A stretch of 64,000 bases of DNA from Allomeiothermus silvanus DSM 9946. Lineage in GTDB: Bacteria > Deinococcota > Deinococci > Deinococcales > Thermaceae. Positions within the stretch are counted from its first letter, which is position 1, and every line of letters begins with the position of its first letter. The stretch lies in contig NC_014214.1 of the NCBI RefSeq assembly GCF_000092125.1, positions 1 to 64,000 on the forward strand, read 5' to 3'. Under the pieces are notes generated by a model that did not search any database, had not been told where the DNA came from, and saw only the letters and a list, made by a program, of their open reading frames with translations. Both the position numbers and the translations under genes were made by a program. This document shows, in pieces, positions 1-64,000 of this stretch.

Positions 1-98
1 AAAGTTCGCCCCCGCTGCTCCCCGGGGGTCGGACCCGTGGGCTAGCGGCAGTACCTCGCGGCCAGGCCGCGTGAGGGTCATCTAGCAGTTCCGCCTTC

Positions 99-2114
99 CT
101 AGCGTTCCAGACTGACCTCCCTCGAGTTCTCCCGGTTCAGCGCGTATTCCCGAATCTTCTCCGCGATGGGCGGGGTGTCCCGGTAAGCATCGCAGAAGCT
201 CTCGAGAAGTTCTGTGCCCAGCGCTTTCTCCAGGTCGTGGTCGTACTGGATGTTGCGCCAGCGTTCGTCAAAGGTGATTTCCCCCTGTCGAACCGCTTCC
301 GAGAGGCGGGTCAGGTTCGAGCTTCCAAACCGTTCCTCGAGGGCTTCCATGTTTCGGAGAGCTTGCGTGGCCTCGTTTTCCAGGGCTTTGGCCCTTAGCT
401 CCTCGCGCAGCTCCGCAGGGATGGTTCTTTCGGTGGCGTTGGCCGCCTCCAGCAGCACCTCCACGTGACGGGGCAGGGCGTCGTCGTTGCCGACCTCCCT
501 CATCTTCCACTGTCGGGTACTGGAGTCATACTCCGCGATCAGCACCGCGTACCCCTCCCCGCTGTGATCCTGCGGCCCCTGCAGGGGATGGTGGGAGGGG
601 CGCCGCACCTCCAAGTGCAGGTTGCCCTGCTGATCCACCTCCCAGGACAGCCGCCCGGTGCCGGTGGTGTGGGAGAGGACGTACCTATCGTTCTCCACCG
701 TGCCTTCGGGAAAGATGCCGCCCACCGGACCGCACATGTGCACCCGGGCGCTCAGGATCCGCATTTCCGCCTCCCGGTTGGTTTGGGACTGATGCAGCGC
801 GTCGGCAAGCTGGTCCGGCGTGGGGTTGCCCCACTCGTGGCTGTGCGCTCTGGCCAGGTCGTGAGCAGCGTACCATTGCGCGAAGGAGGGCAAGGCAAGC
901 TCCGGACTTTTGCCGACGTATTCCAGTTGCGGCTCGAGGTCCCTGGGTGCGGGTTCAGCCTCCTTGGCAAAGAGCTTGTAGTCGGGCAGCGCCTTCCAGG
1001 AATCGCCTTCCTGGACGAAGACCACTCCGGGGCGGCTTTCCAGGGTGTAGTGGGGGACATCGGGAACCTCCCAGCGGCGGGGGTGTTGAAACTGCCCCTC
1101 GGTGAGGCGGTCGAGTTCTTCCAAAGAGCGGACGACCGGGGCCCAGGTGGCCTCCGTGTGGCTCGGCTGGAGTTTCCACTGCCCGTTTTCGTGGACCAGG
1201 GTTTCCAGCACGGGAACCTTGCTGTCTATGTCCTGGATCAGGTACATCCTGCGGTCGGCAGGGATTTTCAGGTAGGGATCGCTGACGGGATCGGGGGTCA
1301 CCACTACCTGCCCCTCTTCCCGGTTAAAGTACATCTCCGCCCGGTATTGCAGCGCCACCTCCCGCGCCTCGGCCAGGATTCTATGGGTCTGATCGTGGTA
1401 CAACCCCTGCTCCTGGATGTACGCCAGGGCATCTAATTGCTGCTTGGCGAGCTGGACGCGGAAGTTGTACTCGGACTCGGGGTATACGACGTACTGTTTC
1501 CACTCCGCCCGGCTTTCCAGTTCTTCCGGGCTGAGTCTCTGCTTGCGCTCTTCTGCGGTGAGGTGGAACTCCGGCACGCTGACCATGTTCGCGTATGCGG
1601 CGGCGTGCATGGGGGCGTGTCCATACAGGTGCGTTCCAGGGTTTACGTAATCTAGGCGTTCTATGGGCTCCTTACCGGAATATTGTTCCACCAGCCTGGC
1701 CATGTCCGGGTTGGCCGCTACGGCGAGGCGGTCTCCCGAGTCTTCCCTGTAGAGGGTTCCTAGCAGGACACTGTTTACGCCGTGTTCGTCCTTCAGACCG
1801 AGTTGCGTTCCGTATTCCCGGAGCTCGTTGAAGACCTCCCTGATTTTTTCGTTCGACAGCACCACGTAGGTTTCGATGCCCCGAGCCCGGGCTGCGACCT
1901 CATCCTTGGAGAGGTCTTCCCCGCGGGCGGGGGGCGGGTCCAGGGTCACCACCGTGACCGTGTTGGCCTCGGCGGCCAGGTGGTAGGGGAGCACCCCCAC
2001 CACGTCCTGGCCCCGGATGTCCTCCGGGGTGGCGTGAGGGATCACCTTATCGGCCTGGAAGCCCTTTTCTTCCAGGTACTCGACCAGTCCTTTGTGCTGA
2101 GTGATGACGATCAT
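99..2114 (-). CDS. large protein with Csx16-like N-terminal domain
   Basis: Soluble 671-residue protein of unknown overall role. Residues 1-85 match the layout of the small Csx16/VVA1548 family (type III CRISPR accessory proteins): opening ITQHKGLVEYLEEKGF, then DVVGVLPYHLAAE, then RGEDLSKDEV. Free-standing Csx16 proteins are about 95 residues; here roughly 585 more follow in which I recognise no domain. They are rich in charged residues and have no membrane segment. Csx16 is reported to act on cyclic oligoadenylate as a ring nuclease; carrying that activity over to this protein is inference. Start ATG at 2114 has GGAGG six bases upstream. It lies 12 bp after the ankyrin gene, in the same minus-strand series. 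No cas genes or CRISPR array are seen nearby. Family match fairly likely, function unproven. Confidence 0.75.
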   Translation of the reverse strand: MIVITQHKGLVEYLEEKGFQADKVIPHATPEDIRGQDVVGVLPYHLAAEANTVTVVTLDPPPARGEDLSKDEVAARARGIETYVVLSNEKIREVFNELREYGTQLGLKDEHGVNSVLLGTLYREDSGDRLAVAANPDMARLVEQYSGKEPIERLDYVNPGTHLYGHAPMHAAAYANMVSVPEFHLTAEERKQRLSPEELESRAEWKQYVVYPESEYNFRVQLAKQQLDALAYIQEQGLYHDQTHRILAEAREVALQYRAEMYFNREEGQVVVTPDPVSDPYLKIPADRRMYLIQDIDSKVPVLETLVHENGQWKLQPSHTEATWAPVVRSLEELDRLTEGQFQHPRRWEVPDVPHYTLESRPGVVFVQEGDSWKALPDYKLFAKEAEPAPRDLEPQLEYVGKSPELALPSFAQWYAAHDLARAHSHEWGNPTPDQLADALHQSQTNREAEMRILSARVHMCGPVGGIFPEGTVENDRYVLSHTTGTGRLSWEVDQQGNLHLEVRRPSHHPLQGPQDHSGEGYAVLIAEYDSSTRQWKMREVGNDDALPRHVEVLLEAANATERTIPAELREELRAKALENEATQALRNMEALEERFGSSNLTRLSEAVRQGEITFDERWRNIQYDHDLEKALGTELLESFCDAYRDTPPIAEKIREYALNRENSREVSLER

Positions 2115-2126
2115 GGGTTCCTCCCG

Positions 2127-2648
2127 TTAGCGCTCCAGGGTGGGGCTGTCTTCTCTTCCCGATACCCGCAGGACCTCCAGGTCGCCCCGTTCGACAGCCA
2201 GCGAAAGCGGGGTATTCCCTTTGAGGTCGGGTAGGTTCGGATCCGCTCCCAGCTCCAGCAGGGCCTGCCAGGACTCGGCACTCCCCGCCTTGGCCGCGGC
2301 GTGCAGCGGGGTCTGCCCGTAGCGGTCGGGCCATTCCAGGTTGACCCCGTACTCGACCAGCAGGCGGGCGGCCTGAACCTGGCCCAGGCGCGCCGCCTCG
2401 TGCAGGGGGGTCTCCCCTTTCCAGTCGGCGGCATCGGGGGAGGCCCCGCTTTTGAGCAGCGCCTCCAGGGATTCGGTGTAGCCCATGCTGGCCGCCCGGT
2501 GCAGCGGGGTGCGGCCCCGGGAGTCGCAGAGATTGGGGTCGCCCCCCGAAGCCAGCCAGGCTTTGAGGGAGTCCAACCTACCGATTCGGGCGGCGGTGTG
2601 CGGGTCCATCCAAGTACCGGCGTTATCCGGGTCGCTATGCGATTTCAT
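2127..2648 (-). CDS. ankyrin-repeat protein
   Basis: Protein of 173 residues made almost wholly of four to five ankyrin repeats. The hallmark TPLHRAA, TPLHEAA, TPLHAAA and TPLSLAV tetrads recur every 33 residues, with GADPNLPD-type turns between them. Ankyrin repeats bind partner proteins, so a protein-binding or inhibitor role is the general expectation; the partner is unknown. A longer reading frame exists upstream, but ATG 2648 is chosen because GGAGGT sits five bases before it and because it overlaps the stop of the preceding gene (ATGA). No signal peptide, so cytoplasmic. Likely co-transcribed with the Csx16-like gene downstream. Confidence 0.9.
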   Translation of the reverse strand: MKSHSDPDNAGTWMDPHTAARIGRLDSLKAWLASGGDPNLCDSRGRTPLHRAASMGYTESLEALLKSGASPDAADWKGETPLHEAARLGQVQAARLLVEYGVNLEWPDRYGQTPLHAAAKAGSAESWQALLELGADPNLPDLKGNTPLSLAVERGDLEVLRVSGREDSPTLER

Positions 2649-2875
2649 CCGACCTCCGCGCGGGTTATCCGCGCCAGCTGCCCCAACTCCTCCTTCAAGG
2701 TCCGCCGGAGGTGCCGGTAATGCACGTCGTACTCCAGCTTCCCCCCCATGGCCAGGGTGCTGACCTTGCGCTGCTCCGCCCTTTCGAGAGCCTGCAAGGT
2801 GCGCCACAGCTGCCGCACCCAGGCTTCCAGACCGTCTTCCTCCGCCACGTCGATCCGTTCCTCCAGCGCTACCAT
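2645..2875 (-). CDS. small helical hypothetical protein
   Basis: Protein of 76 residues, mostly charged and predicted helical, with no recognised domain. It overlaps the ankyrin start by four bases (ATGA), which implies translational coupling. It begins MVALEERIDVAEEDG and carries a single aromatic patch (YDVHYRH). Start ATG 2875 follows GGGAGGGAAG. Part of the small-gene series running leftwards from 3.6 kb. Function unknown. Confidence 0.65.
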   Translation of the reverse strand: MVALEERIDVAEEDGLEAWVRQLWRTLQALERAEQRKVSTLAMGGKLEYDVHYRHLRRTLKEELGQLARITRAEVG

Positions 2876-2885
2876 CTTCCCTCCC

Positions 2886-3110
2886 TCAAAGCCCCGAGCC
2901 CCTCGGCTCGACCATGTACGGCACCAGCCGTTTGCGCTCCAGGGTCACCACCCCGTACCAGACGCTGCCGCCCTCGACCTTGATCTCCCGATCCAGCCGC
3001 ACCATCCGCCCCCCCTCCGCCACGAAGGCGTAGGGAAAGCAGTGCTGGGCGAAACCCCGGAACACCGGGGTGCCCAAAAAGGAAAGCTTCCGTCCAATCT
3101 GCTCGTACAA
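2886..3110 (-). CDS. small hypothetical protein, TTG start
   Basis: Protein of 74 residues without a recognised domain; it contains several aromatic beta-type stretches (VWYGVVTLERKRLVPY). The start is a TTG at 3110, chosen because AGGAGGT lies four to five bases upstream and a TATAAT box (3132-3137) sits just before it, giving a very short leader. First gene of the transcript that runs through the ankyrin and Csx16-like genes. Function unknown. Confidence 0.65.
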   Translation of the reverse strand: MYEQIGRKLSFLGTPVFRGFAQHCFPYAFVAEGGRMVRLDREIKVEGGSVWYGVVTLERKRLVPYMVEPRGSGL

Positions 3111-3116
3111 GCTGTC

Positions 3117-3171
3117 ACCTCCTGTAGTGTGATTATATATAAAACTGCACCGGGGACAACCACCCCGGTGC
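3117..3171 (-). promoter_or_regulatory. terminator plus promoter between minus-strand genes
   Basis: A GC hairpin (GCACCGGGG ... CCCCGGTGC, 3147-3171) followed on the minus strand by AGTTTT ends the upstream gene. Directly behind it is TATAAT at 3132-3137 and AGGAGGT near 3117-3121, which starts the next gene. Confidence 0.65.
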
Positions 3172-3176
3172 CAGGT

Positions 3177-3380
3177 CTACTCCGCCGCCTCCAGGCGGTT
3201 CATCTCTTGGTGATACTCGACTATTTCCGTCCAGATTTCCTCGGCCTCCGGGAAGCGCTCCTCCTGGGCTGCCTCCCGGAGGACCGTGCTGAGCCAGTAC
3301 AGCCCGTCCTCCTGCATCGTGGGGTGGCTCTCCGCGAGCCACCCCAGCACCTTGACCAGTTCCTCGATGAACTCCTTCAT
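3177..3380 (-). CDS. small acidic hypothetical protein
   Basis: Protein of 67 residues beginning MKEFIEELVKVLGWLAES, acidic and predicted all-helical. ATG 3380 is preferred over a longer upstream frame because GGAGGGG stands just before it and it overlaps the stop of the preceding gene. A hairpin terminator lies six bases after the stop. No family recognised. Confidence 0.6.
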   Translation of the reverse strand: MKEFIEELVKVLGWLAESHPTMQEDGLYWLSTVLREAAQEERFPEAEEIWTEIVEYHQEMNRLEAAE

Positions 3381-3628
3381 CCCCTCCTCCACCGCTCTAG
3401 CGAAGCCCGCTCCTGTGGGGTGAGGGGCAACTCCTCCAGCGAAGCCCGCCGGACTACCGCCCGCCGCTTGCGCTTGGGAGCGCCCCACACCGCCTCCTCG
3501 ATGATCTTCTGCCGCGCCCGGATGCCCCGCGCGGCCAGCAGGAGCCGGGCCTGGGCGGGGGTCAGCGGTTCACCGGAGAACCGTTCGAGGCAGTCCCTCA
3601 AAACAAAAGGATCGTCGATGCGTCGCAT
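3377..3628 (-). CDS. small basic hypothetical protein
   Basis: Protein of 83 residues, strongly basic in its second half (APKRKRRAVVRRAS). Its middle, LTPAQARLLLAARGIRARQKIIEEAV, could form a helix-turn-helix, so nucleic-acid binding is possible but not shown. The start at about 3628 is preceded by GGAGGGA. It lies between a 117-residue gene and the 67-residue gene and overlaps the latter by four bases. Function unknown. Confidence 0.55.
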   Translation of the reverse strand: MRRIDDPFVLRDCLERFSGEPLTPAQARLLLAARGIRARQKIIEEAVWGAPKRKRRAVVRRASLEELPLTPQERASLERWRRG

Positions 3629-3636
3629 AATCCCTC

Positions 3637-3990
3637 CTATGAGCGGAAGCGCAGCGAAACATCCTGGCCGCCGACCAGCTTCTCTCGTTTGAGATGCTCG
3701 ATCTCTTCCAGTTCTAGCGGTTTGCCGAGCTTCTCCGCGCCAAAGAGCGCGATGATCCGCTCGAGCATCTGCTCGAAGTTCCACTCGAAGTCGTCCATCT
3801 CCAGGGCCGTGAGCTGATCCACGAACGACAGCACGGTGGGGTCGGCATCCACGGTCTGCACCGCCAGCCCGATCCGCTTCAGCAGGGCCTCCACGAAGTC
3901 GCCCCAGGCCTCTTCTGCTGTCCAGCGGGCCACGGCCTGCCCCTCCCGCAAAAGGATGTACTCAGGCCCGTCAATGGATAGGGTCGCCAT
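3637..3990 (-). CDS. hypothetical protein, paralogue of a broken gene at 5.5 kb
   Basis: Protein of 117 residues beginning MATLSIDGPEYILLREGQAV. A much longer open frame upstream is only the antisense of the neighbouring TnpB gene, so ATG 3990 with a nearby GAGG is used. Its first 32 residues align with the truncated frame at 5502-5597 (PEY-LLREGQAVA-W-AEEA shared). No domain recognised; C-terminal half acidic and helical. The TnpB element lies just upstream of its start and probably replaced its original promoter region. Confidence 0.65.
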   Translation of the reverse strand: MATLSIDGPEYILLREGQAVARWTAEEAWGDFVEALLKRIGLAVQTVDADPTVLSFVDQLTALEMDDFEWNFEQMLERIIALFGAEKLGKPLELEEIEHLKREKLVGGQDVSLRFRS

Positions 3991-4011
3991 CAACAGGTTC
4001 CTCGTGTTCAC

Positions 4012-5262
4012 CTCAACCACCCCCCGGAAGCCCCTGTCTTTAGACATGGGGAGGAAGGGGGTGGCGAGCGAAGCTCGCTGAATGGTCAAAAACGTGATAT
4101 ACTCTGTCAAGGCATGTCCCTCCTGTCCGTGAAATGCAAGCTGATACCCGACGCGAGTACAGCCGAAAAGCTCTCTCGCACGGTGAACCAGTTCGCCAAC
4201 GCCTGTAACTACGCTTTGCAGGTAGCGCGACGGGATAACATCTGGAACAAGTTCGCCCTGCAAAGGGCGGTGTACGCCGACCTCCGCGCCGAGTACGGCC
4301 TCAGCGCCAACCTTGCTATTCGCGCCATCGCCCGCGTGGGCAAGCGCAAGGGCCACAAAGCCGGGGGCTTCAAGGCCACCTCGGTGGACTACGACCAGCG
4401 CATCTTGTCGGTCAACGTGGACACCGAGACCGTCAGCCTCTCCACCGTGGACGGGCGGGTGAAAGTGCCCATGCGCATCGCCGGGTACCAGCGCCACCTC
4501 CTGCGCACCGCCAAAAGCATCCAGGGCGGGCAGTTGGTCAGAGGGCGGGACTCCTCCTGGTACATCCACCTGTGGTGCGAGTACGATGACCCGCCTGTCC
4601 TTGACCCCCAAGGGATGTTGGGGGTTGACCTGGGCATCGTCAACATCGCCACCGACTCGGATGGCGAGACCTACTCGGGCAAGCACCTCAACTCGGTCAG
4701 ACACCGCCACCGCAGGCTCAGGAAGAAGCTGCAAAAGAAAGGTACTAAGGGGGCCAAGCGCCGCCTGAAGAAACTGTCTGGCAAAGAAACCCGCTTCTCC
4801 AACCACGTCAACCACACGCTCAGCAAACGCATCGTAGCCAAGGCCCAACGCACCGAGCGCGCGCTCGCCCTGGAAGACCTCCAGGGCATCCGCGAGCGGG
4901 TACGGCTTCGGCGGCCCCAGAGAGCTACGCTGCATAGCTGGGCGTTTTTCGACCTGGGCCAGAAGCTCCGGTACAAAGCCGAACGGGCCGGAGTACCGCT
5001 GGTCTTCGTTGACCCCCGCAACACCTCCCGGCAGTGCCCCGCTTGCGGGCACGCCGAGCGGGCCAACCGTCCCACGCAAGCACTGTTTCGATGCGTAGCC
5101 TGCGGCTACTCTGGGGCTGCGGACTACGTCGCAGCCGTGAACATCGCTGTTCGCGGCTGGGCCGCTGTAAACCGGCCATACCTGGGGGAAGCGAGTCGTG
5201 TTAGTCTGCATGGCTCTGTCCCTGGAAGCCCCCGGCTTTAGCCGTGGGGTGGTTTACCCCGG
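4012..5262 (+). mobile_element. IS200/IS605-type element with tnpB only
   Basis: A tnpB gene is framed by the sub-terminal hairpins typical of IS200/IS605 elements. The left hairpin is at 4031-4051 (CCCCTGTCT, TT, AGACATGGGG). The right hairpin is at 5229-5249 (CCCCCGGCT, TT, AGCCGTGGGG) and overlaps the tnpB stop. Both ends are flanked by AACCACCCC-type sequence in opposite orientation. There is no tnpA, so movement would need one in trans; the element at 31.4-33.1 kb carries one. Exact boundaries are estimates. It sits in an ardC-like gene on one side. Confidence 0.8.
4114..5241 (+). CDS. tnpB: TnpB RNA-guided nuclease (OrfB family)
   Basis: Protein of 375 residues, normal length for TnpB. 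RuvC-like residues are intact: Asp in GVDLGIVNIA (near residue 172), Glu in LALEDLQGI (near 251), and Asp in GAADYVAAVNIA near the end. A four-cysteine zinc ribbon (CPACGH ... CVACGY) lies before the last motif. TnpB proteins are RNA-guided DNA nucleases whose guide RNA is made from the 3' end of the gene and the element's right end; here the stop lies inside the right-end hairpin, as expected. TATACT stands a short distance before ATG 4114, giving a very short leader. Likely functional. Confidence 0.92.
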   Translation: MSLLSVKCKLIPDASTAEKLSRTVNQFANACNYALQVARRDNIWNKFALQRAVYADLRAEYGLSANLAIRAIARVGKRKGHKAGGFKATSVDYDQRILSVNVDTETVSLSTVDGRVKVPMRIAGYQRHLLRTAKSIQGGQLVRGRDSSWYIHLWCEYDDPPVLDPQGMLGVDLGIVNIATDSDGETYSGKHLNSVRHRHRRLRKKLQKKGTKGAKRRLKKLSGKETRFSNHVNHTLSKRIVAKAQRTERALALEDLQGIRERVRLRRPQRATLHSWAFFDLGQKLRYKAERAGVPLVFVDPRNTSRQCPACGHAERANRPTQALFRCVACGYSGAADYVAAVNIAVRGWAAVNRPYLGEASRVSLHGSVPGSPRL

Positions 5263-5443
5263 CTACGAGCGTGGCCTCCGGGCGCTGCTGGTGGATGAGC
5301 ATGACATTACGGGCGCTGTAACGGTGGAAGCGGCCCGCCTTCTCCAAAAAGGCCAGGAAGCCCTGTGTCTGGCCTTCCTTGAGTTCAGCAGCCAGCTGCT
5401 CCACCCAGCCCTTGATGTTTTTTATGAGCGCGTCGGCTTTCAT
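5201..5443 (-). pseudogene. ardC-like antirestriction protein, N-terminal fragment
   Basis: From ATG 5443 (SD GGAGG) the frame encodes about 60 residues matching the N-terminal domain of ArdC-type antirestriction proteins: FLAFLEKAGRFHRYSARN, then MLIHQQRPEATLVAG. ArdC proteins bind single-stranded DNA and protect incoming plasmids from restriction; full-length forms have a C-terminal metallopeptidase domain. Here the frame runs into the right end of the TnpB element after VAG and stops at 5201. The rest of the gene is not found on the far side, so insertion was accompanied by loss of the C-terminal part. Probably inactive. Confidence 0.7.
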
Positions 5444-5597
5444 ACCTACCTCCTCGCTCAAAGAGACGGGGCGGCCCCTGCCGCCCCATGGTGCTTTTGC
5501 GATAGGCTTCTTCGGCACTCCACCCCGCCACCGCCTGGCCCTCCCGCAACAGCACATATTCGGGACAGTCGAGACATTCGATTTGTATGAGGATCAT
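5385..5597 (-). pseudogene. truncated paralogue of the 117-residue gene
   Basis: ATG 5597 overlaps the stop of the upstream gene (ATGA) and opens MILIQIECLDCPEYVLLREG, clearly related to the protein at 3637-3990. Similarity ends after about 32 residues (AEEAY), exactly where the recurrent GGGGCGGC hairpin unit begins. With no stop codon the frame reads through the hairpin and on to 5385. It looks like a gene whose 3' part was deleted and joined to the hairpin unit. Confidence 0.55.
5469..5488 (-). terminator. GGGGCGGC hairpin, copy 1
   Basis: Perfect 8-bp stem with loop CCCT. On the minus strand it is preceded by AGCACCAT and followed by GTCTCTTT, then the SD of the ardC fragment. Confidence 0.6.
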
Positions 5598-6109
5598 GCC
5601 GCCTCCTTCCAGGCCCGCTCGAGTTCCTCCTCGAGGGCCTCTTCCAAAAGCCTCCGGGCGGCCTCCTGCGCCGCCTCCTTCACCGCGTCCTCGCCGATGA
5701 ACCCCCAGCAGGAGTCTTCCCGATTTCCCACCCGCACCACGTAGCCCCAGCAGTCGCCATTGGCCCACTGGGTGTACGTATCCAGCAGGGCGTTGGCCTG
5801 CTGAAGGGTGATCTTCCTGCCCCATTCCTTGCGGCTGAGCAGCAAAAGCCCGAAAAACCCGCTGTCCCAGGGGTCGCTGAAGGGGTTACCCTCTTCGCTG
5901 GCCCGCAGAACCACCCCCGAGTGGATGTAGGCGTACACCGGGAAGACCTTCCAGCCCTCCTCTTTGGCCCACCGCCGGGCTTCTTCCGGGGACGCAAAGC
6001 TGTGGGTGCCCCGGTAGCGGCGGTGGAAGACCACCAACCGCTCTGCATGAGGGTCGAAGGGACACTCCGTGTCGGAGTCGCGGACTATCTCGATGGAAAC
6101 ATGCATCAT
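5594..6109 (-). CDS. conserved-looking hypothetical protein
   Basis: Protein of 171 residues. Features: VVFHRRYRGTHSFASPEEA near the N-terminus, an internal DPWDSGFFGLLLLSRKEW segment, a GDCWGYVVRV strand, and DSCWGFIGEDAVKEA before a helical acidic tail. The 'DSG ... DSCWGF' layout recalls small proteins often carried on plasmids and conjugative elements, but I cannot name a family. ATG 6109 has AAGGAGG eight bases upstream. It is the first gene leftwards from a divergent intergenic region holding hairpin copy 2. Cytoplasmic; function unknown. Confidence 0.7.
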   Translation of the reverse strand: MMHVSIEIVRDSDTECPFDPHAERLVVFHRRYRGTHSFASPEEARRWAKEEGWKVFPVYAYIHSGVVLRASEEGNPFSDPWDSGFFGLLLLSRKEWGRKITLQQANALLDTYTQWANGDCWGYVVRVGNREDSCWGFIGEDAVKEAAQEAARRLLEEALEEELERAWKEAA

Positions 6110-6132
6110 TTACCTCCTTCGCCCTTATTCAC

Positions 6133-6152
6133 GGGGCGGCCCCTGCCGCCCC
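6133..6152. repeat. GGGGCGGC hairpin, copy 2
   Basis: Perfect 8-bp stem, loop CCCT, flanked by ATGGTTCC. It lies between divergent gene starts, so it cannot serve only as a terminator here. TATATAAT for the plus-strand gene follows 14 bases later. Confidence 0.6.
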
Positions 6153-6191
6153 ATGGTTCCTTGATATATAATTTCCGCAAAGGAGCTAGAC

Positions 6192-6767
6192 ATGGTATGG
6201 CACAAGGACAACCAGGTAGGCGTGGGAGATCAGGTGCGGGTAGACCTGGCCGGAGGAACCACCCATTTCCAGGCCCCCGAGGCGCTCGACATCGAATACG
6301 CCCGGGCCATCCGCGAGTTCTGTGAGCAGGAGGGGCTGCGCCTGCCGGACAGCTTCCGCGAGTACGAAGACCTCGCCGCCCGGGCCACCCTGGCCCGAGT
6401 GGCCGAGGAACACCAGACCCTGGACATCCTCGCCACCCGCGAGGCCCTGCGCAACCTGCCCGACCCCGGGTACGGATACCAGTACAGCGAGGGTTACGAG
6501 CCCTATTCCAACCGCTACGTCTGCGAGCGGTTCTGCCATGTAGGCGAGGACCGCTACGCCGACACCCTGGGCGTCTCCCTCGATGACGGCGCTGCCGTCA
6601 TCACGAGCGAGTGGGGGTCTTCCACCTACTGGGATCGGTGGGAGTTCCCCGTGAGGGGAGAACCCTACTACTCCGGGTCGGTGGACGGCGGGGAATACCG
6701 CCACCCCCCGCACTGGACGGTGGAAAAAAGCCCCCAGGCCGAGGTGGCCTGGGAGCCGGAACGCTAG
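6192..6767 (+). CDS. hypothetical protein
   Basis: Protein of 191 residues with no recognised domain. The N-terminal half is helical and acidic (LDIEYARAIREFCEQEG, LAARATLARVAEEHQ). The C-terminal half is rich in Tyr, Trp and Gly (YGYQYSEGYEPYSNRYV, WGSSTYWDRWEF). ATG 6192 is preceded by AAAGGAG and by TATATAAT at about 6165-6172. It is the only plus-strand gene between 5.6 and 10.7 kb and overlaps the 3' end of the RNase H gene by four bases tail to tail. Function unknown. Confidence 0.65.
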   Translation: MVWHKDNQVGVGDQVRVDLAGGTTHFQAPEALDIEYARAIREFCEQEGLRLPDSFREYEDLAARATLARVAEEHQTLDILATREALRNLPDPGYGYQYSEGYEPYSNRYVCERFCHVGEDRYADTLGVSLDDGAAVITSEWGSSTYWDRWEFPVRGEPYYSGSVDGGEYRHPPHWTVEKSPQAEVAWEPER

Positions 6768-7729
6768 ACCTTCAGCGACTCGATGAGCCGGCTGGCCTCG
6801 AGCAGGCTCTTCGGCGCGGGTCCGCTGTATCCCAGGTCTTGCAGGTAGGCCAGCTGCCGCTCGGTGGGGGGTAGCTGGCTCCACGCCGCCTCCCGGTCCC
6901 GGTCCTGCAAGGCTTTGCTGAGGGCCGGGTTGAGGCCTTCCACCGCCCGCAACAACCGCTCAGGCCGGTTTTGCTGACACCACGCGGCCAGCAGCCGCCG
7001 GGTGGGGGAGTCCTTGCGCCCGACCCAATCCGCGAAGGCCGCACGGGGCTCCTGGCTTTGCAGAAAAGCCTCCACCAGGCGGATCACCGCCATCCGGTAG
7101 CGCTCGGGGAAGTCGTTCAGAACTGTGCCCACCGCCTGGCCCAGGTCGCGCTGGCGGGAGCGCTCCTGGTGGGCCTGGGTGGCCTGCTGGTGGGCCCGGT
7201 CCACCTCCTTGCGGGGGACTTTGCGGATCTCCACGCCGATCCCCCGCGCCTTCGCCACCGCCCGCACCGCCTCCAGAATCCCGTAGCGGTCGGTCTTCCC
7301 CTCCGCCCACAGCCCGGCGAAGTCGGCCCGGTCGGTATGAATTTGCACCCGACTCCCGCTGGGAGCCAGCAGCAGGGCCAGCAGTATCCCCCGCCCCTCC
7401 GCCTCGCCCACGTCGTCCACCGGGGGCAGGCCGATCTGCCCCTGGGCCACCACCTGCCCGTTCCGCAGCGCCACCGCGCTGGCCGTGGCGCTCTCGGCCT
7501 TGAGCGAGCCGTCGGTGTAGACGACCCAGCCCTTCGGGTCCGGCGTGGGCAGCTTCCCCTGGCCGCGCTGAGCGCGCAACCAGGCTTCCGCCTCGCCCCG
7601 GGTGGCGAAGGCCCGGAGCAGAGCGTCGGAGTAGCCCTGCACCTGAGCCTCGGCCTGCTGCCAGGTGCGGTACAGCCCGGGGCGGTGACCCCGGGCTACC
7701 GCGTACCATCGAGATCTAGTCTTGCCCAT
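6764..7729 (-). CDS. ribonuclease H with N-terminal hybrid-binding domain
   Basis: Protein of 321 residues in three parts. Residues 5-50 form an RNase H1-type hybrid-binding (caulimovirus viroplasmin) domain: WYAVARGHRPGLYRTWQQAE with a following GFS-like GYSDALLRAF. Residues 68-200 are an RNase HI fold with catalytic acids in VVYTDGSLK, VGEAEGRGI, IHTDRADF and VDRAHQQA. About 110 further residues end with LPPTERQLAYLQDLGYSG, a helical segment of unknown role. It would cut RNA in RNA-DNA hybrids, useful in plasmid replication and R-loop removal. It overlaps the start of this transcript's downstream order with the ParB-like gene by 14 bp, so the two are co-transcribed. Confidence 0.85.
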   Translation of the reverse strand: MGKTRSRWYAVARGHRPGLYRTWQQAEAQVQGYSDALLRAFATRGEAEAWLRAQRGQGKLPTPDPKGWVVYTDGSLKAESATASAVALRNGQVVAQGQIGLPPVDDVGEAEGRGILLALLLAPSGSRVQIHTDRADFAGLWAEGKTDRYGILEAVRAVAKARGIGVEIRKVPRKEVDRAHQQATQAHQERSRQRDLGQAVGTVLNDFPERYRMAVIRLVEAFLQSQEPRAAFADWVGRKDSPTRRLLAAWCQQNRPERLLRAVEGLNPALSKALQDRDREAAWSQLPPTERQLAYLQDLGYSGPAPKSLLEASRLIESLKV

Positions 7730-9188
7730 CGCTTTCTATTTTCTCCGCCTCCTCCAGGTCTAGCTCGGTTTCCGGCGGCAGCGCCCTGAGCCGGGCCAGG
7801 GCTTCCTTCTTGGTCTTGGCGGCCTTCCCCCCGTGGGCCTCAAGCACCCGGTTGAGGTAGGCGGTGGGCAGGCCCTTCAGGGTCTTCTCCGAGGTCAACC
7901 CCAGCAGGGCCACCGGCTTCTGCGCCACCCCCAACCCCATTCCCGCCGCCAGGCAGAAAGCCTCTTCCAGGCGGGGGTTGGCGGCCAGCGAATCCAGAGA
8001 AGGTTCCCCGACGATCTCCCGCAACCGCTGGAAGAGGGGTTGCCACCCCTCCGACACGTCGTTGGGAAGCAGCCCGTACTCCCCCGGGCTCCAGCGCCAG
8101 CGCCCGTTGCGGTAGGTGTAGCGGTCCGCCAGTTCGAGCACGAACAGGGCCATCGCCCGCCGGACATCCCCGGCCTGGGCGAAGCGGTGGGCCTGGCTCA
8201 CCTCCGCCGCCAGCTGGAAGCGGCTCCTGGCCGGAGCCGAGAGGGCCGGGCGCGGCGGGGCGGCCTCGGTCTGGGATGTCGCCCCGTCCCGCCGCTCCAC
8301 CACCAGGGCCACCTCTCCCCGCTGCCAGGTGAGGCCCAGCACCGTGTGGCCTAAGCTCTGCACGTGCTCCACCTTCTGCCGGATGCTCTCCGGGCTGAGC
8401 CGCCAGACCGGGTAGGTTTGATCCTCCTCCGCTTCCTCCACCCAGGACAGCCCGAGTTCCTCCGCCAGCCCGGCGAGCTTCTTCATCTGCAACTCCTGGG
8501 CCAACCGGGCATCCCCCAGGTGGGGCTCCCCTTCCAGGTCGTAGATCACCGTCCCCCCCGCAGCGGTGTACTCCTCCAGGGTGAAGAGAGGGTTATGCAC
8601 GCTCCGGTCAATAAACCAGAACAGCATGGAGGGGGCCCAGTTGCTGCCGTAAGCGTCCAGGAAGGCGTTTTGCACCTCCGGGCTGACCCGCAGCAGCGCC
8701 TCGGCCTGGGTCCAGGTGAGCAGGCCCTCCAGCAGCCACTCCCGCGCCTGCGGGGTCAGGTGGAAGTACGCTTGGTGGCGCAGCCGCACGTACCGCTCGC
8801 TCTTCCCGGTGCGCCGGGCGGCCTCGCTCACCCCCACCAGTTCCGCCAGTCGGGCCACCGCCTCGATTTCCTCGGCGGGGGACATGTCCTCGCGCTGGAG
8901 GTTTTCGACGAGCGCCGCCTCGAGCGCAACGTCGCGGGGCAGCACCCGCACCGGCACCGGATACTCCGGCCCGATGGCCCCCTCTGCCAACAGCCGCTCC
9001 AACGCCCGCAGCCGCCGCCCCCCGCCTACCACCCGCAGGCCCTCCTCGTCGGCGTAGGCCAGCAGGTTTTGCAGCACTCCTTGCTCGCGGATCGATTCGG
9101 CCAGTTCGGCCAGGGTTTCCGGTTGCACCTCCTTGCGGGGGTTCTCCGGGGCCAGGGTAAGGGTTTGTACAGGAACCGTTTGCAACAT
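7716..9188 (-). CDS. ParB/RepB/Spo0J-type partition protein
   Basis: Protein of 490 residues. The ParB N-terminal CTP-binding domain covers residues 1-95, with the signatures VGGGRRLRALERL and ALVENLQREDMSP. A helix-turn-helix region follows at about 100-160 (VGVSEAARRTGKSERYVRLR). The long C-terminal part has a Glu-rich end (LDLEEAEKIESDGQD) and no named domain. ParB proteins bind parS sites and pair with a ParA ATPase in segregation; no parA is seen here, so a role as regulator or nuclease-like ParB cannot be excluded. Start ATG 9188 follows AGGAGG. The next gene upstream is the DdrA-like gene, with hairpin copy 3 between them. Confidence 0.85.
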   Translation of the reverse strand: MLQTVPVQTLTLAPENPRKEVQPETLAELAESIREQGVLQNLLAYADEEGLRVVGGGRRLRALERLLAEGAIGPEYPVPVRVLPRDVALEAALVENLQREDMSPAEEIEAVARLAELVGVSEAARRTGKSERYVRLRHQAYFHLTPQAREWLLEGLLTWTQAEALLRVSPEVQNAFLDAYGSNWAPSMLFWFIDRSVHNPLFTLEEYTAAGGTVIYDLEGEPHLGDARLAQELQMKKLAGLAEELGLSWVEEAEEDQTYPVWRLSPESIRQKVEHVQSLGHTVLGLTWQRGEVALVVERRDGATSQTEAAPPRPALSAPARSRFQLAAEVSQAHRFAQAGDVRRAMALFVLELADRYTYRNGRWRWSPGEYGLLPNDVSEGWQPLFQRLREIVGEPSLDSLAANPRLEEAFCLAAGMGLGVAQKPVALLGLTSEKTLKGLPTAYLNRVLEAHGGKAAKTKKEALARLRALPPETELDLEEAEKIESDGQD

Positions 9189-9208
9189 GTCTACCTCCTG
9201 AATTGAAG

Positions 9209-9228
9209 GGGGCGGCCTCTGCCGCCCC
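9209..9228 (-). terminator. GGGGCGGC hairpin, copy 3
   Basis: Perfect 8-bp stem, loop CTCT on the plus strand, between the DdrA-like stop and the ParB-like start. No clear T-tract on the minus strand, so termination is uncertain. Confidence 0.5.
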
Positions 9229-9233
9229 GCTCG

Positions 9234-9746
9234 CTAGCTGGCCTTCCTGGCGCTTTCCCCCTCGGCGGTGAGGCGGATGACCTCGGGCAGGCTCTTGCCC
9301 TCCGCAACGGCCTTGGGGAGGTTTTTGAGCCGGTCCAGCACCTTGTAGGGGACGAAGCGGTGCTCCCCCTCCACGATCACTCGGGGGTAGCTGTACAGCT
9401 CCCGCCCGATGCCCCAGGCGGTGGCGGCCCGCTTCAAGGCCCCCGAGATGCCGCCCTTGAAGGGCTCCATGTCGCTGGCCCCGCTCCCGTCCTGCTTCTC
9501 CACCCACTCCCCGGTTTCCGGGTCGCGGACGGCGATGCCGGCGATGACCCCGTGCTCGCTGCCCACCTGCGCCGGGGTGTAGCGCACCTGCCAGCCGAAG
9601 GCCCCGAAGGCCCGGTCCAGGCGGCTCATCACCGCCCGAGCGTCGATGTAGGGGGCCAGGGTGGTCTGGCCGTTCTTGCTGGCGATGACCTTCCACTCGA
9701 TTTCCTCAGAGGTGAGGGGTTGGGTCAAGATGCCGATTTTGTCCAT
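9234..9746 (-). CDS. DdrA/Rad52-family single-strand annealing protein
   Basis: Protein of 170 residues related to the Rad52/DdrA group. Typical features: TSEEIEWKVI near the N-terminus, APYIDARAVMSRLDRAFG, a beta stretch VRDPETGEWVEKQDGSG, and the core motif DMEPFKGGISGALKRAATAW followed by GIGRELY. DdrA of Deinococcus binds 3' single-stranded ends; relatives in phages anneal homologous strands. With the SSB, Cas4-like and RusA genes in this window it makes a phage-like recombination set. ATG 9746 is chosen because AAAGGAG precedes it; nine more codons are open upstream. Flanked by hairpin copies 3 and 4. Confidence 0.85.
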   Translation of the reverse strand: MDKIGILTQPLTSEEIEWKVIASKNGQTTLAPYIDARAVMSRLDRAFGAFGWQVRYTPAQVGSEHGVIAGIAVRDPETGEWVEKQDGSGASDMEPFKGGISGALKRAATAWGIGRELYSYPRVIVEGEHRFVPYKVLDRLKNLPKAVAEGKSLPEVIRLTAEGESARKAS

Positions 9747-9773
9747 TCTTTTCTCCTTTCTAAAAAAACGCAC

Positions 9774-9793
9774 GGGGCGGCAAAAGCCGCCCC
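9774..9793 (-). terminator. GGGGCGGC hairpin, copy 4
   Basis: Perfect 8-bp stem, loop AAAA on the plus strand. On the minus strand: AGCACCAT, stem, then GTGCGTTTTTTT, a good intrinsic terminator directly before the DdrA-like SD. Confidence 0.75.
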
Positions 9794-9809
9794 ATGGTGC
9801 TTTTTCTTC

Positions 9810-10106
9810 TCAGAACCCGTCTTCTTCCCCCTCCTCGGCTTCCTTCCTGAGGAAGAAGAGCGGGAGGTGGGAGAGGCCGAGAAGCACCGGAGCGACCGGG
9901 CTGCTCCCCTCCTGGATGGTCAGAGCCGCCAAGAGCAGCACGGCTATTCCATGGCCCTTGAGGAGGTACTCGAGGCCAAGGAAGTAGCTCAAAAGGAGGA
10001 AGACCGGGGTCACGGAGAGGCCAAGGACAAAGGAGGACCCCCCCACTGTCTTCCACCCCACGAGGGCCAGGATGCCGTAAACAAAGGCCAGGCTGAGTCT
10101 CAACAT
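9810..10106 (-). CDS. small membrane protein
   Basis: Protein of 98 residues with three hydrophobic segments (roughly 3-20, 27-48 and 51-85) and a very acidic tail, EAEEGEEDGF. No family recognised. Start ATG 10106 overlaps the stop of the preceding gene by a few bases. Probably an inner-membrane protein; role unknown. Confidence 0.7.
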   Translation of the reverse strand: MLRLSLAFVYGILALVGWKTVGGSSFVLGLSVTPVFLLLSYFLGLEYLLKGHGIAVLLLAALTIQEGSSPVAPVLLGLSHLPLFFLRKEAEEGEEDGF

Positions 10107-10315
10107 ACCTCCTCCAAGATTCTATCCGCCAGGGCCCGGAAGCCCGCCTCGCTGAGGGGGTGGTGCCACAGGGTCGTGGCCTCGGAGCCCACCGCCACCG
10201 GAACGATCCGCTTATCCAGCACCACCGCCAGTTCGGGCCAGCCGTGGTCGGGAGCCTCCGGCAGGTAGGAAAGCTCAAGCCGACCGACCTTTTTCAAGAA
10301 CCGTTTCGTCTTCAT
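10100..10315 (-). CDS. small hypothetical protein
   Basis: Protein of 71 residues beginning MKTKRFLKKVGRLELSYLPE; beta-rich middle (ELAVVLDKRIVPVAVGSE). The ATG at 10315 lies inside the 3' end of the zinc-ribbon gene, giving a 41-bp overlap, which points to coupled translation. No family recognised. Confidence 0.6.
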   Translation of the reverse strand: MKTKRFLKKVGRLELSYLPEAPDHGWPELAVVLDKRIVPVAVGSEATTLWHHPLSEAGFRALADRILEEVC

Positions 10316-10466
10316 CCCACACCTCCACGTATCCGGTACCATCGCACACCTTGCACCGCGCGATCTCCTCGCGGGGCAGGTAGTTGCCGAAAGAAGCGCT
10401 GTAGTAGCTCCCGGCCACGTATTCCACGTAACCGCACCCCTGGCACTCCCGACACGCTTCGCCCAT
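10275..10466 (-). CDS. small DnaJ-type zinc-ribbon protein
   Basis: Protein of 63 residues with two CxxCxG-type knuckles, CRECQGCGY and CKVCDGTGY, as in the cysteine-rich region of DnaJ and in many small plasmid proteins. It probably binds one zinc ion. No other domain is present, so a role cannot be assigned. ATG 10466 follows a purine-rich GGAGG region after hairpin copy 5. Head of the small operon reading left from the AT-rich tract. Confidence 0.7.
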   Translation of the reverse strand: MGEACRECQGCGYVEYVAGSYYSASFGNYLPREEIARCKVCDGTGYVEVWDEDETVLEKGRSA

Positions 10467-10491
10467 ACCCCTACCTCCTACCCCCCTCCGC

Positions 10492-10510
10492 GGGGCGGCA
10501 GTGCCGCCCC
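10492..10510 (-). repeat. GGGGCGGC hairpin, copy 5
   Basis: Perfect 8-bp stem with a three-base loop, in the leader of the zinc-ribbon gene. No T-tract follows on the minus strand. Confidence 0.5.
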
Positions 10511-10517
10511 CGGGTGC

Positions 10518-10622
10518 TTATGTTTTTATGTTTTTTTGTATTTTTGGTTCTCTATAATTTAGTTTTGTTTTTTTATTGCTAATTCGCTTTTTTGTCTCTA
10601 TTTTATTTTATTTTTTCTATTT
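10518..10622. other. AT-rich intergenic tract
   Basis: About 105 bp of T-runs on the plus strand (A-runs on the minus), roughly 80 percent AT by eye, in a window otherwise strongly GC-rich. It lies between divergent genes and may hold promoters for the zinc-ribbon gene or act as a curved or easily melted segment. Confidence 0.7.
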
Positions 10623-10629
10623 CCCCCCC

Positions 10630-10710
10630 TTGACAGCGCTGGAGCCGCTTTGCTACCCTGATTGAACCCGGCTTCAACCGGGAAAAATTTACAAAAGGAG
10701 GAAAGAGAAA
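10630..10710 (+). promoter_or_regulatory. promoter and leader of the XRE gene
   Basis: TTGACA at 10630-10635, 18-bp spacer, TACCCT at 10654-10659, then a small hairpin (AACCCGG ... CCGGG) and SD AAAGGAGGAAAG before ATG 10711. The -10 context GCTACCCTGAT is repeated at 34963-34973. Confidence 0.7.
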
Positions 10711-10923
10711 ATGTACACCATGGCAGCCTCGGCAGGACAAATCGAATATCATTTCGGCAAATTTTTGCGCCATATACGAGAAAAATACAAATTCACCCAA
10801 GAAGACGTAGCTCGTATAATAGATAAGTCCACCGCTTACGTCAGCAACGCCGAGAATGGAAAACTCGGTGCCGATAAAATCGCAGCTATCATCGAAGCCT
10901 TTATCGATCATTTCCTTTCCTGA
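10711..10923 (+). CDS. XRE-family helix-turn-helix regulator
   Basis: Protein of 70 residues consisting of one Cro/CI-type HTH: FLRHIREKYKFTQEDVARII, then DKSTAYVSNAENGK, then LGADKIAAIIEAF. Such proteins repress transcription as dimers. Base composition is clearly lower in GC than its neighbours, with codons such as ATA and AAA common, suggesting recent transfer together with the AT-rich tract upstream. A second in-frame ATG lies at 10720, but the SD favours 10711. A bidirectional hairpin at 10951-10980 separates it from the convergent gene. Confidence 0.85.
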   Translation: MYTMAASAGQIEYHFGKFLRHIREKYKFTQEDVARIIDKSTAYVSNAENGKLGADKIAAIIEAFIDHFLS

Positions 10924-10950
10924 CCCATAACAATGAATACAGCTTTGGAA

Positions 10951-10980
10951 AAAGTCGCAGGGCCTCTCCTGCGACTTTTC
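10951..10980. terminator. bidirectional terminator
   Basis: AAAAGTCGCAGG, short loop, CCTGCGACTTTT: long stem with A and T tails on both sides, between convergent genes. Confidence 0.8.
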
Positions 10981-10984
10981 CCAT

Positions 10985-11386
10985 TCAGCGCTCCCGGAAG
11001 ACGATCCCCCCTTCCTGAATCCACCGCTGAAGCTCCCCCGGGACCCCGAACCGCTCCAGCAGTCCCTCCAGCGCCTCCGGCGAGAGGAACTTCCAGACCG
11101 GCCGCTCCAGCCGCTCCGGGTCGCCAAAGAGCACCTGGGAGACCGCCCGGTCGCAGCGGCTCCAGTGAATCCAGGTGATCGTCAGCCGCGAGAGGCCCAG
11201 CGGCTCCAGCACCTCCTCCCGCACCTCCCGGGCCACCTCCTCCACCCGGTTGGTCAGGCTGGGGCCCAGGTGGTCGTCCTGGTCCCGCAGCACCACCAAC
11301 ACCTCCTCCCCCACCCGGTACACGTCCACGTCGCACCAGGCATTGCCCTCCGCGTAGGGAAACCGCCTCAAGGTATGCACCCGCAT
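10985..11386 (-). CDS. hypothetical protein, paralogue of the gene at 12.7 kb
   Basis: Protein of 133 residues. It shares with the 135-residue product at 12737-13144 the core CDVDVYR-G--VLVVL, then GDPERLE-P-W-(F/Y)L, and a C-terminal W-(Q/R)EG. A conserved WSR(C/A)D motif lies mid-protein. No known family is recognised. The pair probably arose by duplication within the element. ATG 11386 directly precedes the stop of the next gene upstream. Cytoplasmic; function unknown. Confidence 0.7.
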   Translation of the reverse strand: MRVHTLRRFPYAEGNAWCDVDVYRVGEEVLVVLRDQDDHLGPSLTNRVEEVAREVREEVLEPLGLSRLTITWIHWSRCDRAVSQVLFGDPERLERPVWKFLSPEALEGLLERFGVPGELQRWIQEGGIVFRER

Positions 11387-11566
11387 CTAGGCCGCCCTCC
11401 TTGTCGCATCCTTTATCCGGCGCAAAAGCGCCTCCAGCGTGGGCGAGACCCGCCCGCTGGCGACCACCCCGAACTCCCCCTCCTGTTCGATCCAGCCGTA
11501 GTAGAGGTGCTCTTTGAGGAGTTCCAGCAGGGCCTTCCGCTCTTTCTCGTCAAGCTCGATCTGCAT
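11387..11566 (-). CDS. small acidic hypothetical protein
   Basis: Protein of 59 residues starting MQIELDEKERKALLELLKEH, helical, with a central aromatic YYGWIEQEGEFG. ATG 11566 chosen for the GGAGGT upstream. Abuts the paralogue gene downstream. No family recognised. Confidence 0.6.
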   Translation of the reverse strand: MQIELDEKERKALLELLKEHLYYGWIEQEGEFGVVASGRVSPTLEALLRRIKDATRRAA

Positions 11567-11590
11567 ACCCACCTCCCCATCAAAAAAAGC

Positions 11591-11610
11591 GGGGCGGCTC
11601 TAGCCGCCCC
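11591..11610 (-). terminator. GGGGCGGC hairpin, copy 6
   Basis: Perfect 8-bp stem, loop TCTA on the plus strand. On the minus strand it is followed by GCTTTTTTTG, then the SD of the next gene: a convincing intrinsic terminator. Confidence 0.75.
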
Positions 11611-11617
11611 CTGGGGC

Positions 11618-11662
11618 TCAGGCCGCCTCCTCGAACAGCACCGGCTGGCCCGCCGGGCGCAT
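11618..11662 (-). CDS. possible 14-residue micro-ORF
   Basis: ATG 11662 directly follows the TAG of the upstream small gene and encodes MRPAGQPVLFEEAA before a TGA that abuts hairpin copy 6. Coupled position only; no other support. Confidence 0.2.
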   Translation of the reverse strand: MRPAGQPVLFEEAA

Positions 11663-11815
11663 CTACCCCTCTCCTTCCCGGGAGGGGTCCTCCGGGCCAG
11701 CTCCCCTCCACTCCTCCCAGATCGGCCCCAGCACCTCCTCCACCAGCCCGACCAGCAACCCGCCCCCCAAAAACAGCACCCCGATGGCCGCCGTTGTCAA
11801 AAAAACCGCGTCCAC
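11663..11815 (-). CDS. small single-span membrane protein, GTG start
   Basis: From GTG 11815 (SD GGTGGAGGT seven bases upstream) the frame gives about 50 residues: one hydrophobic segment (FLTTAAIGVLFLGGGLLVGL) followed by an acidic tail (EEWRGAGPEDPSREGEG). A longer upstream frame is the antiphase shadow of the next gene and is not used. Likely a membrane peptide; function unknown. Confidence 0.5.
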   Translation of the reverse strand: MDAVFLTTAAIGVLFLGGGLLVGLVEEVLGPIWEEWRGAGPEDPSREGEG

Positions 11816-11836
11816 AAACACCTCCACCAAAGTTGG

Positions 11837-11856
11837 GGGGGCGGCAGGAGCCGCCC
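11837..11856 (-). repeat. GGGGCGGC hairpin, copy 7
   Basis: Perfect 8-bp stem, loop AGGA on the plus strand, between two small minus-strand genes. Only a weak T-rich stretch follows on the minus strand. Confidence 0.5.
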
Positions 11857-11880
11857 CCTGGTCCTGGGCCCGCCGCCGGT

Positions 11881-12117
11881 CTATTCGTCCTCTTCCTCCT
11901 CCTCTTCCGGGTCGTACACCGTGGAGTCCGGCCCGTAAAGGTCGGGGTGCTCCCCCGCGAACACCGCCACCACCATCGCCGGGGAACCCATCTCCTGCAC
12001 CGCCTTGAGGGCAGCGGCGCGGGGGTCCGGGGCCTCGACGAAGTGCACGAAGAAGTCGTCCCCGGTAGCGTTTGTAAACTCGTACTGGCCCACTACGGTG
12101 TAGCGTTTGAGATCCAT
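11881..12117 (-). CDS. small acidic hypothetical protein
   Basis: Protein of 78 residues: beta-rich start MDLKRYTVVGQYEFTNATGD, a helix DPRAAALKAVQEMG, then a tail of eight consecutive acidic residues. ATG 12117 is chosen because AGGAGG lies seven bases before it; 16 further codons are open upstream. The layout resembles small proteins of phages and plasmids that handle single-domain binding, but no family is recognised. Confidence 0.65.
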   Translation of the reverse strand: MDLKRYTVVGQYEFTNATGDDFFVHFVEAPDPRAAALKAVQEMGSPAMVVAVFAGEHPDLYGPDSTVYDPEEEEEEDE

Positions 12118-12149
12118 GGTTTCCTCCTGAACAAAAGTAGGAAAACAAA

Positions 12150-12195
12150 CCTCGCCCGCGGGCATCCCTGGCCCCCCGGATGCCCTCTGGCGAGG
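12150..12195. other. large intergenic stem-loop
   Basis: Two nested stems: CCTCGCC ... GGCGAGG outside and GGGCATCC ... GGATGCCC inside, around a loop of about ten bases. It lies in the 170-bp gap between two minus-strand genes. It could be a terminator without T-tract, a regulatory RNA element or a protein-binding palindrome. Confidence 0.6.
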
Positions 12196-12287
12196 TTAGC
12201 TACCCCTGAAGGGGTCGGTTTTGAAGTCCTGCCTTCAAGGCCAGTACCTCAGCCCACGCGGGGTCGGACCGCGCTCGGCCGACAGGG

Positions 12288-12509
12288 TCAGTTCGCCTGC
12301 TTCCAGACCTCCTCACCCCAGGCCGCCAGGGAGCCGAAGCGCTCGTCGGCCAGGGCCTCCTCCAGGGTGGGGAAGTACCGCCACTCCACCCCCCAGGGGT
12401 GGTCAATCGTCCCCATCGCCCCGCCCCAGTCGGGGTTGGCGCGGGTGAGGGTCCGGTTGTCCTTTTTGACCATGTAGCCGTACTGTCCTCTAAGGGTCTT
12501 GTATTCCAT
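12288..12509 (-). CDS. small hypothetical protein
   Basis: Protein of 73 residues beginning MEYKTLRGQYGYMVKKDNRT, with a Trp-rich middle (WGVEWRYFPTLEEALADE). ATG 12509 has AGGAGGT about eight bases upstream. No family recognised. Confidence 0.6.
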   Translation of the reverse strand: MEYKTLRGQYGYMVKKDNRTLTRANPDWGGAMGTIDHPWGVEWRYFPTLEEALADERFGSLAAWGEEVWKQAN

Positions 12510-12520
12510 TGCGATACCTC

Positions 12521-12682
12521 CTATTCCGCCAAAGCCCAAGCGATCTCCAACCGACCCAGCCGCCGCTCCACCTTGTGGACAGCCCGCTTCAACGAGCGCA
12601 CCTCCTCCAGCCGGAATGAAACGTACTTGCGCTCCGAGAGCAACATGTTCAACCGACGCCGCGCTTTGATTTCACGATTCAT
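12521..12682 (-). CDS. 53-residue basic protein
   Basis: Frame from ATG 12682 to TAG 12521, with a strong SD (AAGGAGGTCAGC) before the start. It begins MNREIKARRRLNMLLSERKY and continues as an amphipathic basic helix, RSLKRAVHKVERRLGRLE, possibly a coiled coil. It sits directly upstream of the 73-residue gene and downstream of hairpin copy 8. No family recognised. Confidence 0.65.
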   Translation of the reverse strand: MNREIKARRRLNMLLSERKYVSFRLEEVRSLKRAVHKVERRLGRLEIAWALAE

Positions 12683-12707
12683 GCTGACCTCCTTCATCCA
12701 AAAAGAC

Positions 12708-12727
12708 GGGGCGGCCCCTGCCGCCCC
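12708..12727 (-). terminator. GGGGCGGC hairpin, copy 8
   Basis: Perfect 8-bp stem, loop CCCT on the plus strand. On the minus strand it begins four bases after a TGA stop (GAGCACCAT), and is followed by GTCTTTTTGG: good intrinsic terminator. Confidence 0.75.
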
Positions 12728-12736
12728 ATGGTGCTC

Positions 12737-13144
12737 TCAGTTGCTCCGGCGGCGATGCTCCCCGCTGGACTCCGCCCATCCTTCCAGGTCGAGCGCCCCC
12801 TCCCGGATCCACCCCTCGAGCGGGTCCGGGGCCTCGAAGGCGCTCAGAATCTTCTCGAACTCCTTGGCGGGTAGGTACTGCCAGGTCGGACCCTCCAGCC
12901 GCTCCGGGTCACGGAAGACTACCGTGCGGGCTACCCCGTCGGCGCGGCTCCACACCACCCAGTACCCCTCGAGGCCCTCCAGCCCCTCGGGTGCCAGTAT
13001 CTCCCGGCGTACCTTGCGGGCCACGGCCTCGATGGGGTCGTTCGGGTTCTGCAACACCACCAGGACGCACAACCCCAGGCGGTACACGTCCACGTCGCAC
13101 CCCACCGAGCCGGTACAGAAGTCGCGGTAGGCCCCAACCCTCAA
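12737..13144 (-). CDS. hypothetical protein, TTG start, paralogue of the gene at 11 kb
   Basis: Protein of 135 residues sharing CDVDVYR-G--VLVVL, the WSRAD motif and DPERLEGPTWQYL with the product at 10985-11386. The start is read as TTG 13144, which overlaps the TGA of the upstream gene (TTGA) and gives a protein of the same length as the paralogue. Longer starts would lie inside the upstream coding region. Tight coupling suggests it is co-expressed with the membrane winged-helix protein. Function unknown. Confidence 0.65.
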   Translation of the reverse strand: MRVGAYRDFCTGSVGCDVDVYRLGLCVLVVLQNPNDPIEAVARKVRREILAPEGLEGLEGYWVVWSRADGVARTVVFRDPERLEGPTWQYLPAKEFEKILSAFEAPDPLEGWIREGALDLEGWAESSGEHRRRSN

Positions 13145-13950
13145 GTAGCTTCCCACCCCCCGTCCCGCCGCCGGATCAGACCCCGGGCCTCGAGGGTTGC
13201 GCAAACCTCGCCGACCTGCATCAGGCTCACCCCCAGGTGCTGCATCAGCTCCGCCACCTGCGCGTGCCCCCGCTGCTGGAGGAAGCGCAAGACTGCCTGC
13301 TCAGAACCGTTCAGCCGAGGAATTTCAGAGACACCCTGCCGTACCGGCTCCTGTTGTCTCAATGGGAGATCTTCCGGTCTGGTGTGGATATGAGTCTCCA
13401 CCTTTACGAGCTGCGCCGCTGCCAGGGTTCCCTCCGGTACATGGCCTTCCGCTGCCTGCGGGAGGGTCGTAGCACGCAGCGCCTCCAGGCGCGGCATAGC
13501 CGCGTCGCCTACGGCGATACCCTCCGGCTCCCCCACCGGCATCCGGCTGATTTCCGCCAGCAGCTGCCCCACCCGCAGCGAGGTCAGGGGCACGAACAGC
13601 GAAAGCAGCAGTCCCACCCCGGCTTCCAGCCACCGCCCGGCGGCCACGTGCCCCCACACCATCGAGTACAGCACCGCGAACCACACCAGCAGCATGGCCG
13701 CCCGCGAAGCCTGCTTGGCCGTCGCCGCCCCCGAACCCGGCAGGATCACCGAAAGGTAGGAAAAGTACAGGATCGACAGGTCCAGTCCCAGGGCCACCCC
13801 CACCCCCGACACCCACCCCGGGATGACCAGCGGCCCCAGCGTGACCGGGTGGGAGTAGGCTAGGAAGGCTTCCAGAACGTGCAGGAACGAGGTCACCAGG
13901 ATGGTCGCGTAGACCAGGAGCCCGATGGTCGTGAGCTGGCGTTTGGGCAT
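13141..13950 (-). CDS. membrane protein with C-terminal winged helix
   Basis: Protein of 269 residues. The first 130 hold four hydrophobic segments (LLVYATILVTSFLHVLEAFL; a second near 40-65; MLLVWFAVLYSMVWGHVAA; WLEAGVGLLLSLFVPLTS). A linker of about 80 residues leads to a winged-helix domain (EQAVLRFLQQRGHAQVAELM ... LGVSLMQVGEVCATLEARGL). The same layout is seen in DNA-binding proteins tied to the membrane in mobile elements. ATG 13950 is used (SD AGGAG six bases upstream). Its promoter sits inside a perfect 10-bp inverted repeat, which suggests autoregulation or tight repression. Confidence 0.75.
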   Translation of the reverse strand: MPKRQLTTIGLLVYATILVTSFLHVLEAFLAYSHPVTLGPLVIPGWVSGVGVALGLDLSILYFSYLSVILPGSGAATAKQASRAAMLLVWFAVLYSMVWGHVAAGRWLEAGVGLLLSLFVPLTSLRVGQLLAEISRMPVGEPEGIAVGDAAMPRLEALRATTLPQAAEGHVPEGTLAAAQLVKVETHIHTRPEDLPLRQQEPVRQGVSEIPRLNGSEQAVLRFLQQRGHAQVAELMQHLGVSLMQVGEVCATLEARGLIRRRDGGWEAT

Positions 13951-13955
13951 GGGCA

Positions 13956-13987
13956 ACTCCTATGCAGCAATTATATAGCATAGGAGT
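13956..13987. promoter_or_regulatory. palindromic operator around a -10 box
   Basis: Perfect inverted repeat ACTCCTATGC - 12 bases - GCATAGGAGT. The spacer contains TATATAAT for the minus-strand gene and one arm overlaps its SD, so a bound dimer would block both transcription and translation. Confidence 0.75.
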
Positions 13988-14091
13988 TACTCATAATGCT
14001 CTCATACAACAAGAACACCCAAAAAACTGTATCAGCCCTTATACCTGTCCCACACGGCAAAAACCCCTAATTTGGAACATACCAACTCAGC

Positions 14092-15093
14092 TCAATTCCA
14101 GGGGTCCACCCCGATCCCCTTCAGAAACTTCTCCACCTCGGCCAGCTGCTCCTCGAGTCCCCGCAGCCTGCGGTGCAGTTCGTCCCGCTGCTCCATGCTC
14201 CGGGTCTGAGAAGACTTGCGCCACCAGCGCTTGAGCACCCGCTCCAGGGCCACCTTGCGGCGGGGCGTGCGGGGCCGGGCCGCCAGCAGCCGCTCCTGCT
14301 CCCGGGCCAGCGTTTCCAGCAACCGGTCGTTGCCATACTGCCCCACCATCTCGATGAAGGCCCGCAGGTTGTCTTCCTCTAGTTCGGGGTGTCCGGGCAG
14401 GGCCCGCCGCATCTTCTTGATCCAGGCGCTGATGCGCTGCGCTCCTTTCCAGTAGGTCTTCCCCGCCTCGAGGGCCTCCTGCGTCAGCGGGTGCAGCCCC
14501 TCCCAGGCCGCCAGGAACCCCGCCGCCTCCTTGAGCGAGGAGCCCAGGGACTTCAGCAGCATCTCGGCGTCCTCCTTCAGGTAGGCGAAGCGCTCGAGCG
14601 CCCAGTCCGGCACCCGGCTGGCCAGCCTGGGGTTGTGGGGGTTGTGGATATAGCGCAGAATATTCGCGGTCCCCTCCAGGGTGAGGTCGTTGCGGAAGGC
14701 GCGGTACACCCGGTGGACGACCTGCCACAAAAAGCGGTAGCGCTCGTAGACACTCAAAGGCTCCTGAAGGTTGGTCGAGTACATCAGGGTGTGGCCCGAG
14801 TCGCCCCGCAGGAACAGGCAGGGCACGGTGGGCATTCCCAACTCCTGCGCCGCCCGCCAACGCCGCTCGCCCGAGACGATGTACAACCCCTCCGCGCTGG
14901 CCTCGACCAGCAAGGGGGTGAGCACACCGTTCTGGCGGATGTCCTCCTTCAGCTGTTCCATCGCCTTCGGATCGAAAAAGCGCCGGGGCTGGTTGGGGTG
15001 GGGGCGCAGCAGATCCACCGGGGCTTCTTCCACGGTGAGAGCGATGTACTCGAGGGGTCGGGTAATTTTCGGGAACTCCGGTGCGTCGTTCAT
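14092..15093 (-). CDS. second ParB-like protein
   Basis: Protein of 333 residues. The ParB N-terminal domain is at about 20-115, with HPNQPRRFFDPKAMEQLKED, IVSGERRWRAAQELG and STNLQEPLSVYERYRF. The remaining 200 residues are helical, with a basic stretch (RTPRRKVALERVLKRWWRKS) and a C-terminal coiled coil (LHRRLRGLEEQLAEVEKFL). It differs in its back half from the other ParB-like protein at 7.7-9.2 kb. It could be the true centromere-binding protein or a regulator. Divergent from the coiled-coil gene at 15184. No parA is nearby. Confidence 0.85.
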   Translation of the reverse strand: MNDAPEFPKITRPLEYIALTVEEAPVDLLRPHPNQPRRFFDPKAMEQLKEDIRQNGVLTPLLVEASAEGLYIVSGERRWRAAQELGMPTVPCLFLRGDSGHTLMYSTNLQEPLSVYERYRFLWQVVHRVYRAFRNDLTLEGTANILRYIHNPHNPRLASRVPDWALERFAYLKEDAEMLLKSLGSSLKEAAGFLAAWEGLHPLTQEALEAGKTYWKGAQRISAWIKKMRRALPGHPELEEDNLRAFIEMVGQYGNDRLLETLAREQERLLAARPRTPRRKVALERVLKRWWRKSSQTRSMEQRDELHRRLRGLEEQLAEVEKFLKGIGVDPWN

Positions 15094-15183
15094 GTTTCTA
15101 CGCTAGCAGAAAAAAAACGCGCACGATTTCCCTGGATGAGAAGGCCCGTCCGCCGGTCGGCCCCGGGCTTTACACTGAAGGAG

Positions 15184-15858
15184 ATGAGCGAGCCCAGCGC
15201 CGATCTTCCCACCTTGAGCGAGTTGAGCGGGTTCACCGAGCGCAGCCTGCGCCGGGGGGTCGCGGCGATCCATCAACGGGGAGGGGACCTGCGCCTCGAG
15301 GGCCAGCGGGTTCGGGGGGCCGACCTGCCCTGTTTTCTGGCCACCCTGTACGACCTCTCCGCGCGCTTCGAGCGGGGCCACGCCCCTCCCATCGCCGACC
15401 ACTTTGCCTGGATGCGGGAGCAACCCAAAGAGCGCTGGCGGATTCCCCCCGAGTGGCCGTGTGGAGAGGCCCGCGACACGGACACGGCGATCCCCCCGGT
15501 GCCGGTTCCCGACCTGCGGGGGGCGGACCTCGAGGGGTTACGGCAAACCGTGCAGGGGCTGGCCGTCCGGCTGGACCGGCTGGAGGCCCTGGTCACGCCG
15601 TTGGTGGAGCGCTTCAACCGGGTGGACAAAGCCCTGCGCCACATCGAGTTGGTCCTCGAGGACGAGGACGCGGACAACAACCTGTACAACATCCTGGTCT
15701 CGCACATCGGGGGCTTCAACGAGCGGCTCTCCTCCCTGGAGCAGCACCTGAGCCAGCTGACCCGCACCGTGGCCGGGGGCATGGTGAAGTTTGCCGACGA
15801 CGACCGGGAGATCAAAAATCTATTGCGCGAACTCCTGCGCTATGTGAGCCCGCGCTAA
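15184..15858 (+). CDS. coiled-coil hypothetical protein
   Basis: Protein of 224 residues. The N-terminal 110 residues contain FTERSLRRGVAAIHQRGG, possibly a HTH (LSELSGFTERSLRRG). Residues 115-220 form a heptad-rich coiled coil (LRQTVQGLAVRLDRLEALV, then FNRVDKALRHIELVLEDEDA, and SSLEQHLSQLTRTVAGG). A TACACT -10 box and GAAGGAG sit directly before ATG 15184. It is divergent from and shares a promoter region with the second ParB-like gene, so it may be its partner. Two strong terminators follow. Confidence 0.7.
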   Translation: MSEPSADLPTLSELSGFTERSLRRGVAAIHQRGGDLRLEGQRVRGADLPCFLATLYDLSARFERGHAPPIADHFAWMREQPKERWRIPPEWPCGEARDTDTAIPPVPVPDLRGADLEGLRQTVQGLAVRLDRLEALVTPLVERFNRVDKALRHIELVLEDEDADNNLYNILVSHIGGFNERLSSLEQHLSQLTRTVAGGMVKFADDDREIKNLLRELLRYVSPR

Positions 15859-15859
15859 A

Positions 15860-15898
15860 AAAAGTGCACCCTCGTGTCCGGCGCGAGGGTGCGTTTTT
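15860..15898. terminator. intrinsic terminator
   Basis: A-run, GTGCACCCTCG, loop TGTCCGGCG, CGAGGGTGC, T-run. Works for the coiled-coil gene; symmetric enough to act in both directions. Confidence 0.8.
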
Positions 15899-15955
15899 CG
15901 GCCTCTTCGTTGGGGCTGGGGGGAGGGGTGGGGGTATCTCGGAAGCCCCGTCAGC

Positions 15956-15997
15956 AAAAAGTGCACACCCGTGTCCGGCGCGAGTGTGCACTTTTGG
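15956..15997. terminator. second intrinsic terminator with the same loop
   Basis: AAAAAGTGCACACCCGTG ... CGAGTGTGCACTTTT. It shares the GTGTCCGGCGCGAG loop with the terminator 100 bp upstream, so the two are diverged copies. It faces the small minus-strand gene on the right. Confidence 0.75.
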
Positions 15998-16012
15998 GCC
16001 GGGGTCGGAGGG

Positions 16013-16153
16013 CTAGAAGGGCGGCTCCTCGTAGCGGACCTCGCGGTCGTAGTAGACCACGTAGTTGTCGTCGGAGAAGCCGAAGATGGCGTTGAGGATG
16101 ACGTAGACGAGGGAAAAGGCAAGGGTGAGGAAAAAGATCGGTAGGATTTCCAT
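16013..16153 (-). CDS. 46-residue membrane protein
   Basis: Frame from ATG 16153 to TAG 16013. It begins MEILPIFFLTLAFSLVYVIL, one hydrophobic span, followed by a polar tail rich in Tyr and acidic residues (DDNYVVYYDREVRYEEPPF). No strong SD; GAGGGC precedes the ATG. Likely a single-pass membrane peptide. No family recognised. Confidence 0.5.
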   Translation of the reverse strand: MEILPIFFLTLAFSLVYVILNAIFGFSDDNYVVYYDREVRYEEPPF

Positions 16154-16283
16154 GCCCTCATGGTACACCCCGAAAAGCTGCCGCAGCCCATCATGAGAGC
16201 GGGGGCGCTCGAGTTGCCCTGGCGGAAAACCCCCAACAAATCCCGTCTGGAACGAGGTTTATGCTATTTATTAGAGGAAAATG

Positions 16284-16313
16284 AAAAGAGGAAGGGTTGC
16301 CCCTTCCTCGCTG
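16284..16313 (-). terminator. terminator of the VWA gene
   Basis: On the minus strand: GAGGAAGGGG, CAAC, CCTTCCTC, then TTTTCATTTTCC. It lies just past the stop at 16325. Confidence 0.8.
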
Positions 16314-16324
16314 GTTCTGGTCCT

Positions 16325-17608
16325 CTAGGCTATGGGGATCTCCACCTGCCGGATGAACTCCGGTACGGGGAAATCCTGCGACCCCTCCCCCAGGATGCCG
16401 GCGATGACCGGGACCGGCGGCTTCTGTTCCGGCCAGGGGGTGAGCCCGTCGGTGAGGACGACGATCACGTCGGGCCTAGGGTGCAACTTCATGGCCGCCT
16501 CGATGCCGACGCTCATGTCGGTTCCCCCGCCCCCCACCAGGCGGATCTGATCGACCCGCTGGACCTTCTGCGCGGCGTGGGCTTGGGCGTCCGTTGATAC
16601 GACGACCAACTCCGCCCCCACCTGGCGCAGGATGCCCTGGATTTCCCCCAAGGCGTGGCCCAGCATCCGGTCGGAGACCGAGCCTGAGGTATCTACTACC
16701 ACCGCCACCCGGGGTTTGAGGCTGTAGCTTCCGGGCAGCCGCACCCGCGCGTCCATGACCCCCATCCGGCGGTGGATCCGCTCGTAGGTGGGCCGGGTGC
16801 GCCCGACGGTCAGCCGTACCCCGTTCCTCAGGTGATGGGCCATCACCCTTTGCCAGGGGATGACCGGTGCGACGATCTCCTGCGCCCAGCGGACCATTCC
16901 CGCCGGTACGCTGCCCCGGGTCTTGGCGTGCTCGAGGATGGCCCGGGCCACCTCGCCGCGCACGATCTCCGCCTCGGCCTCGCTCAAAGCGGGGCTCTCG
17001 GCGTGATCATGGCCCAGTTCCCAGGCCCTCCGCTCGATGGCGGGGGCGTGGGTGTCGGTCATCCACACCTTCTTGCCCCCCTGGCCGTTGGGCTGAGGCA
17101 TAGCCTGGCTGTTGTCCTGGCTGTCGCCCTGGCTGTTGCCCTGGCCGTTGGGCTGGCGGCTACCCTGGGCATTGGCCTGAGTAAGGGCCTGCTGCTGAAG
17201 GGCCTGCTGCTGAAGGGCCTGGTAGTAGTACTCCTCCGCCCGGTGCGCCTCCAGGCCGAAGAGGTGCGGGTAGCATCCCCCTTCGGGGAGCACCAGGCCA
17301 GCCTCTTTGGCGTCATCGTTGATGGCGCAATCGGTGGCCAGGTTCCAGGCCATCGGATCGGCCCCCAGCGACTCCGCCCGGCGGTGGTGCTTCCTCAGCA
17401 AGTGCTCCAGCTCGTGCCAGAGCACCCCGGTGACCTCCTTGGGCTGGAGGCTTTCGGTGAAGGCCGGATTGACGTACAGCCGCCACCCGGCATCCACCCC
17501 CATAGTGGGGATCCGGCTGCTCTCCACTACCCGCACGGCCCACAAGGCCGCGCTCAGGTAGGGGAACTTCTTGGCCAGGGCTAACCTGGCTGCTTCGATT
17601 TTCTTCAT
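16325..17608 (-). CDS. VWA-domain protein with putative metallopeptidase region
   Basis: Protein of 427 residues. The N-terminal half has a zinc-protease-like HELEHLLRKHHRRAE motif (near 65-80) typical of DUF2201-type domains. A Gln/Asn/Gly-rich linker (residues 130-180) follows. The C-terminal part is a von Willebrand factor A domain with MIDAS motif VDTSGSVS and a later GGGGTDMS and LTDGLTPW. Proteins of this build work with MoxR-type AAA+ ATPases as metal-dependent chaperones or activators. The matching MoxR-type gene lies at 30.2-31.4 kb with the same promoter/leader type, suggesting they form one system now separated by other genes. Start ATG 17608 has GATAGGAGGT just upstream. Confidence 0.85.
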   Translation of the reverse strand: MKKIEAARLALAKKFPYLSAALWAVRVVESSRIPTMGVDAGWRLYVNPAFTESLQPKEVTGVLWHELEHLLRKHHRRAESLGADPMAWNLATDCAINDDAKEAGLVLPEGGCYPHLFGLEAHRAEEYYYQALQQQALQQQALTQANAQGSRQPNGQGNSQGDSQDNSQAMPQPNGQGGKKVWMTDTHAPAIERRAWELGHDHAESPALSEAEAEIVRGEVARAILEHAKTRGSVPAGMVRWAQEIVAPVIPWQRVMAHHLRNGVRLTVGRTRPTYERIHRRMGVMDARVRLPGSYSLKPRVAVVVDTSGSVSDRMLGHALGEIQGILRQVGAELVVVSTDAQAHAAQKVQRVDQIRLVGGGGTDMSVGIEAAMKLHPRPDVIVVLTDGLTPWPEQKPPVPVIAGILGEGSQDFPVPEFIRQVEIPIA

Positions 17609-17611
17609 CTC

Positions 17612-17640
17612 GACCTCCTATCGAGGAGGATTATAGCACT
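17612..17640 (-). promoter_or_regulatory. GATAGGAGGT leader module (VWA gene)
   Basis: Minus strand: TGC-TATAAT, seven bases, GATAGGAGGT, four bases, ATG. The SD can also pair with the preceding CCTCCT, so the start of the mRNA may fold back on it. Confidence 0.75.
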
Positions 17641-17654
17641 TTAGAGTGGGGAAA

Positions 17655-17726
17655 GGAAAAAGGGCCCTTCTGGGGCCCTTGACACGGATCACCGGGGGAG
17701 AACCCGTATGAACCGACTCGAGTATA
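17655..17726 (-). ncRNA. candidate small RNA between ssb and the VWA gene
   Basis: Minus strand: TATACT (17721-17726), then about 50 bases with a possible ACGG ... CCGT stem, then AGGGCCC/GGGCCCT hairpin with TTTTTCC. Promoter-like and terminator-like signals bracket a 55-60 nt non-coding segment. No clear -35 box. Confidence 0.3.
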
Positions 17727-17742
17727 CCACGCTTTAGCTGAA

Positions 17743-17776
17743 AAAAAAGAAGGGCTGCTCAAAGCAGCCCTTCTCA
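17743..17776. terminator. terminator of ssb
   Basis: Minus strand: AAGGGCTGCT, TTG, AGCAGCCCTT, then CTTTTTTTTC. Strong intrinsic terminator after the ssb stop. Confidence 0.85.
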
Positions 17777-17790
17777 GCAGAAAACTGTTC

Positions 17791-18495
17791 CTAGTAGGGG
17801 AGAGCCTCCTCCTCTTCCTCCTGCTGCTTTTGGGGATGCACGAGGGGGAGCAGGCGAAGGACCTCCACCCGGGTGGCGTAGCGCTTGCTGCCGTCTGGCG
17901 ACTCCCAGGAGTCGGCGACCAGGCGCCCCTCGAGGTAGACCGGATCGCCCCGGCCCAACTCCATGAGGGCGGTGCCGGTATCGCCCCACCCCTGGATTTC
18001 CAGGAAGTGGGTCTTCTCCGACCCCTTTTCACCCCCCCGACCGGGGACCCACTCGTTGACCGCCAGCCCGGCTTTGGCCGGGCCGCGCTCCGCCCGCTCG
18101 GGGTCGCGGGTCAGGTGGCCCACCAGAACCACCTGGTTCACCGCCCCCACGGCCAAGCGGGGGTTGCCCTGGCTGTCGTGGGTGAGGTCTTCTCCTCGAG
18201 GTACGAAGACCTCGAGGTCGTGGGCCACGATGTCCACCTTGGCCCGCTTCTCCCCCTCGGGGGTCTCCCAGGAGCGGTATTCGACCTTCCCGACGGCGAT
18301 GGCCCCCGCTCCAGGCTGGACCAGCCCGGCGAGGCGCTCGGCGCGCTTGCCGAGGTAGGTTACCTGGTGGTACCAGGCAAACTCACGCTCCCCCAAGCGG
18401 TCCACCCCGGCCAGGGTGATCTCGAGCACCGGAGTGAGCTTGGCCGTGTTGCGCAGGTTGCTGCGCACCACAGCGCCTGTCAGATGTACTTTATT
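17791..18495 (-). pseudogene. ssb: two-OB-fold single-stranded DNA-binding protein, start removed by IS982
   Basis: The frame encodes two tandem OB folds as in Deinococcus-Thermus SSBs. The first has YHQVTYLGKRAERLAGL and KVEYRSWETPEGEKR. The second has NQVVLVGHLTRDPE and GRLVADSWESPDGSKR. The chain ends in an acidic tail EEEEEALPY. The true start (ATG 19388, codons M-G-I-N) lies beyond an IS982 copy. Removing the IS and one AATA duplicate restores MGINKVHLTGAVVRSN, a normal SSB N-terminus, giving 237 residues. What remains lacks promoter, SD and first strand; a GTG at 18471 could start a shortened form but has no SD. Probably not expressed normally. Confidence 0.85.
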
Positions 18496-19375
18496 ACGTG
18501 GTTTGCTACTTGAAATGGGGGAAGAAAAGGGAGATGGTCTTCATTGCTATGAGAAACCATCCCCGCTATCAGCATAGCCTGGAGGAACTGTTTTTGAGGG
18601 TCTTCATCCTGGTGGATGACTGGCTCAAAGCCAACCAGGAGCGCTTCAGGCTACCGGTGCAAGCCAACCAGGTGGCCAGCTACAGCGAGTTATTCACCAT
18701 AGCCCTGGTAGGTGAACTGTTGGCCCAACCCTACGAGTCGGTGTGGTACTGGCTGGTGCGTCAGAATCATCGGGGCTTGTTCCCGCGACTACCCGAGTAC
18801 AGCCGTTACCATCGGATCGTGCGCAATGCGGAGCCCCTATGGGCCGAGCTCGCTCAATCGCTAGCCGCCAAGGAGGATGAGGATTGGGGGATTGAGGTCA
18901 TCGACACCAAGCCCCTCCCCATCGCCAAGGGTAAGCGTTGGGAATGGGCCAAGATGCCCGAGGCCAGCAAGGGCTTCAGCACCATGGGGATGGTCTGGGG
19001 CTTTAAGCTGCACGCGGTGGTGAGCCTGGGGGGGCTGTTCCGACGTTGGGCCTTTGTGCCTGCGCACGCGCACGAGAGCCGTGTGGTCGAGGGACTGCTT
19101 GGGAGGGCCACGCTAGGGGACAGGGCTTACGTAGGCACGGGGGTGTACTGTCCCAGCCGCAAGAACATGAAGCGCCAGACCTTCTGGCCCAGGGCTTTAT
19201 CCAGGCTGCGTAAACGCATCGAGACCAGTTTCAGTTCCCTGGTCCGCTCGCTTCACCTGCACGTGGGGCAGGTCAAGACCTTCTGGTCTTTACGAGCCAG
19301 GGTCAACCTCAAAATCGCTGCCCACAACCTCATGCACTCAGGTGTGTTGGTCTGACTTCAGGTAGCAAACGAGGT
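18496..19375 (+). mobile_element. IS982-family insertion sequence, copy 1
   Basis: 880 bp with imperfect terminal repeats ACGTGGTTTGCTACTTGAA and ACCTCGTTTGCTACCTGAA (three mismatches in 19). Flanked by a 4-bp direct repeat (TATT on the plus strand; 18492-18495 and 19376-19379). Almost identical to copy 2 at 24691-25570, and in the same orientation. It interrupts ssb after its fourth codon. Confidence 0.92.
18534..19355 (+). CDS. IS982-family transposase
   Basis: Protein of about 273 residues (up to 285 from an upstream GTG). DDE-type features of IS982: Asp in EVIDTKPLPIAKGK, then KGFSTMGMVWGFKLHAVVS, Asp in LGDRAYVGTGVYCPSRKNMK, and Glu in KRIETSFSSLVR. The ATG at 18534 lies immediately after GGGAG; ATG 18549 is an alternative. 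Differs from the copy at 24.7 kb by one residue (Ala for Val in PAH-HES). Confidence 0.9.
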   Translation: MVFIAMRNHPRYQHSLEELFLRVFILVDDWLKANQERFRLPVQANQVASYSELFTIALVGELLAQPYESVWYWLVRQNHRGLFPRLPEYSRYHRIVRNAEPLWAELAQSLAAKEDEDWGIEVIDTKPLPIAKGKRWEWAKMPEASKGFSTMGMVWGFKLHAVVSLGGLFRRWAFVPAHAHESRVVEGLLGRATLGDRAYVGTGVYCPSRKNMKRQTFWPRALSRLRKRIETSFSSLVRSLHLHVGQVKTFWSLRARVNLKIAAHNLMHSGVLV

Positions 19376-19420
19376 TATTGATTCCCATGATGACCTCCTA
19401 TCGGGGTACATTATAGCATG
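19376..19420 (-). promoter_or_regulatory. stranded ssb promoter, SD and first codons
   Basis: Minus strand: TGC-TATAAT (19410-19415), GATAGGAGGT (19393-19402), ATG 19388 and four codons of ssb, cut at 19376 by the IS. Transcripts from here now read into the IS antisense strand and translation stops after 16 codons. Confidence 0.8.
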
Positions 19421-19421
19421 A

Positions 19422-19452
19422 AAGCGGGGGCAGAGTCGCCCCCGCTCGTGCA
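19422..19452 (-). terminator. terminator of the Cas4-like gene
   Basis: Minus strand: GAGCGGGGGCGACTC/TGCCCCCGCTTTC hairpin, ending next to the stranded ssb promoter. Confidence 0.65.
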
Positions 19453-19459
19453 GATCTGC

Positions 19460-20089
19460 CTACCAGCAGCGCCCCCGGAAGGGGCAGTAGCGACAGGCGA
19501 AGCTGCTGGCCTCGTGTTCGCGCTCGGGCAATTGCTCCGGGGTCGAGTGACGCACCGCCCGGAAGCGTTCCTTGATCTGTGCGACCACCGTCGGATCGTG
19601 GTCCACCGGGAGGGTGGTGACCTCGCTGGTGTTCTTGTTGTAGACCACCAGCGCCCCCTTTTGCAGCCCAGTGGCCTCCAGGTAGGCGTTGACCTGGGCC
19701 CGGTACTCGTAGGGCGCGCCGTTGCTGGACATGTTTTGCGCGCTCTTGTCGGAGGCGCTCTTAATATCCAGCAAAAGCGGGCCCTCCTCGGTCTCGAGGA
19801 TCCCGTCGATGTGGCCGGGGACGGCAAAGCCCGGCTCTACTTCCAGCTCCACGGGTCGCTCCACGGAGTGGAACCGCTCGCCGTAGAGGGCGCTGAGCTT
19901 CCCCCGCATCCAGTCGTGGATGAGGGAGCCCAGCTCGAAGATCGCCACCACCCGGGGCTCCACCGGCGGAACCTCCTGCGGGTAGTGCAGTTCGTAGCCG
20001 AGCCGCCGGGCGCACTTCCCGGCGGCGGAGAGGCGGAAGGGGTTGGGGGCCTCATCGCGGGGGGCTATTAGACTCTCCAGGTTTACCAT
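19460..20089 (-). CDS. Cas4/RecB-like PD-(D/E)XK nuclease
   Basis: Protein of 209 residues. The nuclease core shows GHIDGILETEEGPLLLDIKS (Asp ... Asp-Ile-Lys) and later YRAQVNAYLEATG (motif with Gln). Four cysteines (one in AAGKCARRLGYE near 26 and three in FACRYCPFRGRC at the C-terminus) fit the Fe-S cluster of Cas4 and AddB-type nucleases. With no CRISPR genes here, it is best seen as a plasmid or phage recombination exonuclease that would supply 3' single strands to the DdrA-like annealing protein. ATG 20089 follows the GATAGGAGGT leader. A hairpin terminator lies past the stop at about 19422-19452. Confidence 0.85.
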   Translation of the reverse strand: MVNLESLIAPRDEAPNPFRLSAAGKCARRLGYELHYPQEVPPVEPRVVAIFELGSLIHDWMRGKLSALYGERFHSVERPVELEVEPGFAVPGHIDGILETEEGPLLLDIKSASDKSAQNMSSNGAPYEYRAQVNAYLEATGLQKGALVVYNKNTSEVTTLPVDHDPTVVAQIKERFRAVRHSTPEQLPEREHEASSFACRYCPFRGRCW

Positions 20090-20093
20090 GCTG

Positions 20094-20118
20094 ACCTCCT
20101 ATCGGGATTTAGTATATC
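20094..20118 (-). promoter_or_regulatory. GATAGGAGGT leader module (Cas4-like gene)
   Basis: Minus strand: TATACT (20111-20116), seven bases, GATAGGAGGT, CAGC, ATG 20089. Confidence 0.75.
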
Positions 20119-20575
20119 CCTGCTTGAGGAAGCGGTAAACGTAGAGGACATTGCGCACGTACCGGCGGGTTTCCGGGAAGGGCGGCACACCCCTGTACTG
20201 CCGTACCCGCGCCGGCCCCGCGTTGTAGGCGGCCAGGGCCAGTTCCCAATTGCGGAAAGCCTCCCACTGCTGGCGCAGGTACCGGGCGCTTCCCCACAGG
20301 TTCCACTGCGGGTCGTGCAGCAAATGCTCAGGGATACCGATACCCCGGGCGGTAGCCGGCATCAGCTGACCCAGGCCCCGGGCCCCTGCGGGCGAGACCG
20401 CCTGCGGGCAGTAGCGGGACTCCACCCAGACCACCGCCGCCAGCAGTTCCGGCTCCAGGCCGTAGGCCCGGGCGTAGTAGCGGGTGGCCTGCCACAGCGA
20501 GGGAGAAAGTCCGCAGGCCAGGGCTTCTCCCAGCAGGACCGCCAGCGTCAATAGACCAAGCAGGAAGCGCGTCAT
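20099..20575 (-). CDS. secreted lytic transglycosylase (SLT type)
   Basis: Protein of 158 residues with a signal peptide ([17 protein letters not shown]) and a Slt70-like catalytic domain: catalytic Glu in [19 protein letters not shown], then [25 protein letters not shown] and [13 protein letters not shown]. It cuts peptidoglycan glycan strands in the periplasm. Such genes on conjugative plasmids open the wall for pilus or secretion assembly, which fits the pilus cluster in this window. The longer frame upstream is not coding. It shares a TATACT promoter region with the divergent gene at 20616. The stop overlaps the leader of the Cas4-like gene. Confidence 0.88.
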
Positions 20576-20588
20576 GACACAGCGGTAG

Positions 20589-20611
20589 TATACTAAATAA
20601 CGATAGGAGGT
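20589..20611 (+). promoter_or_regulatory. GATAGGAGGT leader module (gene at 20616)
   Basis: TATACT (20589-20594), seven bases, GATAGGAGGT (20602-20611), AAGA, ATG 20616. Confidence 0.75.
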
Positions 20612-20615
20612 AAGA

Positions 20616-21017
20616 ATGCCCAAGACCAAAGCCAAACCCAAGGAAAGCCCCCCCGCCCCCCCGCCTTCGCCCGAGGAGCGCCAGGCCAACCGCGAGGCAG
20701 CGGCCCGCCTCGCGGTGTGGTTTCTCTCCCGCCAGGCCAAGCGCCGGGGCCGGATCCGCCTGGTCGTTTTGCGCGAACCCCCCGTGCCGGGCGGGGTGTG
20801 CGTGGGCAACACCCTGGAGGGCCTGGCCCGGCTGTACCCCAACTCTGAGGTGATCGGGGTGGGGGTGGATGTAGCCGCCCTCAAGGCCCGCTGGCCAGGG
20901 GCCTCGGTGAAGGAGGCGGCATCCCTGCCGTCCCCCACCCAAGAGGATCGCTGGGTGTACTACGATCCCTCGGCCCTTGAGGGCCAGGGGGGATGGCGGC
21001 TGGTCCGCCCGTCCTAG
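20616..21017 (+). CDS. hypothetical protein
   Basis: Protein of 133 residues: a Lys/Pro-rich start ([20 protein letters not shown]), a helix [20 protein letters not shown], then alternating beta and Gly-rich segments ([20 protein letters not shown]). No family recognised. It has the GATAGGAGGT leader shared with replication and repair genes here and ends at an intrinsic terminator. Confidence 0.65.
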
Positions 21018-21038
21018 GATCAGAGGACCATAAGCAGC

Positions 21039-21064
21039 AGGCCCGGCTTCGGTCGGGCCTTCTC
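21039..21064 (+). terminator. intrinsic terminator
   Basis: AGGCCCG, loop GCTTCGGT, CGGGCCT, then TCTCTATT. Confidence 0.75.
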
Positions 21065-21107
21065 TATTATCATCCTGTTGTCTGTTTGCAAGCAATAAAA
21101 TACTCCT

Positions 21108-21875
21108 ATGGCCAAGAAGAGCTTCCGTACCGCGTCCCAACCTTCTGAGAATATCGCCCCCGACTGGGCCCGGCTATTGCTGGCCCGGCGGGAGAAGCTG
21201 GGTCTCTCCCGCGAGGCCCTGGCTCTGGCCGCAGGGGTTTCCGCCTCGCTCATCGCCAAGCTCGAGCGAGGCACCCACGACATCCGGGACATGAGTGTAG
21301 GCCGTTTGCAAGCCTTGCTGCGGGCGCTGCATCTGCCTTCGCTGGACCTTTTGCTGGGCGGGAGTGAGGGTGGGGATTTCCCCTCCACCCCCGGCCTGAC
21401 CCCGCTGCCTTACTACCCGGCGCTGGCCCCGGCCTGCGGGGGAGAGGAGGCTCCGGGGAGGAGCCACCTCGACACCCGCCTCCTCCCCACCCGGCCCGGC
21501 TACGCGGGCTTCTTCCTGGCCACGCTGGAAGGGGATGCGCTCTGCTCGGAGGATCTCCCCCTCGCCGAGGGTTCGCTGCTGGTGGTGGAGCGCAAACCCG
21601 CCCGGGAGCGGGGCATGGTCCTGCTCGGCCTCGTCGTTGCTTCCCCGCTAGGGGAACACCTTGTTGCTTCCCCGCTAGGGGAACACCTTGAGGAGACCCG
21701 CCGTCCTTTGCTCTACCGCCTGCCGCCTGCGCCCCGCCTGGTGCGGCCCGTGGGTGGGGTGGGAACGGTGTACTGGCTCCTGCCGGATGGCTCCCTGCAA
21801 TTGCCTGCGGGTAAAAAGACGCCCATCTACCCCCTCGCGGTGGGCGTGGTTCATGGGGAGTTCCGGCTTATATAA
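21108..21875 (+). CDS. XRE-S24 (CI/LexA-like) repressor, probably not self-cleaving
   Basis: Protein of 255 residues. HTH at about 22-75: LLLARREKLGLSREALALAA, GVSASLIAKLERG. The C-terminal half has the S24/CI layout (FLATLEGDALCSEDLPLAEG, then SLLVVER), but the catalytic serine context GDS is GDA here, and no clear Lys motif follows, so autocleavage looks lost. Two identical nine-residue units (VASPLGEHL) come from a 27-bp tandem duplication. ATG 21108 is about seven bases from a TAAAAT box, so the mRNA may be leaderless. Likely controls the gene just downstream and itself. Confidence 0.75.
   Translation: MAKKSFRTASQPSENIAPDWARLLLARREKLGLSREALALAAGVSASLIAKLERGTHDIRDMSVGRLQALLRALHLPSLDLLLGGSEGGDFPSTPGLTPLPYYPALAPACGGEEAPGRSHLDTRLLPTRPGYAGFFLATLEGDALCSEDLPLAEGSLLVVERKPARERGMVLLGLVVASPLGEHLVASPLGEHLEETRRPLLYRLPPAPRLVRPVGGVGTVYWLLPDGSLQLPAGKKTPIYPLAVGVVHGEFRLI
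21636..21689 (+). repeat. 27-bp in-frame tandem duplication
   Basis: Two perfect copies of a 27-bp unit containing CCCCGCTAGGGG inside the repressor gene. Encodes VASPLGEHL twice. Confidence 0.95.
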
Positions 21876-21892
21876 GGCTTTATGATAGGAGT

Positions 21893-23596
21893 ATGTCTGC
21901 GCTTTCCAGTACCCCAGCCTGGTGGGACAGGTTCTGTCGGGTCATGCTGCCCTTATGGGAAGGCTTCTCGACGGTTCCCGAAGAGAGGCTGTTTCAAGGC
22001 TTGCTCGAGGCGGCGGTCTCGGTGGTGCCGGGAGCCGAGGCGGGCAGCATCACCCTGCTCCTGGAAGGGCGCTTTCGCTTCGTGGCCACCGTCGGGTACG
22101 ACCGCGAAGCTCTACAACGGGTCAGCTTCGCCCCCGAGGAGCAGTGGGGGTTCTGCCGCAGGGGTCTTTCCCGGGTGCGGCAGGTAGGGCGACCCGAGAT
22201 CGAGGCCCAGCGCAGCGCCTACGACGCGGCCCGGGGTTCGCTTCTGGAGGTGGCCGGGCGCATGGGCGAGATCCGGAGCGTCCTGGTGGCCCCGGTGTTC
22301 CATGACGGCATGGAGATCGCCTATTTGCACCTGGACAGCTTTTCGCAGGAGGCCTTCCCCTCCGTGGCGTATGAGCTGATCGAGGCTTTTGCCCACCAGC
22401 TAGGGCTCCTGGTCAGCCGACGGCGCTGGCAGGAAGCGCTCCGATGGCAGGCCCGTCACGATCCCCTTACCCAACTCCTGAACCGCCACGGCTTTGAAGA
22501 GGCCGTGGCCGCCTTTCAGGGCCCGGGGCACAGCCTGATGGTGATCGAGCTGGAGGAGCTGCGCCGGATCAACCAGCGCTACGGTCGTCCGCGGGCGGAC
22601 CAAGCGCTCCAGCACATGGCCGGCGTGATGGCCTCGAGTCTGCCGGTTTCGTCGTTCCTATCCCGCTGGGAAGGAGGTACGTTTGTGCTGGTGCTTCCGA
22701 GCGAAGAAGCGCCCCGCTACCTGGAGGGCCTCCGGCAGCAACTGCCCTACGCCTGGCGGGCGGGTACGGCCGGGTTGGAGGGGGATTGGGAGGCTGCTCT
22801 GGCCCATGCCGATTTCGCCCTGCGCTACGCCAAAAGCCACCGCCGGGACTCGGCCCGCTTCGAGGATCTGCGCGCCCTGTACGAGCGGCAGCGGGTTCTG
22901 CTCGCAGAGCTGGAACAGGCCCTGGCCTCGCTGTCGGCCCCGGCTTTGCGGCTGGAGTTTCAGCCGGTAGTGGCCTTTCCCGACGCGCAGCAGGTTCTGT
23001 TTCTGGAAGCCCTGCTGCGCTTTGCCGAAGCCCCCCCGCTGGAGGTGCTGGCGCTGGCTGAGCAACACGGCCTGCTGTCCGCCCTGACCGAGCGCATCCT
23101 GGACCTGGCTCTATCCGAAGCGGCCCGGCGGGGTCAGCCGGTCTCGGTGAACCTATCCCCGGCCCAGCTGCACCCGCTGCTCCCCGAGGCTGTAGCCCGA
23201 ACCCTGGCCCGGCATGGTCTGCCCGCAAGCTCGCTGGTCCTGGAGATCGTCGAGGCGGCGTTCCACGAGGACTGCCTGGGCCTCATCCAGCACCTGCGCG
23301 AGATGGGGATGGCCATCTGGCTGGACGATTTCGGCAGCGGTCACTCCAACTTCGAGCGGCTGCTCTGCCTCCCCATCGACGGGATCAAGCTCTCCCACTC
23401 CTTCGCCCGCCACTTCACCAGCCCCAGGGGCCGGTATCTGGCCGAGGGGCTGGTGACCATTGCCCGGGGGTTGAAGCTCCCGGTGGTGGTGGAGGGGATC
23501 GAGGAGCCCGAGCAGGTCAAAGCGTTTTATTCGATGGGGTTTTCCTGGGGGCAGGGTTTTCTGTACCGCCCCTTCCCGTCAAGGTCGGCTAGTTGA
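21893..23596 (+). CDS. GAF - degenerate GGDEF - EAL protein (c-di-GMP phosphodiesterase)
   Basis: Protein of 567 residues. A GAF-like sensor (about 20-180) is followed by a GGDEF domain starting ARHDPLTQLLNRHGFEEAV whose active loop reads WEGGTFVLVL, so cyclase activity is unlikely. The EAL domain (about 340-560) looks complete: LEALLRF, VNLSPAQL, LVLEIVEAAF, WLDDFGSGHSNF, DGIKLSHSF, VVVEGIEEPEQ, GQGFLYRP. It probably degrades cyclic di-GMP, a signal that often governs type IV pili. The ATG at 21893 (GATAGGAG upstream) is 18 bp after the repressor gene, so the two are likely one operon. Confidence 0.88.
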   Translation: MSALSSTPAWWDRFCRVMLPLWEGFSTVPEERLFQGLLEAAVSVVPGAEAGSITLLLEGRFRFVATVGYDREALQRVSFAPEEQWGFCRRGLSRVRQVGRPEIEAQRSAYDAARGSLLEVAGRMGEIRSVLVAPVFHDGMEIAYLHLDSFSQEAFPSVAYELIEAFAHQLGLLVSRRRWQEALRWQARHDPLTQLLNRHGFEEAVAAFQGPGHSLMVIELEELRRINQRYGRPRADQALQHMAGVMASSLPVSSFLSRWEGGTFVLVLPSEEAPRYLEGLRQQLPYAWRAGTAGLEGDWEAALAHADFALRYAKSHRRDSARFEDLRALYERQRVLLAELEQALASLSAPALRLEFQPVVAFPDAQQVLFLEALLRFAEAPPLEVLALAEQHGLLSALTERILDLALSEAARRGQPVSVNLSPAQLHPLLPEAVARTLARHGLPASSLVLEIVEAAFHEDCLGLIQHLREMGMAIWLDDFGSGHSNFERLLCLPIDGIKLSHSFARHFTSPRGRYLAEGLVTIARGLKLPVVVEGIEEPEQVKAFYSMGFSWGQGFLYRPFPSRSAS

Positions 23597-24023
23597 CGCT
23601 CGGGCGCGATGCGTCTTTGGCCTGGGAGGCAACCTGTTTTTCCTGCTCCTTCTCCTTGAGGTACGACTCCAGCGCGGTTACGATCCAGCGGTTGCGCGAT
23701 TCCTTCTCCTTGCGTACCTCGTCGATTTTGCGAATTAACTCGCGGTCGAGCAGAAAATACTTGCCGACCCAGGCCCGTCGGGTGGGTCCGGCGATGCCAA
23801 AGTGCTCCGCCATGCGCTTGATCTCGCCCCAGGGGTAGTTCCACCTCTGGGCCACCAGGTAGGTCGAACCGGTAGCGCGAATCTGCTCGTTGAGCCAGTC
23901 CCTGTTCCAGTACAGCGGCAATCCCCGGGCCTGGAGTTCCTCCAGGCTCCACTGCGACCGGGTAGGAAAGACCTCCCGCCCCAGCCGGATCAGGTCGTAT
24001 TTGTTCCTCGTTGCTTTTTTCAT
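23589..24023 (-). CDS. HTH plus ribbon-helix-helix-like regulator A
   Basis: Protein of 144 residues. The N-terminal half has LSLEE-type WSLEELQARGLPLYWNRDWL followed by a HTH-like segment (STYLVAQRWNYPWGEIKRMA). The C-terminal 45 residues (LDRELIRKIDEVRKEKESRN, RWIVTALESYLKEKEQ) have the ribbon-helix-helix pattern. It resembles the product of the gene directly upstream in both halves (ELEAQGLPFYWDHEWL), so the two are tandem paralogues. ATG 24023 overlaps the upstream stop by four bases. Converges with the EAL gene, overlapping it by eight bases. Probably DNA-binding. Confidence 0.7.
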   Translation of the reverse strand: MKKATRNKYDLIRLGREVFPTRSQWSLEELQARGLPLYWNRDWLNEQIRATGSTYLVAQRWNYPWGEIKRMAEHFGIAGPTRRAWVGKYFLLDRELIRKIDEVRKEKESRNRWIVTALESYLKEKEQEKQVASQAKDASRPSVN

Positions 24024-24625
24024 GGCCTGCTCTCCCTTTTCCTTTTTTCGTACTCGTGGTGGATCGTTTCGACCAACAACTCGCGCTGGGTGGAATCGGC
24101 CAGCGCCTTCATCTTCTCCGCCAGGTCTGCCGGTACGTTGACCAGCACGGGGATCTGTCCGCTTCGCATCTCCTCCCGTACCGCCCAGATTCTCCGGGCC
24201 AGTTCCGGTTGGCGGCTGATATAGCGCTGCAAAGTCCCCGGCTTGTAGCCGTATTTTTTGGCTACCGCCCCCAGGGAGCGCAGCCTGCGGAACTCCTTGA
24301 TCAACCACTCGTGGTCCCAGTAAAAGGGCAGGCCCTGGGCCTCAAGCTCATTTATGGTCCACTTCTGTTTGTGGCGTTTCAGGGTGGCCAGCCGCATCTG
24401 CTCCGCCCCCCCGGCAGGCTGGCTGTTCTGCAAAAACTTCGGCTTTTGCAGCAGGTCCTGCACCTGGGCTTTGACTTCCGGGTGCCGGCTGAGGTAGTCG
24501 GCTACGGTGGCCTCGGAAAACCGGTGGACCTTGCACAGACTGGACAGGCTGCCATAACGCAGCAACTCCTTTCTGAGCCATTTGGGGTCGTGGTAGGGTT
24601 GGGCTTTCTGTGTCTTCGTCTTCAC
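24020..24625 (-). CDS. HTH plus ribbon-helix-helix-like regulator B
   Basis: Protein of about 201 residues with two HTH-like repeats (YGSLSSLCKVHRFSEATVAD and RSLGAVAKKYGYKPGTLQRY) each near a DP-W/DH-WL motif, and a C-terminal ribbon-helix-helix (VLVNVPADLAEKMKALADST). It is related to regulator A downstream. The start is uncertain: GTG 24625 follows AAAGGGA, but a TTG at 24658 is in frame. A GATAGGAAGT resembling the local leader module lies at about 24639-24648. IS982 copy 2 inserted about 30 bp upstream, near where a -35 box would be. Confidence 0.7.
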   Translation of the reverse strand: MKTKTQKAQPYHDPKWLRKELLRYGSLSSLCKVHRFSEATVADYLSRHPEVKAQVQDLLQKPKFLQNSQPAGGAEQMRLATLKRHKQKWTINELEAQGLPFYWDHEWLIKEFRRLRSLGAVAKKYGYKPGTLQRYISRQPELARRIWAVREEMRSGQIPVLVNVPADLAEKMKALADSTQRELLVETIHHEYEKRKRESRP

Positions 24626-24690
24626 TGTTCCCTTTCCCGACTTCCTATCGTTTAACAATCTAGCACATCCTCCGTTTTTCTGGCACCATT

Positions 24691-25570
24691 ACGTGGTTTG
24701 CTACTTGAAATGGGGGAAGAAAAGGGAGATGGTTTTCATTGCTATGAGAAACCATCCCCGCTATCAGCATAGCCTGGAGGAACTGTTTTTGAGGGTCTTC
24801 ATCCTGGTCGATGACTGGCTCAAAGCCAACCAGGAGCGCTTCAGGCTACCGGTGCAAGCCAACCAGGTGGCCAGCTACAGCGAGTTATTCACCATAGCCC
24901 TGGTAGGTGAACTGTTGGCCCAACCCTACGAGTCGGTGTGGTACTGGCTGGTGCGTCAGAATCATCGGGGCTTGTTCCCGCGACTACCCGAGTACAGCCG
25001 TTACCATCGGATCGTGCGCAATGCGGAGCCCCTATGGGCCGAGCTCGCTCAATCGCTAGCCGCCAAGGAGGATGAGGATTGGGGGATTGAGGTCATCGAC
25101 ACCAAGCCCCTCCCCATCGCCAAGGGTAAGCGTTGGGAATGGGCCAAGATGCCCGAGGCCAGCAAGGGCTTCAGCACCATGGGGATGGTCTGGGGCTTTA
25201 AGCTGCACGCGGTGGTGAGCCTGGGGGGGCTGTTCCGACGTTGGGCCTTTGTGCCTGCGCACGTGCACGAGAGCCGTGTGGTCGAGGGACTGCTTGGGAG
25301 GGCCACGCTAGGGGACAGGGCTTACGTAGGCACGGGGGTGTACTGTCCCAGCCGCAAGAACATGAAGCGCCAGACCTTCTGGCCCAGGGCTTTATCCAGG
25401 CTGCGTAAACGCATCGAGACCAGTTTCAGTTCCCTGGTCCGCTCGCTTCACCTGCACGTGGGGCAGGTCAAGACCTTCTGGTCTTTACGAGCCAGGGTCA
25501 ACCTCAAAATCGCTGCCCACAACCTCATGCACTCAGGTGTGTTGGTCTGACTTCAGGTAGCAAACGAGGT
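24691..25570 (+). mobile_element. IS982-family insertion sequence, copy 2
   Basis: 880 bp, same ends and orientation as copy 1, flanked by its own 4-bp repeat (CATT at 24687-24690 and 25571-25574). Only a few base differences from copy 1, so both moved recently. It lies right next to the right end of a TnpB element. Confidence 0.92.
24729..25550 (+). CDS. IS982-family transposase
   Basis: Same protein as the copy-1 transposase except Val for Ala in PAH-HES. The DDE residues are intact (VIDTKPLPIAKGK, LGDRAYVG, RIETSFSSL). Start chosen as in copy 1. Confidence 0.9.
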   Translation: MVFIAMRNHPRYQHSLEELFLRVFILVDDWLKANQERFRLPVQANQVASYSELFTIALVGELLAQPYESVWYWLVRQNHRGLFPRLPEYSRYHRIVRNAEPLWAELAQSLAAKEDEDWGIEVIDTKPLPIAKGKRWEWAKMPEASKGFSTMGMVWGFKLHAVVSLGGLFRRWAFVPAHVHESRVVEGLLGRATLGDRAYVGTGVYCPSRKNMKRQTFWPRALSRLRKRIETSFSSLVRSLHLHVGQVKTFWSLRARVNLKIAAHNLMHSGVLV

Positions 25571-25621
25571 CATTGTAGATTTGACACTCCCACGGATGAA
25601 TCCGTGGGATTCTGGTTCTCG

Positions 25622-26760
25622 CTACGCCAGCCCTTTCGGACTGGTTTCACTTACCCAGCTTTGGGGTGTGCCATGCACCCCGCCCGCCGCAACATGAAGC
25701 TCCAGCGGGCAGGCCATCCCCAACCACGCACCGATATTTCTAGCGGCGTTGTGGTCGGAGTGGCCCCGGTATCCGCATCTCTCGCACCTGAAATCATGGC
25801 GCTGCCGCTCACCGATGGCCCCGCACTTGCAGCACGTCTTGGACGTGTACTGCGGCGGCACCTTCTCCACCGGCACTCCAGCCGGAGACGCCTTGTACAG
25901 AATCTTCTGCTCAAGGTCGTAGTACGGCCAATAGTCCCGGTTGTGGGCAGCATCGCGCTTAACGCCTTTCGGCTGCTTGCTGGTACGAATGCCCGACAAG
26001 TCCTCCAGACGAATCCCGCACCCGTGCCTTCGGGCGTAGGCCACGACTTCCTTGCTGATGATGTGGTTGATATGTCGCACCGTCCGGGCTTCCTTCTGCT
26101 CCAGGCGCTTTACCGTCTTCAGCTTCCCCGCTTTTTGCAGTCTGCGTCGCTTGGCGGCGTAGTGCTTGCGAATCTGCCGGATATGGGCGAACGTCCAGAA
26201 CCGAGGGGTTCCTTCCGGTGTTGCTGCCACAGCGAGGTGGTTCTGGCCTCTGTCCACTCCGATAAATCGGGTGGTCTGCGGCGGGTCGGGAACGTCCCAA
26301 CTCACCGAGATGCAGGCGTACCAGATGCCGCGCTTGGAGCGGGTCAGCCGCAGCGTGCCTTGTTTGGCCTCGCCGCTGAGAATCCGCTCCAGCACCTCAC
26401 CGTGTTTGCTCTGATGGACTTGCAGAGGAACCCGCTTCTTCGCGCCGCGCAGCAGTCCAAAACCAGCCGAGTAGGTATCCCCGACCTTATGGAGCGTCCG
26501 GTTTTGACTGTTCGTCTCCAGGGGCATCAACCGGAAGGACTTGGCTTTCTTCTTGGCGTTTACATTGCGGATGGTCTGATTTATCCAGGCAGAGCCAATC
26601 TCCACATGCCCGAAGTCCTTTGTGGTCAACTTGCGCCGCACCTCATGGGGCAGCCCAAGAATCTCGTTGGCAACTTCGGTGTTGAGGGCTTGCAACCGCT
26701 CGAACTCCCTCGCCTTGACCGCGTTCAGGTCGAGGAAGGGGAGCTTGAGGGTGAGGGTTG
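25622..26760 (-). CDS. tnpB: TnpB (OrfB family), start codon unclear
   Basis: Catalytic parts are intact: FIGVDRGQNHLAVAA, IRLEDLSGIRTSKQ, zinc ribbon CCKCGA ... CERCGY, and HSDHNAARNIG. The frame continues well upstream of the first usable start (TTG 26695) into sequence that reads LTLKLPFLDLNAVKAREFER, the normal N-terminus of this TnpB type. No ATG or GTG is present there, so the original start was lost or an unusual codon is used. Coordinates cover the homologous region, so the 5' end is approximate. Function doubtful. Confidence 0.75.
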
Positions 26761-26823
26761 CCGTAGCCGCAGACGAAAAATAACAGAACTTTCGAGGGCC
26801 TGCAAGATGTGGAAGAATGGGGC

Positions 26824-27027
26824 ATGGCGAAGAAGCGAAGGGTCTCGGAAATCGTGGAGGCGGTGCAGGAATGCCGGCGGCTCAATGAGGAAGGCTCGTC
26901 CTGGGGGTACAAGCTCTTTGCCGGGCTGGAGGCGGAACTCACGCCCGGCGAAAGGCGCCGGGCGAACCGGGTTCTGGAGAGACTTGGCCTGCCCACGTTC
27001 CAGGGCGAGGCTTCAGCACTCAACTAA
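26824..27027 (+). CDS. short ORF inside the TnpB element
   Basis: 67 residues, beginning MAKKRRVSEIVEAVQECRRL and ending LPTFQGEASALN, basic then acidic, helical. Transcribed away from tnpB. Weak SD (GGAAG). TnpB elements rarely carry a second gene here. Coding status uncertain. Confidence 0.4.
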   Translation: MAKKRRVSEIVEAVQECRRLNEEGSSWGYKLFAGLEAELTPGERRRANRVLERLGLPTFQGEASALN

Positions 27028-27117
27028 TCGCTTCGGCACCGCCGCCCGTTGGGCGGCCTGGGTTCTACATCCCACGGTTAAAACCGTGGGCTTTCCACCC
27101 AGACCCTTTCTCTGTAA

Positions 27118-27146
27118 AACTCCCCGTTTACAAAACGGGGAGTTTC
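27118..27146 (-). terminator. terminator of uvrD-like gene
   Basis: Minus strand: AACTCCCCGTTT, loop, AACGGGGAGTTTTAC. Strong hairpin with T-tail just past the helicase stop. Confidence 0.85.
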
Positions 27147-27161
27147 TCATCCTGCCTGTGC

Positions 27162-29102
27162 CTAGGCGATTTCCAGCAGGGCTTTGAGGGCCTGCTGGTT
27201 CTGCCGCCCGCTCCATCCCAGCCGGGGGTCGTACTCCTCCACCGGCACCCTGGCCTCCTGGGCGAAACGGGATACCACCCCGTCCGCCGCGTAGGAGAGG
27301 TGCAGCACCTCCTTGGCCCGGGTCACCGCCACGTACATCAGGCGGCGTTCCTCCTCCAGACCCTCGAAGGAGCTGCTGGCTTTGCTGAGCGGAAACAGCC
27401 CCTCGTTGAGCCCGATCACGAAGACCACCCGGAACTCCATCCCCTTGGAGGCGTGGACGGTCATGAGGTGAACCCCCTGACCCTCCTCGGCGGGGGTGTC
27501 CCCAGCCTCGAGGAGCAGGGTGCCAACCAGATCCTGCAAGGGGGCCCCCGGATTGACCTCCTGCCACTCCTGCATCCCCTGAAGCAGGCGGTCCAGGTTG
27601 GCCTTGCGGCTGTAGACCTGCTCCGACTCCTCGCCCAGGCGGTCCAGCCAGGCCTCGAAGCCCAGCCGGTCCAGGGTCTCCTTGAGCAGCGCGTGGTACT
27701 CCGGGGCCTCGGCGGCCAGCCGGGCTACCTGGTCCTGCAGCACCTCGGCGAGGCGCATGGCCTCGGCCTGTACCTCCTTGCCGCGCAAGCCCTTGACCAT
27801 CGCCGGGTTGCGGAAGGCCTCCAGCGGGGAGAGGTTCGCGGCCTTGGCGGCCTCGAGCACCTTTTGGATGCCCAGCGGCCCGGCTCCTTCGACCATCTCC
27901 TCGACCAGGGCGGCCACCGCCAGGCTGTCCTTGGGGTTGGCCAGCACCTTGAGCACGGCCATCCCCAGCTGGATCTCCCGGCGCTCGAAGAAGCTCCTGC
28001 CCCCGGTGAACTGGTAGGGGATCCCCCGCAACCGCAGGGCCTGCTCGAGATCGCGGGAGAGGAAGTTGGCCCGCATCAGCACGGCCATCTCCTCCAGGGC
28101 TATCCCCTGGCCGCGGTAGAACTCCACCGCCTGGGCCACGAAATGGGCCTCCTCCCAGCGGTTTTTGGCCACCAGGAGGAAGGGCTCCTCGCTCTGGGGC
28201 AGGTGGGCTTCCTGCATCTCCGGCTTGCGGGTGGCGTTCTGGGCGATGATCCGGTTGGCCACCTCCACCACCCCGGCCTGGGAGCGGTAGTTGGTGTACA
28301 GCCCGTAGACCGCCGCCCCGGGGTAGTGCTGCCGGAACTCCAGGATGGTGCGGTAGTTGGCCCCGCGCCAGCCGTAGATCGACCGGTCGGGATCGCCCAC
28401 CACCATCAGGTTGGGGCTGGTGCCGGGGGCGATGGCCCGCACCAGCTCCAGCTGAACCCCGTTGGTGTCCTGGAACTCGTCCACCATCAGGTAGGCGGCC
28501 CGCCGCCGCACCATCCGCGCTGCCCCTTCGGAGAGCTTCAGGAGCCGGACGCCCCGCAACAGCAGGTCGTCGTAGTCCAGCGCGCCCAGCCCCTTCTTGG
28601 CCTCCTCGTAGGCCCACCGGAAGTTGACGATCTTCTCGGTGAGGTCGGCGTACATGGTGGCCAGCTGGATGTCGTCCCAGCCGCTGTTAGCGGCCCGGGA
28701 GACGGCCCCCAGGGCGGCCATGGGGGTGAACCCTCTGGGCGGCTTCGCCGGGAACAGCCCGGCGATGATCCGCTCCGCCAGCTTGCGCTGGGCGGCGCTG
28801 TCCAGCACCGCAACCTTTTCCAGGCCGATCTCCCGCCCGTAGACCTGGAGGCTTTGCAGGCAGAAGCGGTGGAAGGTGCCGACCCACACCGCCTCCGCCA
28901 GGGGGGCCTCGACGAGCCTCGCGATGCGCTCCTTCATCTCCCCGGCGGCCTTGTTGGTGAAGGTCACCAGGGTGATGGAGTAGGGGTCCTCCCCCTCCTC
29001 CACCAGCCACTTCACCCGCTGGGTCAGGGTGCGGGTTTTGCCCGCACCCGCCCCGGCGAAGACCAGGGCCGGGCCTTCTTTGTGCCGTATGGGATCGTTC
29101 AT
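27162..29102 (-). CDS. UvrD/PcrA/Rep-type superfamily 1 DNA helicase
   Basis: Protein of 646 residues, slightly short for UvrD. Motifs: I GAGAGKTRTL (near 16-25), Ia VTFTNKAAGEM, II MVDEFQDTN, III VVGDPDRSIYGWRGA, IV-V TNYRSQ and LMTVHASKGMEF, VI YVAVTRAKE. The chain starts MNDPIRHKEGP, so the usual Q-motif (LNxxQ) that reads the adenine base is missing; motif III has Arg where Gln is usual. The ATG is fixed by GATAGGAGGT eight bases upstream. It would unwind DNA in plasmid replication or repair. Flanked by a TnpB element downstream. Confidence 0.9.
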   Translation of the reverse strand: MNDPIRHKEGPALVFAGAGAGKTRTLTQRVKWLVEEGEDPYSITLVTFTNKAAGEMKERIARLVEAPLAEAVWVGTFHRFCLQSLQVYGREIGLEKVAVLDSAAQRKLAERIIAGLFPAKPPRGFTPMAALGAVSRAANSGWDDIQLATMYADLTEKIVNFRWAYEEAKKGLGALDYDDLLLRGVRLLKLSEGAARMVRRRAAYLMVDEFQDTNGVQLELVRAIAPGTSPNLMVVGDPDRSIYGWRGANYRTILEFRQHYPGAAVYGLYTNYRSQAGVVEVANRIIAQNATRKPEMQEAHLPQSEEPFLLVAKNRWEEAHFVAQAVEFYRGQGIALEEMAVLMRANFLSRDLEQALRLRGIPYQFTGGRSFFERREIQLGMAVLKVLANPKDSLAVAALVEEMVEGAGPLGIQKVLEAAKAANLSPLEAFRNPAMVKGLRGKEVQAEAMRLAEVLQDQVARLAAEAPEYHALLKETLDRLGFEAWLDRLGEESEQVYSRKANLDRLLQGMQEWQEVNPGAPLQDLVGTLLLEAGDTPAEEGQGVHLMTVHASKGMEFRVVFVIGLNEGLFPLSKASSSFEGLEEERRLMYVAVTRAKEVLHLSYAADGVVSRFAQEARVPVEEYDPRLGWSGRQNQQALKALLEIA

Positions 29103-29106
29103 CCTG

Positions 29107-29130
29107 ACCTCCTATCGGGACTTATTATAT
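29107..29130 (-). promoter_or_regulatory. GATAGGAGGT leader module (helicase)
   Basis: Minus strand: TATATAAT, seven bases, GATAGGAGGT, CAGG, ATG 29102. Confidence 0.8.
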
Positions 29131-29311
29131 AGGGTTTGCCGGGATTAAGCGCCAACGCGCCCTTATGCAGGGCGCGTCCAACGCGATAGGAGGTCGCTCT
29201 TTCGAGCAACAGGCCGTCACCTCCGACGGCTTGACCCTAAAATACCACACCTGGCCGGGCGGTGTCAAAGTACATGAGAGACCTCCACTTGCCCAACCTG
29301 GTGCATAGTGA
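29131..29311. other. structured gap with an orphan GATAGGAGGT
   Basis: Non-coding gap between divergent genes. It holds a GCGCCC ... GGGCGC hairpin (about 29157-29176), an orphan GATAGGAGGT at 29185-29194 with no start codon at the right distance, and an ACCTCC at 29219 that could pair with it. Possibly a small RNA or a relic leader. Confidence 0.4.
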
Positions 29312-29334
29312 TATACATAAAAGCGATAGGAGGT
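29312..29334 (+). promoter_or_regulatory. GATAGGAGGT leader module (gene at 29339)
   Basis: TATACA (29312-29317), about seven bases, GATAGGAGGT (29325-29334), then GTG 29339. Confidence 0.65.
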
Positions 29335-29338
29335 TCGC

Positions 29339-29755
29339 GTGTCTGTAATCCTGCAACACCAGATGGCATCGAGGATAGTTTTTGAGGACGGCTGGGAGGG
29401 AATCGTCCTGCTTTCCTCCTTGCGCAAGTACCGCGATCTGATGGAGGAAGCCGAGCGGGTCTTTTCTCGCAAACACCCCCCCGACTACCTGATCTGGAGG
29501 GTGTTCGAGCCGATCGTGCCGGATCCCCCACCGGCCTTACTGGAGGACCTGCGCACCCGGGGAGTGGCCGATCAGATCTACGAGGCGGATCGCTACTACC
29601 TCTCCGACTACGACCTGTACTGGCCGGCCAACGCGGCCATCTACGTAAACCCCTATGAGGGGGCCATCGTTCGGGGAACCCTCGAGGGCAGGCACTTCCA
29701 CAGCGATCCCCTGCGGATCCCCACCGAAACCCATGGCCGAAGGCAGTGTGCATGA
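29339..29755 (+). CDS. hypothetical protein, GTG start
   Basis: Protein of 138 residues: MSVILQHQMASRIVFEDGWE, a helix LRKYRDLMEEAERVFSRKH, then a Tyr-rich stretch (EADRYYLSDYDLYWPANAAI). No family recognised. GTG 29339 is used because GATAGGAGGT lies five bases upstream. Overlaps the DUF2227 gene by 23 bp. Confidence 0.65.
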   Translation: MSVILQHQMASRIVFEDGWEGIVLLSSLRKYRDLMEEAERVFSRKHPPDYLIWRVFEPIVPDPPPALLEDLRTRGVADQIYEADRYYLSDYDLYWPANAAIYVNPYEGAIVRGTLEGRHFHSDPLRIPTETHGRRQCA

Positions 29756-30184
29756 GCGCTTCAATCTCCTGCTGGGGGGAGGCCTCGTCCTGGCAGGAGT
29801 CACCCTGGGCCTCGACGGGCACGATCCGTTCTGGTGGGGCGCGGCGGGGGCTATCTGGCCGGCACCTTGCTGGTGACCCCCGACGTGGACCACTACCCGC
29901 GCTACCGCACCCGCCCGGTGCAAAGCTGGGGGCGGCTGGGGTTTATCTGGATCTTCTACGGCCTGCTGTTTCGCCACCGGGGCCTCTCGCACAACCGGAT
30001 CCTCGGCCCCTTGACCCGGATTGTCTACCTGAGCCCGCTGCTGCTGTCGCTGGGGCTGTTGCTCGAGCGCTCCGGGCTGATGCCCCCAGCGGGGGCGCTG
30101 TGGGGAGCCCTGGCCGGGTACTACCTCTCGCAGTGGCTGCACCTCTGGCTCGACGGCATCCCCTTGCGCATCGAGCGCCTCTGA
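29733..30184 (+). pseudogene. DUF2227-type putative metal-binding protein, frameshifted
   Basis: The first frame (ATG 29733) gives MAEGSVHERFNLLLGGGLVL up to FWWGAAGA. The continuation, GGYLAGTLLVTPDVDHYPRY, GFIWIFYGLLFRHRGLSHNR and LGPLTRIVYLSPLL, is in the -1 frame. Both halves match the single-chain DUF2227 pattern (N-terminal HER, then PDVDH, then HRGLSHN, which together look metal-binding). The break is at a run of five G near 29848; one added G would restore the frame. It may be a true mutation, a read error in a G-run, or a programmed shift. Multi-pass membrane character in the second half. Confidence 0.75.
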
Positions 30185-30187
30185 AAG

Positions 30188-30224
30188 GGAAAAGGGGGGG
30201 AACGGTTTCCCCCCCCTTTTGCTA
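30188..30224. terminator. bidirectional terminator
   Basis: AAAAGGGGGGGGAA, short loop, TTCCCCCCCCTTTT between convergent genes. Confidence 0.85.
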
Positions 30225-30236
30225 TGTGCCTCTACT

Positions 30237-31375
30237 CTACTCGGCGGCCTTGACCAGGGATACCCCGGAGAGCAGCCGCTCGATCAGGGCCTGATCCTTG
30301 AAGGGGACAAAGCCCCTCCAGTTCGGGCGGTTGGCCCAACCGCCCTCCCGGTAGGCCTCTACGAGCATCCGCCCGCCGAGGAGCATGATGTCCTCGGGGA
30401 AGCGGCGCAGGTACGCCCAGGCCGCCTCCCAGCGCTGCGGCGCGGGGTTCTGAATCACCGCCCCGGCCACTATGGCCACGCAGACGTGGAGGTGGTCCTG
30501 CCGCTTGGGCAGGGGGAAGTTTTTGGGGTCGGCCAGGATCTCTTCCGGGTCGGGGAGATCCTGCTCCTGACCCAAGTGAGGAACTCCCCGCCCACCAGTC
30601 CCAGGGCCCCCGTCAGGAGCAGGTGCAGGGCTCCCAGGTCCTCCGGCTTACGCCGCCCCGCGATCCACACCGCCAGAGCGGAGGCCGCGAAGCGCTCCCA
30701 GGTGCGGGGGTTGGGCCAGCCCAGCGAGGACTCCCCGGGCCGGGGCAGCGGGGCCAGCAGCTCGGGGCGTAGGCGCAGGAATCCTGCCACCAGGGCCTTG
30801 GCCTCGGACAGGGCGGATTTGATCTCCTCCGAAGTGGGGAGATCCCCGACCTCGGGGGTCTTCCACCCCGCCACCGGGGCCCCGGTGAACTCGTCCACCT
30901 CCGGGGCCGGCCACCGGATGTGGACGAACCGGGTCCGCAGGGCCAGGCTCCAGGCCTCCGGGCCGTCGCCCTCACCGAGTTCGGTGGGGTTGCTGGCGGC
31001 CAGGATGGCCACCCGCTCTGGGGGGAGGAACACATCCCCGAGCCACCGCTCGGCGATGACCCGCAACAGCGAGGGCCTTACGTCGGGGGGAGTTCCCCCG
31101 ATCTCGTCGAGGAAGAGGATGGCCCCGCCGGGGGCCGCCAGCAACCGATCCACCCATGGCAGGTGCTCGAGGACCAACTTGCCCTCCTTGACCAGCGGGA
31201 TGCCGCCGAAGTCGGTGCGGTCGCGGTTGGCGGCGATGATCACCTCCAGGTGGCGGCCCATCGCCCTGGCCAATGCCTCGATGGTAGCGGTCTTGCCTAC
31301 CCCGGGGATACCGATGAGGTGGATCGGCAATTGGGCCGCGAGGCCCATCTGTACGGCTCTAATCTCGTTCTTCAT
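30237..31375 (-). pseudogene. MoxR-type AAA+ ATPase, frameshifted near its C-terminus
   Basis: Residues 1-268 from ATG 31375 carry Walker A GIPGVGKTATIE, Walker B AILFLDEIGGTPPDVRPSLL and sensor 1 LAASNPTELG, as in MoxR-type AAA+ proteins. After GEFLTW (about 30572) the frame loses sense, while the -1 frame continues GQEQDLPDPEEILADPKNFP and runs to 30237 with coding character. One extra G in the TTGGG run would join them into a 380-residue protein. MoxR ATPases partner with VWA proteins; the VWA gene at 16.3-17.6 kb has the same leader and is the obvious partner. The start has GATAGGAGGT directly upstream. Confidence 0.8.
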
Positions 31376-31379
31376 CTTG

Positions 31380-31405
31380 ACCTCCTATCAAGGGACATTA
31401 TATAT
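31380..31405 (-). promoter_or_regulatory. GATAGGAGGT leader module (MoxR gene)
   Basis: Minus strand: TATATAAT within GGGA ... TCCC, then GATAGGAGGT, CAAG, ATG 31375. The IS605-type element ends only some ten bases upstream of the -10 box, so any -35 has been replaced. Confidence 0.8.
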
Positions 31406-31437
31406 CCCGTGCCGTGGAGTTGACGTTCTCCCCAGCC

Positions 31438-32604
31438 CTAAAGGGCGGGGATTCTTTCTCGCTTATCGCGAGCTACACAGGTGCGCTGATGCGGATGCCA
31501 CCGCACACCCGTGGGGGACGCCATCACCCCAACTACTGGGCCCAAGCCCAGATACTTGCGCCGGATATTGACCGCCCCGACGCCATCTCGGTGAAAACGG
31601 AACCCGCAGACCAAACAGGTATACTCACGCCCTCGGGGTTTGTGCCGACTCCCGCATCGTGGGCATTCCTGGGAGGTGTATGACTCATCCTGGAGAACCA
31701 CCCGCATCCCAAGCTGTTCGGCTTTGTAGGTGATCAACCAGCGAACCCTCCCTGTGACCATCTGGTGAATCCGCTGGTTGGCCGCAGGCCCGTAATCCAC
31801 CCGCTTCCGGAGATCCCGCACATCGCCAATCACCACTGTCTGCACGCCTCTCTCGTGGAGCGTGGAGACCAATGCGGTGGTCTGCTTGTGCAGGATGTCC
31901 CAGATCTGATTCTCAAGTTTTCGTAACTGTTTTTGCTTGCTTCGCCTAAGCTTGCGCCAGCGGCGGGACCCTTTCCGCATCCGCGATTGTTTCGCGGCAA
32001 GGTGGGCTTTGAGTTTGTTCTGATGCTGCCGTTTGGCCCGAAGTTCCCGCCCGTTGTAAATCGTCGTCCGCTCGCCGTCGTAAACCACGGCCAGATGGAC
32101 CTCGCCCAAGTCCGCGCCAGCTACACCTCCTTCCGCTACGGGTTCTGCCGCGGGCCGGGAGTACACAGCCCGCAATTCATAATCCGTGCCCGTCCAACCC
32201 AGTTCGACCAAAACAGGGGCTTCCCAGGGCCATGGCACGACCAGCGGAGTATTCCCGCGTCCGTTGGAGAGAATGAGCGTTCCTTCCCGGACCCGGATCG
32301 CGGACGATTTCCACTGGACCCGAAAGTAACGCCGCCGACGGTACGGCGGTTTGGCCTGCGGATCTGTTTTCCGGCGCTTGCGCCAGGATTTGAGGGCGGC
32401 GTAGAAACTTTGCACCACCGCGTCCGCGCTGTGGGCGTGAAGCTGGTTCGACGTGTGCCATCGCATCATCGACGACGGCTTTAACCAGATGCCTCGTTTG
32501 CGAACGGTACGCCAAAAATCTACGACCACAGCGGAATACAGTTCGCCTGCCGCCCTCGCCAAAGCATCGAGTTGCGGTGTGTTGGGCAAGCGCAGCCGCC
32601 GCAC
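31438..32604 (-). CDS. tnpB: TnpB with Asp in place of the catalytic Glu
   Basis: Protein of 388 residues from GTG 32604, which lies immediately after the tnpA stop. RuvC-I Asp in GVAGADLGEVHLAVV, zinc ribbon CPRCGS ... CLVCGF, and final Asp in FHRDGVGAVNI are present. The second acidic position reads VVIGDVRDL, where TnpB normally has Glu (as in LEDL of the other two copies). This may reduce activity or shift the active acid to a neighbour. The stop lies in the right-end hairpin, consistent with a guide RNA produced there. Confidence 0.88.
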   Translation of the reverse strand: MRRLRLPNTPQLDALARAAGELYSAVVVDFWRTVRKRGIWLKPSSMMRWHTSNQLHAHSADAVVQSFYAALKSWRKRRKTDPQAKPPYRRRRYFRVQWKSSAIRVREGTLILSNGRGNTPLVVPWPWEAPVLVELGWTGTDYELRAVYSRPAAEPVAEGGVAGADLGEVHLAVVYDGERTTIYNGRELRAKRQHQNKLKAHLAAKQSRMRKGSRRWRKLRRSKQKQLRKLENQIWDILHKQTTALVSTLHERGVQTVVIGDVRDLRKRVDYGPAANQRIHQMVTGRVRWLITYKAEQLGMRVVLQDESYTSQECPRCGSRHKPRGREYTCLVCGFRFHRDGVGAVNIRRKYLGLGPVVGVMASPTGVRWHPHQRTCVARDKRERIPAL

Positions 32605-32605
32605 C

Positions 32606-32998
32606 TCATACCGATTTCTGATTTTCGATGTACTGTTTGATGACGGCAAGCGGCGCACCCCCAACAGTGGAGACAAAGTAGGAGTTGGTCCACAACGACG
32701 GCAACCGGCTCCTGAGCCACGGAAATTCTTGGCGCAGGATTCTCGACGACCAACCTTTCATCTGTTTGACCAATCGGTGGATGCCGAACTGCGGATCCAC
32801 TTCCACAAGCAAATGTACGTGATCCGGCATGACCTCCATTTCGATGATTTCGGCACGGCGTTCATCCGCTATGGCTAGGAGAATTTCCTTGAGGCGTTCC
32901 TCTACACCGCCAACCAGAACCTTTCGGCGATACTTTGGGCACCAGACAACATGATATTTGCATGAATACACAACGTTTCGATTGGATTTGTATTCCAT
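32606..32998 (-). CDS. tnpA: IS200-type Y1 transposase TnpA
   Basis: Protein of about 130 residues. The HUH pair is in VMPDHVHLLVEV and the catalytic tyrosine in VIKQYIENQ; opening NVVYSCKYHVVWCPKYRR is typical. It cuts and joins single-stranded DNA at the hairpin ends. A TATAAT box ends about six bases before ATG 32998, so the mRNA is probably leaderless. An in-frame ATG six codons upstream is possible. Confidence 0.92.
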   Translation of the reverse strand: MEYKSNRNVVYSCKYHVVWCPKYRRKVLVGGVEERLKEILLAIADERRAEIIEMEVMPDHVHLLVEVDPQFGIHRLVKQMKGWSSRILRQEFPWLRSRLPSLWTNSYFVSTVGGAPLAVIKQYIENQKSV

Positions 32999-33098
32999 GA
33001 TAGTATTATACATCATGAAGGTATCTAACTGAAAACAGAGAATTTGGCCGCCTTATCCCTAGGGCTGAAGCCCGGGGCTTGCGGCGGCCGATTTTTGG

Positions 33099-33845
33099 TC
33101 AATTTTTGATCCGTTGATCCTCCCCCCGCACTTCCACCACGTAGCCCTGGGCCAGGCGGCTGAGGAGGGCCTCGGCGGCCTCGTCGTTGCTGCCGGAGAC
33201 CCGGCAGGCCGCCGTGCCGGGCTCGTAGTTGCTGGTCACGATGAGCGTCTTGCAGTGGGCGTTGGCGTGTTCGATCAGCGCGTAGAGGCTCTGGTAGGCA
33301 AAGTCCGAGGGTTTGATCTTGCCGAAGTCGTCCAGCACCAGCACCTCAGCCCATGTGTAGTCGGGCGGCTCGCCCCCGCCGCGGAAACTCCGGTATATCT
33401 CCTCCATGTAGGCCGCCTCCCCCACGAACAGCGCCCGGTAGCCCTGCCGGGCCAGGCGGTAGGCCGCCCCCACCGCGAGGTGGGTCTTCCCCCGTCCAGG
33501 GCGACCGTGCAGGTAGAGAAAATCCCCCATTCGCAGTTCGCGGCAGGCGTTCAGGGCTTCCTGGTTGGCCGGAGTGGGGAGGTACCCCTCGAGGCGGCAG
33601 GAGCGGTAGCGCGGAGGCAGCGCGGCCACGAAGCGCTCGCTCTCCACCCGCCCCCTCCAGAGGTCCTTCAGGCCCCGGTAGTACGCCGCCTCCTGGCTGA
33701 CGAGGCACTCGCAGTCGTGCGAGAGGTCCTCGGCGAAGCGGTAGGAACTCTTCAGCGCCGCCGCTCCGCACACCGGGCAGGGGGGCAGGGAGGGGTCGTG
33801 CTCGACCGGGGATGCCGGGCCCTCCCAGAAAGGGTCACTGCGCAT
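33099..33845 (-). CDS. DnaC/IstB-like helicase loader
   Basis: Protein of 248 residues. A cysteine cluster (CPVCG ... CECL) opens the chain. The AAA+ core shows Walker A LHGRPGRGKTHLAVGAAYRL (near 113), Walker B VLVLDDFGKIKPSDFAY and a sensor-type TLIVTSNYEP. Proteins of this type load the replicative helicase. It overlaps the initiator gene by 11 bp, and a dnaB lies at 50.1 kb, so the element seems to carry initiator, loader and helicase. An IS605 element has inserted shortly after its stop. Confidence 0.85.
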   Translation of the reverse strand: MRSDPFWEGPASPVEHDPSLPPCPVCGAAALKSSYRFAEDLSHDCECLVSQEAAYYRGLKDLWRGRVESERFVAALPPRYRSCRLEGYLPTPANQEALNACRELRMGDFLYLHGRPGRGKTHLAVGAAYRLARQGYRALFVGEAAYMEEIYRSFRGGGEPPDYTWAEVLVLDDFGKIKPSDFAYQSLYALIEHANAHCKTLIVTSNYEPGTAACRVSGSNDEAAEALLSRLAQGYVVEVRGEDQRIKN

Positions 33846-34902
33846 ACACCGTCTCCTTCCCGGGGATGCGCTTCACGATGCGGTACTCCGGGGCCAGCCG
33901 GTCGTAGGCCGAGGCGCTGGAGGCGCTGGAAGCGCGGGAACCCCCCTCCACGCAGGCCCGGTAATACCCCCAGGCCCCCGCCGAGCTGGCCGAGGTGATG
34001 GCCTTTTCCATGCACTGCTGCACCGCGTCCGCCCCCCGCAGCTTCACGTCCTCGGCCAGATGGGGCAGCCAGGCCACCCAGGCTACCGGCGACCGCTGGC
34101 CGGTCTTGTCCAGCAGACGGTAGCTGGCCTTGAGCACCTCGGGGTGGTTGCGGGCCAGGGCGAACCAGGCCGCGCGGGACTTCTCCTCGCGCACCGCCGC
34201 CCGGGCGAAGTTGCGCTGCCAATCGGAAAGCCCCAGCGAGGCCGCCAGCTCGGCCACCGCGTCGGGTTTGCCGGATGCGGATTTGGTCGGAGCTTCGGCT
34301 TTCGCAGCAGACTTCTTCTTAGAGAGAGAGTTGTTAACCAGTAATTCAGTTAACTCTTCTTTTAGTTGTCTGTTGAGGGCACTTAATAGTTCAGTAAGTA
34401 TCTCTTCTTTTAATCTCTTAAAGAAGGACGCCTCCTTTTCCGTTTCCGCCTTTTCCTTTAGCGGCTCTTTTTGCGTGGGAGAAACGTTTTGTGCCGCTTC
34501 CGATGATTCCGGGGGGGCCGCTTCCGGCTCTTCCGTAAGCGGGAAAGGGTCTTGCCGGATTTGTTCTTTGCAGGACGAGCATTCTGCCGCTTCGGGGTGT
34601 GCCGTAAGCGGATTCTCGGCAAGGGGAGCCGGTTCCGGGTTTTCGCCTTGCGCCTGACCCGCTTCCGGCTTTCCCGTAAGCGGGCGGTTCCGCACACGGT
34701 AGCTGTACTCCAGGAACCTACCGCTCTCATCGCGGCGCTCGAAACGCTCCAGGAAACCTAAAAGCAGCAACTCCCGCACGATGCGGTAGGCCCGGTCCCG
34801 GCCAGTGCCGGTGCGCAGCAGATTTTTCAGGGTGAAGGTGGGCTGGGTCTGTGCCCAGCAGAGAACTCCAACAGCTTCCCAGGTCAGCGAGGGGTGATAC
34901 AT
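33835..34902 (-). CDS. replication initiator with internal iterons (lambda O-like layout)
   Basis: Protein of 355 residues. The N-terminal 70 residues look like a winged helix (TLKNLLRTGTGRDRAYRIVR, then LLLLGFLERFERRDESGRF). The middle is a low-complexity, Glu/Pro-rich linker containing PLT--PEA three times. A helical Lys/Glu-rich segment is encoded by AT-rich DNA. The C-terminal 150 residues (WQRNFARAAVREEKSRAAWF, SPVAWVAWLPHLAEDVKL) resemble DnaD/replication-protein tails. The gene for a DnaC-like loader follows with overlap. The DNA for the linker holds three palindromic iterons. This fits an initiator that binds an origin within its own gene. ATG 34902 has GAAGGAG. Assignment by layout, not by close family match. 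Confidence 0.7.
   Translation of the reverse strand: MYHPSLTWEAVGVLCWAQTQPTFTLKNLLRTGTGRDRAYRIVRELLLLGFLERFERRDESGRFLEYSYRVRNRPLTGKPEAGQAQGENPEPAPLAENPLTAHPEAAECSSCKEQIRQDPFPLTEEPEAAPPESSEAAQNVSPTQKEPLKEKAETEKEASFFKRLKEEILTELLSALNRQLKEELTELLVNNSLSKKKSAAKAEAPTKSASGKPDAVAELAASLGLSDWQRNFARAAVREEKSRAAWFALARNHPEVLKASYRLLDKTGQRSPVAWVAWLPHLAEDVKLRGADAVQQCMEKAITSASSAGAWGYYRACVEGGSRASSASSASAYDRLAPEYRIVKRIPGKETVYAQ
34318..34432. other. AT-rich tract inside the initiator gene (possible unwinding element)
   Basis: About 115 bp containing TTGTTAACC, AATTCAGTTAACTC, TTAATAGTTCAG and TTTTAATCTCTTAAAG within otherwise GC-rich coding DNA. Lies on one side of the iterons, as a duplex-unwinding element would. 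Confidence 0.65.
34518..34543. repeat. iteron 1
   Basis: CCGCTTcCGG, six bases, CCGtAAGCGG: near-perfect 10-bp inverted repeat, 26 bp in total. Confidence 0.75.
34587..34612. repeat. iteron 2
   Basis: CCGCTTCGGG, six bases, CCGTAAGCGG-like arm; 69 bp from iteron 1 and the most diverged of the three. Confidence 0.7.
34659..34684. repeat. iteron 3
   Basis: CCGCTTcCGG, six bases, CCGtAAGCGG; 72 bp from iteron 2. Differs from iteron 1 by two bases only. Confidence 0.75.
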
Positions 34903-34940
34903 CAGGTGCGCTCCTTCAGAGAAATAGGGGGACGACCCTC

Positions 34941-35081
34941 TTGACTTTTACCCCTGGCAGGCGCTACCCTGATCTTGGTGATGGGGGTAGCGCCCGAGTA
35001 GGTGAAAGGCAACAGGTGACAGCCGAAAAACCTACGGATTCGCTTGAAAAGGTGCCCGCGCAATCGGGCGCTTTTTCTTTT
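34941..35081 (+). ncRNA. candidate small RNA upstream of the initiator gene
   Basis: Promoter TTGACT (34941-34946), 18-bp spacer, TACCCT (34965-34970). The transcript of about 100 nt would contain a GTAGGT ... ACCTAC stem and end in an intrinsic terminator (GTGCCCG, CGCAAT, CGGGCGC, TTTTTCTTTT at 35052-35081). A GCGCTACCC ... GGGTAGCGC inverted repeat (34961-34993) overlaps the -10 box and may be an operator. It is divergent from the initiator gene; a copy-control RNA is one possibility. Confidence 0.55.
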
Positions 35082-35375
35082 CTCCCTCCTTTCCGCCCTC
35101 AGGCTAAACGCATTCTAGCAGACGGATTGCGCTTTGCGCTTGCCGGCCCCTCGTAGGGGGAGTGGTACTTTCGAGTATACCTCACATAGACAGGATGGCA
35201 AGGGGGCTAGCTCCCATGCTTGCAGAACCGCCACACGGCGGGTTCTCATTTTCAGCACTCTTTGATATATAAATTCGCTATAGTATGGTGTGTGGCAGGT
35301 AGACCACCCCGGCTCGACCCGGATCGGCGTTCGCGCGAGCGCCCAGCGAACCGTTCAGGCACATGAGGAGAGGAT
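35082..35375 (+). promoter_or_regulatory. non-coding region and promoter of the primase-like gene
   Basis: No convincing gene. It has a TATACC at about 35174, a GGGGGCTAGCTCCC hairpin and a terminator-like AGAACCGCC/GGCGGGTTCT with CATTTT (35224-35252), perhaps a second small RNA. Then TATATAA and CTATAGTATGG (about 35265-35285) and an ~80-nt leader with a CGTTCGC ... GCGAACCG stem lead to ATG 35376 (SD GAGGAGAGG). Confidence 0.45.
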
Positions 35376-36860
35376 ATGCACGAGATCAACGACTCCTGGC
35401 TGGAGTTACCCCCCAAAATCGTCCGGGAAAACCGCTGGACGTTATGGAAACTCGGCAAGCAGTTGACTCAGAGAGGGCGACCTGCCATCGAGCTGATGCA
35501 GGGGGCTTTCCCCGAGCGCCCGGCCAGCGTGGACGACCCCTATAGCTGGACCTCGTTCCACCAGGCCTACGCGGCGCTGAAACAGGGCAACGGAAACCTT
35601 CGCGGCCTGGCCTACGTCAACAGCCGCTTCACCCCCATCGTCACCATCACCTTCTACAACGCCCTCGTTGGGGGCAAGGTGGCTCCCTGGGCGATGCGCT
35701 ATTTCGACATCCTCAACTGCTACGCTGAAGAGGGCATCGTCCCCGGTTCGCTGATGCTGCTCTACGAGGGGCGCATGGAAAAGCCGCTCACCTGGGGCAA
35801 CGTGAGCATCCGCTCCAACCCCTTCATCGCCTTCACCGGAAAGCACCTGCCGGGCTCGCCGCCCCGGGTGGGCACCTCGCCCACCCGGCTGGAGGGATTC
35901 ATGGCCGAGTCGCGGCGGGACTTCGAGCGACTGATCAAGCGCCGGGGCAACAACCCCAAGGCCCACATGATGGGCAAGAACCTCGAGCGCCTGCTGGGCA
36001 GCCTGAAGGGGGTCCGCAAGCTGGGGCCGGGCCACTGGGTGGCCCTTTCCCCGGTAGGCGGGGCCACCGAGCCCAACCTGACCATCCGCCTGGACGGCGA
36101 GCGGATTTTGCTCTTCGACCACAGCGGAACCCCCACCCAGGCGGTGATCGAGGCGCTGGGGCTGGGATACGCGGATCTCTACATCGACGAGATGCCCCCC
36201 GAGCTACACCTGGACACCAGCGAGACCCTGGTGCGCCCGCTGGAGGGGGAGCTATTGTCTCGAGTACAGCACAGCCAGCAAAAGTTGCGGGAACTGGGGC
36301 GGCTCCCCCAGGCTTTTGAAAACCGGGGATTCAGCTATCAGGACGCCCTGGAGGCGGGCTTGGGGGCGGCGAGCCCCGAGGAGGGGGTGGTGGTCTACAG
36401 CGACCTCGAGGGGCGGCTGTTGAGCGCCCAGCTGTTCCGCCCCGGCGGGCAGGTCTACAGCCTGACCCCCGGCTTCCCGGCCACGACCTGGCTGGGTCCG
36501 GGGCTGTCCCAGGCCCAGGGGGGGGTGCTGGTGGTGGAGGGAGCGCTGGACGCGGTGCTGCTCTGGTCGCTGGTACGCCAGGACGGCCTGGGGGTGATCG
36601 GACTGTCCGACGCCCGCTGCAACATCCCCACCCACCTTCCCAAGCGGTTGCCCCTGCAACCGGTCTATCTGCACGCCAGGACTCCCGAGGGCCGGGAAAG
36701 CAACCTCGAGCGCTGGGGTGCGCCGTTTCGCGCCGAGGGGTTCCCGGTGATCCCCCTGGAGGGGTTGATCGGGGAGGGAACCGACCTGACCGCTTTCGCC
36801 CAGGCCCACGGCGGCATGGCGCTGCTGGAGCGGCTGGTAGGAATGGGGGTCGGCGCGTGA
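35376..36860 (+). CDS. primase-like protein: degenerate AEP domain plus Toprim
   Basis: Protein of 494 residues. The N-terminal 160 residues follow the archaeo-eukaryotic primase pattern (NRWTLWKLGKQLTQRGRPAI, WTSFHQAYAALKQGNGNLRG, then SIRSNPFIAFTGKHLPGSP), but where active enzymes have an Asp-x-Asp pair the sequence reads YVNSRFTPIVTITFYN, so polymerase activity looks lost. The C-terminal half has a Toprim-like fold (GGVLVVEGALDAVLLWSL, then GLSDARC). Plasmid primases of this build prime replication. It starts the long plus-strand run into the pilus genes and overlaps the next gene by four bases. The assignment rests on pattern, not close similarity. Confidence 0.6.
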   Translation: MHEINDSWLELPPKIVRENRWTLWKLGKQLTQRGRPAIELMQGAFPERPASVDDPYSWTSFHQAYAALKQGNGNLRGLAYVNSRFTPIVTITFYNALVGGKVAPWAMRYFDILNCYAEEGIVPGSLMLLYEGRMEKPLTWGNVSIRSNPFIAFTGKHLPGSPPRVGTSPTRLEGFMAESRRDFERLIKRRGNNPKAHMMGKNLERLLGSLKGVRKLGPGHWVALSPVGGATEPNLTIRLDGERILLFDHSGTPTQAVIEALGLGYADLYIDEMPPELHLDTSETLVRPLEGELLSRVQHSQQKLRELGRLPQAFENRGFSYQDALEAGLGAASPEEGVVVYSDLEGRLLSAQLFRPGGQVYSLTPGFPATTWLGPGLSQAQGGVLVVEGALDAVLLWSLVRQDGLGVIGLSDARCNIPTHLPKRLPLQPVYLHARTPEGRESNLERWGAPFRAEGFPVIPLEGLIGEGTDLTAFAQAHGGMALLERLVGMGVGA

Positions 36861-37549
36861 ACCTGCTGAAACAGGCCTACCGCCTGCTGGACTCGATTCT
36901 GGTCGGGGAGTACGGTCTGCTGACCCGCTGTAGCGGGGTCATGCTCATGCTGAGCAAGGACTTCCCCGACGGAACCGCCTGGACCAACCAGCTCTCCGCC
37001 GACGAGGTGGAGGAGATCGCCCAGCTGCTCCGCTCGGAGCCCAACCCGCCCTGGCTTACCGACCGTCCCGACGCTTTCCTGGCGGCGGGGGTAGAACCCC
37101 GGGGGCACCGGGTGGTCGCCTGGGGGATACGCAAAGGCGAGCAGCTAATCCCCGAAGGCTGGTCGGTCTGGCTGGGGGGCGAACGGTTGCCGGTGAGCCT
37201 GGCTACCCGGGCGGCCAACTTCGCTCAGCACATCATCGAGGAGATGATGCGCCAGGGGGCGATCAAACCCGTGCGTGCCCCGCTGCACTTCGGCTGGCAG
37301 GAGGAGGCCCTGGACAGTTTGCAGTTTTGCGCTATGAGCGCCCTCAACGAGGGCATACCCTTCCCCGAGGCGGAGGTACGGCGGCTGCTGGAGGCCGCGC
37401 TGGAGCGGCGGGGGTTCGGCTTCGTGTTGAGGGAGGAGCACCTGATCTGGCTGGTCGTCGAGGCCACCCCGGAAGGGTTCCGGGTAGTCAGCCTCTCGCA
37501 GCAGCCGGGGAGCGCGGGCCTGGGCTTTGGAGTGATCGCCCAGGCTTGA
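36857..37549 (+). CDS. hypothetical protein, GTG start
   Basis: Protein of 230 residues, no recognised domain. It starts at GTG 36857, overlapping the preceding TGA (GTGA), so it is translationally coupled to the primase-like gene. Features: MNLLKQAYRLLDSILVGEYG, a central AWGIRKGEQLIPEGWSVWLG strand region, helices ATRAANFAQHIIEEMMRQG. Cytoplasmic. May work with the primase-like protein. Confidence 0.65.
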   Translation: MNLLKQAYRLLDSILVGEYGLLTRCSGVMLMLSKDFPDGTAWTNQLSADEVEEIAQLLRSEPNPPWLTDRPDAFLAAGVEPRGHRVVAWGIRKGEQLIPEGWSVWLGGERLPVSLATRAANFAQHIIEEMMRQGAIKPVRAPLHFGWQEEALDSLQFCAMSALNEGIPFPEAEVRRLLEAALERRGFGFVLREEHLIWLVVEATPEGFRVVSLSQQPGSAGLGFGVIAQA

Positions 37550-37559
37550 GGAGAAGGCC

Positions 37560-38126
37560 ATGAAGAAGCGTCCTGATCAGTGGATTGTCCTGGTGGTGGG
37601 GGCGCTGGCCATGGCGCTTGTCTGGCTGTGGCCGAGCCCCATCCCGCCAGAGGGAACCGCGGTGGAGCGCCACCCGCTGGCGCTGGGGCCTTCGGATAAG
37701 CCCGCTCTGGTCCTCTTCAGCTGGTGGGGGTGTCCCCACTGCCAGCGGATGTGGGCGGAGTACGGTCCCCGGTTGGTGGAGCGGGCCCAACGCGGGGAGA
37801 TCCGGCTGGTGTTTCGCCCCATCGCCCGCAACCGCAGCGAGGCTTTGGTCAGCGCCTTTTTGTACTGCCAGCCTCCCCGAGATGCCTTTTTGAGCATAGG
37901 AGACTACTTTGCCATGAGCGCTTTACCCGAAGCCACCCTGCGCGAGCAGGAGAGCACCCGACCCTTGTTGCGCTGCGCGGACAGCGCGGCGACCCGCGCC
38001 CGCCTGAGCGACGACAATGAGGCCGTAACCCGTTGGCGTATCGAGTACACCCCTACCCTGTTTGCCGAGGGAAGGCGGGTAAAGGTTGAGGCAATGGAGG
38101 CTGTACTGGCCTCGTGGGGGCAGTGA
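37560..38126 (+). CDS. membrane-anchored DsbA/DsbG-like thiol oxidoreductase
   Basis: Protein of 188 residues. Residues 8-27 form a signal anchor (WIVLVVGALAMALVWLW). The thioredoxin-type site FSWWGCPHCQRMW (CPHC, as in DsbA) follows, and a cis-Pro region EYTPTLFAEGR lies near the end. It would form or isomerise disulfides outside the membrane, probably in the pilus proteins encoded next (several contain cysteine pairs). ATG 37560 has GGAGAAGG upstream, and the stop overlaps the pilB start (TGATG). Confidence 0.85.
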   Translation: MKKRPDQWIVLVVGALAMALVWLWPSPIPPEGTAVERHPLALGPSDKPALVLFSWWGCPHCQRMWAEYGPRLVERAQRGEIRLVFRPIARNRSEALVSAFLYCQPPRDAFLSIGDYFAMSALPEATLREQESTRPLLRCADSAATRARLSDDNEAVTRWRIEYTPTLFAEGRRVKVEAMEAVLASWGQ

Positions 38127-40624
38127 TGCAGCTACCCGACGAAAATCGCTTTTTCGATGTGCTGGTCAAGGAGTTGCGGGTCCTCCCGCCCTTGCGGGCC
38201 ACCGCCCAACGCAAGCACATCAAGGAGAGCGGCAAGCCGCTCATCGCGGGCTTGCTGGGGGCGCGGGTGCCTCCTTCCGCGATTGAAGAGGCGCTGTCGT
38301 TGCTGGGGTTTCCTCCCCTGGTGCTGCGCTCGGTGGACCGGGAGGTGCTCTCCCGCCACAGCCTGGAGGAGTGGGAACGGCGTCAGGCCATTCCCATCAC
38401 CCATGAGGGAGGGTTATGGGTGGCCACCAGCGAGCCCTTCGACCCCGACACCCAGGCCCTGGCTGCGGCCCTGGGAGCCGCAGGGGTGGGTTATGCCGCC
38501 CCGGAGGGGCTGATGGAGGTGCTGCGCGCGGAAGGAGCGCAGAAGCAGCCCCCCGCCCCACCGGTGGCGGTTGCGGCTGCTTCCCCTGCGACCCCGGCCA
38601 CCCCGAGCCGGGTGAGCCGGGTACTGAAGGCGGCGGGGCTTTCCCTGGCCGTACCGGAGGCGGCGGCTCACGACGTGGAGCAGTTTTTGGTCCAGCAGGG
38701 CCAGATCACCGAGCGGGTGCTCTACGCCGAGCTGGCCCGCGCCGCCGGATGCCCGCTGTGGACGGGTCTGGACGGCCTGATTCTGGAGCGTATGGAGCAC
38801 GAAGCCCTGCACCGCCTCAAGCTGCTGCCGGTGCGGCGGGGGGGAGAGGGCTGGTACGTGAGCCCCCGGGCCTTTGTGGAGGAGGAGATCCGCGAGGCCG
38901 GGCTGGAACCCCGCCCGGTGGCCCTGATCTACCCCGAGATCTGGCAGATGGCCTACCGCTCGGCCCAGCGGGGCGCTCCCCCTACGGGCAAACCCAAGAG
39001 CGCCCTGGAAGCCCTGTACCGCCAGGGACGCATCGAGCGGGCCTTTTTCGAGCAGCACCAGAACGATCCCAAGCGGGCCGAAGCCCTGCTGCTGGCCCAG
39101 GGCACCGTCAGCGAGGAACAGCTCACCGAGGCCCGGGCGCAGGTGCTGGGAATGCCCTACATCGACCTTATCAACCAGCCGCCGGACCCGGCGGTGCGCA
39201 AGCGCATCTCCGACGCCCACACCCTCTCCATGCGGGCCATCCCGCACCACATCAACGAGGCGGGCGAACTCATCGTGGTGGTCTCCGACCCCGAGGACAT
39301 CCAACGCAACGACGAACTCAAGATGCTGCTGCGCAACATCCCCTTGCGGCTGGCCCTGGCCTCTCCCAGCGCCATCCAGCGGGTCATCACCCGCACCTAT
39401 GGCCAGCAGCGGGACCTGCAAGAGGTCACCGCCATGCTGGGGGGCGAGGAGGGCCCCACCGAGAGCCTGGAAGTCGAAGGGGGGGCCCTGGACCGGCTGG
39501 TGGGATCGTTCATCCGCGAGGCCATCCTGAGCGACGCCTCCGACATCCACGTGGAGACCCACAAGACCCAGGGGGTGGTGCGGATGCGCCGGGACGGGCT
39601 GCTCTACGAGTACACCACCCTGCCCCTGCGCTCCACCCCGGCGGTTATCCAGAAGATCAAGGTCAAGGCTAACCTGGACATCGCCGAGCGCCGCCGCCCC
39701 CAGGATGGCCGTTTCCGCTTCAAGGAGCAGGGCCTGGAGGCCAACATCCGGGTTTCGACGGTGCCGGGCATGTACGGGGAGAAAGCCGTGCTGCGTCTGC
39801 TCAAAAGCGAGGGGCTAGTTCCCCAGATCACCGATCTGGGCTTCCAGCCCGACACCCTGGAGCTGCTGCGCCGGATCGTGCGCAGGCCGTATGGGCTGTT
39901 CCTGATCACCGGGCCTACCGGCTCCGGTAAAACCCGCACCGGCATCTCCATCCTGGGGGAACTCTCCCGCCCGGAGGTCAACGTGCTCACCGTAGAGGAC
40001 CCGGTCGAGTACGAAATCCCCGGCATCACCCAGGTGCAGGTCAACCCCCAGGCCGGGGTCAAGTTTGTCGACGTTCTGCGGGCGTTTTTGCGCCAGGACC
40101 CGGACATCATCTACGTGGGCGAGATCCGGGACCGGGAGACCGCTCAGGTGGCGGTGCAGGCCGCCTTTACCGGCCACCTGGTCATCGCTACTTTGCACAC
40201 CAACGACGCCCCCAGCAGCGCGACCCGGCTGATGGACCTGGGGGTGGACCCGGCCAACGTCTCGGCGGCCTTGCTGGGGGTGCTGGCCCAGCGTCTGGTA
40301 CGCAAGGTCTGCCCCCACTGTTCCACCCCTGACCTGGAGGAGCGCAGTTCCCGGATGCTGGGCCGCCCGCTCGTCGAGGCGCTTTTGCCCAACCCCCAGG
40401 GCTGCCGCCACTGCTACCACGGGTACGCGGGCCGCACCGGCATCTTCGAGTTGATGGAGGTGACCCGGGAGATGCAGAGCCTGCTGGCCCAGAACCCTCC
40501 CACCGACCGTATCCGCGAGGCCGCCCGGGCCGCCGGGATGCGCACGCTCATGGAGGACGGGATCCTCAAAGTCGAGGGGGGCATCACCACCGCGGAGGAA
40601 GTCTTGGCCAAGACCATGGCCTGA
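38126..40624 (+). CDS. pilB: type IV pilus assembly ATPase PilB (Thermus PilF type)
   Basis: Protein of 832 residues, long because three GSPII-type N-terminal domains precede the ATPase, as in Thermus PilF. Walker A ITGPTGSGKTRTG (near 594), Asp box VLTVEDPVEYEIPGITQVQV, Walker B DIIYVGEIRDRETAQVAVQA, His box LVIATLHTNDAPSSATRL. A four-cysteine zinc site, VCPHCSTPD ... GCRHCYHGY, lies near 730-765. It powers pilus extension from the cytoplasmic side of the inner membrane and may sense c-di-GMP through its N-terminal domains. ATG 38126 overlaps the preceding stop. Confidence 0.93.
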   Translation: MQLPDENRFFDVLVKELRVLPPLRATAQRKHIKESGKPLIAGLLGARVPPSAIEEALSLLGFPPLVLRSVDREVLSRHSLEEWERRQAIPITHEGGLWVATSEPFDPDTQALAAALGAAGVGYAAPEGLMEVLRAEGAQKQPPAPPVAVAAASPATPATPSRVSRVLKAAGLSLAVPEAAAHDVEQFLVQQGQITERVLYAELARAAGCPLWTGLDGLILERMEHEALHRLKLLPVRRGGEGWYVSPRAFVEEEIREAGLEPRPVALIYPEIWQMAYRSAQRGAPPTGKPKSALEALYRQGRIERAFFEQHQNDPKRAEALLLAQGTVSEEQLTEARAQVLGMPYIDLINQPPDPAVRKRISDAHTLSMRAIPHHINEAGELIVVVSDPEDIQRNDELKMLLRNIPLRLALASPSAIQRVITRTYGQQRDLQEVTAMLGGEEGPTESLEVEGGALDRLVGSFIREAILSDASDIHVETHKTQGVVRMRRDGLLYEYTTLPLRSTPAVIQKIKVKANLDIAERRRPQDGRFRFKEQGLEANIRVSTVPGMYGEKAVLRLLKSEGLVPQITDLGFQPDTLELLRRIVRRPYGLFLITGPTGSGKTRTGISILGELSRPEVNVLTVEDPVEYEIPGITQVQVNPQAGVKFVDVLRAFLRQDPDIIYVGEIRDRETAQVAVQAAFTGHLVIATLHTNDAPSSATRLMDLGVDPANVSAALLGVLAQRLVRKVCPHCSTPDLEERSSRMLGRPLVEALLPNPQGCRHCYHGYAGRTGIFELMEVTREMQSLLAQNPPTDRIREAARAAGMRTLMEDGILKVEGGITTAEEVLAKTMA

Positions 40625-40648
40625 CGAAGACACGGAAAGGAGAAACGT

Positions 40649-41782
40649 ATGACCACTCGAGGTACAGCCAGCGTAGCGTTCACGGACCTGCTGTTGCAGG
40701 CCATGGACATGGAAGCCAGCGACGTCATCCTCAAGCCGGGGATGGCCCCGATTGCCCGGGTACACGGGGAGCTGCGCCCGATCCCCTGGACCGAGCGGGA
40801 GTACTTCCAGGGCAACGAGATCGAGGACGCCATCCGGGCCCTGCTCAACCTGGGCGACAGCGAAAGCCCCCTGGGGCAGCGGCATCCGATGGAGAACGAG
40901 CGGGAGATCCGCTGGAAAGAACAGAAAAGCCTGGACTTTAGCTTCTACCTGCGTCGAGCGGGCCGCTTCCGCGTGCACGTGTACATGGACCGGGGCCGCT
41001 GGTGCGCGGTGATCCGCACCATTCCCTCGGAGATCCGCTCCCTGGAGGAGCTGGGCTTGCCGGAGCAGCTCTTCGATCTGGTGCAAAAGCCCCGGGGGTT
41101 GTTTCTGGTGACCGGGCCTACCGGATCGGGCAAGTCCACCACCCTCAACACCCTGGTGGACTTCCTCAACCAGCACTTCGCCAAGCACATCGTCACCATC
41201 GAGGACCCCATCGAGTTCCACCACGTCGATAAGCGGTCGGTGATCTCCCAGCGCGAGGTGGGCGGGGACACCATCAGCTTCAAACAGGCCCTGAAGGACG
41301 CTTTGCGGGAGAACCCCGACGTGATCCTGGTGGGGGAGATGCGCGACCTGGAGACCATCGCGGCGGCCCTGACCGCCGCCGAGACCGGCCACCTGGTCAT
41401 GGGCACGCTGCACACCAAAGGGGCTCCCGACACCATCTCGCGCATCCTGGACGCTTTCCCGCCGGAACAGCAGGCCCAGGTGGCGGTGCAGCTGGCCTCC
41501 AACCTGGTGGGGGTGGTCAGCCAGCAGCTGGTTCCCCGGGCCGATAAGCCGGGGCGGATTGCGGCCTACGAGCTGCTGATCAACAACCCCGCCGTGGCCA
41601 ACAACATCCGCGAACGCAAGGGGGCCAACGAGATGCGCTCCAACCTCTCCACCGCCCGCGAGGTCTTCGTCCAGATGGACGCCAGCCTGGCCAACCTGGT
41701 GAAGCGGGGGATCATCAGCCTGGCGGCAGCCGAGGCACGCGCTTATGAACCCAAGGAAATCCACCGACTCATCAACCTCTAA
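40649..41782 (+). CDS. pilT: type IV pilus retraction ATPase PilT
   Basis: Protein of 377 residues. N-terminal PAS-like part (TDLLLQAMDMEASDVILKPG), Walker A VTGPTGSGKSTTLN (near 156), Asp box VTIEDPIEFHH, Walker B DVILVGEMRDLETIAAAL, His box TGHLVMGTLHTKGAPDTISR and ILDAFPPEQQAQVAVQLASN. The family's AIREHREG-type C-terminal motif is replaced by RERKGANEMRSNL. It would depolymerise the pilus, enabling twitching or DNA uptake. SD AGGAGAAACG before ATG 40649. The 3' end overlaps pilM-N by 38 bp. Confidence 0.92.
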   Translation: MTTRGTASVAFTDLLLQAMDMEASDVILKPGMAPIARVHGELRPIPWTEREYFQGNEIEDAIRALLNLGDSESPLGQRHPMENEREIRWKEQKSLDFSFYLRRAGRFRVHVYMDRGRWCAVIRTIPSEIRSLEELGLPEQLFDLVQKPRGLFLVTGPTGSGKSTTLNTLVDFLNQHFAKHIVTIEDPIEFHHVDKRSVISQREVGGDTISFKQALKDALRENPDVILVGEMRDLETIAAALTAAETGHLVMGTLHTKGAPDTISRILDAFPPEQQAQVAVQLASNLVGVVSQQLVPRADKPGRIAAYELLINNPAVANNIRERKGANEMRSNLSTAREVFVQMDASLANLVKRGIISLAAAEARAYEPKEIHRLINL

Positions 41783-43274
41783 GTCGCGCCTGGGGATCTG
41801 GCTCACCCCCTATCACCTGCGCCTGCTGTGGCGGCAGGACGGGCAGGTGGCCGGGACCGCCTGGAAGCCGCTGAACCCCAACTGGATGCGCGGGGGGGAG
41901 GTGCTGGACCCGAGCCACCTGGGCCAGGCGCTAGGGGAGGTGCTGCGCGAGGTGGGCTACCGGGGGCGGGGGGAGGTGACCTGGTTTCTGCCCCCGGAAC
42001 TGATGTCGCTGCGGGTCAGCGAGGCCCCGGCCCTGGAGGGGGAATACCTGCAAAAGGCCCTGCTCCTGGAAGCGGAGCGGCTGCCCCCGGACCGCTCCGA
42101 ACCCTCTTTCCCCCGCCTCAGCCTGCATCCCGCTCCCAACGGGCGCCGCCAGGCGGTGTTGGGCAAGGTCTTCGCCTCCACCCTCACCACCCTGCAAAAG
42201 CTCACCCAGGATCACGGTTTGCGCCTGTGGGATCTGGAGCAGGCCGGGCAGGCCGTGGCCATCCGCCACGCCAGCCGACAAAACGTCCAGGGTCTGTGGG
42301 CCCTGCTGCACCTGGAACCCGGCAACAGCAGCCTGGTGTTCTTCTGGAACGGGGAGCTGGTGCGCTCGCGCAGCCTGGTGGACCTGCTGGACCCCTGGAT
42401 GCGTCAGACTCGGGGAGAAAGCGCTCTGCTCGAGGTCCTGCTCAGCGGCGGCTCGCTGGAGAGCGAAGAGGTCCTGGGGCGGATCACCCAGGCCATGGAA
42501 GAAACCCTTCAGCGCATCGTCCAGGACGATTTATCCACCGCTTTGACCAAGGCCGCCAACGAGCAGGCCCTCTCCCGGCTGTACGTCTCCGGCCTGGGGG
42601 CGCTGGACCCAGGGCTGCGCCAGCAGCTGGTGGAGAGCTACTACTTCGAGGTGGTCTGCCTCGACGAGGGGCTTCCCGATGGGGCCATGTACGCCCCGAT
42701 GGCCGCGGCGCTGGAGGGGGAGCGGGTCAGCCGCTTCCCCCTGGCCGGGGAGCGCAAGGAGTGGGACCGCAGGTTGCGGCCCATCCTGATGGGGAGCCTG
42801 GGCGTCGCCGCGGCCCTTTCGCTGGCCGGCTTCCTCTACTCGCTCTCGCTGGGCAGCCAGATCGCTGCCGTGAACGCCGAGATCGCCCGCCTTAAACCCG
42901 AGGAGGAGCGGAACAAGGCCCTGACCGCCTCCATCAAGGTCCTGGAGGGCAAGGTCACCGCGCTGGAGGCCTTGCAGCCGGTGGACTGGTCGCGGGAGAT
43001 GGCCCCGCTTCTGGCCGGATTGCCCGCCGATGGGGGGCGGCTGGGAGTGGGGTTGGAACGGTTGGGGGTGCTTTCCGACGCTCAGTTCTACCGCTATTCC
43101 CTGGAAGGGGCGGCGCTCAGCCAGCAGGCTTTGGAGGAGTTTTTGCGCTACTGGGAAAACCGCGAAACCCGCAGTGTGAGCCTCAATCACTGGGACAAAA
43201 AAGACGGGGTGTACGAGTTTACGGCCAGCGTCAGCCAGCGCCGGGGGGTGGGGGATGAGCGCTCTGAGCGTTGA
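41745..43274 (+). CDS. PilM-PilN fusion protein
   Basis: Protein of 509 residues. The first 335 residues have the actin-like PilM pattern (SRLGIWLTPYHLRLLWRQDG, EYLQKALLLEAERLP, LAALLHLEPG-type ALLHLEPGNSSLVFFWNGEL). A single hydrophobic span (LMGSLGVAAALSLAGFLYSL, near 350) is followed by a coiled coil and a small periplasmic domain as in PilN. In most T4P systems PilM and PilN are separate and PilN's short tail binds PilM; here they are one chain. It links PilB/PilT to the PilO-PilP-secretin stack. Confidence 0.8.
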   Translation: MNPRKSTDSSTSKSRLGIWLTPYHLRLLWRQDGQVAGTAWKPLNPNWMRGGEVLDPSHLGQALGEVLREVGYRGRGEVTWFLPPELMSLRVSEAPALEGEYLQKALLLEAERLPPDRSEPSFPRLSLHPAPNGRRQAVLGKVFASTLTTLQKLTQDHGLRLWDLEQAGQAVAIRHASRQNVQGLWALLHLEPGNSSLVFFWNGELVRSRSLVDLLDPWMRQTRGESALLEVLLSGGSLESEEVLGRITQAMEETLQRIVQDDLSTALTKAANEQALSRLYVSGLGALDPGLRQQLVESYYFEVVCLDEGLPDGAMYAPMAAALEGERVSRFPLAGERKEWDRRLRPILMGSLGVAAALSLAGFLYSLSLGSQIAAVNAEIARLKPEEERNKALTASIKVLEGKVTALEALQPVDWSREMAPLLAGLPADGGRLGVGLERLGVLSDAQFYRYSLEGAALSQQALEEFLRYWENRETRSVSLNHWDKKDGVYEFTASVSQRRGVGDERSER

Positions 43275-43833
43275 CCTGAAAAAGCTCCCCAAAAGCTCCC
43301 TCAAGCTGGTGGGGATGGGCCTGTTGCTGCTGGCCTGGATAGGGCTGCTGGCCTGGCAGGTGGGCGGGATTTCCCAGCGCCAGCAGGAACTCGCTGCCGC
43401 CCAGGCGGAGCAGCAGCGCCTGGAGGGGGTGCGGGTGCAGAACCAGTCCCTGGAGGAGCGCCTGAAGGCGCTGAGCCAGCGCTGGGAGGCCCAGCGGGTG
43501 CGCCTGCCTCCCAGCGAGGACTACGCCGGGCTGGTACGCCTGATCGGCGACCAGAGCCGGGCGCTGGGGGTGGAGGTGGGGGCGTTGAACCCGGTGGTGG
43601 TGCAGGGAAAGTCGGCCTTCCCCTACCTCAGCACCCCGCTCGAGCTATCCGGCCCGTTCCCTAAAGTTCTGGCTCTCATGAACGCCCTTCAGCAGCAGGG
43701 GAGGGCGATTATCCTGAAGGAAGTGACGGTAGCGCTTGAGGAGGCAGGTAATGTCCGCGCGAAAATGGTTCTCGAGGCCTACTACGAAAAAGGCGACCTC
43801 CCCCCCGCCCATCCGCCCGCCCGCCAGCCCTGA
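43255..43833 (+). CDS. pilO: PilO-like alignment protein
   Basis: Protein of 192 residues: one span (LVGMGLLLLAWIGLLAWQVG), a coiled coil (RQQELAAAQAEQQRLEGVRV), and a ferredoxin-like domain (LPPSEDYAGLVRLIGDQSRA, TPLELSGPFPKVLALMNAL). PilO pairs with PilN in the periplasm. The start ATG 43255 overlaps the pilM-N end by 20 bp and the 3' end overlaps the next gene by 83 bp. Identity rests on layout and position. Confidence 0.82.
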   Translation: MSALSVDLKKLPKSSLKLVGMGLLLLAWIGLLAWQVGGISQRQQELAAAQAEQQRLEGVRVQNQSLEERLKALSQRWEAQRVRLPPSEDYAGLVRLIGDQSRALGVEVGALNPVVVQGKSAFPYLSTPLELSGPFPKVLALMNALQQQGRAIILKEVTVALEEAGNVRAKMVLEAYYEKGDLPPAHPPARQP

Positions 43834-44554
43834 CCGGCGGCGCCGGCTCTGGGCGGCCCTGGCCGGGGCGGTCCTGGTGGGGGCCGTTCTGGTCGGGTGG
43901 AGCTTTCGTCCGGTAGCCCTTCCGACACCGCCCTCGTCGAGCCCGCTCCCCCTGGGTGAACGCTCGCAGAGCGTCCCGAAGGGGATCGTCCCCCCGGGTG
44001 AACCGGCTGTGTCCGTCCCGACAGGGGATCGTCCCCCGGTTGTACGGGTTGTGCCCGTCCCGACAGGGGATCGTCCCCCGGAGCCGGTGGTGCGGGTAAC
44101 CCCAACCCCGAGCGTCCCGGCCCCGGTCGCCACCCCCCCACAGCAGGACACCGGCACCGACCCCTTCCGGGCCTACAGGCAGATCGTGGGGGCCGTACCC
44201 CCCCGTGCGGTTCCTACTCCTCGCCCGCTGGCGGCCCAGACCCAGACCCTTCCCCCGCCGCCGGTCGCCCCGCTGCCGGCCCTGCCGGCTCCCCCCACGG
44301 TCCCCGCGCTCGCTCCATCGGCTCCTAAACCCCGACCCCTCACCTTGCGGGAGCGGCTCCAGGCCTCCGGCTGGACGGCCCTGGCGGTGGGGGTGGGAGC
44401 GGAGCCGGCTGTCCTGCTGAGCCACCGGGGGGAGCGGGGGCTATACCGGGTCGGGGAGACCCTGGAAGAGCGCATCCGCATCGAACGTATAGAGAGCAAC
44501 CGTGTGATCCTGGCCCGGGATGATGAACGGGCAGCGTTGGAGGTTTTGCCTTGA
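43751..44554 (+). CDS. PilP-like pilus protein with repeat-expanded Pro-rich linker
   Basis: Protein of about 267 residues: basic N-terminus, one span (LWAALAGAVLVGAVLVGWSF), a 150-residue Pro-rich linker with PTGDRPP units, and a small C-terminal domain (LYRVGETLEERIRIERIESN, RVILARDDERAALEVLP) like the PilP/GspC HR domain that docks on the secretin. It is placed between pilO and pilQ where PilP (or Thermus PilW) is expected. The linker is built partly from a DNA repeat also found in pilQ. Confidence 0.72.
   Translation: MSARKWFSRPTTKKATSPPPIRPPASPDRRRRLWAALAGAVLVGAVLVGWSFRPVALPTPPSSSPLPLGERSQSVPKGIVPPGEPAVSVPTGDRPPVVRVVPVPTGDRPPEPVVRVTPTPSVPAPVATPPQQDTGTDPFRAYRQIVGAVPPRAVPTPRPLAAQTQTLPPPPVAPLPALPAPPTVPALAPSAPKPRPLTLRERLQASGWTALAVGVGAEPAVLLSHRGERGLYRVGETLEERIRIERIESNRVILARDDERAALEVLP
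43954..44081 (+). repeat. coding repeat family, pilP part
   Basis: Three units with core (ACA)GGGGATCGTCCC and GGTGAAC flanks, encoding PTGDRPP-like peptides. Same family as at 44923-45045. Confidence 0.85.
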
Positions 44555-46572
44555 AGCGAATGGTCGCGTTGGTACTGGCGCTATCCCTGGCGCTCGCCGC
44601 GGGTAGCCTGCCCCCGGGAAAGGCCTACGACACTCCCATCAACGTGGAGGTAAAGGCCGGTATTTCCCTTGGGGATGCTATACGAATTATTGCCAGGAGT
44701 GCGGGTCTGTCGGTGGTGGTGGCGCAGTCCCCCGAGGTGCAGGCCCAGGTCACCCTGGACGTGAAGGGCAAGCCCTTCCGTCAGGTCTGGGAGGGGCTGT
44801 TTATGGGAGCTGCATCCAGCCTGGACTACCGGGTGCTCTCCAGCGGGCTCATCGTGGTGGCTCCCAGGAGCCAGATCGAGGCCTTCGCCCGCTCCAAAGC
44901 CCCGCAGGCTCCAGCCGCCGCCCCCACAGGGGATCGTCCTGCCGGTTCACCGGCGCAGCCGGTCCCGACAGGGGATCGTCCCGCCGGTGAACGCTCGCAG
45001 AGCGTCCCGACAGGGGATCGTCCCTCGGGTGAACCGGCTCAGCCCGCCCCCGCTCCGACCCCGCCCAAGCAGGTGCGGATCTACCCGGCGGAGGACCCCA
45101 CCACCCTGGCCAACCTCCTGAGCAGCCTCCTCCCGGAGGCCCGGGCCTATGCCCTCAGCGCCCCCAAGGCGGTGGTGGTCCAGGCCAGCGAGGCCGATCA
45201 GGCCACCGTGCAGGGCCTGCTGGCGGCCCTGGCCGAACAGTCCAAGCAGGACTCCCCCGCCCCGCCCGCTCCTCCCCAACCCTCCACCCCACCCTCGCCA
45301 CCCTCCACCCCACCCCAGGAAGAACCCCAGGAGGCGGTGCTCTTCCCGGCAGCAGAGGGCGGGCAGGCCCTGGCCCAGGCGGTCGCGCTGCGCTTCAAGG
45401 AGGCCAAAGTGAACTTCCTCGAGCCGCTGCGGGTCCTGCTGGTACAGCTACCCACCTCTCAGACGGCGAAGCTGAAGGAGTTCGTCGGCCAGCTGCTGGC
45501 TACCCGCCCCCCCGAGCCCAAGCCGGTGGAAAAACCCCAGGAAAAGCCCGTAGAGCGCAGCCTGCCTCTGGGATACGCCAAGGCCACCACGGTCATCGAT
45601 CTGGTGGGCAAGCTGCTGCCCGAGAGCAAGGAGGTAGCCCTGGCCGCGGATGAGCGCACCAACACCGTGCTGCTGCGCGGGCCCCAGGCTGCGGTGGCGG
45701 CCATCGAGCGGCTGGTGGGGGACCTGGACCGGCCCATCCCCCAGGTGGACCTTCAGGTCCGGGTCGAGCAACTCAGCAGCAGCAACGGCGACGAGATCGG
45801 AGCGGCGCTGGAGGCGGCCCTGGGGCCTTTGAGCCTGAAGGCCGACCCGGGTAGCGGTCAGTACGGGCTGGGCTTGGAGGTGGGCAAGACCGGGCTCCTG
45901 AAGCTCAACGCCGCCCTCAAGGCTTTGCAGAGCGCGGGCAAGGGGCGCTCCCTGATCGACAGCCGCTTCACGGTCTCCTCCGGGGAGAGCGTCAACCTCT
46001 TGTCCGGCGGCAGCCTGCTGATCCCGCTGACCAGCACCGGCACCGGCGGCAGCAGCGGCGGCACCAGCACCACCGGCCTGCAAAACGTGGAGTTTGGCCT
46101 GGAACTCAAGCTCACCCCCACGGTGATCCCCGGCGACAAGATCCAGCTGGGGGTGAACATCAACCTGGGCTCCGCCCCCACCGTAGGCCCCAACAACTCC
46201 ACCCTGGTGCCCAAGCAGCAGCTGACCTCGAACGTGCTGCTCTCCTCGGGCAACAGCGCGGTGCTGGGCGGGGTCATCTCGGTGGAGGAGAAGGAGTCCC
46301 GCTCGGGGATTCCGGTCCTGATGGACCTCCCGCTGATCGGCGGGCTGTTCTCCCAGACGGTCAAGTCCAGCAGCCAGACCCACCTGCTGATCGTGGTGAC
46401 GGCGGTGAGCCGCCTGCCCGAGGCGGTCAAGCCCGCCTCCATGCCCCAGGCCGCTCCCCCCGCGCCCGCCCCCGCCCAACCGCCAAAGCCTCAGCCTCAA
46501 GCTGCTCCAGCCGCCCCCCCTCCACCTCCGGTCGGCTTTGAGCGCAACGTCCAGGTAGGAGGTCAAAGGTGA
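44551..46572 (+). CDS. pilQ: type IV pilus secretin PilQ
   Basis: Protein of 673 residues: signal peptide (MVALVLALSLALAAGSL), N0/STN domain (VEVKAGISLGDAIRIIARSA), Pro-rich linkers with PTGDRPAG units, a NolW-type domain (YAKATTVIDLVGKLLPESKE) and the secretin core with VEFGLELKLTPTVIPGDKIQ and the hallmark IPVLMDLPLIGGLFSQ. It forms the outer-membrane pore for the pilus. A long Pro-rich C-terminus follows. Start at TTG 44551 (overlaps the previous TGA) or ATG 44560. Confidence 0.92.
   Translation: MKRMVALVLALSLALAAGSLPPGKAYDTPINVEVKAGISLGDAIRIIARSAGLSVVVAQSPEVQAQVTLDVKGKPFRQVWEGLFMGAASSLDYRVLSSGLIVVAPRSQIEAFARSKAPQAPAAAPTGDRPAGSPAQPVPTGDRPAGERSQSVPTGDRPSGEPAQPAPAPTPPKQVRIYPAEDPTTLANLLSSLLPEARAYALSAPKAVVVQASEADQATVQGLLAALAEQSKQDSPAPPAPPQPSTPPSPPSTPPQEEPQEAVLFPAAEGGQALAQAVALRFKEAKVNFLEPLRVLLVQLPTSQTAKLKEFVGQLLATRPPEPKPVEKPQEKPVERSLPLGYAKATTVIDLVGKLLPESKEVALAADERTNTVLLRGPQAAVAAIERLVGDLDRPIPQVDLQVRVEQLSSSNGDEIGAALEAALGPLSLKADPGSGQYGLGLEVGKTGLLKLNAALKALQSAGKGRSLIDSRFTVSSGESVNLLSGGSLLIPLTSTGTGGSSGGTSTTGLQNVEFGLELKLTPTVIPGDKIQLGVNINLGSAPTVGPNNSTLVPKQQLTSNVLLSSGNSAVLGGVISVEEKESRSGIPVLMDLPLIGGLFSQTVKSSSQTHLLIVVTAVSRLPEAVKPASMPQAAPPAPAPAQPPKPQPQAAPAAPPPPPVGFERNVQVGGQR
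44923..45045 (+). repeat. coding repeat family, pilQ part
   Basis: Three more units with core ACAGGGGATCGTCC and GGTGAACGCTCGCAG/GGTTCACCGGCGCAG flanks, in frame within the secretin linker. Confidence 0.85.
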
Positions 46573-47219
46573 AATCTCTTCTGCCAATGCCAATCCTGCT
46601 CTCGGCGCTGACGCTGGCCGTATCGGGTTGTAGCGAACTCGACCGGCTCACCACCCCGCCCCTGGAGATGACGGTGGAACTGAAGTCCCCAGTAGCGGCG
46701 GAGACCACCCTGACCCTCTCGGGCAACGGCCTCAACGAGACCTACACCGACAACGGCACCGGGCTGAGCACCAAGGCCTCGGTCTGGCCGGGTTCGTACA
46801 CGGCCACGCTGAGCCGCCTGAGCGTAGGGCCCATCGTCTACCAGGGAGTCCTGGCCTTCTCCAACGCCAACGGCAACCTCAGCCGTACCGAGAGCCTGGT
46901 CTTCCAGGTGCGCTCCATCGACAGCGGCAAGCTGAAGATCGCCGGCAGCTACCAGGCCGTGACCGGCAGCTTGCAGGTCAAGGCCACCGGGCTGCCTTTT
47001 GGCACCCAGCCCAAGCTGAGCTACCAGGGCGCGGACGGGGTGAAGAAGCCCTTCGACCCTACCCAGCCCGCCTCCTTGAGCCCCGGCAACTACCAGATCG
47101 CCTTTGAGGCGGTGACCGTGGGGGGAAGAACCTACACCCCGAATCCCACCACCATGGTGGTCGCGGTGCAGGCGGGGGCTTACGCTCCAGTGGAAGTGAC
47201 CTACACGGAGGCCCCATGA
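46569..47219 (+). CDS. lipoprotein with two PEGA-like beta repeats
   Basis: Protein of 216 residues with a lipobox (LTLAVSGCSEL) and two ~80-residue beta units: one with VWPGSYTATLSRLSVGPIVY, the second with LSPGNYQIAFEAVTVGGRTY and VAVQAGAYAPVEVTYTEAP. The units match the repeats of the 1501-residue pilin at 52 kb. Being a lipoprotein next to the secretin gene, it may act as a pilotin or as an outer-membrane docking partner of the giant pilin; both are inference. ATG 46569 overlaps the pilQ stop (ATGA-type). Confidence 0.78.
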   Translation: MKSLLPMPILLSALTLAVSGCSELDRLTTPPLEMTVELKSPVAAETTLTLSGNGLNETYTDNGTGLSTKASVWPGSYTATLSRLSVGPIVYQGVLAFSNANGNLSRTESLVFQVRSIDSGKLKIAGSYQAVTGSLQVKATGLPFGTQPKLSYQGADGVKKPFDPTQPASLSPGNYQIAFEAVTVGGRTYTPNPTTMVVAVQAGAYAPVEVTYTEAP

Positions 47220-48103
47220 AACGGGCGGCACCGTGGGTCACCTGCTTGGCCCTGGGCCTGGTCCTGGCCCAGCGGGAGAGCGTGGTGCATAGCCCGGACG
47301 GCTCCCTGGCCCCGCTGGCCTTTGGCCGCCAGACCTGCCTGCGGGTCGTGCAGGGGGAGCGAGCGCTTTCCGGGACGACCTGTGTGGACTTCGAGAGCGG
47401 TGCCGGGGTGCTGAACCTGCGGCTGAACGAAGGCTCCCTGGAGGTTCCCTACCGGGTCGAGCCAGCCCTGGGAGAGGTCAGCTACCTCATTCGCCTGGGG
47501 GAAGGCTGGCGGGCGGCCTCCCCCTCCCTCCAGGCCGCGCCCCCTGCCGCCTCCGCGCAGGTGCTGGCCGAGCAAAGCGCGAAACCGGCTGCGCTGGATC
47601 CCCTGACCCGCCCCGCCCCAGCGGGGGCAGATTCCCTCTCGGGATCGGCTGCGCCGATACGCCTGGGGGCAGATTCCCTCTCGGGATCGGCTGCGCCGAT
47701 ACGCCCGCCGATGGCCGATTCCCTGCGGGAGCGGCTCCTCCCACGGGAGAGTCCGAAGGCTGTGCCCCCTTCGGGGCAGCAGAACGCCATGCGCCCAGAG
47801 ACAGACTCCTCGCTGCTGCCGTACTTCTTCCTGCGCCAGATTCAGGGTAGGTATCAGGTGGCCTACAGCCTGCTGGCCCGCGCCCCCGTCGATACCCCGG
47901 CCAGCGGCATCCGGCTGTTGCTGGACGGCAAGCCCCTCTCGGGCCAGCTCACCCGGCGCACTACCGCGAGCGTCCCCGGGCACCTGGAGCGCGGCCAGGC
48001 CGAGTATGGCTGGATCGACCTGGGGCCTCTCGAGGGAAGCCGCCTCGAGTTGAAGTGGCAGCTGGGAGAGGCCAGCCTGGAGCGGGAGTGGAGGTTGCCC
48101 TGA
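47216..48103 (+). CDS. secreted hypothetical protein with repeat-expanded linker
   Basis: Protein of 295 residues: signal peptide (WVTCLALGLVLAQ), an N-terminal beta domain with a Cys pair (QTCLRVV ... TTCVDFE), a Pro/Ala-rich linker containing GADSLSGSAAPIR twice, and a C-terminal beta domain (YFFLRQIQGRYQVAYSLLAR). It overlaps both neighbours, so it belongs to the pilus operon. No family recognised; a periplasmic pilus accessory is likely. Confidence 0.65.
   Translation: MKRAAPWVTCLALGLVLAQRESVVHSPDGSLAPLAFGRQTCLRVVQGERALSGTTCVDFESGAGVLNLRLNEGSLEVPYRVEPALGEVSYLIRLGEGWRAASPSLQAAPPAASAQVLAEQSAKPAALDPLTRPAPAGADSLSGSAAPIRLGADSLSGSAAPIRPPMADSLRERLLPRESPKAVPPSGQQNAMRPETDSSLLPYFFLRQIQGRYQVAYSLLARAPVDTPASGIRLLLDGKPLSGQLTRRTTASVPGHLERGQAEYGWIDLGPLEGSRLELKWQLGEASLEREWRLP
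47623..47705 (+). repeat. tandem 42-bp coding repeat
   Basis: Two almost identical 42-bp units (starting GGGGGCAGATTCCC) in frame in the linker of the secreted protein. Confidence 0.9.
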
Positions 48104-49305
48104 TGGCCACCTATCGCTACATGGCCCTGGAGGGCGGCCAGCCCCGCTCGGGCACCCTGGAGGCGGCCAGCCGGAGCGGGGTCATCGACGCCCTGAAGCA
48201 GCGGGGGATGGTTCCCCTGGAGGTGGTGGAGGAGAAAGCCGCTTCCCGAACGCTCTTTGCCCGGGGCTACAAGACCCGGGATATCGCCCGCTTCGCCCGG
48301 CTGTTCGCCATCCTGGCCGATTCGGGGATTCGCCCGCACGACATCCTGGAGGTGCTGTCCAAGGACATGAGGCACCCCCGCATGAAGGAGAGCATCGCGG
48401 CCATGGCCCAGGACGTGGGGTCGGGTAGCTCGCTGTACGAGGCCGCGCTGCGCTCGCCGTTCCTCAAGCCCTACGCCGGGCTGGTGCTGTCGGGGGAGAA
48501 GATCGGCAAGATCGGCAGGGTGATGCAGCAGCTATCGGCGTTTTTGGAGCGGGAGGCGGAACTCACAGACGAGATCAAGGGGGCCGTGACCTATCCCATC
48601 GTGGTGATGGTGATCGGCCTCCTCATCACCTACTTTCTCTTCACCGGCCTGGTGCCGGGGTTCGCCTCCACCCTGACCGGCCTGGGCGGTGAGCTGCCGT
48701 TTCTGACCAGGCTCCTCATGCAGATCAGCGCCTTCCTGAGAGGCGCGGGGCTGTTCATTCCCCTCTTCCTGCTGGCCGGGGGGATGGCCTTCCGCTGGTA
48801 CTACAGCCAGCCCCAAGGGCGGCTGCGGGTGGACGGGCTGCTGCTACGGGTGCCGGTGTTCGGCACCCTGCTGCGCGACCGGGCCATATCCAAGGCCATG
48901 CGTACCCTGGCCATGCTCCTCGAGGGGGGCATTCCCATCCTGGAGGCCCTCGAGACGGTATCCAAGTCCACCGGGAACGCCGTGTACGACCAGGTGTTCT
49001 CGGCGATCAAGGAGGAGATCGGCCTGCGGGCCAAGAACGTTTCTGAGGCGTTCCGTACCCAGGAAGCCTATTTCACCGCTGCGGCCATGCAGCAGCTGCG
49101 GGTGGGGGAGCAAAGCTCGCACCTCCCCGAGATGATGAACTACATCGCCGAGGACCACGAGAAAGAGTCCAGCCTGCGAGCGCGGATGCTGCCCAAGGTG
49201 ATCGAGCCGATCTCCATCATCCTCCTGGGGGGCATGGTGGGGTTGATCGTGGCGGGGCTGTTTTTGCCCCTGTTCCAGATGATCAGCACCCTGGGAAAGG
49301 GGTAA
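48103..49305 (+). CDS. pilC: type IV pilus inner-membrane platform protein PilC
   Basis: Protein of 400 residues with two T2SSF domains. Typical segments: YRYMALEGGQPRSGTLEAAS, DIARFARLFAILADSGIRPH, TYPIVVMVIGLLITYFLFTG, KAMRTLAMLLEGGIPILEAL, and the last span ILLGGMVGLIVAGLFLPLFQ. It is the membrane base on which PilB and PilT act. ATG 48103 is taken because it overlaps the previous stop (TGATGG) and starts the conserved MATYRY. Confidence 0.93.
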   Translation: MATYRYMALEGGQPRSGTLEAASRSGVIDALKQRGMVPLEVVEEKAASRTLFARGYKTRDIARFARLFAILADSGIRPHDILEVLSKDMRHPRMKESIAAMAQDVGSGSSLYEAALRSPFLKPYAGLVLSGEKIGKIGRVMQQLSAFLEREAELTDEIKGAVTYPIVVMVIGLLITYFLFTGLVPGFASTLTGLGGELPFLTRLLMQISAFLRGAGLFIPLFLLAGGMAFRWYYSQPQGRLRVDGLLLRVPVFGTLLRDRAISKAMRTLAMLLEGGIPILEALETVSKSTGNAVYDQVFSAIKEEIGLRAKNVSEAFRTQEAYFTAAAMQQLRVGEQSSHLPEMMNYIAEDHEKESSLRARMLPKVIEPISIILLGGMVGLIVAGLFLPLFQMISTLGKG

Positions 49306-49307
49306 CC

Positions 49308-49745
49308 ATGCGCCGTGGATTCACCTTGGTAGAGATGCTGGTGGTGCTGGCCATCATTGGCGTCCTGGCCGCCGCGCTGAGTTTCGGCTTCAGCAGCGCC
49401 CGGCGACAGGCCCTGCTGACCCAGGCCGCCGCCCACGGCGGGGAGGTCAGCATGGCCCTCAACGCTTTTTTGATCCGCAACGTCGATCTAAACCTCGACA
49501 CCTGGACGGCCAGCCTCCCCGCCGGCAGCCTGGCCGGAGCCCCGCCCGCGCTGGCTGGCCTCAGCGGCTTCGACTGCAAGGGCGCGGCCACCCTGACCCC
49601 CAGCGGGATGAGTTCGGGTGGGCAGAGCTGGGCCGCCGCCCCCGATGCGGTGGGCTGTCTCGTCGAGCGGGTGGGCAACCGCTTCCTGGTCCACACCTGG
49701 GTCAGGGACTTGCCCAACCACTTCGTGAACGGTCGCTCTAACTAG
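49308..49745 (+). CDS. type IV prepilin (pilin-like, PilA type)
   Basis: Protein of 145 residues with the class III signal RRGFTLVEMLVVLAIIGVLA (cleavage after Gly, Phe+1, Glu+5) and a C-terminal Cys pair (FDCKGA ... VGCLVE) forming the usual D-loop. It sits directly after pilC. It could be the major pilin of this system or a minor one. No prepilin peptidase gene is seen in the window. Confidence 0.88.
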   Translation: MRRGFTLVEMLVVLAIIGVLAAALSFGFSSARRQALLTQAAAHGGEVSMALNAFLIRNVDLNLDTWTASLPAGSLAGAPPALAGLSGFDCKGAATLTPSGMSSGGQSWAAAPDAVGCLVERVGNRFLVHTWVRDLPNHFVNGRSN

Positions 49746-50100
49746 CCCGCACCCACTCCACCTCGATGGCCCCGCCGGGCCGGGCCTGCCCCCACTCCAT
49801 CCGGTAGGCCCGCACCACCCGGTTGCAGTCGTCGGGGATCACCCCGGCCCGCACCAGCGCGTCGAGCAGGAGCTTGAGCACGTTGTCCGCGTCCCGCCTT
49901 CGGTTGTCGGGCGGGTACAGCCGGATGCGTAGCTCCACCGGGACCTCGGCCTTGTGGCCCCGCGAGAGCCAGGCCACCTCGTCCCGCCAGGCGGTGACCT
50001 CGCGGCGCAGGTACACCCCTCGGGTGCGCCTGCCGTACTGGTGGTTGCCGCTGGCGGGGGGCCAGGGCAGACAGAGGCAGGCAGGGCGGCGTCTCATCAT
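49738..50100 (-). CDS. RusA-family Holliday junction resolvase
   Basis: Protein of 120 residues with the RusA core: RLYPPDNRRRDADNVLKLLL, DALVRAGVIPDDCNRV, which holds the three conserved Asp residues. N-terminal LPWPPASGNHQYGRR fits the family. It cuts four-way junctions during recombination or replication. It overlaps the dnaB stop by four bases and the pilin gene tail to tail by eight. Confidence 0.88.
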   Translation of the reverse strand: MMRRRPACLCLPWPPASGNHQYGRRTRGVYLRREVTAWRDEVAWLSRGHKAEVPVELRIRLYPPDNRRRDADNVLKLLLDALVRAGVIPDDCNRVVRAYRMEWGQARPGGAIEVEWVRAS

Positions 50101-51410
50101 CGGTCGCGGGCCAGGTCGTTGAAGCGCACGTGAGCGGCGTGGAACTGTAGCTCGGCGGTGCCGGTGGGGCCGTTGCGCTGCTTTCCTACGATGACCTCGG
50201 CGATTCCGGCCTGTTCGGAGTGGGGGTTGTAGTATTCGTCGCGGTAGAGGAACAGCACCAGGTCGCTATCTTGCTCGATGGCTCCGCTTTCCCTCAAATC
50301 GGAGAGCATGGGGCGTTTGTTGGGCCTGGACTCCACCGCCCGCGAGAGCTGGGAGAGGGCGATGATGGGGAGGTTCAGCTCCCGGGCCAGCCCCTTGAGC
50401 CCACGGGAGATCAGGGCGATCTCCTGCTGGCGGTTCTCCCCGCCCAACGAACCCGAGAGCAGCTGGAGATAGTCCACTACGATGAGCCCCAGGCGGTGCT
50501 CGCTATGGAGCCGCCGGGCCCGGGCGCGAAGCTCCATCAGGGTCAGACTGGAGGTGTCGTCGATGACCATCTGGGCTTCCCCTATGCGGCCCGCCGCGTC
50601 CGCCAGCCGGGAGAACTCCCGCTCCGAGAGCTGCCCCTGGCGCAGCCGGCTCATATCGATGCGGGCCTCGGAACACAGCATCCGCGTCACCAACTGCACG
50701 GCGGGCATCTCCAGGGAGAAGATGGCTACGGCCTGGCCGCGACAGGCCACGTTGCGGGCGATGGACAGGGCCAGAGCGGTCTTGCCCATGCCCGGCCTAG
50801 CCGCGATGACGTTGAGCGACCCCCGTCCCAGCCCCCCGATGATCTCGTCCAGAGCCCGAAAACCGGTCTGCACCTCGTCGTCCGAGGCCCCCTCGACCCG
50901 CCGCTGGATTAGGTCGAAGGTCTCGTGCAACAACTCCGACAGCCCTCGGGCCCGCTCCGCCCGGCCCTGGGTGGCCACCTCCAGCAGCTTCCGGCTGGCC
51001 GTGTCCAGGATGTCCTCCACCGCTCCGGCCTCGCTGTAGGCCAGCCGCAGGGCTTCCCCCGCCGCCCCGATCAAGCGCCGCAGGGTCCACTTTTCCGCCA
51101 CGATGCGCCCGTAATACTCCGCGTGAGCAGCGGTGGGGGTGTGTTCCGAGAGGCCCACCAGGTAGCTGAGGCCCCCTACCGCCTCGAGTTCCCCGCTGCG
51201 CCGCAACTCCTCGGAGAGGGTCACCAGATCGACCGGCTCCTGCCGCTCACGCAAGCGGCTGATCCCGCTCCAGATCTTGCGGTGGGAGTCCCGGTAAAAC
51301 GCCTCCGGGGGCAGCTCTCCCAGCCGGTCGAAGGCCGTGCTGTCCAGCAGCACCGCGCCCAGCAGGCTGGCCTCGGCTTCCAGGTTATGGGGAGGGGTCC
51401 GTGCCTCCAT
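50097..51410 (-). CDS. dnaB: replicative DNA helicase DnaB
   Basis: Protein of 437 residues. The N-terminal domain is complete (PPHNLEAEASLLGAVLLDST). RecA core: Walker A AARPGMGKTALALSIA, FSLEMPAVQLVTRMLC, Walker B GLIVVDYLQLLSG, and LSQLSRAVESRPNKRPMLSD. It forms the hexameric replication helicase, presumably loaded by the DnaC-like protein at 33.1 kb. TATACT lies seven bases before ATG 51410, so it is probably leaderless. Nested on the opposite strand within the pilus cluster. Confidence 0.93.
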   Translation of the reverse strand: MEARTPPHNLEAEASLLGAVLLDSTAFDRLGELPPEAFYRDSHRKIWSGISRLRERQEPVDLVTLSEELRRSGELEAVGGLSYLVGLSEHTPTAAHAEYYGRIVAEKWTLRRLIGAAGEALRLAYSEAGAVEDILDTASRKLLEVATQGRAERARGLSELLHETFDLIQRRVEGASDDEVQTGFRALDEIIGGLGRGSLNVIAARPGMGKTALALSIARNVACRGQAVAIFSLEMPAVQLVTRMLCSEARIDMSRLRQGQLSEREFSRLADAAGRIGEAQMVIDDTSSLTLMELRARARRLHSEHRLGLIVVDYLQLLSGSLGGENRQQEIALISRGLKGLARELNLPIIALSQLSRAVESRPNKRPMLSDLRESGAIEQDSDLVLFLYRDEYYNPHSEQAGIAEVIVGKQRNGPTGTAELQFHAAHVRFNDLARDR

Positions 51411-51577
51411 AGGATTAAGTATAGGGGTTTACAGATAGGAGACTCTCGGCGGATGAGAGCCGCCTCCTCCCTGGCTCGAGTCGGAAGGTAGAGGTGGTTT
51501 TTACAGTTTTTATACGTCCGTAGGGTAGCATGTATTAGTATATTGTGTGATGACAGGGATGTAGGAGGAGCCTAGGG

Positions 51578-52027
51578 ATGACGCGCAAAGGACTGACCCT
51601 GGTGGAGTTGCTGGTAGTGATGGCGATTATCGGGATACTTATGCCCATCGGGGCGTACTCGCTCAGCAGCTACCGCCAGGCGCAGCAGTGGCGGGCGCAG
51701 GTGGCCAGCCTGGAAGGGCTGCTGCGTACCGGAGGCCAGTACGCCCGCAGCAGCGGTCGCCCGGTGGAGCTGGTGCTCTCCGGCCAGGAGGTATACCTGA
51801 CGGTGGACGGCAATCCGCTGTACGCCCAGGGGGGACGGGAGGTAGCCCCGCACCTGCGGGTACGTTTGGACGGCCACCTACAGGCCAGCAACCAGTCCAG
51901 CGGTACCCTGCTCCGCTGGCGGCCTAGCGGTCGGGTGGAGGGGGTCCGCAGCCTGGAACTCACTCAGGGCAGCCGCCGGGCGGTCTTCTCGCTCTCCCCC
52001 TGGGGCGAACTCGAGGTGGGGCGATGA
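51578..52027 (+). CDS. minor pseudopilin (GspH/FimT type)
   Basis: Protein of 149 residues with prepilin signal RKGLTLVELLVVMAIIGILM and a GspH-like beta domain (RTGGQYARSSGRPVELVLSG, LLRWRPSGRVEGVRSLELTQ). No Cys pair. First gene of the second pilin run; GGAGGAG precedes ATG 51578. Its stop overlaps the giant pilin start (ATGA). Confidence 0.87.
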   Translation: MTRKGLTLVELLVVMAIIGILMPIGAYSLSSYRQAQQWRAQVASLEGLLRTGGQYARSSGRPVELVLSGQEVYLTVDGNPLYAQGGREVAPHLRVRLDGHLQASNQSSGTLLRWRPSGRVEGVRSLELTQGSRRAVFSLSPWGELEVGR

Positions 52028-55000
52028 ACAGACGCGCTTTCACCCTCATCGAGGTTTTGGTGGCCGCCGGAGTCATCCTGCTGGTGGGCAGCTATGTGGG
52101 CCGCCTGGCCCTGGATAGCCGCGAGGTCACCGACCAGGGCCAGCGCCAGACCCAGGCCGCACAGATCCTGGCCCGACTGGGCAAAGAGGCCCAGCGCGGC
52201 AACCCCCAGGTGGTTCCCCCCAGCGGCACCCGCTCGCTGGAGGCGGCCTTTTTGAGCGGCCTGATGGGCCGGGGAGTGGACGGCTACCGCGCCGAGGTAC
52301 GCGCTGCTCCCGGCTCGGACGGCCTGCGCGACTACGCCCTGCGGGTCTGCTGGCCCGAGGGCTGCGTGGAGGGCAACGCGCGGGGCCCGGCTCCTCTGGC
52401 CGGGGTGGCGGGCAACCCGCCCGCCCAGGTGCAGGTGGGCCGAGGGGTGCTGGAGGTGCTGGTGGAGGGGGAGGTAGCCACCCCGCCGGACGTCCACGTG
52501 ACGAGCGGCCCCACCGATCAGCAGGTGCAGCGCTGGGGCCTGACCCGCCTGGAGGGCCTCCCGCCGGGCAGCTACACGGTGACCGCCCTGGGCATCCGTA
52601 CCGACCGCTACACCTATGAGGCTCCCGCTGTGAACAACGCCAGCCTGGGGCCGGGCCAGGGGGCTCGGGCGGTGGTGAGCTACCAGCCCGTGAGCGGGGC
52701 CGTCAGCGTCCAGGTGAGCGCCCCACAAGACACTTCCGTCAGCGCTACCCTCTCCGGGCCCTCGGGAACCTACAGCGTGCGCGAGTCGGGGCTATTCCCC
52801 TACCTCAAGCCCGGCAGCTACACCCTCTCCGCCCCGTCCACCTCCTGCGGCGATTATCAATGTAAAGCCCGCATCGAGGGCTCCCCGGCCCAGGTGGCTC
52901 CCGGCCAGACCCAAAGCCTGACCCTGACCTACGGCTACGCCAGCGGCAACCTGAAGGTGCAGATCCAGGGCCTTTCCGGCGGGGCAGCGGTGGTAGTGCG
53001 GGGTCCCGCCGGGTACGAGCGCAACCTCTCCGGCACCACCCACCTGACCGATCTGGCCCCCGGGGAGTACACCCTCACCCCCCAGGAGGTGCGCTCAGGG
53101 GGCTACACCTACCGCGCCGGGGAGACCCGCGTGAGCGTGCAGGCCGGTCAGACTGCCCAGGCCACCCTGACTTACGCCCCGGTCACCGGACGGCTCAAGG
53201 TCGTGGTCTCGGCCAGCGGTCCCGCCTCGGGACAGGTGCTCCAGGGCAGTCGGGTTCTCCAGAGTTTCGGGGCTTCGGGGGGCGAGTGGGAACTGGACCC
53301 CGGCCCCTACCGGGTGCAGCCTTTGGCCTACACCCAGGACGACATCCGCTACGAAGCCAGCGCCGCCGGGGTGGAAGTCCGCCCCGGACAGACCGCTACC
53401 GTCAACCTCGCCTACGCCCCGGCGACCGCCCTGCTGGACTTCGCCGTGACCGGTCTGCCCCAGGGCACCCTGGCCGCCGCGAGCCTCGCTGGCCCGGGCG
53501 GCTACAGCCAGGGGTTGCCGGCCAGCCGTCGCCTGACCGACCTGGCCCCGGGCGGCTACAGCTTCAGCGCCCAGCCCGTGGCGGCGGGGGGCTACACCTA
53601 CCTCCCCGACCCGGCCTCCCGCAGCCTGACCCTGAGCGCCGGGGGGCGCTACGCCCTCAACCTCAGCTACACCCGGCAGGAGGGCCAGGTCAGCCTCACC
53701 CTCTCCGGTCAGCCCGAGGGGAGCACCCCCGCCGTCCGCCTGCGCCAGGGCGATCAGTCCTACCCCCTGACCCCAGGGAGGAACGCCGGGCTGCCCACCG
53801 GGGACTACACGGTGGAGGCCGCCGCCCTGGTCAAAGACGGCTTCACCTATCTGCCCCAGGCCCGCCCGGAGCGCTTCACCCTGACCCACGGCCAGACCCA
53901 GGATCTCACGGTCAGCTACGTCCGCCAGTCCGGCACCCTGACGGTGGTCCTCGATGGCCTGGGGACGGCTCCGCTGCACCTCAGCGGGCCGATGAACATG
54001 GACCTCCAGCAGGGGGGTAGCTATACCCTGCTGCCGGGCAGCTACACCCTCAGCGCCGATCCCGTAGAGACCGGCGGCTACCGCTACACCCCGGCGGTGG
54101 AGGGAAGCCCCTTCAGCCTGGCGGTGGGCGAAACCCGCACCGTGACCGTGCGCTACCGCCCGACCACGGCCCGCTTGCAGGTAGAGGTGGGCGGGGTAGG
54201 GGGCCTTACCCCGATCACCCTCTCGGGCCCCACCCCCCGCACCCTGGAGGGCAGCGCCACCCTGGAGTACCTGGCTCCGGGCGACTACACCCTCACCCCC
54301 AGCCCGGTGACCCGCGATGAATCCACCCCTTACGGCACCGGGCGGTACACCTACCGGGCCGAAGGCCGCGCCCTGACCCTGACCGCCGGCCAGACCGCCC
54401 AGGCCACCCTCACCTACATCCGCCAGCAGGGGGATCTCCTGGTGGCCCTCTCCGGGCTGCCCAGCGGGGCCGCCGCCCGATTGCGCTTGCAGGGAGGCGG
54501 GCTGGACTACAGCTTCGCGGGGGGCGCTTTGAGCGGCCTGCCCACCGGGAGCTACACCCTGACCCCGGAAGCGGTGCGCGTCGGGGCCTACACCTACCGC
54601 GCCAACCCCCAGAGCTTCACCCTGGCCCACGGGGAGACTCAGGCCCTCACGGTGAACTACCAGGCCGCCTCCGGGGCTTTGCGGGTGAACCTCAGCGGGC
54701 CTTCCGGGATGCCCAGCGCCAGCGCCCGGATCTGGCAGGGCGGCACCCTGGTGACCACCCTGGCCGGCGGGGTGCTGGAAGACCTCGCCCCCGGGAACTA
54801 CCGGGTGGAGCCCCTCATCGTGCGCGACGCGGCGGGCTTCGACTACGCCGCCCCCGAGGCCACCGTCACGGTGGCGGCGGGCCAGACCGCCGAGGTCAAC
54901 CTGGCCTACGTCAAACAGTCGGCCTTCGTCAACCTCAGCGTGAGCGGGGCCCCCAGCGCCTACAGCCTCACCCTCTCCGGGCCGAAGGGATACACCCTCT

Positions 55001-56529
55001 CCGCCCCCGGGAGCTACGAGGTGGCGGTAGGGGCCTACACCGCCAGCGCCCCCGACCTCAACTACAGCGGTTTCCTCTACCGGGCCTCGGTGAACCCGGG
55101 TAGCTTCACCCTGGCTCCCGGGCAGATCCTCGACCTCAGCCTCAGCTACACCAAGCAGGCGGGCCGCTTCCGCTTCACCCTCTCCGGCCTGCCCACCGGA
55201 GCCCAGGCCCCCCTCAGCCTCTCCGGGCCGGGCAGCTACAGCGCCAATCTCCCCAACGGCACCACCACCACCCCTGACCTGGCCCCTGGGGCCTATACCC
55301 TCTCCACCCCGGATCTGGCGGCGGGCGGATACACCTGGCGGGCCTCGGGGAACGCCGGGCGGTACACCCTCGGGGTGGGCGACACCCTGCCGGTGGCCCT
55401 CAGCTACGCCCCCGTCACCGGGCGGGTGCAGGTCATCGTGAGCGGGGTGCCCTCCGGGGCCGCCCCCACCCTGCGCATCGTGCAGGGGGGCGTGCTCTAC
55501 AGCTTCAGCGGCAGCGCCAGCTACGAACTCCCGCCGGGGAGCTACACCTTGCAGGCCGACCCCCTGGCCTCCGGGGGCTATACCTACACGCCCAGCGGAG
55601 CCGGCAGCTTCAGCGTGAGCGCCGGGCAGACCGTGACCCTCTCGGTGGTGTACGCCCCCACCACCGGGCGGCTCCGGGTGGTCACCTCGGGGCTGCCCTT
55701 CGCCCCCGGGTACAGCCTCTCGGGGCCGCAGGGCTACAGCGTCACCCAGGCCGATCAGACCTTCGACGACGTGCCCCCTGGGGTCTACACCGCCTACCCC
55801 AACCCCCGTACCCGGGACGCGGGAGGTGGGGTGATTTACAGCTACACCGCCGCCTCCGCCCAGGCCACCGTCACGGCGGGCCAGACCGCCACCCTCTACG
55901 TGAACTACCGGGCCTCCGGCTCGGTGGTGCTCCAGATCAACCGCACCTCGGGCAACGCCCCCATCGATGTCCGCTTCAACGGCGGCACCTACACCGCGCC
56001 CGGGCGCTACGTGATCAACGGGCTAGCCCCGGGGAGCTACCCGCTGGACATGCGCACCACCTACTGGAACGGCCTGGCCTTCTACCCCAGCGGCCCCAAC
56101 CCGGTTACGGTGAGCCCGGAAAACGCCACCCAGGTCACCGTGACCTACGTGCCGGAGAACCGCGCGGTGCTCAACCTGAGCGTGATCAAGGCGTACTACG
56201 GCTCCGACAACCGTTTCCTCAACACCCCCCCGCCCTCGGTGACCCTGTTGCAAAGCGGATGGTCCTACTACACCGCCGGGGTGGGCAGCTACAGCCTCTC
56301 GCTTTACCCGGGCAACACCTACACCCTGGATAAGGCGGTGGGCTACGAGGTGCAGATCGCCGCCAGCTGTGGCCTGTTCGGTTGCTGGGAGCGGCTGTAC
56401 TGGCAGCTGGGCAGCGTGAGCGGCTTACCCCTGGTACCCTGGGCCGGCGAGGTCTACAGCGCCCAGGTGGTCTGGCGGGCCAAGCGCTGCTACCAGAGTG
56501 GGTTCAACTGGATTTGCGAAACGTACTGA
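52024..56529 (+). CDS. giant minor pilin with about 15 PEGA-like repeats
   Basis: Protein of 1501 residues. Class III signal RRAFTLIEVLVAAGVILLVG, then a ~100-residue pilin-like region with a Cys pair (RVCWPEGCVEG), then from about residue 135 to 1420 some 15 tandem units of about 80 residues. Each unit has a strand SGxLxVxVSGLP, a LxGPxGY turn, a core LAPGxYTLxxxPVxxGGYTY, and an end GQTxxLTVxYxxx. The pattern resembles PEGA/surface beta-sandwich repeats. The C-terminal ~80 residues are distinct and Cys-rich (SCGLFGCWERLYW, KRCYQSGFNWICETY). It is probably exposed as a long rod at the pilus tip, as an adhesin. Far larger than known minor pilins such as ComZ. Confidence 0.88.
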   Translation: MNRRAFTLIEVLVAAGVILLVGSYVGRLALDSREVTDQGQRQTQAAQILARLGKEAQRGNPQVVPPSGTRSLEAAFLSGLMGRGVDGYRAEVRAAPGSDGLRDYALRVCWPEGCVEGNARGPAPLAGVAGNPPAQVQVGRGVLEVLVEGEVATPPDVHVTSGPTDQQVQRWGLTRLEGLPPGSYTVTALGIRTDRYTYEAPAVNNASLGPGQGARAVVSYQPVSGAVSVQVSAPQDTSVSATLSGPSGTYSVRESGLFPYLKPGSYTLSAPSTSCGDYQCKARIEGSPAQVAPGQTQSLTLTYGYASGNLKVQIQGLSGGAAVVVRGPAGYERNLSGTTHLTDLAPGEYTLTPQEVRSGGYTYRAGETRVSVQAGQTAQATLTYAPVTGRLKVVVSASGPASGQVLQGSRVLQSFGASGGEWELDPGPYRVQPLAYTQDDIRYEASAAGVEVRPGQTATVNLAYAPATALLDFAVTGLPQGTLAAASLAGPGGYSQGLPASRRLTDLAPGGYSFSAQPVAAGGYTYLPDPASRSLTLSAGGRYALNLSYTRQEGQVSLTLSGQPEGSTPAVRLRQGDQSYPLTPGRNAGLPTGDYTVEAAALVKDGFTYLPQARPERFTLTHGQTQDLTVSYVRQSGTLTVVLDGLGTAPLHLSGPMNMDLQQGGSYTLLPGSYTLSADPVETGGYRYTPAVEGSPFSLAVGETRTVTVRYRPTTARLQVEVGGVGGLTPITLSGPTPRTLEGSATLEYLAPGDYTLTPSPVTRDESTPYGTGRYTYRAEGRALTLTAGQTAQATLTYIRQQGDLLVALSGLPSGAAARLRLQGGGLDYSFAGGALSGLPTGSYTLTPEAVRVGAYTYRANPQSFTLAHGETQALTVNYQAASGALRVNLSGPSGMPSASARIWQGGTLVTTLAGGVLEDLAPGNYRVEPLIVRDAAGFDYAAPEATVTVAAGQTAEVNLAYVKQSAFVNLSVSGAPSAYSLTLSGPKGYTLSAPGSYEVAVGAYTASAPDLNYSGFLYRASVNPGSFTLAPGQILDLSLSYTKQAGRFRFTLSGLPTGAQAPLSLSGPGSYSANLPNGTTTTPDLAPGAYTLSTPDLAAGGYTWRASGNAGRYTLGVGDTLPVALSYAPVTGRVQVIVSGVPSGAAPTLRIVQGGVLYSFSGSASYELPPGSYTLQADPLASGGYTYTPSGAGSFSVSAGQTVTLSVVYAPTTGRLRVVTSGLPFAPGYSLSGPQGYSVTQADQTFDDVPPGVYTAYPNPRTRDAGGGVIYSYTAASAQATVTAGQTATLYVNYRASGSVVLQINRTSGNAPIDVRFNGGTYTAPGRYVINGLAPGSYPLDMRTTYWNGLAFYPSGPNPVTVSPENATQVTVTYVPENRAVLNLSVIKAYYGSDNRFLNTPPPSVTLLQSGWSYYTAGVGSYSLSLYPGNTYTLDKAVGYEVQIAASCGLFGCWERLYWQLGSVSGLPLVPWAGEVYSAQVVWRAKRCYQSGFNWICETY

Positions 56530-56541
56530 AGGAGGACAGGC

Positions 56542-57192
56542 ATGACCCCGGAACACGCCCGTGAGATTCTAGAGGTCTTACAGGACTATTCCCCGGTTTC
56601 CGAGGAGACCTACCGGGCCCTGGAGCTTCTGGAGGCGGAGGGGGTGCGCCCGTACTTCCGCGACCGCCTCGAGGAGGCCCGCGAACCGCTCACCCCGCCG
56701 GAGCGGCTGGAGGCGCTGCTCTACGATCCCTCGGAGCAGGTGCGCTCCGAACTGGCCCGCCACCCCGGCCTCCAGGGGGAGCAGATCCTCTTCCTGGCCG
56801 AGACGGGCGGGGCCGCCGTCCGGGAGGCGCTGGGGAAGCGCTACACCCTCAGCCTCCGGGCTATGGAGGCGCTGGCCGCGGACGACCCTCCGGCCAGCCT
56901 GTGCCGCAACCCCACCCTGCCGGAGTACCTGCAACTGGAGATCCTGGAAAGCCACCCCGAACGGACCGCGGATCTGCTACGAAACCCCAACGCCTCCCCG
57001 CAGGTGCTGGAGCAGATCGCCCGCAGCAACCAGGACGAGGAAATCCTGGAAACCGTCCTGTACCACGACAAAACCCGCCTCTCCACCCTGGCCTACATCG
57101 CCGAAGAGGCCCCCGACTCCCTGACCCGGAACCGGGCCCGCGAGGTCCTGGAAGACCGGTTGCAAAGGCTGGAACACTCCCTGGAGCGCTGA
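56542..57192 (+). CDS. helical-repeat (HEAT/LRV-like) protein in the pilin operon
   Basis: Protein of 216 residues, soluble, with repeated two-helix units: LYDPSEQVRSELARHPGLQG, ETGGAAVREALGKRYTLSLR, CRNPTLPEYLQLEILESHPE, NPNASPQVLEQIARSNQDEE. The spacing resembles LRV or HEAT-like repeats that bind proteins. It has no signal or membrane span, unlike all neighbours. It might be a cytoplasmic chaperone or regulator for the pilins; this is inferred from position only. SD AAGGAGG before ATG 56542. Confidence 0.75.
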   Translation: MTPEHAREILEVLQDYSPVSEETYRALELLEAEGVRPYFRDRLEEAREPLTPPERLEALLYDPSEQVRSELARHPGLQGEQILFLAETGGAAVREALGKRYTLSLRAMEALAADDPPASLCRNPTLPEYLQLEILESHPERTADLLRNPNASPQVLEQIARSNQDEEILETVLYHDKTRLSTLAYIAEEAPDSLTRNRAREVLEDRLQRLEHSLER

Positions 57193-57201
57193 GGAGATGG
57201 A

Positions 57202-58734
57202 ATGCGAAAGTTAAGCGGTCTGACCCTGGTGGAGACCCTGGTGGCCGTGCTCCTGGCGGGGCTGCTGGCTGCCGGGGCGGTGCGGCTTTTGGTGGCCTCC
57301 ACCGACCAGCAGCGAGCCGTGGTGCAGGGCACCAATTTGCAAGCCGACCTGCGCCGGGCGGGGGGCGCGGTGGAGCAGGTCATGCGCGAGCGGCCCTTCC
57401 TGCTGCCCTTGCGGGGCAACCCGGCGGGGCTGGAATACCTGCAAGCCCTGCCGGAGAGCCGCTTCCGGGTGCTGGGGGTGAGTGCCTCGGGCCTCACGGT
57501 GCGCTTCAGCAACCCGGCCTACGACCCCCGCGCCCTGCGCCGGGCGGTGGTGGTGGACTCCGGCGGCAACGGCTACGTCTACACCCTGAGCGGGGTGCAG
57601 GCCCTGGACCCCGCCAGCGGCACCTACGCCCTGGCCGGGACGGCCTGCACCGTTCCGGGCGGAACCGGGCTGCAAGGCATCGGAGCGGCGCGGGCCCGGC
57701 TGGGCAGCGGGGCGGCTCTGGCGAGCTTCGGCGGAAGCGGCGGGCAGGCCGACGCCCTGTACTTCCAGCAGGAGGACGACCCCCCGGAGGTGCTCCTGAG
57801 CGGAAGCGCTCCCCGGCTGCGCTACGCCTACCGGGCTGCGGATGGACAGAGCCTCTACGCCGACGCCCCGGCCCTCTTCCAGACCCAGGGAGGAACCCGC
57901 TACGACCTGGCCGGGGTGGCCCTGGACTTCTCCGTCCGGCAGGGCGAGGGCTCCAAGGAGGCCCGCCGCACGCTGCTGCGCGACCTCACCTTCCAGGCCG
58001 ACGGGGGTCTGGGCTTGCGCTCGTTGGGGTGCAACCCGCTTTCCGCCCCGCCCCCGCTCGCTGCGGGGGACTGGCGCATCGAGATCGCCGGAGTGGACCC
58101 GGGGGTGATGGCCTCGGTGGGGGTGGCGGGCCCCGGCGGCTACCGCCGCACCCTCACCGCCAGCGCCACCCTCTCCGGCCTGGTCCAGGGGACCTACGAG
58201 CTATCGGCCTCGAGCGTGGTGCATCCGGCTCTGCCCTTCGTGCGCTACCGACCCACCCAGCCCGCCGAGGGCAGCAGCCTGGGCGTGGACGTGGGCGGGG
58301 CCAACCGTCCGGTGACTTCGGTGCGCTACCTGCGCGTGCCGGGCGCCTTGCGGGTCGAAGTGCAGGGGCTGCCCGCCGGGCTGAGCGCCCCCCTGCAAGC
58401 CGCCGGCAGCTTCCAGAGCTACCCCTTCAGCCTGGGCAGCGGCGCCCACCGCCTTGCGGTAGAGGCCGGGCGCTACGTCCTGGACTGGGGCAAACTGCCG
58501 GACCCTGGCGGGCGGGGGGAGTGGGTGCCGGACCGAGAGAGCTACGCCGTGGACGTGCCCAGCGACGGGGAGGGAGACGGCGGGGTGGTGTCCTACCGCT
58601 TCGAGAAATACCTGGCCAAGGTCAACCTGAGGGTCAACAACCTGAGCGGGGCCAACGCCTCGCCCAAGGTCTGCCTCTATCCGTCCAACGGCGGCCAGGT
58701 AGACCCCAATGCAACGGTTTATCAATGCCCCTAG
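57202..58734 (+). CDS. PilW-like minor pilin with PEGA-like repeats
   Basis: Protein of 510 residues. Prepilin signal RKLSGLTLVETLVAVLLAGL, a PilW-like domain to about residue 280 (FRVLGVSASGLTVRFSNPAY, GGNGYVYTLSGVQALDPASG), then about two and a half units of the beta repeat seen in the giant pilin (IEIAGVDPGVMASVGVAGPG; LRVEVQGLPAGLSAPLQAAG; VNLRVNNLSGANASPKVCLY). It likely sits with the giant pilin in the tip complex. Ends abruptly at TVYQCP; an SD for the next gene follows at once. Confidence 0.85.
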   Translation: MRKLSGLTLVETLVAVLLAGLLAAGAVRLLVASTDQQRAVVQGTNLQADLRRAGGAVEQVMRERPFLLPLRGNPAGLEYLQALPESRFRVLGVSASGLTVRFSNPAYDPRALRRAVVVDSGGNGYVYTLSGVQALDPASGTYALAGTACTVPGGTGLQGIGAARARLGSGAALASFGGSGGQADALYFQQEDDPPEVLLSGSAPRLRYAYRAADGQSLYADAPALFQTQGGTRYDLAGVALDFSVRQGEGSKEARRTLLRDLTFQADGGLGLRSLGCNPLSAPPPLAAGDWRIEIAGVDPGVMASVGVAGPGGYRRTLTASATLSGLVQGTYELSASSVVHPALPFVRYRPTQPAEGSSLGVDVGGANRPVTSVRYLRVPGALRVEVQGLPAGLSAPLQAAGSFQSYPFSLGSGAHRLAVEAGRYVLDWGKLPDPGGRGEWVPDRESYAVDVPSDGEGDGGVVSYRFEKYLAKVNLRVNNLSGANASPKVCLYPSNGGQVDPNATVYQCP

Positions 58735-58748
58735 GAGGTGTGCGAAGA

Positions 58749-60149
58749 ATGCGACGGTTAAGGTTAATAGGACTGCTGTTGACGCTGGCTACCGGAGGAG
58801 CCCTGGCGGGTGCCTGCGACACCGGTCAGGTTGAGAGGGTGGGGACCAAGACCGAGGTAAACGCCTTCGGGGAGCGCTGCCTGGGCTTCGAGCTGCCCGG
58901 GGACGCCACCGAGGCCAACTACAGCGTTACCGCCCTGAGCGTGCCGTATGCCGTGGGGCGTACCCTGACGCCGCTGAACCGCGGAACGCCGGTCGCCACC
59001 CTGGACCTGCCGGTAAAGCTGGAATCGGGGGGCGTTAAAGACGTTGAGGTGGACTATCGCAACCAGGAGGTGGCCTACCTGCGGGTCAATTTCGAGGTGG
59101 GCGTCCAGGAGGGCACCCTCACCCGCACTCAAGGCGGAAGTTCCCGCGATATCGCCGCTATTCGTCCCGGACTGAACATCACCGCCCCGTGGGTGGTGGG
59201 CTGGCTGGGCACCTTCGGTCTGATCGGCATCTTCGCCTGGCCCAACGCCACCGCTACCTCCACCTACGACGAGGTGGTCCCCCTGAACGCGCCTCCCATC
59301 ACCTACAGCGTGGGCGGGGGCGGGGGGTGCCTGGCCTTCAACGGGACCTGGGACTCGATCACCGTCTACCCCAACCAGCTGCAACCGGGGCGGTTCTACG
59401 AGCTTAAGGTGGGGCTGCGCTGCGGCGGGCTGTTCCAGGGCAACCAGGCCTTCGTGGGCCTGGTTGCCCCGGATCTGATTGGCCTGCGCTGGGAGCGGGA
59501 CGGGGCCTGGCAGAACTCCCCCTTCCCGCCCGGAGGGCTCGGTGTGGACCATCCCCGCTACCCCTTCAGCCGCCTTCTCCCCGATAACACCTATCTCTAC
59601 TGGGAGGTTCCCACCCCCGGCTACTACGCCCACGCGGTGGCTATAGACACCGGGGTCTTCAACACCAAGTCGGCTCCCGTCCAGCCCGGTGTTTCGGTTC
59701 CTTATCGGCTGCGGTCGCTTACCAGTCGTATCGTCCGCGATCCCGATTCGGGGGATTCTACCGAGCTGTCCACCGGCTATGTGGTGTACTCCCTTCCCGA
59801 CCACCCCATTCTGGGCCCGGTAGCGGTCCAGGAGACCTACACCGACTCCGAGACTCCCACCGATGTCACCCTGCTGCGCCTTTTGCCGGGGTCGGATCCG
59901 GTCGAAGGGATCAAGAACTTCACCCTCTCGGATTTCAGCCTGGGCGTCAACTCGGTCACCTACCAGACCCAGACCCAGAGCCAGAACGGGTCCACCGTCA
60001 CCCGCTCGGTCCCCGTCTATAACCTCAACCCGCCCGCCACCCACGACATCGTGATCCGCACCCAGAGCGCGGTGGGCTGTACCTGGGAAGGCCCGAAAAC
60101 CTACTACTGCGGTAGCTACGGTCGGTTCCGGAACGGTGCCTGGCAGTGA
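58749..60149 (+). CDS. secreted protein of the pilus cluster
   Basis: Protein of 466 residues starting at ATG 58749 (SD GGAGGTG): signal peptide RRLRLIGLLLTLATGGALAG, a Cys pair (GACDTGQ ... ERCLGFE), a ~100-residue unit with VKLESGGVKDVEVDYR (the repeat-end pattern), another Cys pair (GGCLAFN ... LRCGGLF) and a Cys-containing tail (VGCTWEGPKTYYCGSYG). Beta-rich. Its last residues resemble the C-terminal Cys/Trp/Tyr segment of the giant pilin. Possibly a tip-associated adhesin. The open frame upstream of 58749 overlaps the pilin gene and is not coding. Confidence 0.78.
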   Translation: MRRLRLIGLLLTLATGGALAGACDTGQVERVGTKTEVNAFGERCLGFELPGDATEANYSVTALSVPYAVGRTLTPLNRGTPVATLDLPVKLESGGVKDVEVDYRNQEVAYLRVNFEVGVQEGTLTRTQGGSSRDIAAIRPGLNITAPWVVGWLGTFGLIGIFAWPNATATSTYDEVVPLNAPPITYSVGGGGGCLAFNGTWDSITVYPNQLQPGRFYELKVGLRCGGLFQGNQAFVGLVAPDLIGLRWERDGAWQNSPFPPGGLGVDHPRYPFSRLLPDNTYLYWEVPTPGYYAHAVAIDTGVFNTKSAPVQPGVSVPYRLRSLTSRIVRDPDSGDSTELSTGYVVYSLPDHPILGPVAVQETYTDSETPTDVTLLRLLPGSDPVEGIKNFTLSDFSLGVNSVTYQTQTQSQNGSTVTRSVPVYNLNPPATHDIVIRTQSAVGCTWEGPKTYYCGSYGRFRNGAWQ

Positions 60150-60196
60150 TTCTCATCTTCCTCTTTTGCCTCCCCAGGAGCCGCTAAACTGAAGAC

Positions 60197-61303
60197 ATGC
60201 GACGCTTGATCCTTCTCACGGCGCTGCTCCTTTTGGGAGCGGCCTGCAACCAGAAGTCCCCACCCCCGCCTCCGCCCCCGCCGGTGCAGGACCCCGATCC
60301 TCTGGGGCCCTTGCGGATGTCGCTGCAAGACTTCGTCCTGGTCCTGGATCGGCCCCGGGAGATGGACGGCCTGGCGGCCCAGCTGTACGTGGGGCCGAGC
60401 GACGGCTCCTGGCTGGAGTACATGACCAATTTCTGGCCCTACGAGGATGCCCGGGTGGGCACCGATGTCACCAGACTCCGCCTGCGCGAGGGGCGGATCG
60501 AGGTCTTCGCCGAGGACCGCTCGTACAACAAGGTCTACGGCGGGCGGCGCTTCCGCTGGGTCTACCGCTTCCGCTTCGACGACTCGGGCTTCCCTCCGAA
60601 GCTGGTCTTTCCCGACGGCCCGGTGGCCTTCGAGGTCCTCGACCGCTTCCCCTGGGGGGATCAGTGGCCGGGCGACTATTCGGTCATCGGCCGTCTGCAA
60701 ACGGTGGCGGTGGGGGGCGGGTTGCAGGTCTGCATCCGGCAGCGCTGGACCACCCCGAACGAGACCCTGGAGCCGGGCCTGTGGGGGGCAGCGGCACAGA
60801 ATGCTGGCAGCGCTGCGCCCCGCCGAACCCCCTACCAGCCCAACTACCTCGTGACCTACCTGTGGAAGGACGGGGAGTTCACGGGCCGCCCCGCGGGTGA
60901 GGGGGACGGGAGCATCGCCCTGGGCAATCCACGCCCTGAATTCGGCAACCGTATCTACTTCGACGACCGCCCCCACAGCGTGGTGATGATCTCCAAGAGC
61001 CTCAACCGCGGGGAGTACCCCCAGCCCTGGGAGGGGCGCTGGTTCCGCACCTACAACCGGGGCTTCGGGGCCTACCACGACCCCAGCGCCCCCGGCGGGG
61101 TGCGCTGCGAGTTCGGGGAGGGCTGGCGCACGGAGGAGGTCACCGACCCCGGCGAGATCGCCCTGCTGGAGCAGTACCAGAGCACGATGGGCAATCCCAA
61201 CTACCAGCAACTCCCGCCCTACCCGCTGTTCTCCCGGCTCGATCCGAAGCTCTGCCCCAAGCCCTGGCGGCAGGGGGACGGGACCTGCCAGATGAACCCC
61301 TGA
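60197..61303 (+). CDS. lipoprotein of unknown function
   Basis: Protein of 368 residues with lipobox LLLLGAACNQ, a run of eight prolines, and a large domain rich in aromatic residues (RRFRWVYRFRFDDSGFPPKL, FDDRPHSVVMISKSLNRGEY). Three further cysteines. It probably faces the periplasm from the outer membrane. No family recognised. Last plus-strand gene of the pilus cluster. Confidence 0.72.
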   Translation: MRRLILLTALLLLGAACNQKSPPPPPPPPVQDPDPLGPLRMSLQDFVLVLDRPREMDGLAAQLYVGPSDGSWLEYMTNFWPYEDARVGTDVTRLRLREGRIEVFAEDRSYNKVYGGRRFRWVYRFRFDDSGFPPKLVFPDGPVAFEVLDRFPWGDQWPGDYSVIGRLQTVAVGGGLQVCIRQRWTTPNETLEPGLWGAAAQNAGSAAPRRTPYQPNYLVTYLWKDGEFTGRPAGEGDGSIALGNPRPEFGNRIYFDDRPHSVVMISKSLNRGEYPQPWEGRWFRTYNRGFGAYHDPSAPGGVRCEFGEGWRTEEVTDPGEIALLEQYQSTMGNPNYQQLPPYPLFSRLDPKLCPKPWRQGDGTCQMNP

Positions 61304-61324
61304 TAGCAAAAACCAGATAAAAGC

Positions 61325-61819
61325 TCAGTGCGCCTGCTCCTGCGGGCGCACTGCTGTCCGGTTGTTCTGAAGAAGCCCCGCCAGCGGCCTGCGGGCCCCG
61401 ATGTACCGCGAGCGGTAGGCCGCGATGGGTTCGACCACCACCCGCCCGGCGCGGTAGCTGGCGTGGACCATCAGCCCGTTCCACAGCACCAGCCCCACGT
61501 GGTCCACGGCCCTCCCCGGCGCGGTGAAGAAGACCAGATCGCCGGGGAGCAGGTAGGGGGTGCGGACCGGGCTGAGCCGCTGCCACTGCTCGAGGGCCGT
61601 GCGGGGAAGCCGCCAGCCCAGGTGGGCGTAGACGCGCTGGGTAAAGCTCGAGCAGTCCAGGCCAAGCCGGGGATCCACGCCGCCCCAGCGGTAGGGGACG
61701 CCCAGGTAGGCCTGCACCAGCGGGTACAGCCGCTGGGGGTCGATGGGCAGATCCCTGCCCATCCCCACCTGCCCCAGCAGCCCCAGGGCGATCAACAGGC
61801 ATCTGATTTTGGCGTTCAT
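61325..61819 (-). CDS. secreted NlpC/P60 peptidoglycan endopeptidase
   Basis: Protein of 164 residues: signal peptide (IRCLLIALGLLGQVGMG), then GVPYRWGGVDPRLGLDCSSF (catalytic Cys), LLPGDLVFFTAPGRAVDHVG (catalytic His) and LMVHASYRAGRVV. It would cut peptide cross-links in the wall, helping pilus or secretion assembly, alongside the transglycosylase at 20.1 kb. ATG 61819 overlaps the preceding stop. A hairpin with AGTGCGCC/GGGCGCACT lies at its 3' end. Confidence 0.88.
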   Translation of the reverse strand: MNAKIRCLLIALGLLGQVGMGRDLPIDPQRLYPLVQAYLGVPYRWGGVDPRLGLDCSSFTQRVYAHLGWRLPRTALEQWQRLSPVRTPYLLPGDLVFFTAPGRAVDHVGLVLWNGLMVHASYRAGRVVVEPIAAYRSRYIGARRPLAGLLQNNRTAVRPQEQAH

Positions 61820-62238
61820 CGCACGCTCTGCAAGGCCAGGCTGAGCTGCTGGCGCAGCGTGAGCACCGTGGGCGGGTGGTCGAGGAGCAACCAGCGGTCC
61901 CCCTGGCGGGCGATCAGGTAGCGGTCGTCGGCCAGCAAAAAGTTCCCGTTGACCCGGCCCGGCAACAGCCGCAGGGTGTAGCTGCGCCCGGAGAGCCAGC
62001 CCAGCCTGCCCTGGTCTTGCGTCCCGGCGACCACCACCAGGGTCTTGCCGGTCAGGAGCCGCTCGAGGCCCCCCACCGGGCTTCCCCAGCCCACCAGGAT
62101 CAGGTTCTGGGTGCGGAAGGCGACGAAGCGGGCCACCTCCTCCTCCCGCTGCAACACCTGTACCTGCGGCGGGGGGTTGGGGTTGACCTGGGCCAGGGCC
62201 AGCGACAGCAGGGCGAGCCCGAAGACCGCCCATCTCAT
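61816..62238 (-). CDS. small secreted hypothetical protein
   Basis: Protein of 140 residues: signal peptide (AVFGLALLSLALAQ), then beta-rich sequence (NLILVGWGSPVGGLERLLTG, GNFLLADDRYLIARQGDRWL). ATG 62238 overlaps the stop of the upstream gene (TAATG). No family recognised; part of a three- or four-gene secreted-protein operon. Confidence 0.68.
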   Translation of the reverse strand: MRWAVFGLALLSLALAQVNPNPPPQVQVLQREEEVARFVAFRTQNLILVGWGSPVGGLERLLTGKTLVVVAGTQDQGRLGWLSGRSYTLRLLPGRVNGNFLLADDRYLIARQGDRWLLLDHPPTVLTLRQQLSLALQSVR

Positions 62239-62837
62239 TACTTGACCTCCTTTTCTCGCTTGGAGGCGGCCTCGATCAGGTCGATGGCCATCAGCGCCAG
62301 CGGCTTGATCTGGTTGACCAGCGGTCCCTGGGGCTCCAGCCACAGATCGTTGCCGAAGACGATGTACATCTTGTCCACGCCGTTCCCCTGGAAGTAGGCC
62401 AGCCACAGGCCGCTGCCGACGAGGGCGCTCAGGGCGTCGTCCCCGTCGCTGCTGCCGCTCACCACCGTGACGTAGCCCTGAAGCTCCTTGCGCTCCCAGC
62501 CGGCCAGGTCTTTGCGGCGGGACTGGTCCACCAGGATCTTGAGGTTGGGCCAGCCTCGCTTATCCCCCTGGTAGCGGCCGGCCAGCAGCGCGTAGACCCG
62601 GGTGATGCGCTCCGGCGGCACCATGAGGAGAATCTGCTGAGCCTTTTCCACGCTGGGCCGGTAGTTGTCGTAGCCCACCGGCAGCACCAGATCGGCGGGA
62701 AGGGCGCAGGTGATCTTCAAGGTGCACAGGGCCTGCCGCACCAGGCTGTAAAAGCGCATGAAGTCGTCGGTGCTCTGGACACCCTGGCCCAGCGCTGGGG
62801 CCAGGGCAAAGAATAAAGCTACATACAGGGCACGCAT
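62238..62837 (-). CDS. secreted hypothetical protein
   Basis: Protein of 199 residues: signal peptide (ALYVALFFALAPALGQG), one Cys pair (ALCTLKITCALP), and a helical-beta domain (KAQQILLMVPPERITRVYAL, GLWLAYFQGNGVDKMYIVFG). Coupled to the downstream gene. SD GGAGGG before ATG 62837. No family recognised. Could belong to a secretion or conjugation system whose remainder lies right of the window. Confidence 0.68.
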   Translation of the reverse strand: MRALYVALFFALAPALGQGVQSTDDFMRFYSLVRQALCTLKITCALPADLVLPVGYDNYRPSVEKAQQILLMVPPERITRVYALLAGRYQGDKRGWPNLKILVDQSRRKDLAGWERKELQGYVTVVSGSSDGDDALSALVGSGLWLAYFQGNGVDKMYIVFGNDLWLEPQGPLVNQIKPLALMAIDLIEAASKREKEVK

Positions 62838-62847
62838 CGAAACCCTC

Positions 62848-64000
62848 CTAACGCAACAGCGGACGGTACAGGTTGTCGAAATCCCAGCCGGTGAAGCCGG
62901 TCACGCTGGCCCCGGGCAGCCCCTTGACCCGGGGGATCAGATACCCTTCCGGCACGCTGACCCAGGAGTAGTGGGTGCGCTCGAGGGTGTAGGGCAGCAG
63001 GTAAGGGGGCACCGGGCGGAGGCGGGGGAGATCAGGGGTCGGGATGACCCAGGGGTCATGGGCCACGATCCTGAGCTTGAACGGCACGAACCAGTACCCC
63101 AGCATCCGCTGCACCTGAGCCAGGGCGTACTCCCCCGGAGCCCAGTTGGCGGTCGGGTCGGGGACGCTGGAGACGGTGATCTGGTTGTAGACCTGGAAGA
63201 AGCTGGCGTAGCCGAAGGCCTCCTGGATCAGGGGGTGGCTGGGGGGGAAATACCGCTTGAGCTGCTCCAGCTTCCAAAAACCGGGGGCGTAGGGGGCTTT
63301 GAGGCCGCTCAGGTTGCTCGTGGCCGCGGCGGTGCGCAAGGCCTGGTCCAGCAGGCCCTCCGCGCAGCCCCCCAGGGCCTGGCACAGCGGCCCCACCACC
63401 GAGTCGAAGGGGGCCAGGCGGGAGAGGGCCAGAAAGCTCTGGCCGTAGTAGGGGATCAGCAGGCCCTTCTCCAGCTTGCCCAGGTTGGCCTGGCGCAGCA
63501 GATCCGCCATCTTGCGCAGGGTTTGCGCGTTGCGGGAGATGTCCAGATCGGCTACCGCGGCCAGGATGGTTCCCGCCCCGCTCAGGTGGGCCGCCCAGGG
63601 CAGCGGAGCGAACACCTTGGCCTGGGTGGGCTGGGAGATGTCCAGCTGAGGCGCGAGGGCTTTCATCACGTCGGCCTGGTACTCCGGGAAGTACTGCTTC
63701 AGGCCGTGCTGGATGGCTTTTTGCACCTTGTCCGAGGCCTCGTTTTCGTTGAACCACAAGGGCTCGTCCGGGTAGCCCGGGGTACACCACTCGAAGTTCA
63801 GGAAGTCCACCGCGACGCAGAAAGGGGGGATGGCCATGATGGGCAGCAGCTCCACATCCACCCCGTCGCAGAAGTCCTCCTTGGGCACCTGCGGCAAGGG
63901 CCAGTACTGGTCGAGCCGGTGGGTGCCCCGGCTGGCGGCCAGGGTAGCCGGCAGCGGCAGGGTGTAGCCGTCGGGGAAGAAGAAAGGCCGGGCCTCGACC
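62848..64000 (-). CDS. cysteine-containing secreted-type protein, partial
   Basis: Open from the right window edge to the stop at 62848, so the N-terminus is missing; at least 384 residues. Cysteines cluster in DFCDGVDVEL, PPFCVAVDFLNFEWCTPGYP and VGPLCQALGGCAEG, in pairs that suggest disulfides outside the membrane. The rest is rich in Pro, Tyr and Trp. Size, cysteine pattern and the neighbouring secreted proteins recall outer components of conjugation systems (TraU/TrbC-like), but no motif proves this. Confidence 0.65.
   Translation of the reverse strand, partial: VEARPFFFPDGYTLPLPATLAASRGTHRLDQYWPLPQVPKEDFCDGVDVELLPIMAIPPFCVAVDFLNFEWCTPGYPDEPLWFNENEASDKVQKAIQHGLKQYFPEYQADVMKALAPQLDISQPTQAKVFAPLPWAAHLSGAGTILAAVADLDISRNAQTLRKMADLLRQANLGKLEKGLLIPYYGQSFLALSRLAPFDSVVGPLCQALGGCAEGLLDQALRTAAATSNLSGLKAPYAPGFWKLEQLKRYFPPSHPLIQEAFGYASFFQVYNQITVSSVPDPTANWAPGEYALAQVQRMLGYWFVPFKLRIVAHDPWVIPTPDLPRLRPVPPYLLPYTLERTHYSWVSVPEGYLIPRVKGLPGASVTGFTGWDFDNLYRPLLR

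Follow-up and report, generated by a model that had tools for sequence, protein, structure and literature searches.

The locus studied here raises the question of what a plasmid gains from a large protein that begins like Csx16, a CRISPR-associated protein. The window, which is the whole stretch of DNA analysed, comprises the first 64 kb of plasmid pMESIL02 (contig C3, 124,421 bp) from a Meiothermus silvanus genome of 3 contigs and 3,721,669 bp; for strain DSM 9946, a chromosome of 3,249,394 bp and plasmids of 347,854 and 124,421 bp have been reported (PMC3035272). The gene in question, P0001, is an open reading frame of 671 amino acids at positions 99-2114 on the minus strand. A preliminary description had read its first 85 residues as Csx16/VVA1548, placed Csx16 in the ring-nuclease group and proposed that a mobile element uses it against host type III signalling. 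The assignment to the ring nucleases is now backed by biochemistry: a purified Csx16 is specific for cyclic tetra-adenylate (cA4), cleaving it and not cA3 or cA6, is modelled as a dimer, has been reported in two phage genomes and has a published structural match in 2j6b, a protein of the AcrIII-1 type (PMC12409355).

The frame of P0001 is open throughout and codon statistics favour it in all segments, including the C-terminal part. A Shine-Dalgarno region with the sequence GGGAGG lies just before the ATG (2115-2125, minus strand), and directly upstream on the same strand a gene for an ankyrin-repeat protein (2127-2648; Pfam Ank_4, E=7e-35) ends after a gap of 12 nt. Because of this spacing and the GGGAGG motif, the two genes are probably carried on one transcript. 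Upstream of the ankyrin gene the gene map places five small hypothetical genes on the minus strand within 2645-4110 (2645-2875, 2886-3110, 3177-3380, 3377-3628 and 3637-4110), and the products of the two that were scanned, 2645-2875 and 3637-4110, matched no Pfam family above the cut-off.

The Pfam comparison suggested by the preliminary description gave a clear answer for the N-terminal region. Residues 3-85 (1860-2108, minus strand) reach 71.1 bits against PF09652, for which the cut-off is 25 (E=9.2e-20). PADLOC likewise recognises Csx16 in this domain (E=1.5e-18), with three of its models, the best of which carries the label CAS-I/III-associated; the NCBIfam Csx16 model (TIGR02620) covers only residues 3-50 and, at 24.7 bits, stays under its cut-off of 46.35. 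In an alignment of about 20 relatives, the domain keeps the invariant positions H7, V38, G40, L42, P43 and L46 as well as the almost invariant R64, G65 and L68. The motifs GVLPxHLAA and RGxxLS are retained, and the alternating order of strands and helices is that of the Csx16 family. The usual arginine at position 6, beside the conserved histidine, is replaced by glutamine, a change seen in all three Meiothermus Csx16 proteins. AlphaFold2 (AF2) models this part with a pLDDT of about 92. By the Pfam test, judged at the level of sequence, domain 1 is a Csx16 domain. The protein as a whole departs from an ordinary Csx16 in its length, its architecture and its position in the genome.

The remainder of P0001 had been put down as some 585 unrecognised residues, which proved too many. 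Residues ~125-215 (1470-1742, minus strand) form a second, degenerate Csx16 domain, so that the orphan part shrinks to about 440 residues. When isolated, this segment aligns with the Csx16 family alignment at E=2.7e-6 (hhalign), and it scores 20-23 bits with HMMs built without P0001 sequences, a score reached by none of 3000 shuffled sequences (best 9-10 bits). In a BLAST comparison, residues 11-247 of P0001 align with an entire tandem protein of Meiothermus luteus (E=1e-19). AF2 predicts residues 1-243 with a pLDDT of 87 and a pTM of 0.80, the second domain itself at about 90, and the order of strands and helices matches between the two halves; two of the five tandem models reached a pLDDT of 85-87 and the other three were poorer (59-65). 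The conserved histidine, the RG motif and most other family positions are lost in domain 2. A possible third copy at residues ~260-283, with 52% identity over 25 residues, was rejected since its HMM score of 3.5 bits lies below the shuffle maximum.

This combination of one conserved and one degenerate half bears on whether the protein would still cut its ligand. The glutamine at position 6 and the missing histidine in domain 2 mean that catalysis could be weak or lost, and P0001 might then be a cA4 sponge, a pseudo-dimer with one degenerate half that binds the ring and leaves it intact, for which there is a precedent in Csx15, a slow ring-nuclease relative that acts as a sponge (PMC13148439). 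We consider such a purely binding protein rather unlikely, given that domain 1 retains the invariant H7 and the positions of GxLPxHLAA and RG-LS that Csx16 proteins have in common. The degenerate domain 2, together with the orphan tail and the NCBIfam score below cut-off, could be taken to mean that the Csx16 part is a vestige, reused by an unrelated plasmid protein that does not act on cyclic nucleotides at all. That seems highly improbable to us, with domain 1 scoring 98 bits against its relatives in a custom HMM and with a second tandem copy retained both on pMESIL02 and in M. luteus, as described below.

Structural comparison, which had also been proposed, points in the same direction as the published match, with modest scores. 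Among the structures matched by the tandem model are the AcrIII-1 proteins 2j6b (Z 4.2, over 69 residues of domain 1) and 6scf (Z 3.7), in line with the pairing of Csx16 with 2j6b in the literature, and Z values near 4 are weak and not decisive. Csx1-Crn2 was also among these weak matches. A check for a CARF-like five-stranded core returned a confident model of alternating strands and helices, the best rows of which included AcrIII-1 at a Z of only about 4. Foldseek gave no match at E <= 0.001 in the PDB for either the full-length or the tandem model, nor in BFVD for the tandem model, and DUF1874, the AcrIII-1/Crn2 family, is absent among the Pfam matches of P0001 with E up to 10.

The C-terminal ~436 residues (102-1409, minus strand) are without recognised relatives. 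No relatives of this tail were found in Pfam above the cut-off, PHROGs, the PDB, plasmids, phages, IMG/VR, genome_contigs or 111 Deinococcota genomes, and searches with the whole protein in plasmids, phages, IMG/VR, genome_contigs and the same 111 genomes returned Csx16 parts or nothing. Matches to DUF7639 and Acyltransferase in the tail were partial and under cut-off and were rejected. AF2 confidence in this region is mostly between 30 and 75. With fusions of Csx16 to CARF-HEPN or CARF-TM effectors catalogued in PADLOC, and with a tail of such length whose frame looks coding, one may picture P0001 as a cA4-gated effector in which the Csx16 domains sense the ring and the C-terminal ~440 residues deliver the output. 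We regard this as quite improbable: the tail bears no effector signature across the libraries searched, no type III gene neighbours P0001, and the related tandem proteins of pMESIL02 and M. luteus manage without it. Among these proteins the long tail is peculiar to P0001, and it is most likely a lineage-specific addition. Two viral Csx16 proteins in IMG/VR (L034:453-1253 and L040:5983-6696) were seen to have C-terminal extensions of their own, of ~130-140 residues, which by eye bear no relation to that of P0001.

The second tandem protein, g084, is encoded at C3:72302-73087 on the minus strand (L009:8302-9087); it is 261 residues long, contains two Csx16 domains and is transcribed divergently from the gene for a VirD4/TraG-type coupling protein. 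A VirB4/TraC-type ATPase is likewise encoded on pMESIL02. The location on a mobile element, as first described, is thus borne out by a plasmid with conjugation-type T4SS genes, which we term T4SS-bearing rather than conjugative because no relaxase was identified on it. In M. luteus, an orthologue of g084 with 84% identity is accompanied by several similar neighbouring genes, and so the tandem arrangement occurs in at least two Meiothermus species. Within the M. silvanus genome, Csx16 is confined to pMESIL02.

An anti-type-III role presupposes a host with type III systems that signal through cyclic oligoadenylates, and genes for such systems are present. RAMP genes are found on pMESIL01, the second plasmid, and on the chromosome; a RAMP search found no type III genes on pMESIL02, and the 64-kb window contains no CRISPR array. 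One host locus is of type III-B, with a Cas10 carrying the motif SGGDD, Csx1 (E=2.5e-97) and CARF-RelE (E=9e-183), and adjoins I-C genes. The other is of type III-A, with a Cas10 carrying AGGDD and an array of 12 repeats. With their GGDD cyclase motifs intact, both Cas10 proteins look able to make cyclic oligoadenylate. The host Csx1 was missed by a Pfam Csx1_HEPN search and is clearly detected by PADLOC. Effectors of the Csx1 and CARF-RelE classes are mostly of the cA4 type, and cA4 is accordingly the presumed product of the host Cas10 proteins. The suggestion that the host should be examined for type III systems was in this respect rewarding. The spacers, on the other hand, count against an anti-type-III role: none of the 26 in the arrays read, which are part of the host's total, matches pMESIL02.

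Neither of the two host type III stretches that were read contains a Csx16 of its own. This leaves room for a reading that benefits the host, in which the plasmid protein acts in trans as an off-switch that resets the type III systems, one of which is on pMESIL01; the chemistry would be identical. The distribution of Csx16 makes this decidedly unlikely in our view. Type III RAMP genes are present in 43 of the 111 Deinococcota genomes, and not one of the 43 has Csx16 inside a type III locus. Csx16 was found in two of the 111, M. silvanus and M. luteus, in both cases on contigs without RAMP genes, which argues against Csx16 as a standard component of type III loci in Deinococcota. The presence of type III systems in both Csx16-bearing genomes is not significant, as 43 of the 111 have RAMP genes anyway. 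The off-switch reading also sits poorly with sequence relationships that group the protein with virus-borne Csx16.

These relationships were followed among plasmids and viral contigs. Plasmid-borne Csx16 comes in two kinds: in Allochromatium, Aeromonas and Photobacterium it adjoins cas, csm6, cas6 or cmr genes, and on Deinococcus proteolyticus pDEIPR02, Paenibacillus polymyxa pSC2 and an archaeal plasmid it lies amid hypothetical and plasmid genes. In IMG/VR, 25 contigs carry Csx16, all single-domain as read. The 86 neighbouring proteins include tail proteins, endolysins and terminases of several families. Around these Csx16 genes, tblastn searches with 19 reference Cas proteins found no Cas gene, the same test being positive at two CRISPR-linked loci. 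One contig filed as viral (among L034-L058) has a type IV Cas7 (Csf2) gene near Csx16 and is possibly a plasmid. A maximum-likelihood tree unites the first domains of the three Meiothermus proteins on one branch (97/89), which falls inside a group of 23 sequences (97/96) from viral contigs and the Deinococcus plasmid; all six CRISPR-locus Csx16 lie apart from this group. The comparison set from CRISPR loci is small, consisting of these six gammaproteobacterial sequences, and the tree is therefore support for, and not proof of, a mobile-element branch of Csx16. For the same reason, and in view of the PADLOC label noted above, CRISPR-linked members of the Meiothermus/viral clade may exist.

Taken together, host, context and ancestry agree with P0001 as a candidate anti-CRISPR protein. 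We lean towards the view that it is a plasmid-borne, Csx16-type cA4 ring nuclease (or sponge), built as a single-chain pseudo-dimer, that dampens host type III signalling; its function is deduced from the published biochemistry of Csx16. The anti-type-III role first proposed thus gains from a host with type III systems of the cyclic oligoadenylate kind, from Csx16 being unlinked to them, from the T4SS and from the virus-borne grouping, and loses from the lack of matches among the 26 spacers read. A chain with two Csx16 domains would bring the two halves of a dimer together in a single molecule, domain 1 contributing the conserved residues and the degenerate domain 2 probably serving a structural role. 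Recognition of plasmid transcripts by type III complexes would lead the host Cas10 to make cA4, which P0001 may bind at the domain interface and either linearise by one-sided cutting or sequester. With cA4 lowered, Csx1 and CARF-RelE would stay off and the plasmid could establish or persist. Both the binding or cleavage of cA4 and the resulting benefit to the plasmid are presumed here. A bolder version, which we offer as speculation and would not expect to hold in full, is that plasmids and phages own a separate Csx16 branch as an anti-type-III weapon, that the Meiothermus version has turned into a one-chain pseudo-dimer of which a single half still works and would cut the ring once or hold it, and that the 440-residue partner adds a second function in anti-defence or transfer.

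Comparison with known systems places P0001 between several of them. It shares with Cas_VVA1548 (PF09652) the conserved histidine, GxLPxxLA and RGxxLS, whereas the CRISPR-locus Csx16 proteins examined are single domains of ~95-105 residues beside type III or cas genes, and P0001 is a tandem with an added 440-residue tail, encoded on a plasmid that lacks type III genes. Like AcrIII-1/Crn2 (DUF1874), it would serve a mobile element against cA4 signalling, and its domain 1 has the weak structural similarity noted above; P0001 nevertheless belongs to a different sequence family, with no sequence match, and AcrIII-1 is not a fusion. Crn4b and other phage and plasmid ring nucleases are likewise carried by mobile elements and in some cases bear extensions with no assigned function, but the Crn4b fold is unrelated and its extensions are N-terminal and 60-80 residues long, unlike the C-terminal 440 residues of P0001 (PMC12830947). 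As in the Csx1-Crn2 and CARF-HEPN-Csx16 fusions, a ring nuclease domain sits within a longer chain, although the partners in those fusions are recognisable effectors. That ring nucleases of several families occur on phages and plasmids is already known. The present analysis finds the Csx16 domain on 25 viral contigs and on plasmids; in Meiothermus it is doubled within a single protein, and the host concerned has the effectors Csx1 and CARF-RelE. If P0001 is active, its pairing of an intact with a degenerate half in one polypeptide would make it a probe of how the halves of a ring-nuclease dimer share work, and the pair of plasmid and host would be a natural contest between plasmid and type III in a thermophile.

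Outside the window, pMESIL02 carries defence-related genes of other kinds. The preliminary description had seen no cas genes or array nearby, which holds for type III genes on the plasmid and for arrays in the window, and not for a Cas12m-type gene at C3:108841-111143 (L011:4841-7143; PDB Cas12m E=1.3e-71, PADLOC Cas12u1 E=2e-92), ~13 kb from P0001 if the plasmid is circular. The gene adjoins 7-8 degenerate 38-nt repeats with unique spacers of 28-40 nt, which match nothing elsewhere among the sequences searched; read from the sequence, gene and array make up a small CRISPR locus that resembles type V-M and whose repeat is unusually variable. At C3:99.7-107.3 kb (L010:15721-19098 and L011:900-3262), a Type IIG-like methylase and a 1125-residue helicase resembling DrmD/DpdE/PLD-helicase models are probably a restriction or defence cluster of the plasmid. 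Inside the window, a TnpB-like gene at 4114-5241 (PADLOC Cas12f/u3 models, E=7e-49) breaks the minus-strand gene run upstream of P0001, and two plus-strand frames of equal length (273 residues; 18534-19355 and 24729-25550), identical in their first 50 residues, are probably copies of an insertion element.

Follow-up and report, generated by a model that had tools for sequence, protein, structure and literature searches.

A candidate replication origin within the initiator gene of plasmid pMESIL02 and a phased box pattern shared by related plasmid and phage initiators

Where does pMESIL02, the smaller plasmid of Meiothermus (Allomeiothermus) silvanus DSM 9946 (PMC3035272), start its replication, and which DNA marks the place? 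The plasmid is a complete contig of 124,421 bp in a genome of three contigs (3,721,669 bp), and the stretch analysed here, referred to as the window, comprises its first 64,000 bases. A sequence-only reading of the window had singled out inverted repeats and an AT-rich tract lying inside the gene of a presumed initiator, with the gene of a helicase loader next to it, and had called the arrangement lambda-like. Our analysis favours, with a probability of about 0.8, positions 34318-34683 as the theta-type replication origin of pMESIL02, situated in the linker-coding part of the initiator gene and bound by the winged helix of the initiator itself. The features on which the argument rests are collected in Table 1.

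Table 1. Features of the candidate origin, the neighbouring replication genes and the chromosomal relative
Feature	Position	Strand	Details
Replication initiator gene, 355 aa	33835..34902	(-)	ORF; AAGGAG upstream of ATG; AlphaFold model; relatives
Iteron 1, nearest the winged-helix code	34659..34683	(-)	Two inverted CCG-N4-CGG boxes at 15-bp pitch; reads CCGCTTACGGGAAAGCCGGAAGCGG on the coding strand; peptide PLTGKPEA
Extra single box CCGGTTCCGG, between iterons 1 and 2	34629..34638	(.)	
Iteron 2, one half-box imperfect	34587..34611	(-)	Coding strand CCGCTTACGGCACACCCCGAAGCGG, encodes PLTAHPEA
Iteron 3	34518..34542	(-)	Coding strand CCGCTTACGGAAGAGCCGGAAGCGG, encodes PLTEEPEA
Degenerate fourth iteron-like copy	34440..34464	(-)	77% to reference; adjoins AT-rich tract
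AT-rich tract, putative DNA unwinding element	34318..34432	(.)	Codes the initiator's long helix with AT-ending codons
DnaC-like AAA+ helicase loader gene	33099..33845	(-)	phrog_50 E=8e-30; IstB/DnaC-type AAA+; same gene order in relatives
Divergent gene, weak primase/helicase similarity	35376..36860	(+)	phrog_13901 E=4e-6; orthologues in L013, L015
Replicative DnaB helicase gene of the plasmid, complete	50097..51410	(-)	DnaB_C E=3e-105; TIGR00665 522 bits, cut-off 385
Chromosomal relative	G000 contig C1:543558-543992 (L481:8328-9023)		Also L021, L022, L024, L025; Allomeiothermus/Meiothermus islands

In the AlphaFold model the initiator comprises a winged helix (residues 1-78), a disordered linker (79-148), a long helix (149-197) and a helical C-terminal domain (215-318). 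The iterons largely encode the linker, while the AT-rich tract encodes the long helix. The protein gave no Pfam match at E<=1; compared with its relatives it lacks the first ~20 residues of the winged helix, and its score falls short of Pfam HTH_36. Its winged helix is probably related to HTH_36 (PF13730) through a chain of homology rather than directly: a relative (L012) that is 30% identical over positions 5-347 matches PF13730 at E=5.6e-4, below the curated cut-off, and another (L067) lies above the cut-off. Searches of phages, plasmids and viral contigs with the window protein alone gave no close relatives, and the Calidithermus and Allomeiothermus relatives were used as queries to reach the wider family. 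The N-terminal domains of these relatives connect to many phage and plasmid initiators of the HTH_36 type, and the relatives match phrog replication-initiation families. An N-terminal alignment of ten sequences was too divergent for scanning; two narrower ones were used instead. A PDB sequence search and fold searches returned generic winged helices only, none at E<=0.001, the weak fold matches being to DnaD/DnaB N-terminal domains and to 4ro3, the N-terminal domain of PLE RepA.

The loader gene overlaps the initiator gene, as the sequence-only reading had proposed; the overlap measures 11 bp, and the loader carries CxxC-type motifs near the N-terminus. The order of initiator and DnaC-like loader is kept in Allomeiothermus and Calidithermus relatives, and in Calidithermus the divergent gene on the other side is kept beside the initiator as well. 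The expectation of a plasmid-borne dnaB near 50 kb also held. Several other features of the surroundings deserve mention. An IS200/IS605-type tnpA and tnpB pair (31438-33016, minus strand) adjoins the loader gene; DNA polymerase beta-clamp (DnaN) copies of mobile-element type lie beside related initiator-loader pairs (L012:13799-14866, L482:6504-7511); dnaB sits in the middle of a type IV pilus or secretion-like cluster with a PilB-type ATPase and prepilin-like genes (38114-56529); and a long protein encoded at 102-2114 (minus strand) has an N-terminal Cas_VVA1548 domain, with a similar N-terminus encoded at plasmid positions 72302-73087.

Read on the coding strand, iterons 1 and 3 have the form CCGCTTACGG-N5-CCGGAAGCGG, which amounts to two CCG-N4-CGG boxes in opposite orientation at a spacing of 15 bp, and the starts of the three iterons are 69 and 72 bp apart. 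Three near-palindromes at these distances within the initiator frame had been described as 26 bp long with a six-base centre. Number, place and spacing stand, but each copy is 25 bp long, with two 10-bp arms and a five-base spacer, the middle copy is imperfect (CCGCTTCGGG) and a degenerate fourth copy had been missed. Exact matches to the iteron pattern number two in the window and none in 100 shuffles, and the three palindromes of the initiator gene compare with a maximum of two in 20,000 synonymous-codon shuffles. A possible fifth iteron at position 120,004 of the plasmid (17/18) was set aside as chance, since it falls in an unrelated gene and contains one proper box only, and since single boxes occur on the plasmid at the chance rate (160 seen against 170 expected).

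The 115-bp AT-rich tract said to follow the iterons in frame also stands out. At 35.7% GC within a gene of 62% GC, it lies below every one of 5,000 codon shuffles (minimum 39.1%), its GC3 is 37% compared with 77% elsewhere in the gene, and it lies at the spot that ranks second in AT content among separate spots of the 124-kb plasmid. The layout is nonetheless atypical, in that the box pairs stand ~70 bp apart rather than in a continuous array and the tract is displaced: AT-rich DNA does follow the last box, though it starts ~90 bp beyond the final full pair and directly adjoins the degenerate copy only.

Evidence from relatives bears on whether such boxes are maintained as DNA. Among 91 non-redundant initiators collected by protein similarity, 56 carry two or more CCG-N4-CGG boxes in 15-bp phase directly behind the winged helix, whereas protein-preserving codon shuffles yield a mean of 12.4 genes and a maximum of 21. 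Phased pairs number 265, against a shuffle mean of 22.5 and maximum of 42, and distances between boxes peak only at 15, 30, 45 and 60 bp. In 52 of the 56 genes the AT content of the 60 bp following the last box exceeds what codon constraint would give (P=2e-10). The box-bearing initiators, mostly with the 15-bp pitch, come from Deinococcota, Bacillota (Staphylococcus, Brevibacillus, Thermoactinomyces and a Geobacillus phage), Pseudomonadota (Pseudomonas plasmids and phages of Burkholderia, Vibrio, Pseudoalteromonas and Sinorhizobium), Bacteroidota (a Parabacteroides phage) and Actinomycetota (Microbacterium and Gordonia phages). Iterons 1 and 3 of the window are likewise CCR-N4-YGG boxes phased at 15 bp within linker code.

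Could the repeats be a property of the protein, a repetitive Pro-rich linker whose DNA sequence has no role? Linkers of this kind are of low complexity and disordered in the models, and such tracts repeat easily. The phased boxes, however, occur in two reading frames (187 vs 22), the same DNA specifying unrelated peptides (PxTxx or xVxGK): frame 0 gives PDTAQ- or PSTGN-like peptides and frame 1 VNGK- or GYGK-like ones, and Brevibacillus has both within one gene. The frame switch and the non-random codon choice relative to protein-preserving shuffles already contradict this explanation, which we regard as scarcely credible. A third observation against it is that the rep gene of the Staphylococcus plasmid pPR9, although AT-rich (27% GC), uses CCG at all five linker Pro codons, while its three other Pro codons are not CCG. 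Conservation at synonymous positions, whose absence the sequence-only reading had named as a refutation, is found, and extends in relatives even to a different reading frame. Because the boxes appear in two frames and the codon choice goes beyond what the shuffles produce, the computations establish that selection on the sites acts at the DNA level. Together, the codon-shuffle excess of the iterons and the AT-rich tract and the family-wide phased boxes give good support to the proposal that the origin resides inside the initiator gene.

A scan of viral contigs that was blind to protein sequence leads to the same genes. Among the matches listed, 80 loci had three phased boxes, and 55 of these fall in an HTH_36-type initiator ORF (46 in frame 0 and 9 in frame 1); a control scan at 18-bp pitch placed 0 of 79 listed loci in such an initiator. 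Several of the other 25 loci are GC-rich low-complexity genes, and a few resemble unrecognised initiators. The box sequence itself varies, the 91 initiators dividing into 56 of CCG type, 10 with CCA-N4-TGG at 15-bp pitch, 5 mixed, 1 other and 19 unclassified. In the recognition helix, 51 of 56 CCG-type but only 2 of 10 CCA-type proteins have the GRD-motif arginine (Fisher P=9e-6), an association that may serve as a lead to base recognition but is not proof, as the CCA group resembles one clade. Four relatives (L042, L045, L051 and L058) have linker repeats of 15 bp built on units other than CCG-N4-CGG and CCA-N4-TGG, for example TTTTCCAGATCCCAG and TGCTGAAAATCCGCA.

Two natural domain swaps allow box sequence and N-terminal domain to be considered jointly. 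According to the report on pPR9 (PMC5703833), this plasmid has a pfam13730 N-terminal domain and differs from pSK41 by a ~500-bp stretch spanning the DNA-binding domain and the origin; autonomous replication is established there for the rep region taken as a whole. The pPR9 rep gene contains CCGTTTACTGAAAATCCGGATACGG twice, a sequence that agrees with window iterons 1 and 3 at 19 of 25 bases. The weight of the comparison lies in this sequence match and in the domain swap, the count of two boxes being in itself not significant (reached by 289 of 3,000 shuffles). Chimeric initiators of the pPR9 type resemble that of pMESIL02 in their related N-terminal winged helix, in having boxes within linker code and in the AT-rich DNA after the boxes; they differ in a pSK41-like C-terminal domain (Bac_RepA_C, found in homologue L068), and pPR9 differs further in its Bacillota host and in having no adjoining DnaC-like loader.

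The second case is a chromosomal relative, present in the host and in other Meiothermus, which has the same C-terminal domain and loader but a different N-terminal domain. Its linker code contains three to four 15-bp palindromes GTGACAnnnTGTCAC at fixed positions and in two reading frames, and in one species (L025) both arms have changed together to GGGACA...TGTCCC. Three exact sites per gene are not rare under codon shuffling (51-274 of 2,000), and the strength of the case is in the frame switch and the paired arm change. The island that holds this gene also has mobile-element and restriction-modification genes.

Sites bound by an initiator need not be an origin. Many plasmid Rep proteins bind sites for both replication and control, and the boxes might be operator or incompatibility sites governing the initiator's own expression or copy number, with replication starting elsewhere. 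The intergenic region 34903-35375, moreover, has an inverted repeat of its own (34960-34994, with 15-bp arms GGCGCTACCCTGATC and GATGGGGGTAGCGCC), a possible operator in the divergent promoter region between the initiator and the primase-like gene, and a low-GC stretch near 35251. We nevertheless consider a purely regulatory role unlikely: the boxes lie 220-460 bp inside the gene and not at the promoter, in 56 relatives they are coupled with a neighbouring AT-rich stretch, which suits an unwinding element, and the pPR9/pSK41 exchange moved the N-terminal domain and the ori together (PMC5703833).

A different objection is that the present origin of pMESIL02 is elsewhere, the initiator-loader pair being inactive or a secondary replicon. 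A skew signal had been suggested for 34.3-34.7 kb and did not appear; the detrended GC skew has its minimum at 14.6 kb and its maximum at 65.2 kb, with nothing at 34.5 kb. The plasmid's lowest-GC spot is at 10,517, in a T-rich intergenic stretch (10500-10720) upstream of a small gene whose product is HTH-like, and the ori/parS role of repeats that precede parAB in Deinococcus radiodurans (PMC7671480) draws attention to the parA/parB genes of pMESIL02 at 122,535-124,354. Both places were considered and rejected, the repeats at 10.5 kb being only T-rich runs and no repeats having been found near parAB. Neither has an iteron array or a DnaA-box cluster, whereas the initiator and loader genes are intact and their iterons are maintained against codon constraint. 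That the start lies at one of these places seems to us quite unlikely. We also count in support of 34318-34683 that the genome yielded no Rep_3 (PF01051) gene, that the scanned part of the plasmid's proteins contained no other known initiator, and that neither a DnaA-box cluster nor an iteron array beside parAB was found.

An origin within the initiator gene is a known arrangement, exemplified by lambda, pSK41 and pPR9. The comparison with lambda is apt as to architecture, since lambda O/P and ori-lambda (PMC7466680) also place iterons and an AT-rich tract midway along the initiator gene, with a helicase-loader gene after it. It fails as to ancestry: lambda O (PF04492) is not among the Pfam matches listed for the initiator, only weak PHROG 'O-like' matches occurring in the window and relatives; the loader is no lambda P homologue but a DnaC/IstB-type AAA+ protein; and iteron sequence and spacing differ, the box sequence and 15-bp pitch being those of HTH_36-type phage and plasmid initiators such as that of pPR9. 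It is with these winged-helix initiators that the pMESIL02 protein, judged by its sequence relationships, appears to belong. The pSK41/RepA_N initiators likewise hold their origin boxes inside rep, between winged-helix DNA-binding and C-terminal domains, and their linker protein is described as dispensable and their C-terminal domain as binding DnaG primase (PMC5703833); yet RepA_N (PF06970) matched neither the window nor the relatives, and the boxes differ. HTH_36 Rep proteins with iteron-like repeats are also known from the Paracoccus plasmids pAES7, pMARC3, pMOS2 and pAES1, where the repeats are described as oriVs adjoining the rep genes (PMC3832669), a distinction by description only. In PLE, the Vibrio cholerae phage satellites, a winged-helix RepA of RepA_N type binds semi-palindromic iterons, but these have other boxes and lie in a non-coding region (PMC7145576).

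From the architecture and the known behaviour of lambda O/P and RepA_N we infer how the pMESIL02 origin may work. The winged helix (residues 1-78) would bind the CCG-N4-CGG boxes, probably with two subunits per pair of boxes spaced at 15 bp, and several iterons so occupied would open the adjacent AT-rich tract. DnaB, from either plasmid or host, would then be delivered to the opened strand by the initiator together with the DnaC-like loader from the overlapping gene. On this view the linker peptide would for the most part be a side effect of the DNA signal.

The same features suggest a shared origin code: CCR-N4-YGG boxes at 15-bp pitch in the linkers of winged-helix initiators, followed by ~60 bp of AT-rich DNA, in plasmids and phages of at least five phyla, with a recognition-helix arginine reading the third position of the box and with pMESIL02 as a paired-box variant. 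We lean slightly towards this generalization. No description of the phased-box code was found in the literature searched, subscription journals lying mostly outside its reach, and a literature search for the box sequences returned no replication paper among the matches listed. The pattern offers a handle, from sequence alone, on the replication origins of a large class of phage and plasmid initiators, most of them 'hypothetical'; if the shared code is true, the origins of many unannotated phages and plasmids could be located in this way. It accounts for the odd five-residue repeats encoded in initiator linkers, and a prediction of which residue reads which base follows from the association between arginine and box. 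To our knowledge, few Thermaceae plasmid origins have been mapped, and a candidate is now supplied for the plasmids of this family. An initiator and its cognate origin that move as one DNA segment would help to explain swaps like that of pPR9, plasmid compatibility and spread across phyla.

What the first reader, a model, noticed from the sequence alone, without database searches (positions are those of the whole stretch)
52024..56529. A 1501-residue pilin made of about 15 PEGA-like repeats
Seen: a canonical prepilin signal followed by ~15 units of ~80 residues with the core PGxYTLxxxPVxxGGYTY and GQTxxLTVxY, and a separate Cys-rich C-terminal cap. Known: minor pilins are usually 150-600 residues; Thermus ComZ has a tip domain but not such a rod. 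Inference: a pilus-tip adhesin that extends tens of nanometres.
Basis: partly seen in the sequence, partly recalled or inferred. Interest (0 to 1): 0.87.

Follow-up and report, generated by a model that had tools for sequence, protein, structure and literature searches.

The report
Giant stalked pilin on thermophile plasmid
A plasmid of the heat-loving bacterium Meiothermus silvanus carries its own set of hair-like pilus genes, and one small tip subunit has been fused to a chain of fifteen linked beta domains ending in a distinct cap, probably a long arm that helps the plasmid's host grip another cell or a surface.

Summary
The gene at 52024-56529 encodes 1501 residues: a type IV prepilin module (residues 1-122), a low-confidence linker, exactly 15 contiguous diverged units of 79-86 residues (139-1378), and a conserved aromatic-rich C-terminal domain. 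AlphaFold2 predicts a 50-residue pilin helix and all-beta units. The units are not PEGA. They are an undescribed family whose nearest folds are prealbumin/CnaB-like stalk domains of Gram-positive pili, without the conserved lysine that isopeptide bonds need.

The context changes the interpretation. The window lies on plasmid pMESIL02 (124,421 bp), which carries a second, nearly complete type IV pilus operon together with type IV secretion (DNA transfer) genes. The rod, this operon's PilC and the plasmid's VirB4 occur together in two Calidithermus species, and rod and this PilC in no other of 61 genomes. Related pilus operons with stalk-bearing minor pilins sit on an Oceanithermus plasmid typed as conjugative and on two Deinococcus plasmids. 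The rod is most likely the GspI/PilV-class tip pilin.

Best reading: a long-reach tip adhesin, probably for mating-pair formation, analogous to IncI PilV but without a shufflon. Adhesin at the tip about 0.75; mating role about 0.55. No experiment exists. New variant of a known kind (modular pilin).

The parts
52024..56529 (+). The 1501-residue stalked minor pilin
52024..52389 (+). Pilin module, residues 1-122: prepilin signal, long helix 8-57, small beta sheet, Cys109/Cys114
   Evidence: AlphaFold2 model; structural match to a T2SS pseudopilus chain
52390..52437 (+). Linker, residues 123-138, pLDDT under 50 at 123-136
52438..56157 (+). Stalk: 15 tandem prealbumin/CnaB-like beta units (residues 139-1378)
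56158..56526 (+). C-terminal cap domain (residues 1379-1501), mostly beta with one short helix, Trp/Tyr-rich, four Cys
51578..52027 (+). GspH-class prepilin; its stop overlaps the start of the stalked pilin (ATGA)
57202..58734 (+). PilW/GspJ-class prepilin carrying 2 units of the same domain
49308..49745 (+). Short prepilin, candidate major pilin
48055..49305 (+). PilC/GspF platform protein
46569..47219 (+). Lipoprotein with the same domain type (2 matches)
47216..48103 (+). Conserved operon gene of unknown function (similar protein on pOCEPR01)
44551..46572 (+). PilQ-like secretin
43736..44554 (+). PilP/GspC-like periplasmic protein (weak match)
   Evidence: PF11356 E 9e-4, below cut-off
43255..43833 (+). 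PilO
41745..43274 (+). PilM/PilN-like protein (PilN dimerisation domain, below cut-off)
40649..41782 (+). PilT retraction ATPase (above NCBIfam cut-off)
38114..40624 (+). PilB-like extension ATPase with MshEN domains
37560..38126 (+). Thioredoxin-fold protein with WGCPHC motif, possible disulfide former for the operon
58749..60149 (+). Secreted protein conserved in Calidithermus, next in the operon

Best explanation
The protein is a modular type IV pilin of the GspI/PilV class (Thermus PilA2 position) from a plasmid-encoded type IV pilus. It is assembled through its N-terminal helix by the plasmid's own PilB/PilC/PilMNO/PilQ machine, near the tip and beside the plasmid's ComZ-like and PilW-like pilins. 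Fifteen prealbumin/CnaB-like domains form a long stalk that holds the aromatic-rich cap away from the fibre. PilT then retracts the pilus and pulls a bound partner closer. Because the pilus genes travel with type IV secretion (DNA transfer) genes, the partner is most likely a recipient cell, so the protein works like the PilV tip adhesin of IncI plasmids. Shown: sequence, domain layout, predicted fold, operon, plasmid location, co-occurrence. Inferred: processing, tip position, stalk length, ligand binding, role in mating.
For: Prepilin signal and pilus operon. Predicted pilin helix 8-57 and beta units. Pilin module matches a chain of the XcpGHIJK pseudopilus model, Z 7.9, 105 residues, 22% identity. 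Gene order GspH-PilV-PilW repeats that of the chromosomal minor pilins, and in Thermus PilA2 is GspI-like and binds the GspK-like ComZ (PMC5131608, PMC6561018). Plasmid identity: contig sizes match PMC3035272. VirD4-like and VirB4-like genes on the same plasmid. Rod and the plasmid's PilC type occur together in Calidithermus roseus and C. chliarophilus only, of 61 genomes; these two also hold its VirB4 type at 76-77%. O. profundus pOCEPR01, typed conjugative with MOBC and MPF_T, has a contiguous pilus and type IV secretion cluster with stalk-bearing GspH-, PilV- and PilW-class pilins. D. gobiensis P2 and D. proteolyticus pDEIPR02 are similar. TP114 shows that plasmid type IV pili with a PilV adhesin act in mating (PMC9045228).
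Against: No experiment of any kind. No PF03432 or PF08751 relaxase anywhere in the A. silvanus genome; other relaxase types, such as the MOBC typed on pOCEPR01, were not tested. No recognised ligand-binding family in the cap, and its fold was barely tested by the searches. Chain 9a1f_R was not confirmed to be the GspI homologue; its length fits. The same domain also occurs on many lipoproteins without pilins, so the stalk alone does not imply a pilus function.
Confidence: 0.55

Rival explanations
1. Same pilus-tip adhesin, but for attachment to surfaces or biofilm partners, not for plasmid transfer.
For: M. silvanus is a biofouler that forms biofilms in the paper industry (PMC3035272). The aromatic-rich cap would suit glycan binding. 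Modular pilins are usually adhesins (PMC8179133).
Against: The pilus genes travel with type IV secretion genes on plasmids in three Thermales genera, and similar clusters are on two Deinococcus plasmids typed MPF_T.
Confidence: 0.25
2. A DNA-capture pilus, a plasmid copy of the Thermus PilA2/ComZ competence tip, used for DNA uptake.
For: ComZ-like DUF4900 protein at plasmid 65307-67064, next to the same pilin classes. ComZ binds DNA (PMC6561018).
Against: The chromosome already has minor pilins of this type. The stalk is nearly free of lysine and net charge -3, which does not suggest DNA binding.
Confidence: 0.1
3. A type II secretion-like pseudopilus subunit whose stalk handles secreted substrate.
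For: Minor pilins are structurally closest to type II pseudopilins, as reported for Thermus pilins (PMC5131608).
Against: A PilT retraction ATPase above its NCBIfam cut-off and a PilQ-type secretin are in the operon. A 15-domain stalk would not fit a short periplasmic pseudopilus.
Confidence: 0.05
4. A non-functional or assembly-generated long ORF.
For: In a Meiothermus relative (G025) the homologue has lost its pilin part.
Against: Intact, with all 14 comparable units orthologous in order to C. roseus units (54% against 29% for other pairs) and a conserved cap.
Confidence: 0.02

Closest known systems
Modular type IV pilins (Streptococcus sanguinis PilB/PilC class; PMC8179133)
   Same: Short pilin module at the N-terminus with extra domains grafted on, thought to be displayed at the pilus tip.
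   Different: 15 tandem domains plus a cap, 1501 residues. The most extreme multi-domain case named in that 2021 survey is 860 residues with 12 motif copies. This domain family is not in Pfam or NCBIfam above cut-off.
PilV tip adhesin of IncI plasmids (R64, TP114; PMC9045228)
   Same: Minor pilin of a plasmid-encoded type IV pilus on a plasmid that also has DNA-transfer genes; a variable C-terminal part is the binding end.
   Different: No shufflon inverted repeats around the gene, a different operon (PilB-PilT-PilMNO-PilQ-PilC, with a PilT-family retraction ATPase), a 15-domain stalk, and a different phylum.
Thermus thermophilus PilA2 and ComZ (PMC5131608, PMC6561018)
   Same: Same classes of minor pilin and a ComZ-like DUF4900 partner on the plasmid.
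   Different: PilA2 has no stalk; ComZ carries a beta-solenoid inserted in the pilin fold instead.
CnaB/prealbumin-like stalk domains of Gram-positive pilins and adhesins (PitA, BcpA, B. anthracis TIE)
   Same: Fold: Z up to 11.0 over 238 residues with PitA.
   Different: 12-14% identity in the top multi-domain rows, no conserved Lys for isopeptide bonds, no sortase; carried by a type IV pilin.
PEGA domain
   Same: Short beta domain with Pro-Gly turns, by recollection only.
   Different: No PEGA match in the whole protein or in any of 29 units at E <= 1.

Membership tests
Type IV pilin | Class III signal peptide with Gly/Ala before the cut and Glu5 | tested here: met
   MNRRA|FTLIE; N_methyl 25.4 bits over cut-off (19.5, just below)
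Type IV pilin | Extended N-terminal helix of about 50 residues | tested here: met
   Helix 8-57 predicted, block pLDDT 60-81
Type IV pilin | Cut by prepilin peptidase and found in fibres | not testable with these tools
   needs mass spectrometry of pili
Modular pilin | Pilin module plus separate extra domains | tested here: met
GspI/PilV-class minor pilin | Fold and position in the minor pilin cluster | tested here: inconclusive
   Pseudopilus chain match Z 7.9, chain identity inferred from length; gene order fits; no NCBIfam GspI match
PEGA (PF08308) | Profile match of the repeat unit | tested here: not met
   absent in whole protein and 29 units at E <= 1
CnaB/SpaA prealbumin-like domain | Profile match above cut-off | tested here: not met
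   SpaA 23.0 vs 23.1 bits for the whole protein; single units far below
CnaB/SpaA prealbumin-like domain | Fold | tested here: met
   PitA Z 11.0, CnaB2 domain 8bdw Z 8.5 over 81 residues
CnaB/SpaA prealbumin-like domain | Lys-Asn/Asp isopeptide residues (not present in every member) | tested here: not met
   Lys 0.6% of the rod and in no unit column above 30%
IncI PilV with shufflon | Invertible 3' segments | tested here: not met
   no inverted repeats in or around the gene; single imperfect pair at 58109/58895 in the region
IncI PilV with shufflon | Minor pilin of a type IV pilus on a plasmid with DNA-transfer genes | tested here: met
IncI PilV with shufflon | Needed for mating in liquid | not testable with these tools
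   needs mating assays

The most novel reading that the evidence does not exclude
Mobile plasmids of the Deinococcota carry a dedicated type IV pilus linked genetically to their type IV secretion module, in which the core minor pilins (GspH, GspI/PilV, GspJ/PilW) have each been turned into stalked adhesins of different length. This would be a conjugation-assisting type IV pilus in a phylum where none is described in the papers I found, evolved separately from the IncI thin pilus, with reach tuned by domain number (15 in Allomeiothermus, 14 in Calidithermus, about 1-5 per pilin in Oceanithermus and Deinococcus).
Probability: 0.45. Interest if true: 0.8.

Novelty: new variant of a known kind. 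Interest (0 to 1): 0.64.

Why it matters
It suggests that plasmids in hot-spring and stress-resistant bacteria carry their own mating pilus with long-arm adhesins, which would give a concrete handle on how DNA moves by contact in a phylum where the studied route (transjugation in Thermus) depends on the recipient's competence system. It also gives a natural series of stalk lengths on one pilin scaffold, useful for testing how far a tip adhesin must reach and how a pilus passes such a long subunit through its secretin.

Tried and rejected
PEGA membership: no match. Shufflon or phase variation: no inverted repeats around the gene and no near-identical tandem DNA. Isopeptide cross-linking: lysine too rare. 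Relatives in viral contigs: none. Direct sequence relatives in solved structures: only chance hits for the full protein, the unit profile and the pilin modules. PilC of this type on collection plasmids at E <= 1e-40: none. Relaxase PF03432 and PF08751 in the genome: none. First AlphaFold alignments A3 and A4 were staggered by overlapping rows and replaced by A5 and A6. The apparent fusion of the C. roseus rod to an alpha/beta hydrolase was not followed and is probably a chimeric contig.

Full report
Observation. The ORF at 52024-56529 (+) encodes 1501 residues. It starts with MNRRAFTLIEVLVAAGV, a class III prepilin signal with Ala before the predicted cut and Glu at mature position 5. Pfam N_methyl scores just under cut-off in hmmscan (19.5 vs 21.2 bits) and over it in the genome search (25.4 bits). 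Exactly 15 contiguous units of 79-86 residues fill residues 139-1378. Leave-one-out profiles give 25-81 bits per unit against at most 7.7 for 200 shuffles. The C-terminal 123 residues are a separate domain rich in Trp (4.9%) and Tyr (9.8%).

Where it is. The contig is 124,421 bp and the genome 3,721,669 bp with a 3,249,394 bp chromosome. The genome paper of Meiothermus silvanus DSM 9946 gives exactly these sizes (PMC3035272), so the window lies on plasmid pMESIL02.

The operon. Going downstream: thioredoxin-fold protein (37560), PilB-like ATPase (38114), PilT (40649, above NCBIfam cut-off), PilM/N-like, PilO, a PilP-like protein, PilQ-like secretin (44551), a lipoprotein with the same domain (46569), a conserved unknown (47216), PilC (48055), a short prepilin (49308), a GspH-class prepilin (51578), the stalked pilin (52024, start overlapping the previous stop), a LRV-repeat protein with no signal peptide seen (56542), a PilW-class prepilin with two of the units (57202) and secreted proteins. 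No prepilin peptidase was recognised among the plasmid genes examined, so the chromosomal one would be needed (inference). A ComZ-like DUF4900 protein lies at plasmid position 65307-67064. The chromosome has its own prepilins and pilus ATPases. The plasmid also carries two VirD4/TraG-like coupling proteins and a VirB4/TraC-like ATPase at 73-88 kb. No PF03432 or PF08751 relaxase was found.

Structure. AlphaFold2 models used alignments of the window's own units and Calidithermus units. Residues 1-388: mean pLDDT 84.1, helix 8-57, small beta sheet to about 120, linker 123-136 under pLDDT 50, then three beta units. Residues 1131-1501: mean pLDDT 91.6, beta apart from one short helix in the cap. 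pTM of 0.57 and 0.66 means the angles between domains are uncertain. The solved structures nearest to the units are Gram-positive pilus and adhesin stalk domains (B. anthracis TIE, PitA, BcpA, GBS52, CnaB2), with Z up to 11.0. The pilin module aligns to chain R of the XcpGHIJK pseudopilus model (Z 7.9, 105 residues, rmsd 2.9, 22% identity). By its length this is probably the GspI homologue XcpI (inference). The rod has 0.6% Lys and no conserved Lys column, so isopeptide bonds as in CnaB domains are unlikely. None of the 29 units tested matches PEGA at E <= 1.

Relatives. Close homologues are in Calidithermus roseus, C. chliarophilus and one Meiothermus. The array is old: all 14 comparable units pair one-to-one and in order with C. 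roseus units (mean identity 54% against 29% for other pairs), and exactly one unit (D13) differs in presence. The plasmid's PilC type is found only in A. silvanus and the two Calidithermus among 61 genomes. The plasmid's VirB4 type is in the same three at 76-77%, and in C. chliarophilus it lies on the same 155,960 bp contig as the rod. The Meiothermus copy has lost the pilin part and has neither this PilC type nor the VirB4: a remnant.

Wider family. The unit is present in 53 of 111 Deinococci genomes searched, mostly in lipoproteins with 1-6 units. Three lines link it to DNA-transfer elements. (1) Oceanithermus profundus plasmid pOCEPR01, typed conjugative with MOBC relaxase and MPF_T, has a contiguous pilus and type IV secretion cluster in which the GspH-, PilV- and PilW-class pilins carry about 5, 3 and 1 units. 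(2) D. gobiensis P2 and D. proteolyticus pDEIPR02, both typed MPF_T, have the same pilus gene order with a PilW-class pilin carrying 3 and 4-5 units. (3) Four Thermus genomes have a 5-6 unit lipoprotein about 10-13 kb from VirB4, and every Thermus genome seen with an array of this size shows this. These four are likely one element type, so they count as about one independent case.

Mechanism. In Thermus, PilA2 (GspI-like) binds ComZ (GspK-like), which is argued to cap the competence pilus (PMC5131608, PMC6561018). The plasmid encodes members of the same classes in a similar order, so the stalked pilin most likely sits at or next to the tip. With about 15 domains the cap would project tens of nanometres (inference; rise not measured). 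PilT would retract the pilus. The link to transfer genes makes recipient-cell capture the best-supported role, as for PilV of IncI plasmids (PMC9045228). Surface or biofilm attachment is the main rival, and the two do not exclude each other.

Novelty. Modular pilins are known; a 2021 survey names an 860-residue protein with 12 motif copies as its most extreme multi-domain case (PMC8179133). [quoted passage not shown]). I found no paper on such a system in the Deinococcota (searches; open-access library only). The case is therefore a new variant of a known kind.

Noticed in passing
window 49738-51410 (-): A DnaB helicase gene and a small gene are inserted on the opposite strand inside the pilus operon, between the short prepilin and the GspH-class prepilin. 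In both Calidithermus the two prepilin genes are adjacent.
   Followed up: partly
window 56542-57192: A LRV-repeat protein without evident signal peptide sits between the stalked pilin and the PilW-class pilin. In C. chliarophilus PilW follows the rod almost directly; in G025 two other genes occupy the place.
   Followed up: partly
G025:C36 13249-25760 (L036, L037): Decayed relative in Meiothermus: rod without its pilin part, one unit with an insert of about 140 residues, and a short ComZ-like fragment followed by toxin-antitoxin-like genes.
   Followed up: partly
L038 15254-19723 (C. roseus): Rod reads in frame from an alpha/beta hydrolase gene at a contig end; probably an assembly chimera.
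   Followed up: no
L096 24732-26987 (pOCEPR01 OCEPR_RS11895): GspH-class prepilin with about 5 units ends in RYCVFVCWWGSWYKVGD, a Cys/Trp-rich tail reminiscent of the cap of the window protein.
   Followed up: partly
plasmid 62848-64494 (-), L032 2848-4494: 548-residue protein with no Pfam or NCBIfam match, conserved next to VirB4 in Thermus and Oceanithermus elements; likely an undescribed transfer component.
   Followed up: partly
plasmid 99721-107262 (-), L033/L034: Large PLD/helicase-like protein and an Eco57I-type methylase, possible restriction or defence locus.
   Followed up: no
window 18498-19355 and 24693-25550: Two copies of a 285-residue ORF whose displayed N- and C-terminal ends are identical, both on the + strand, about 6.2 kb apart (start to start); perhaps a transposase (function not tested).
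   Followed up: no
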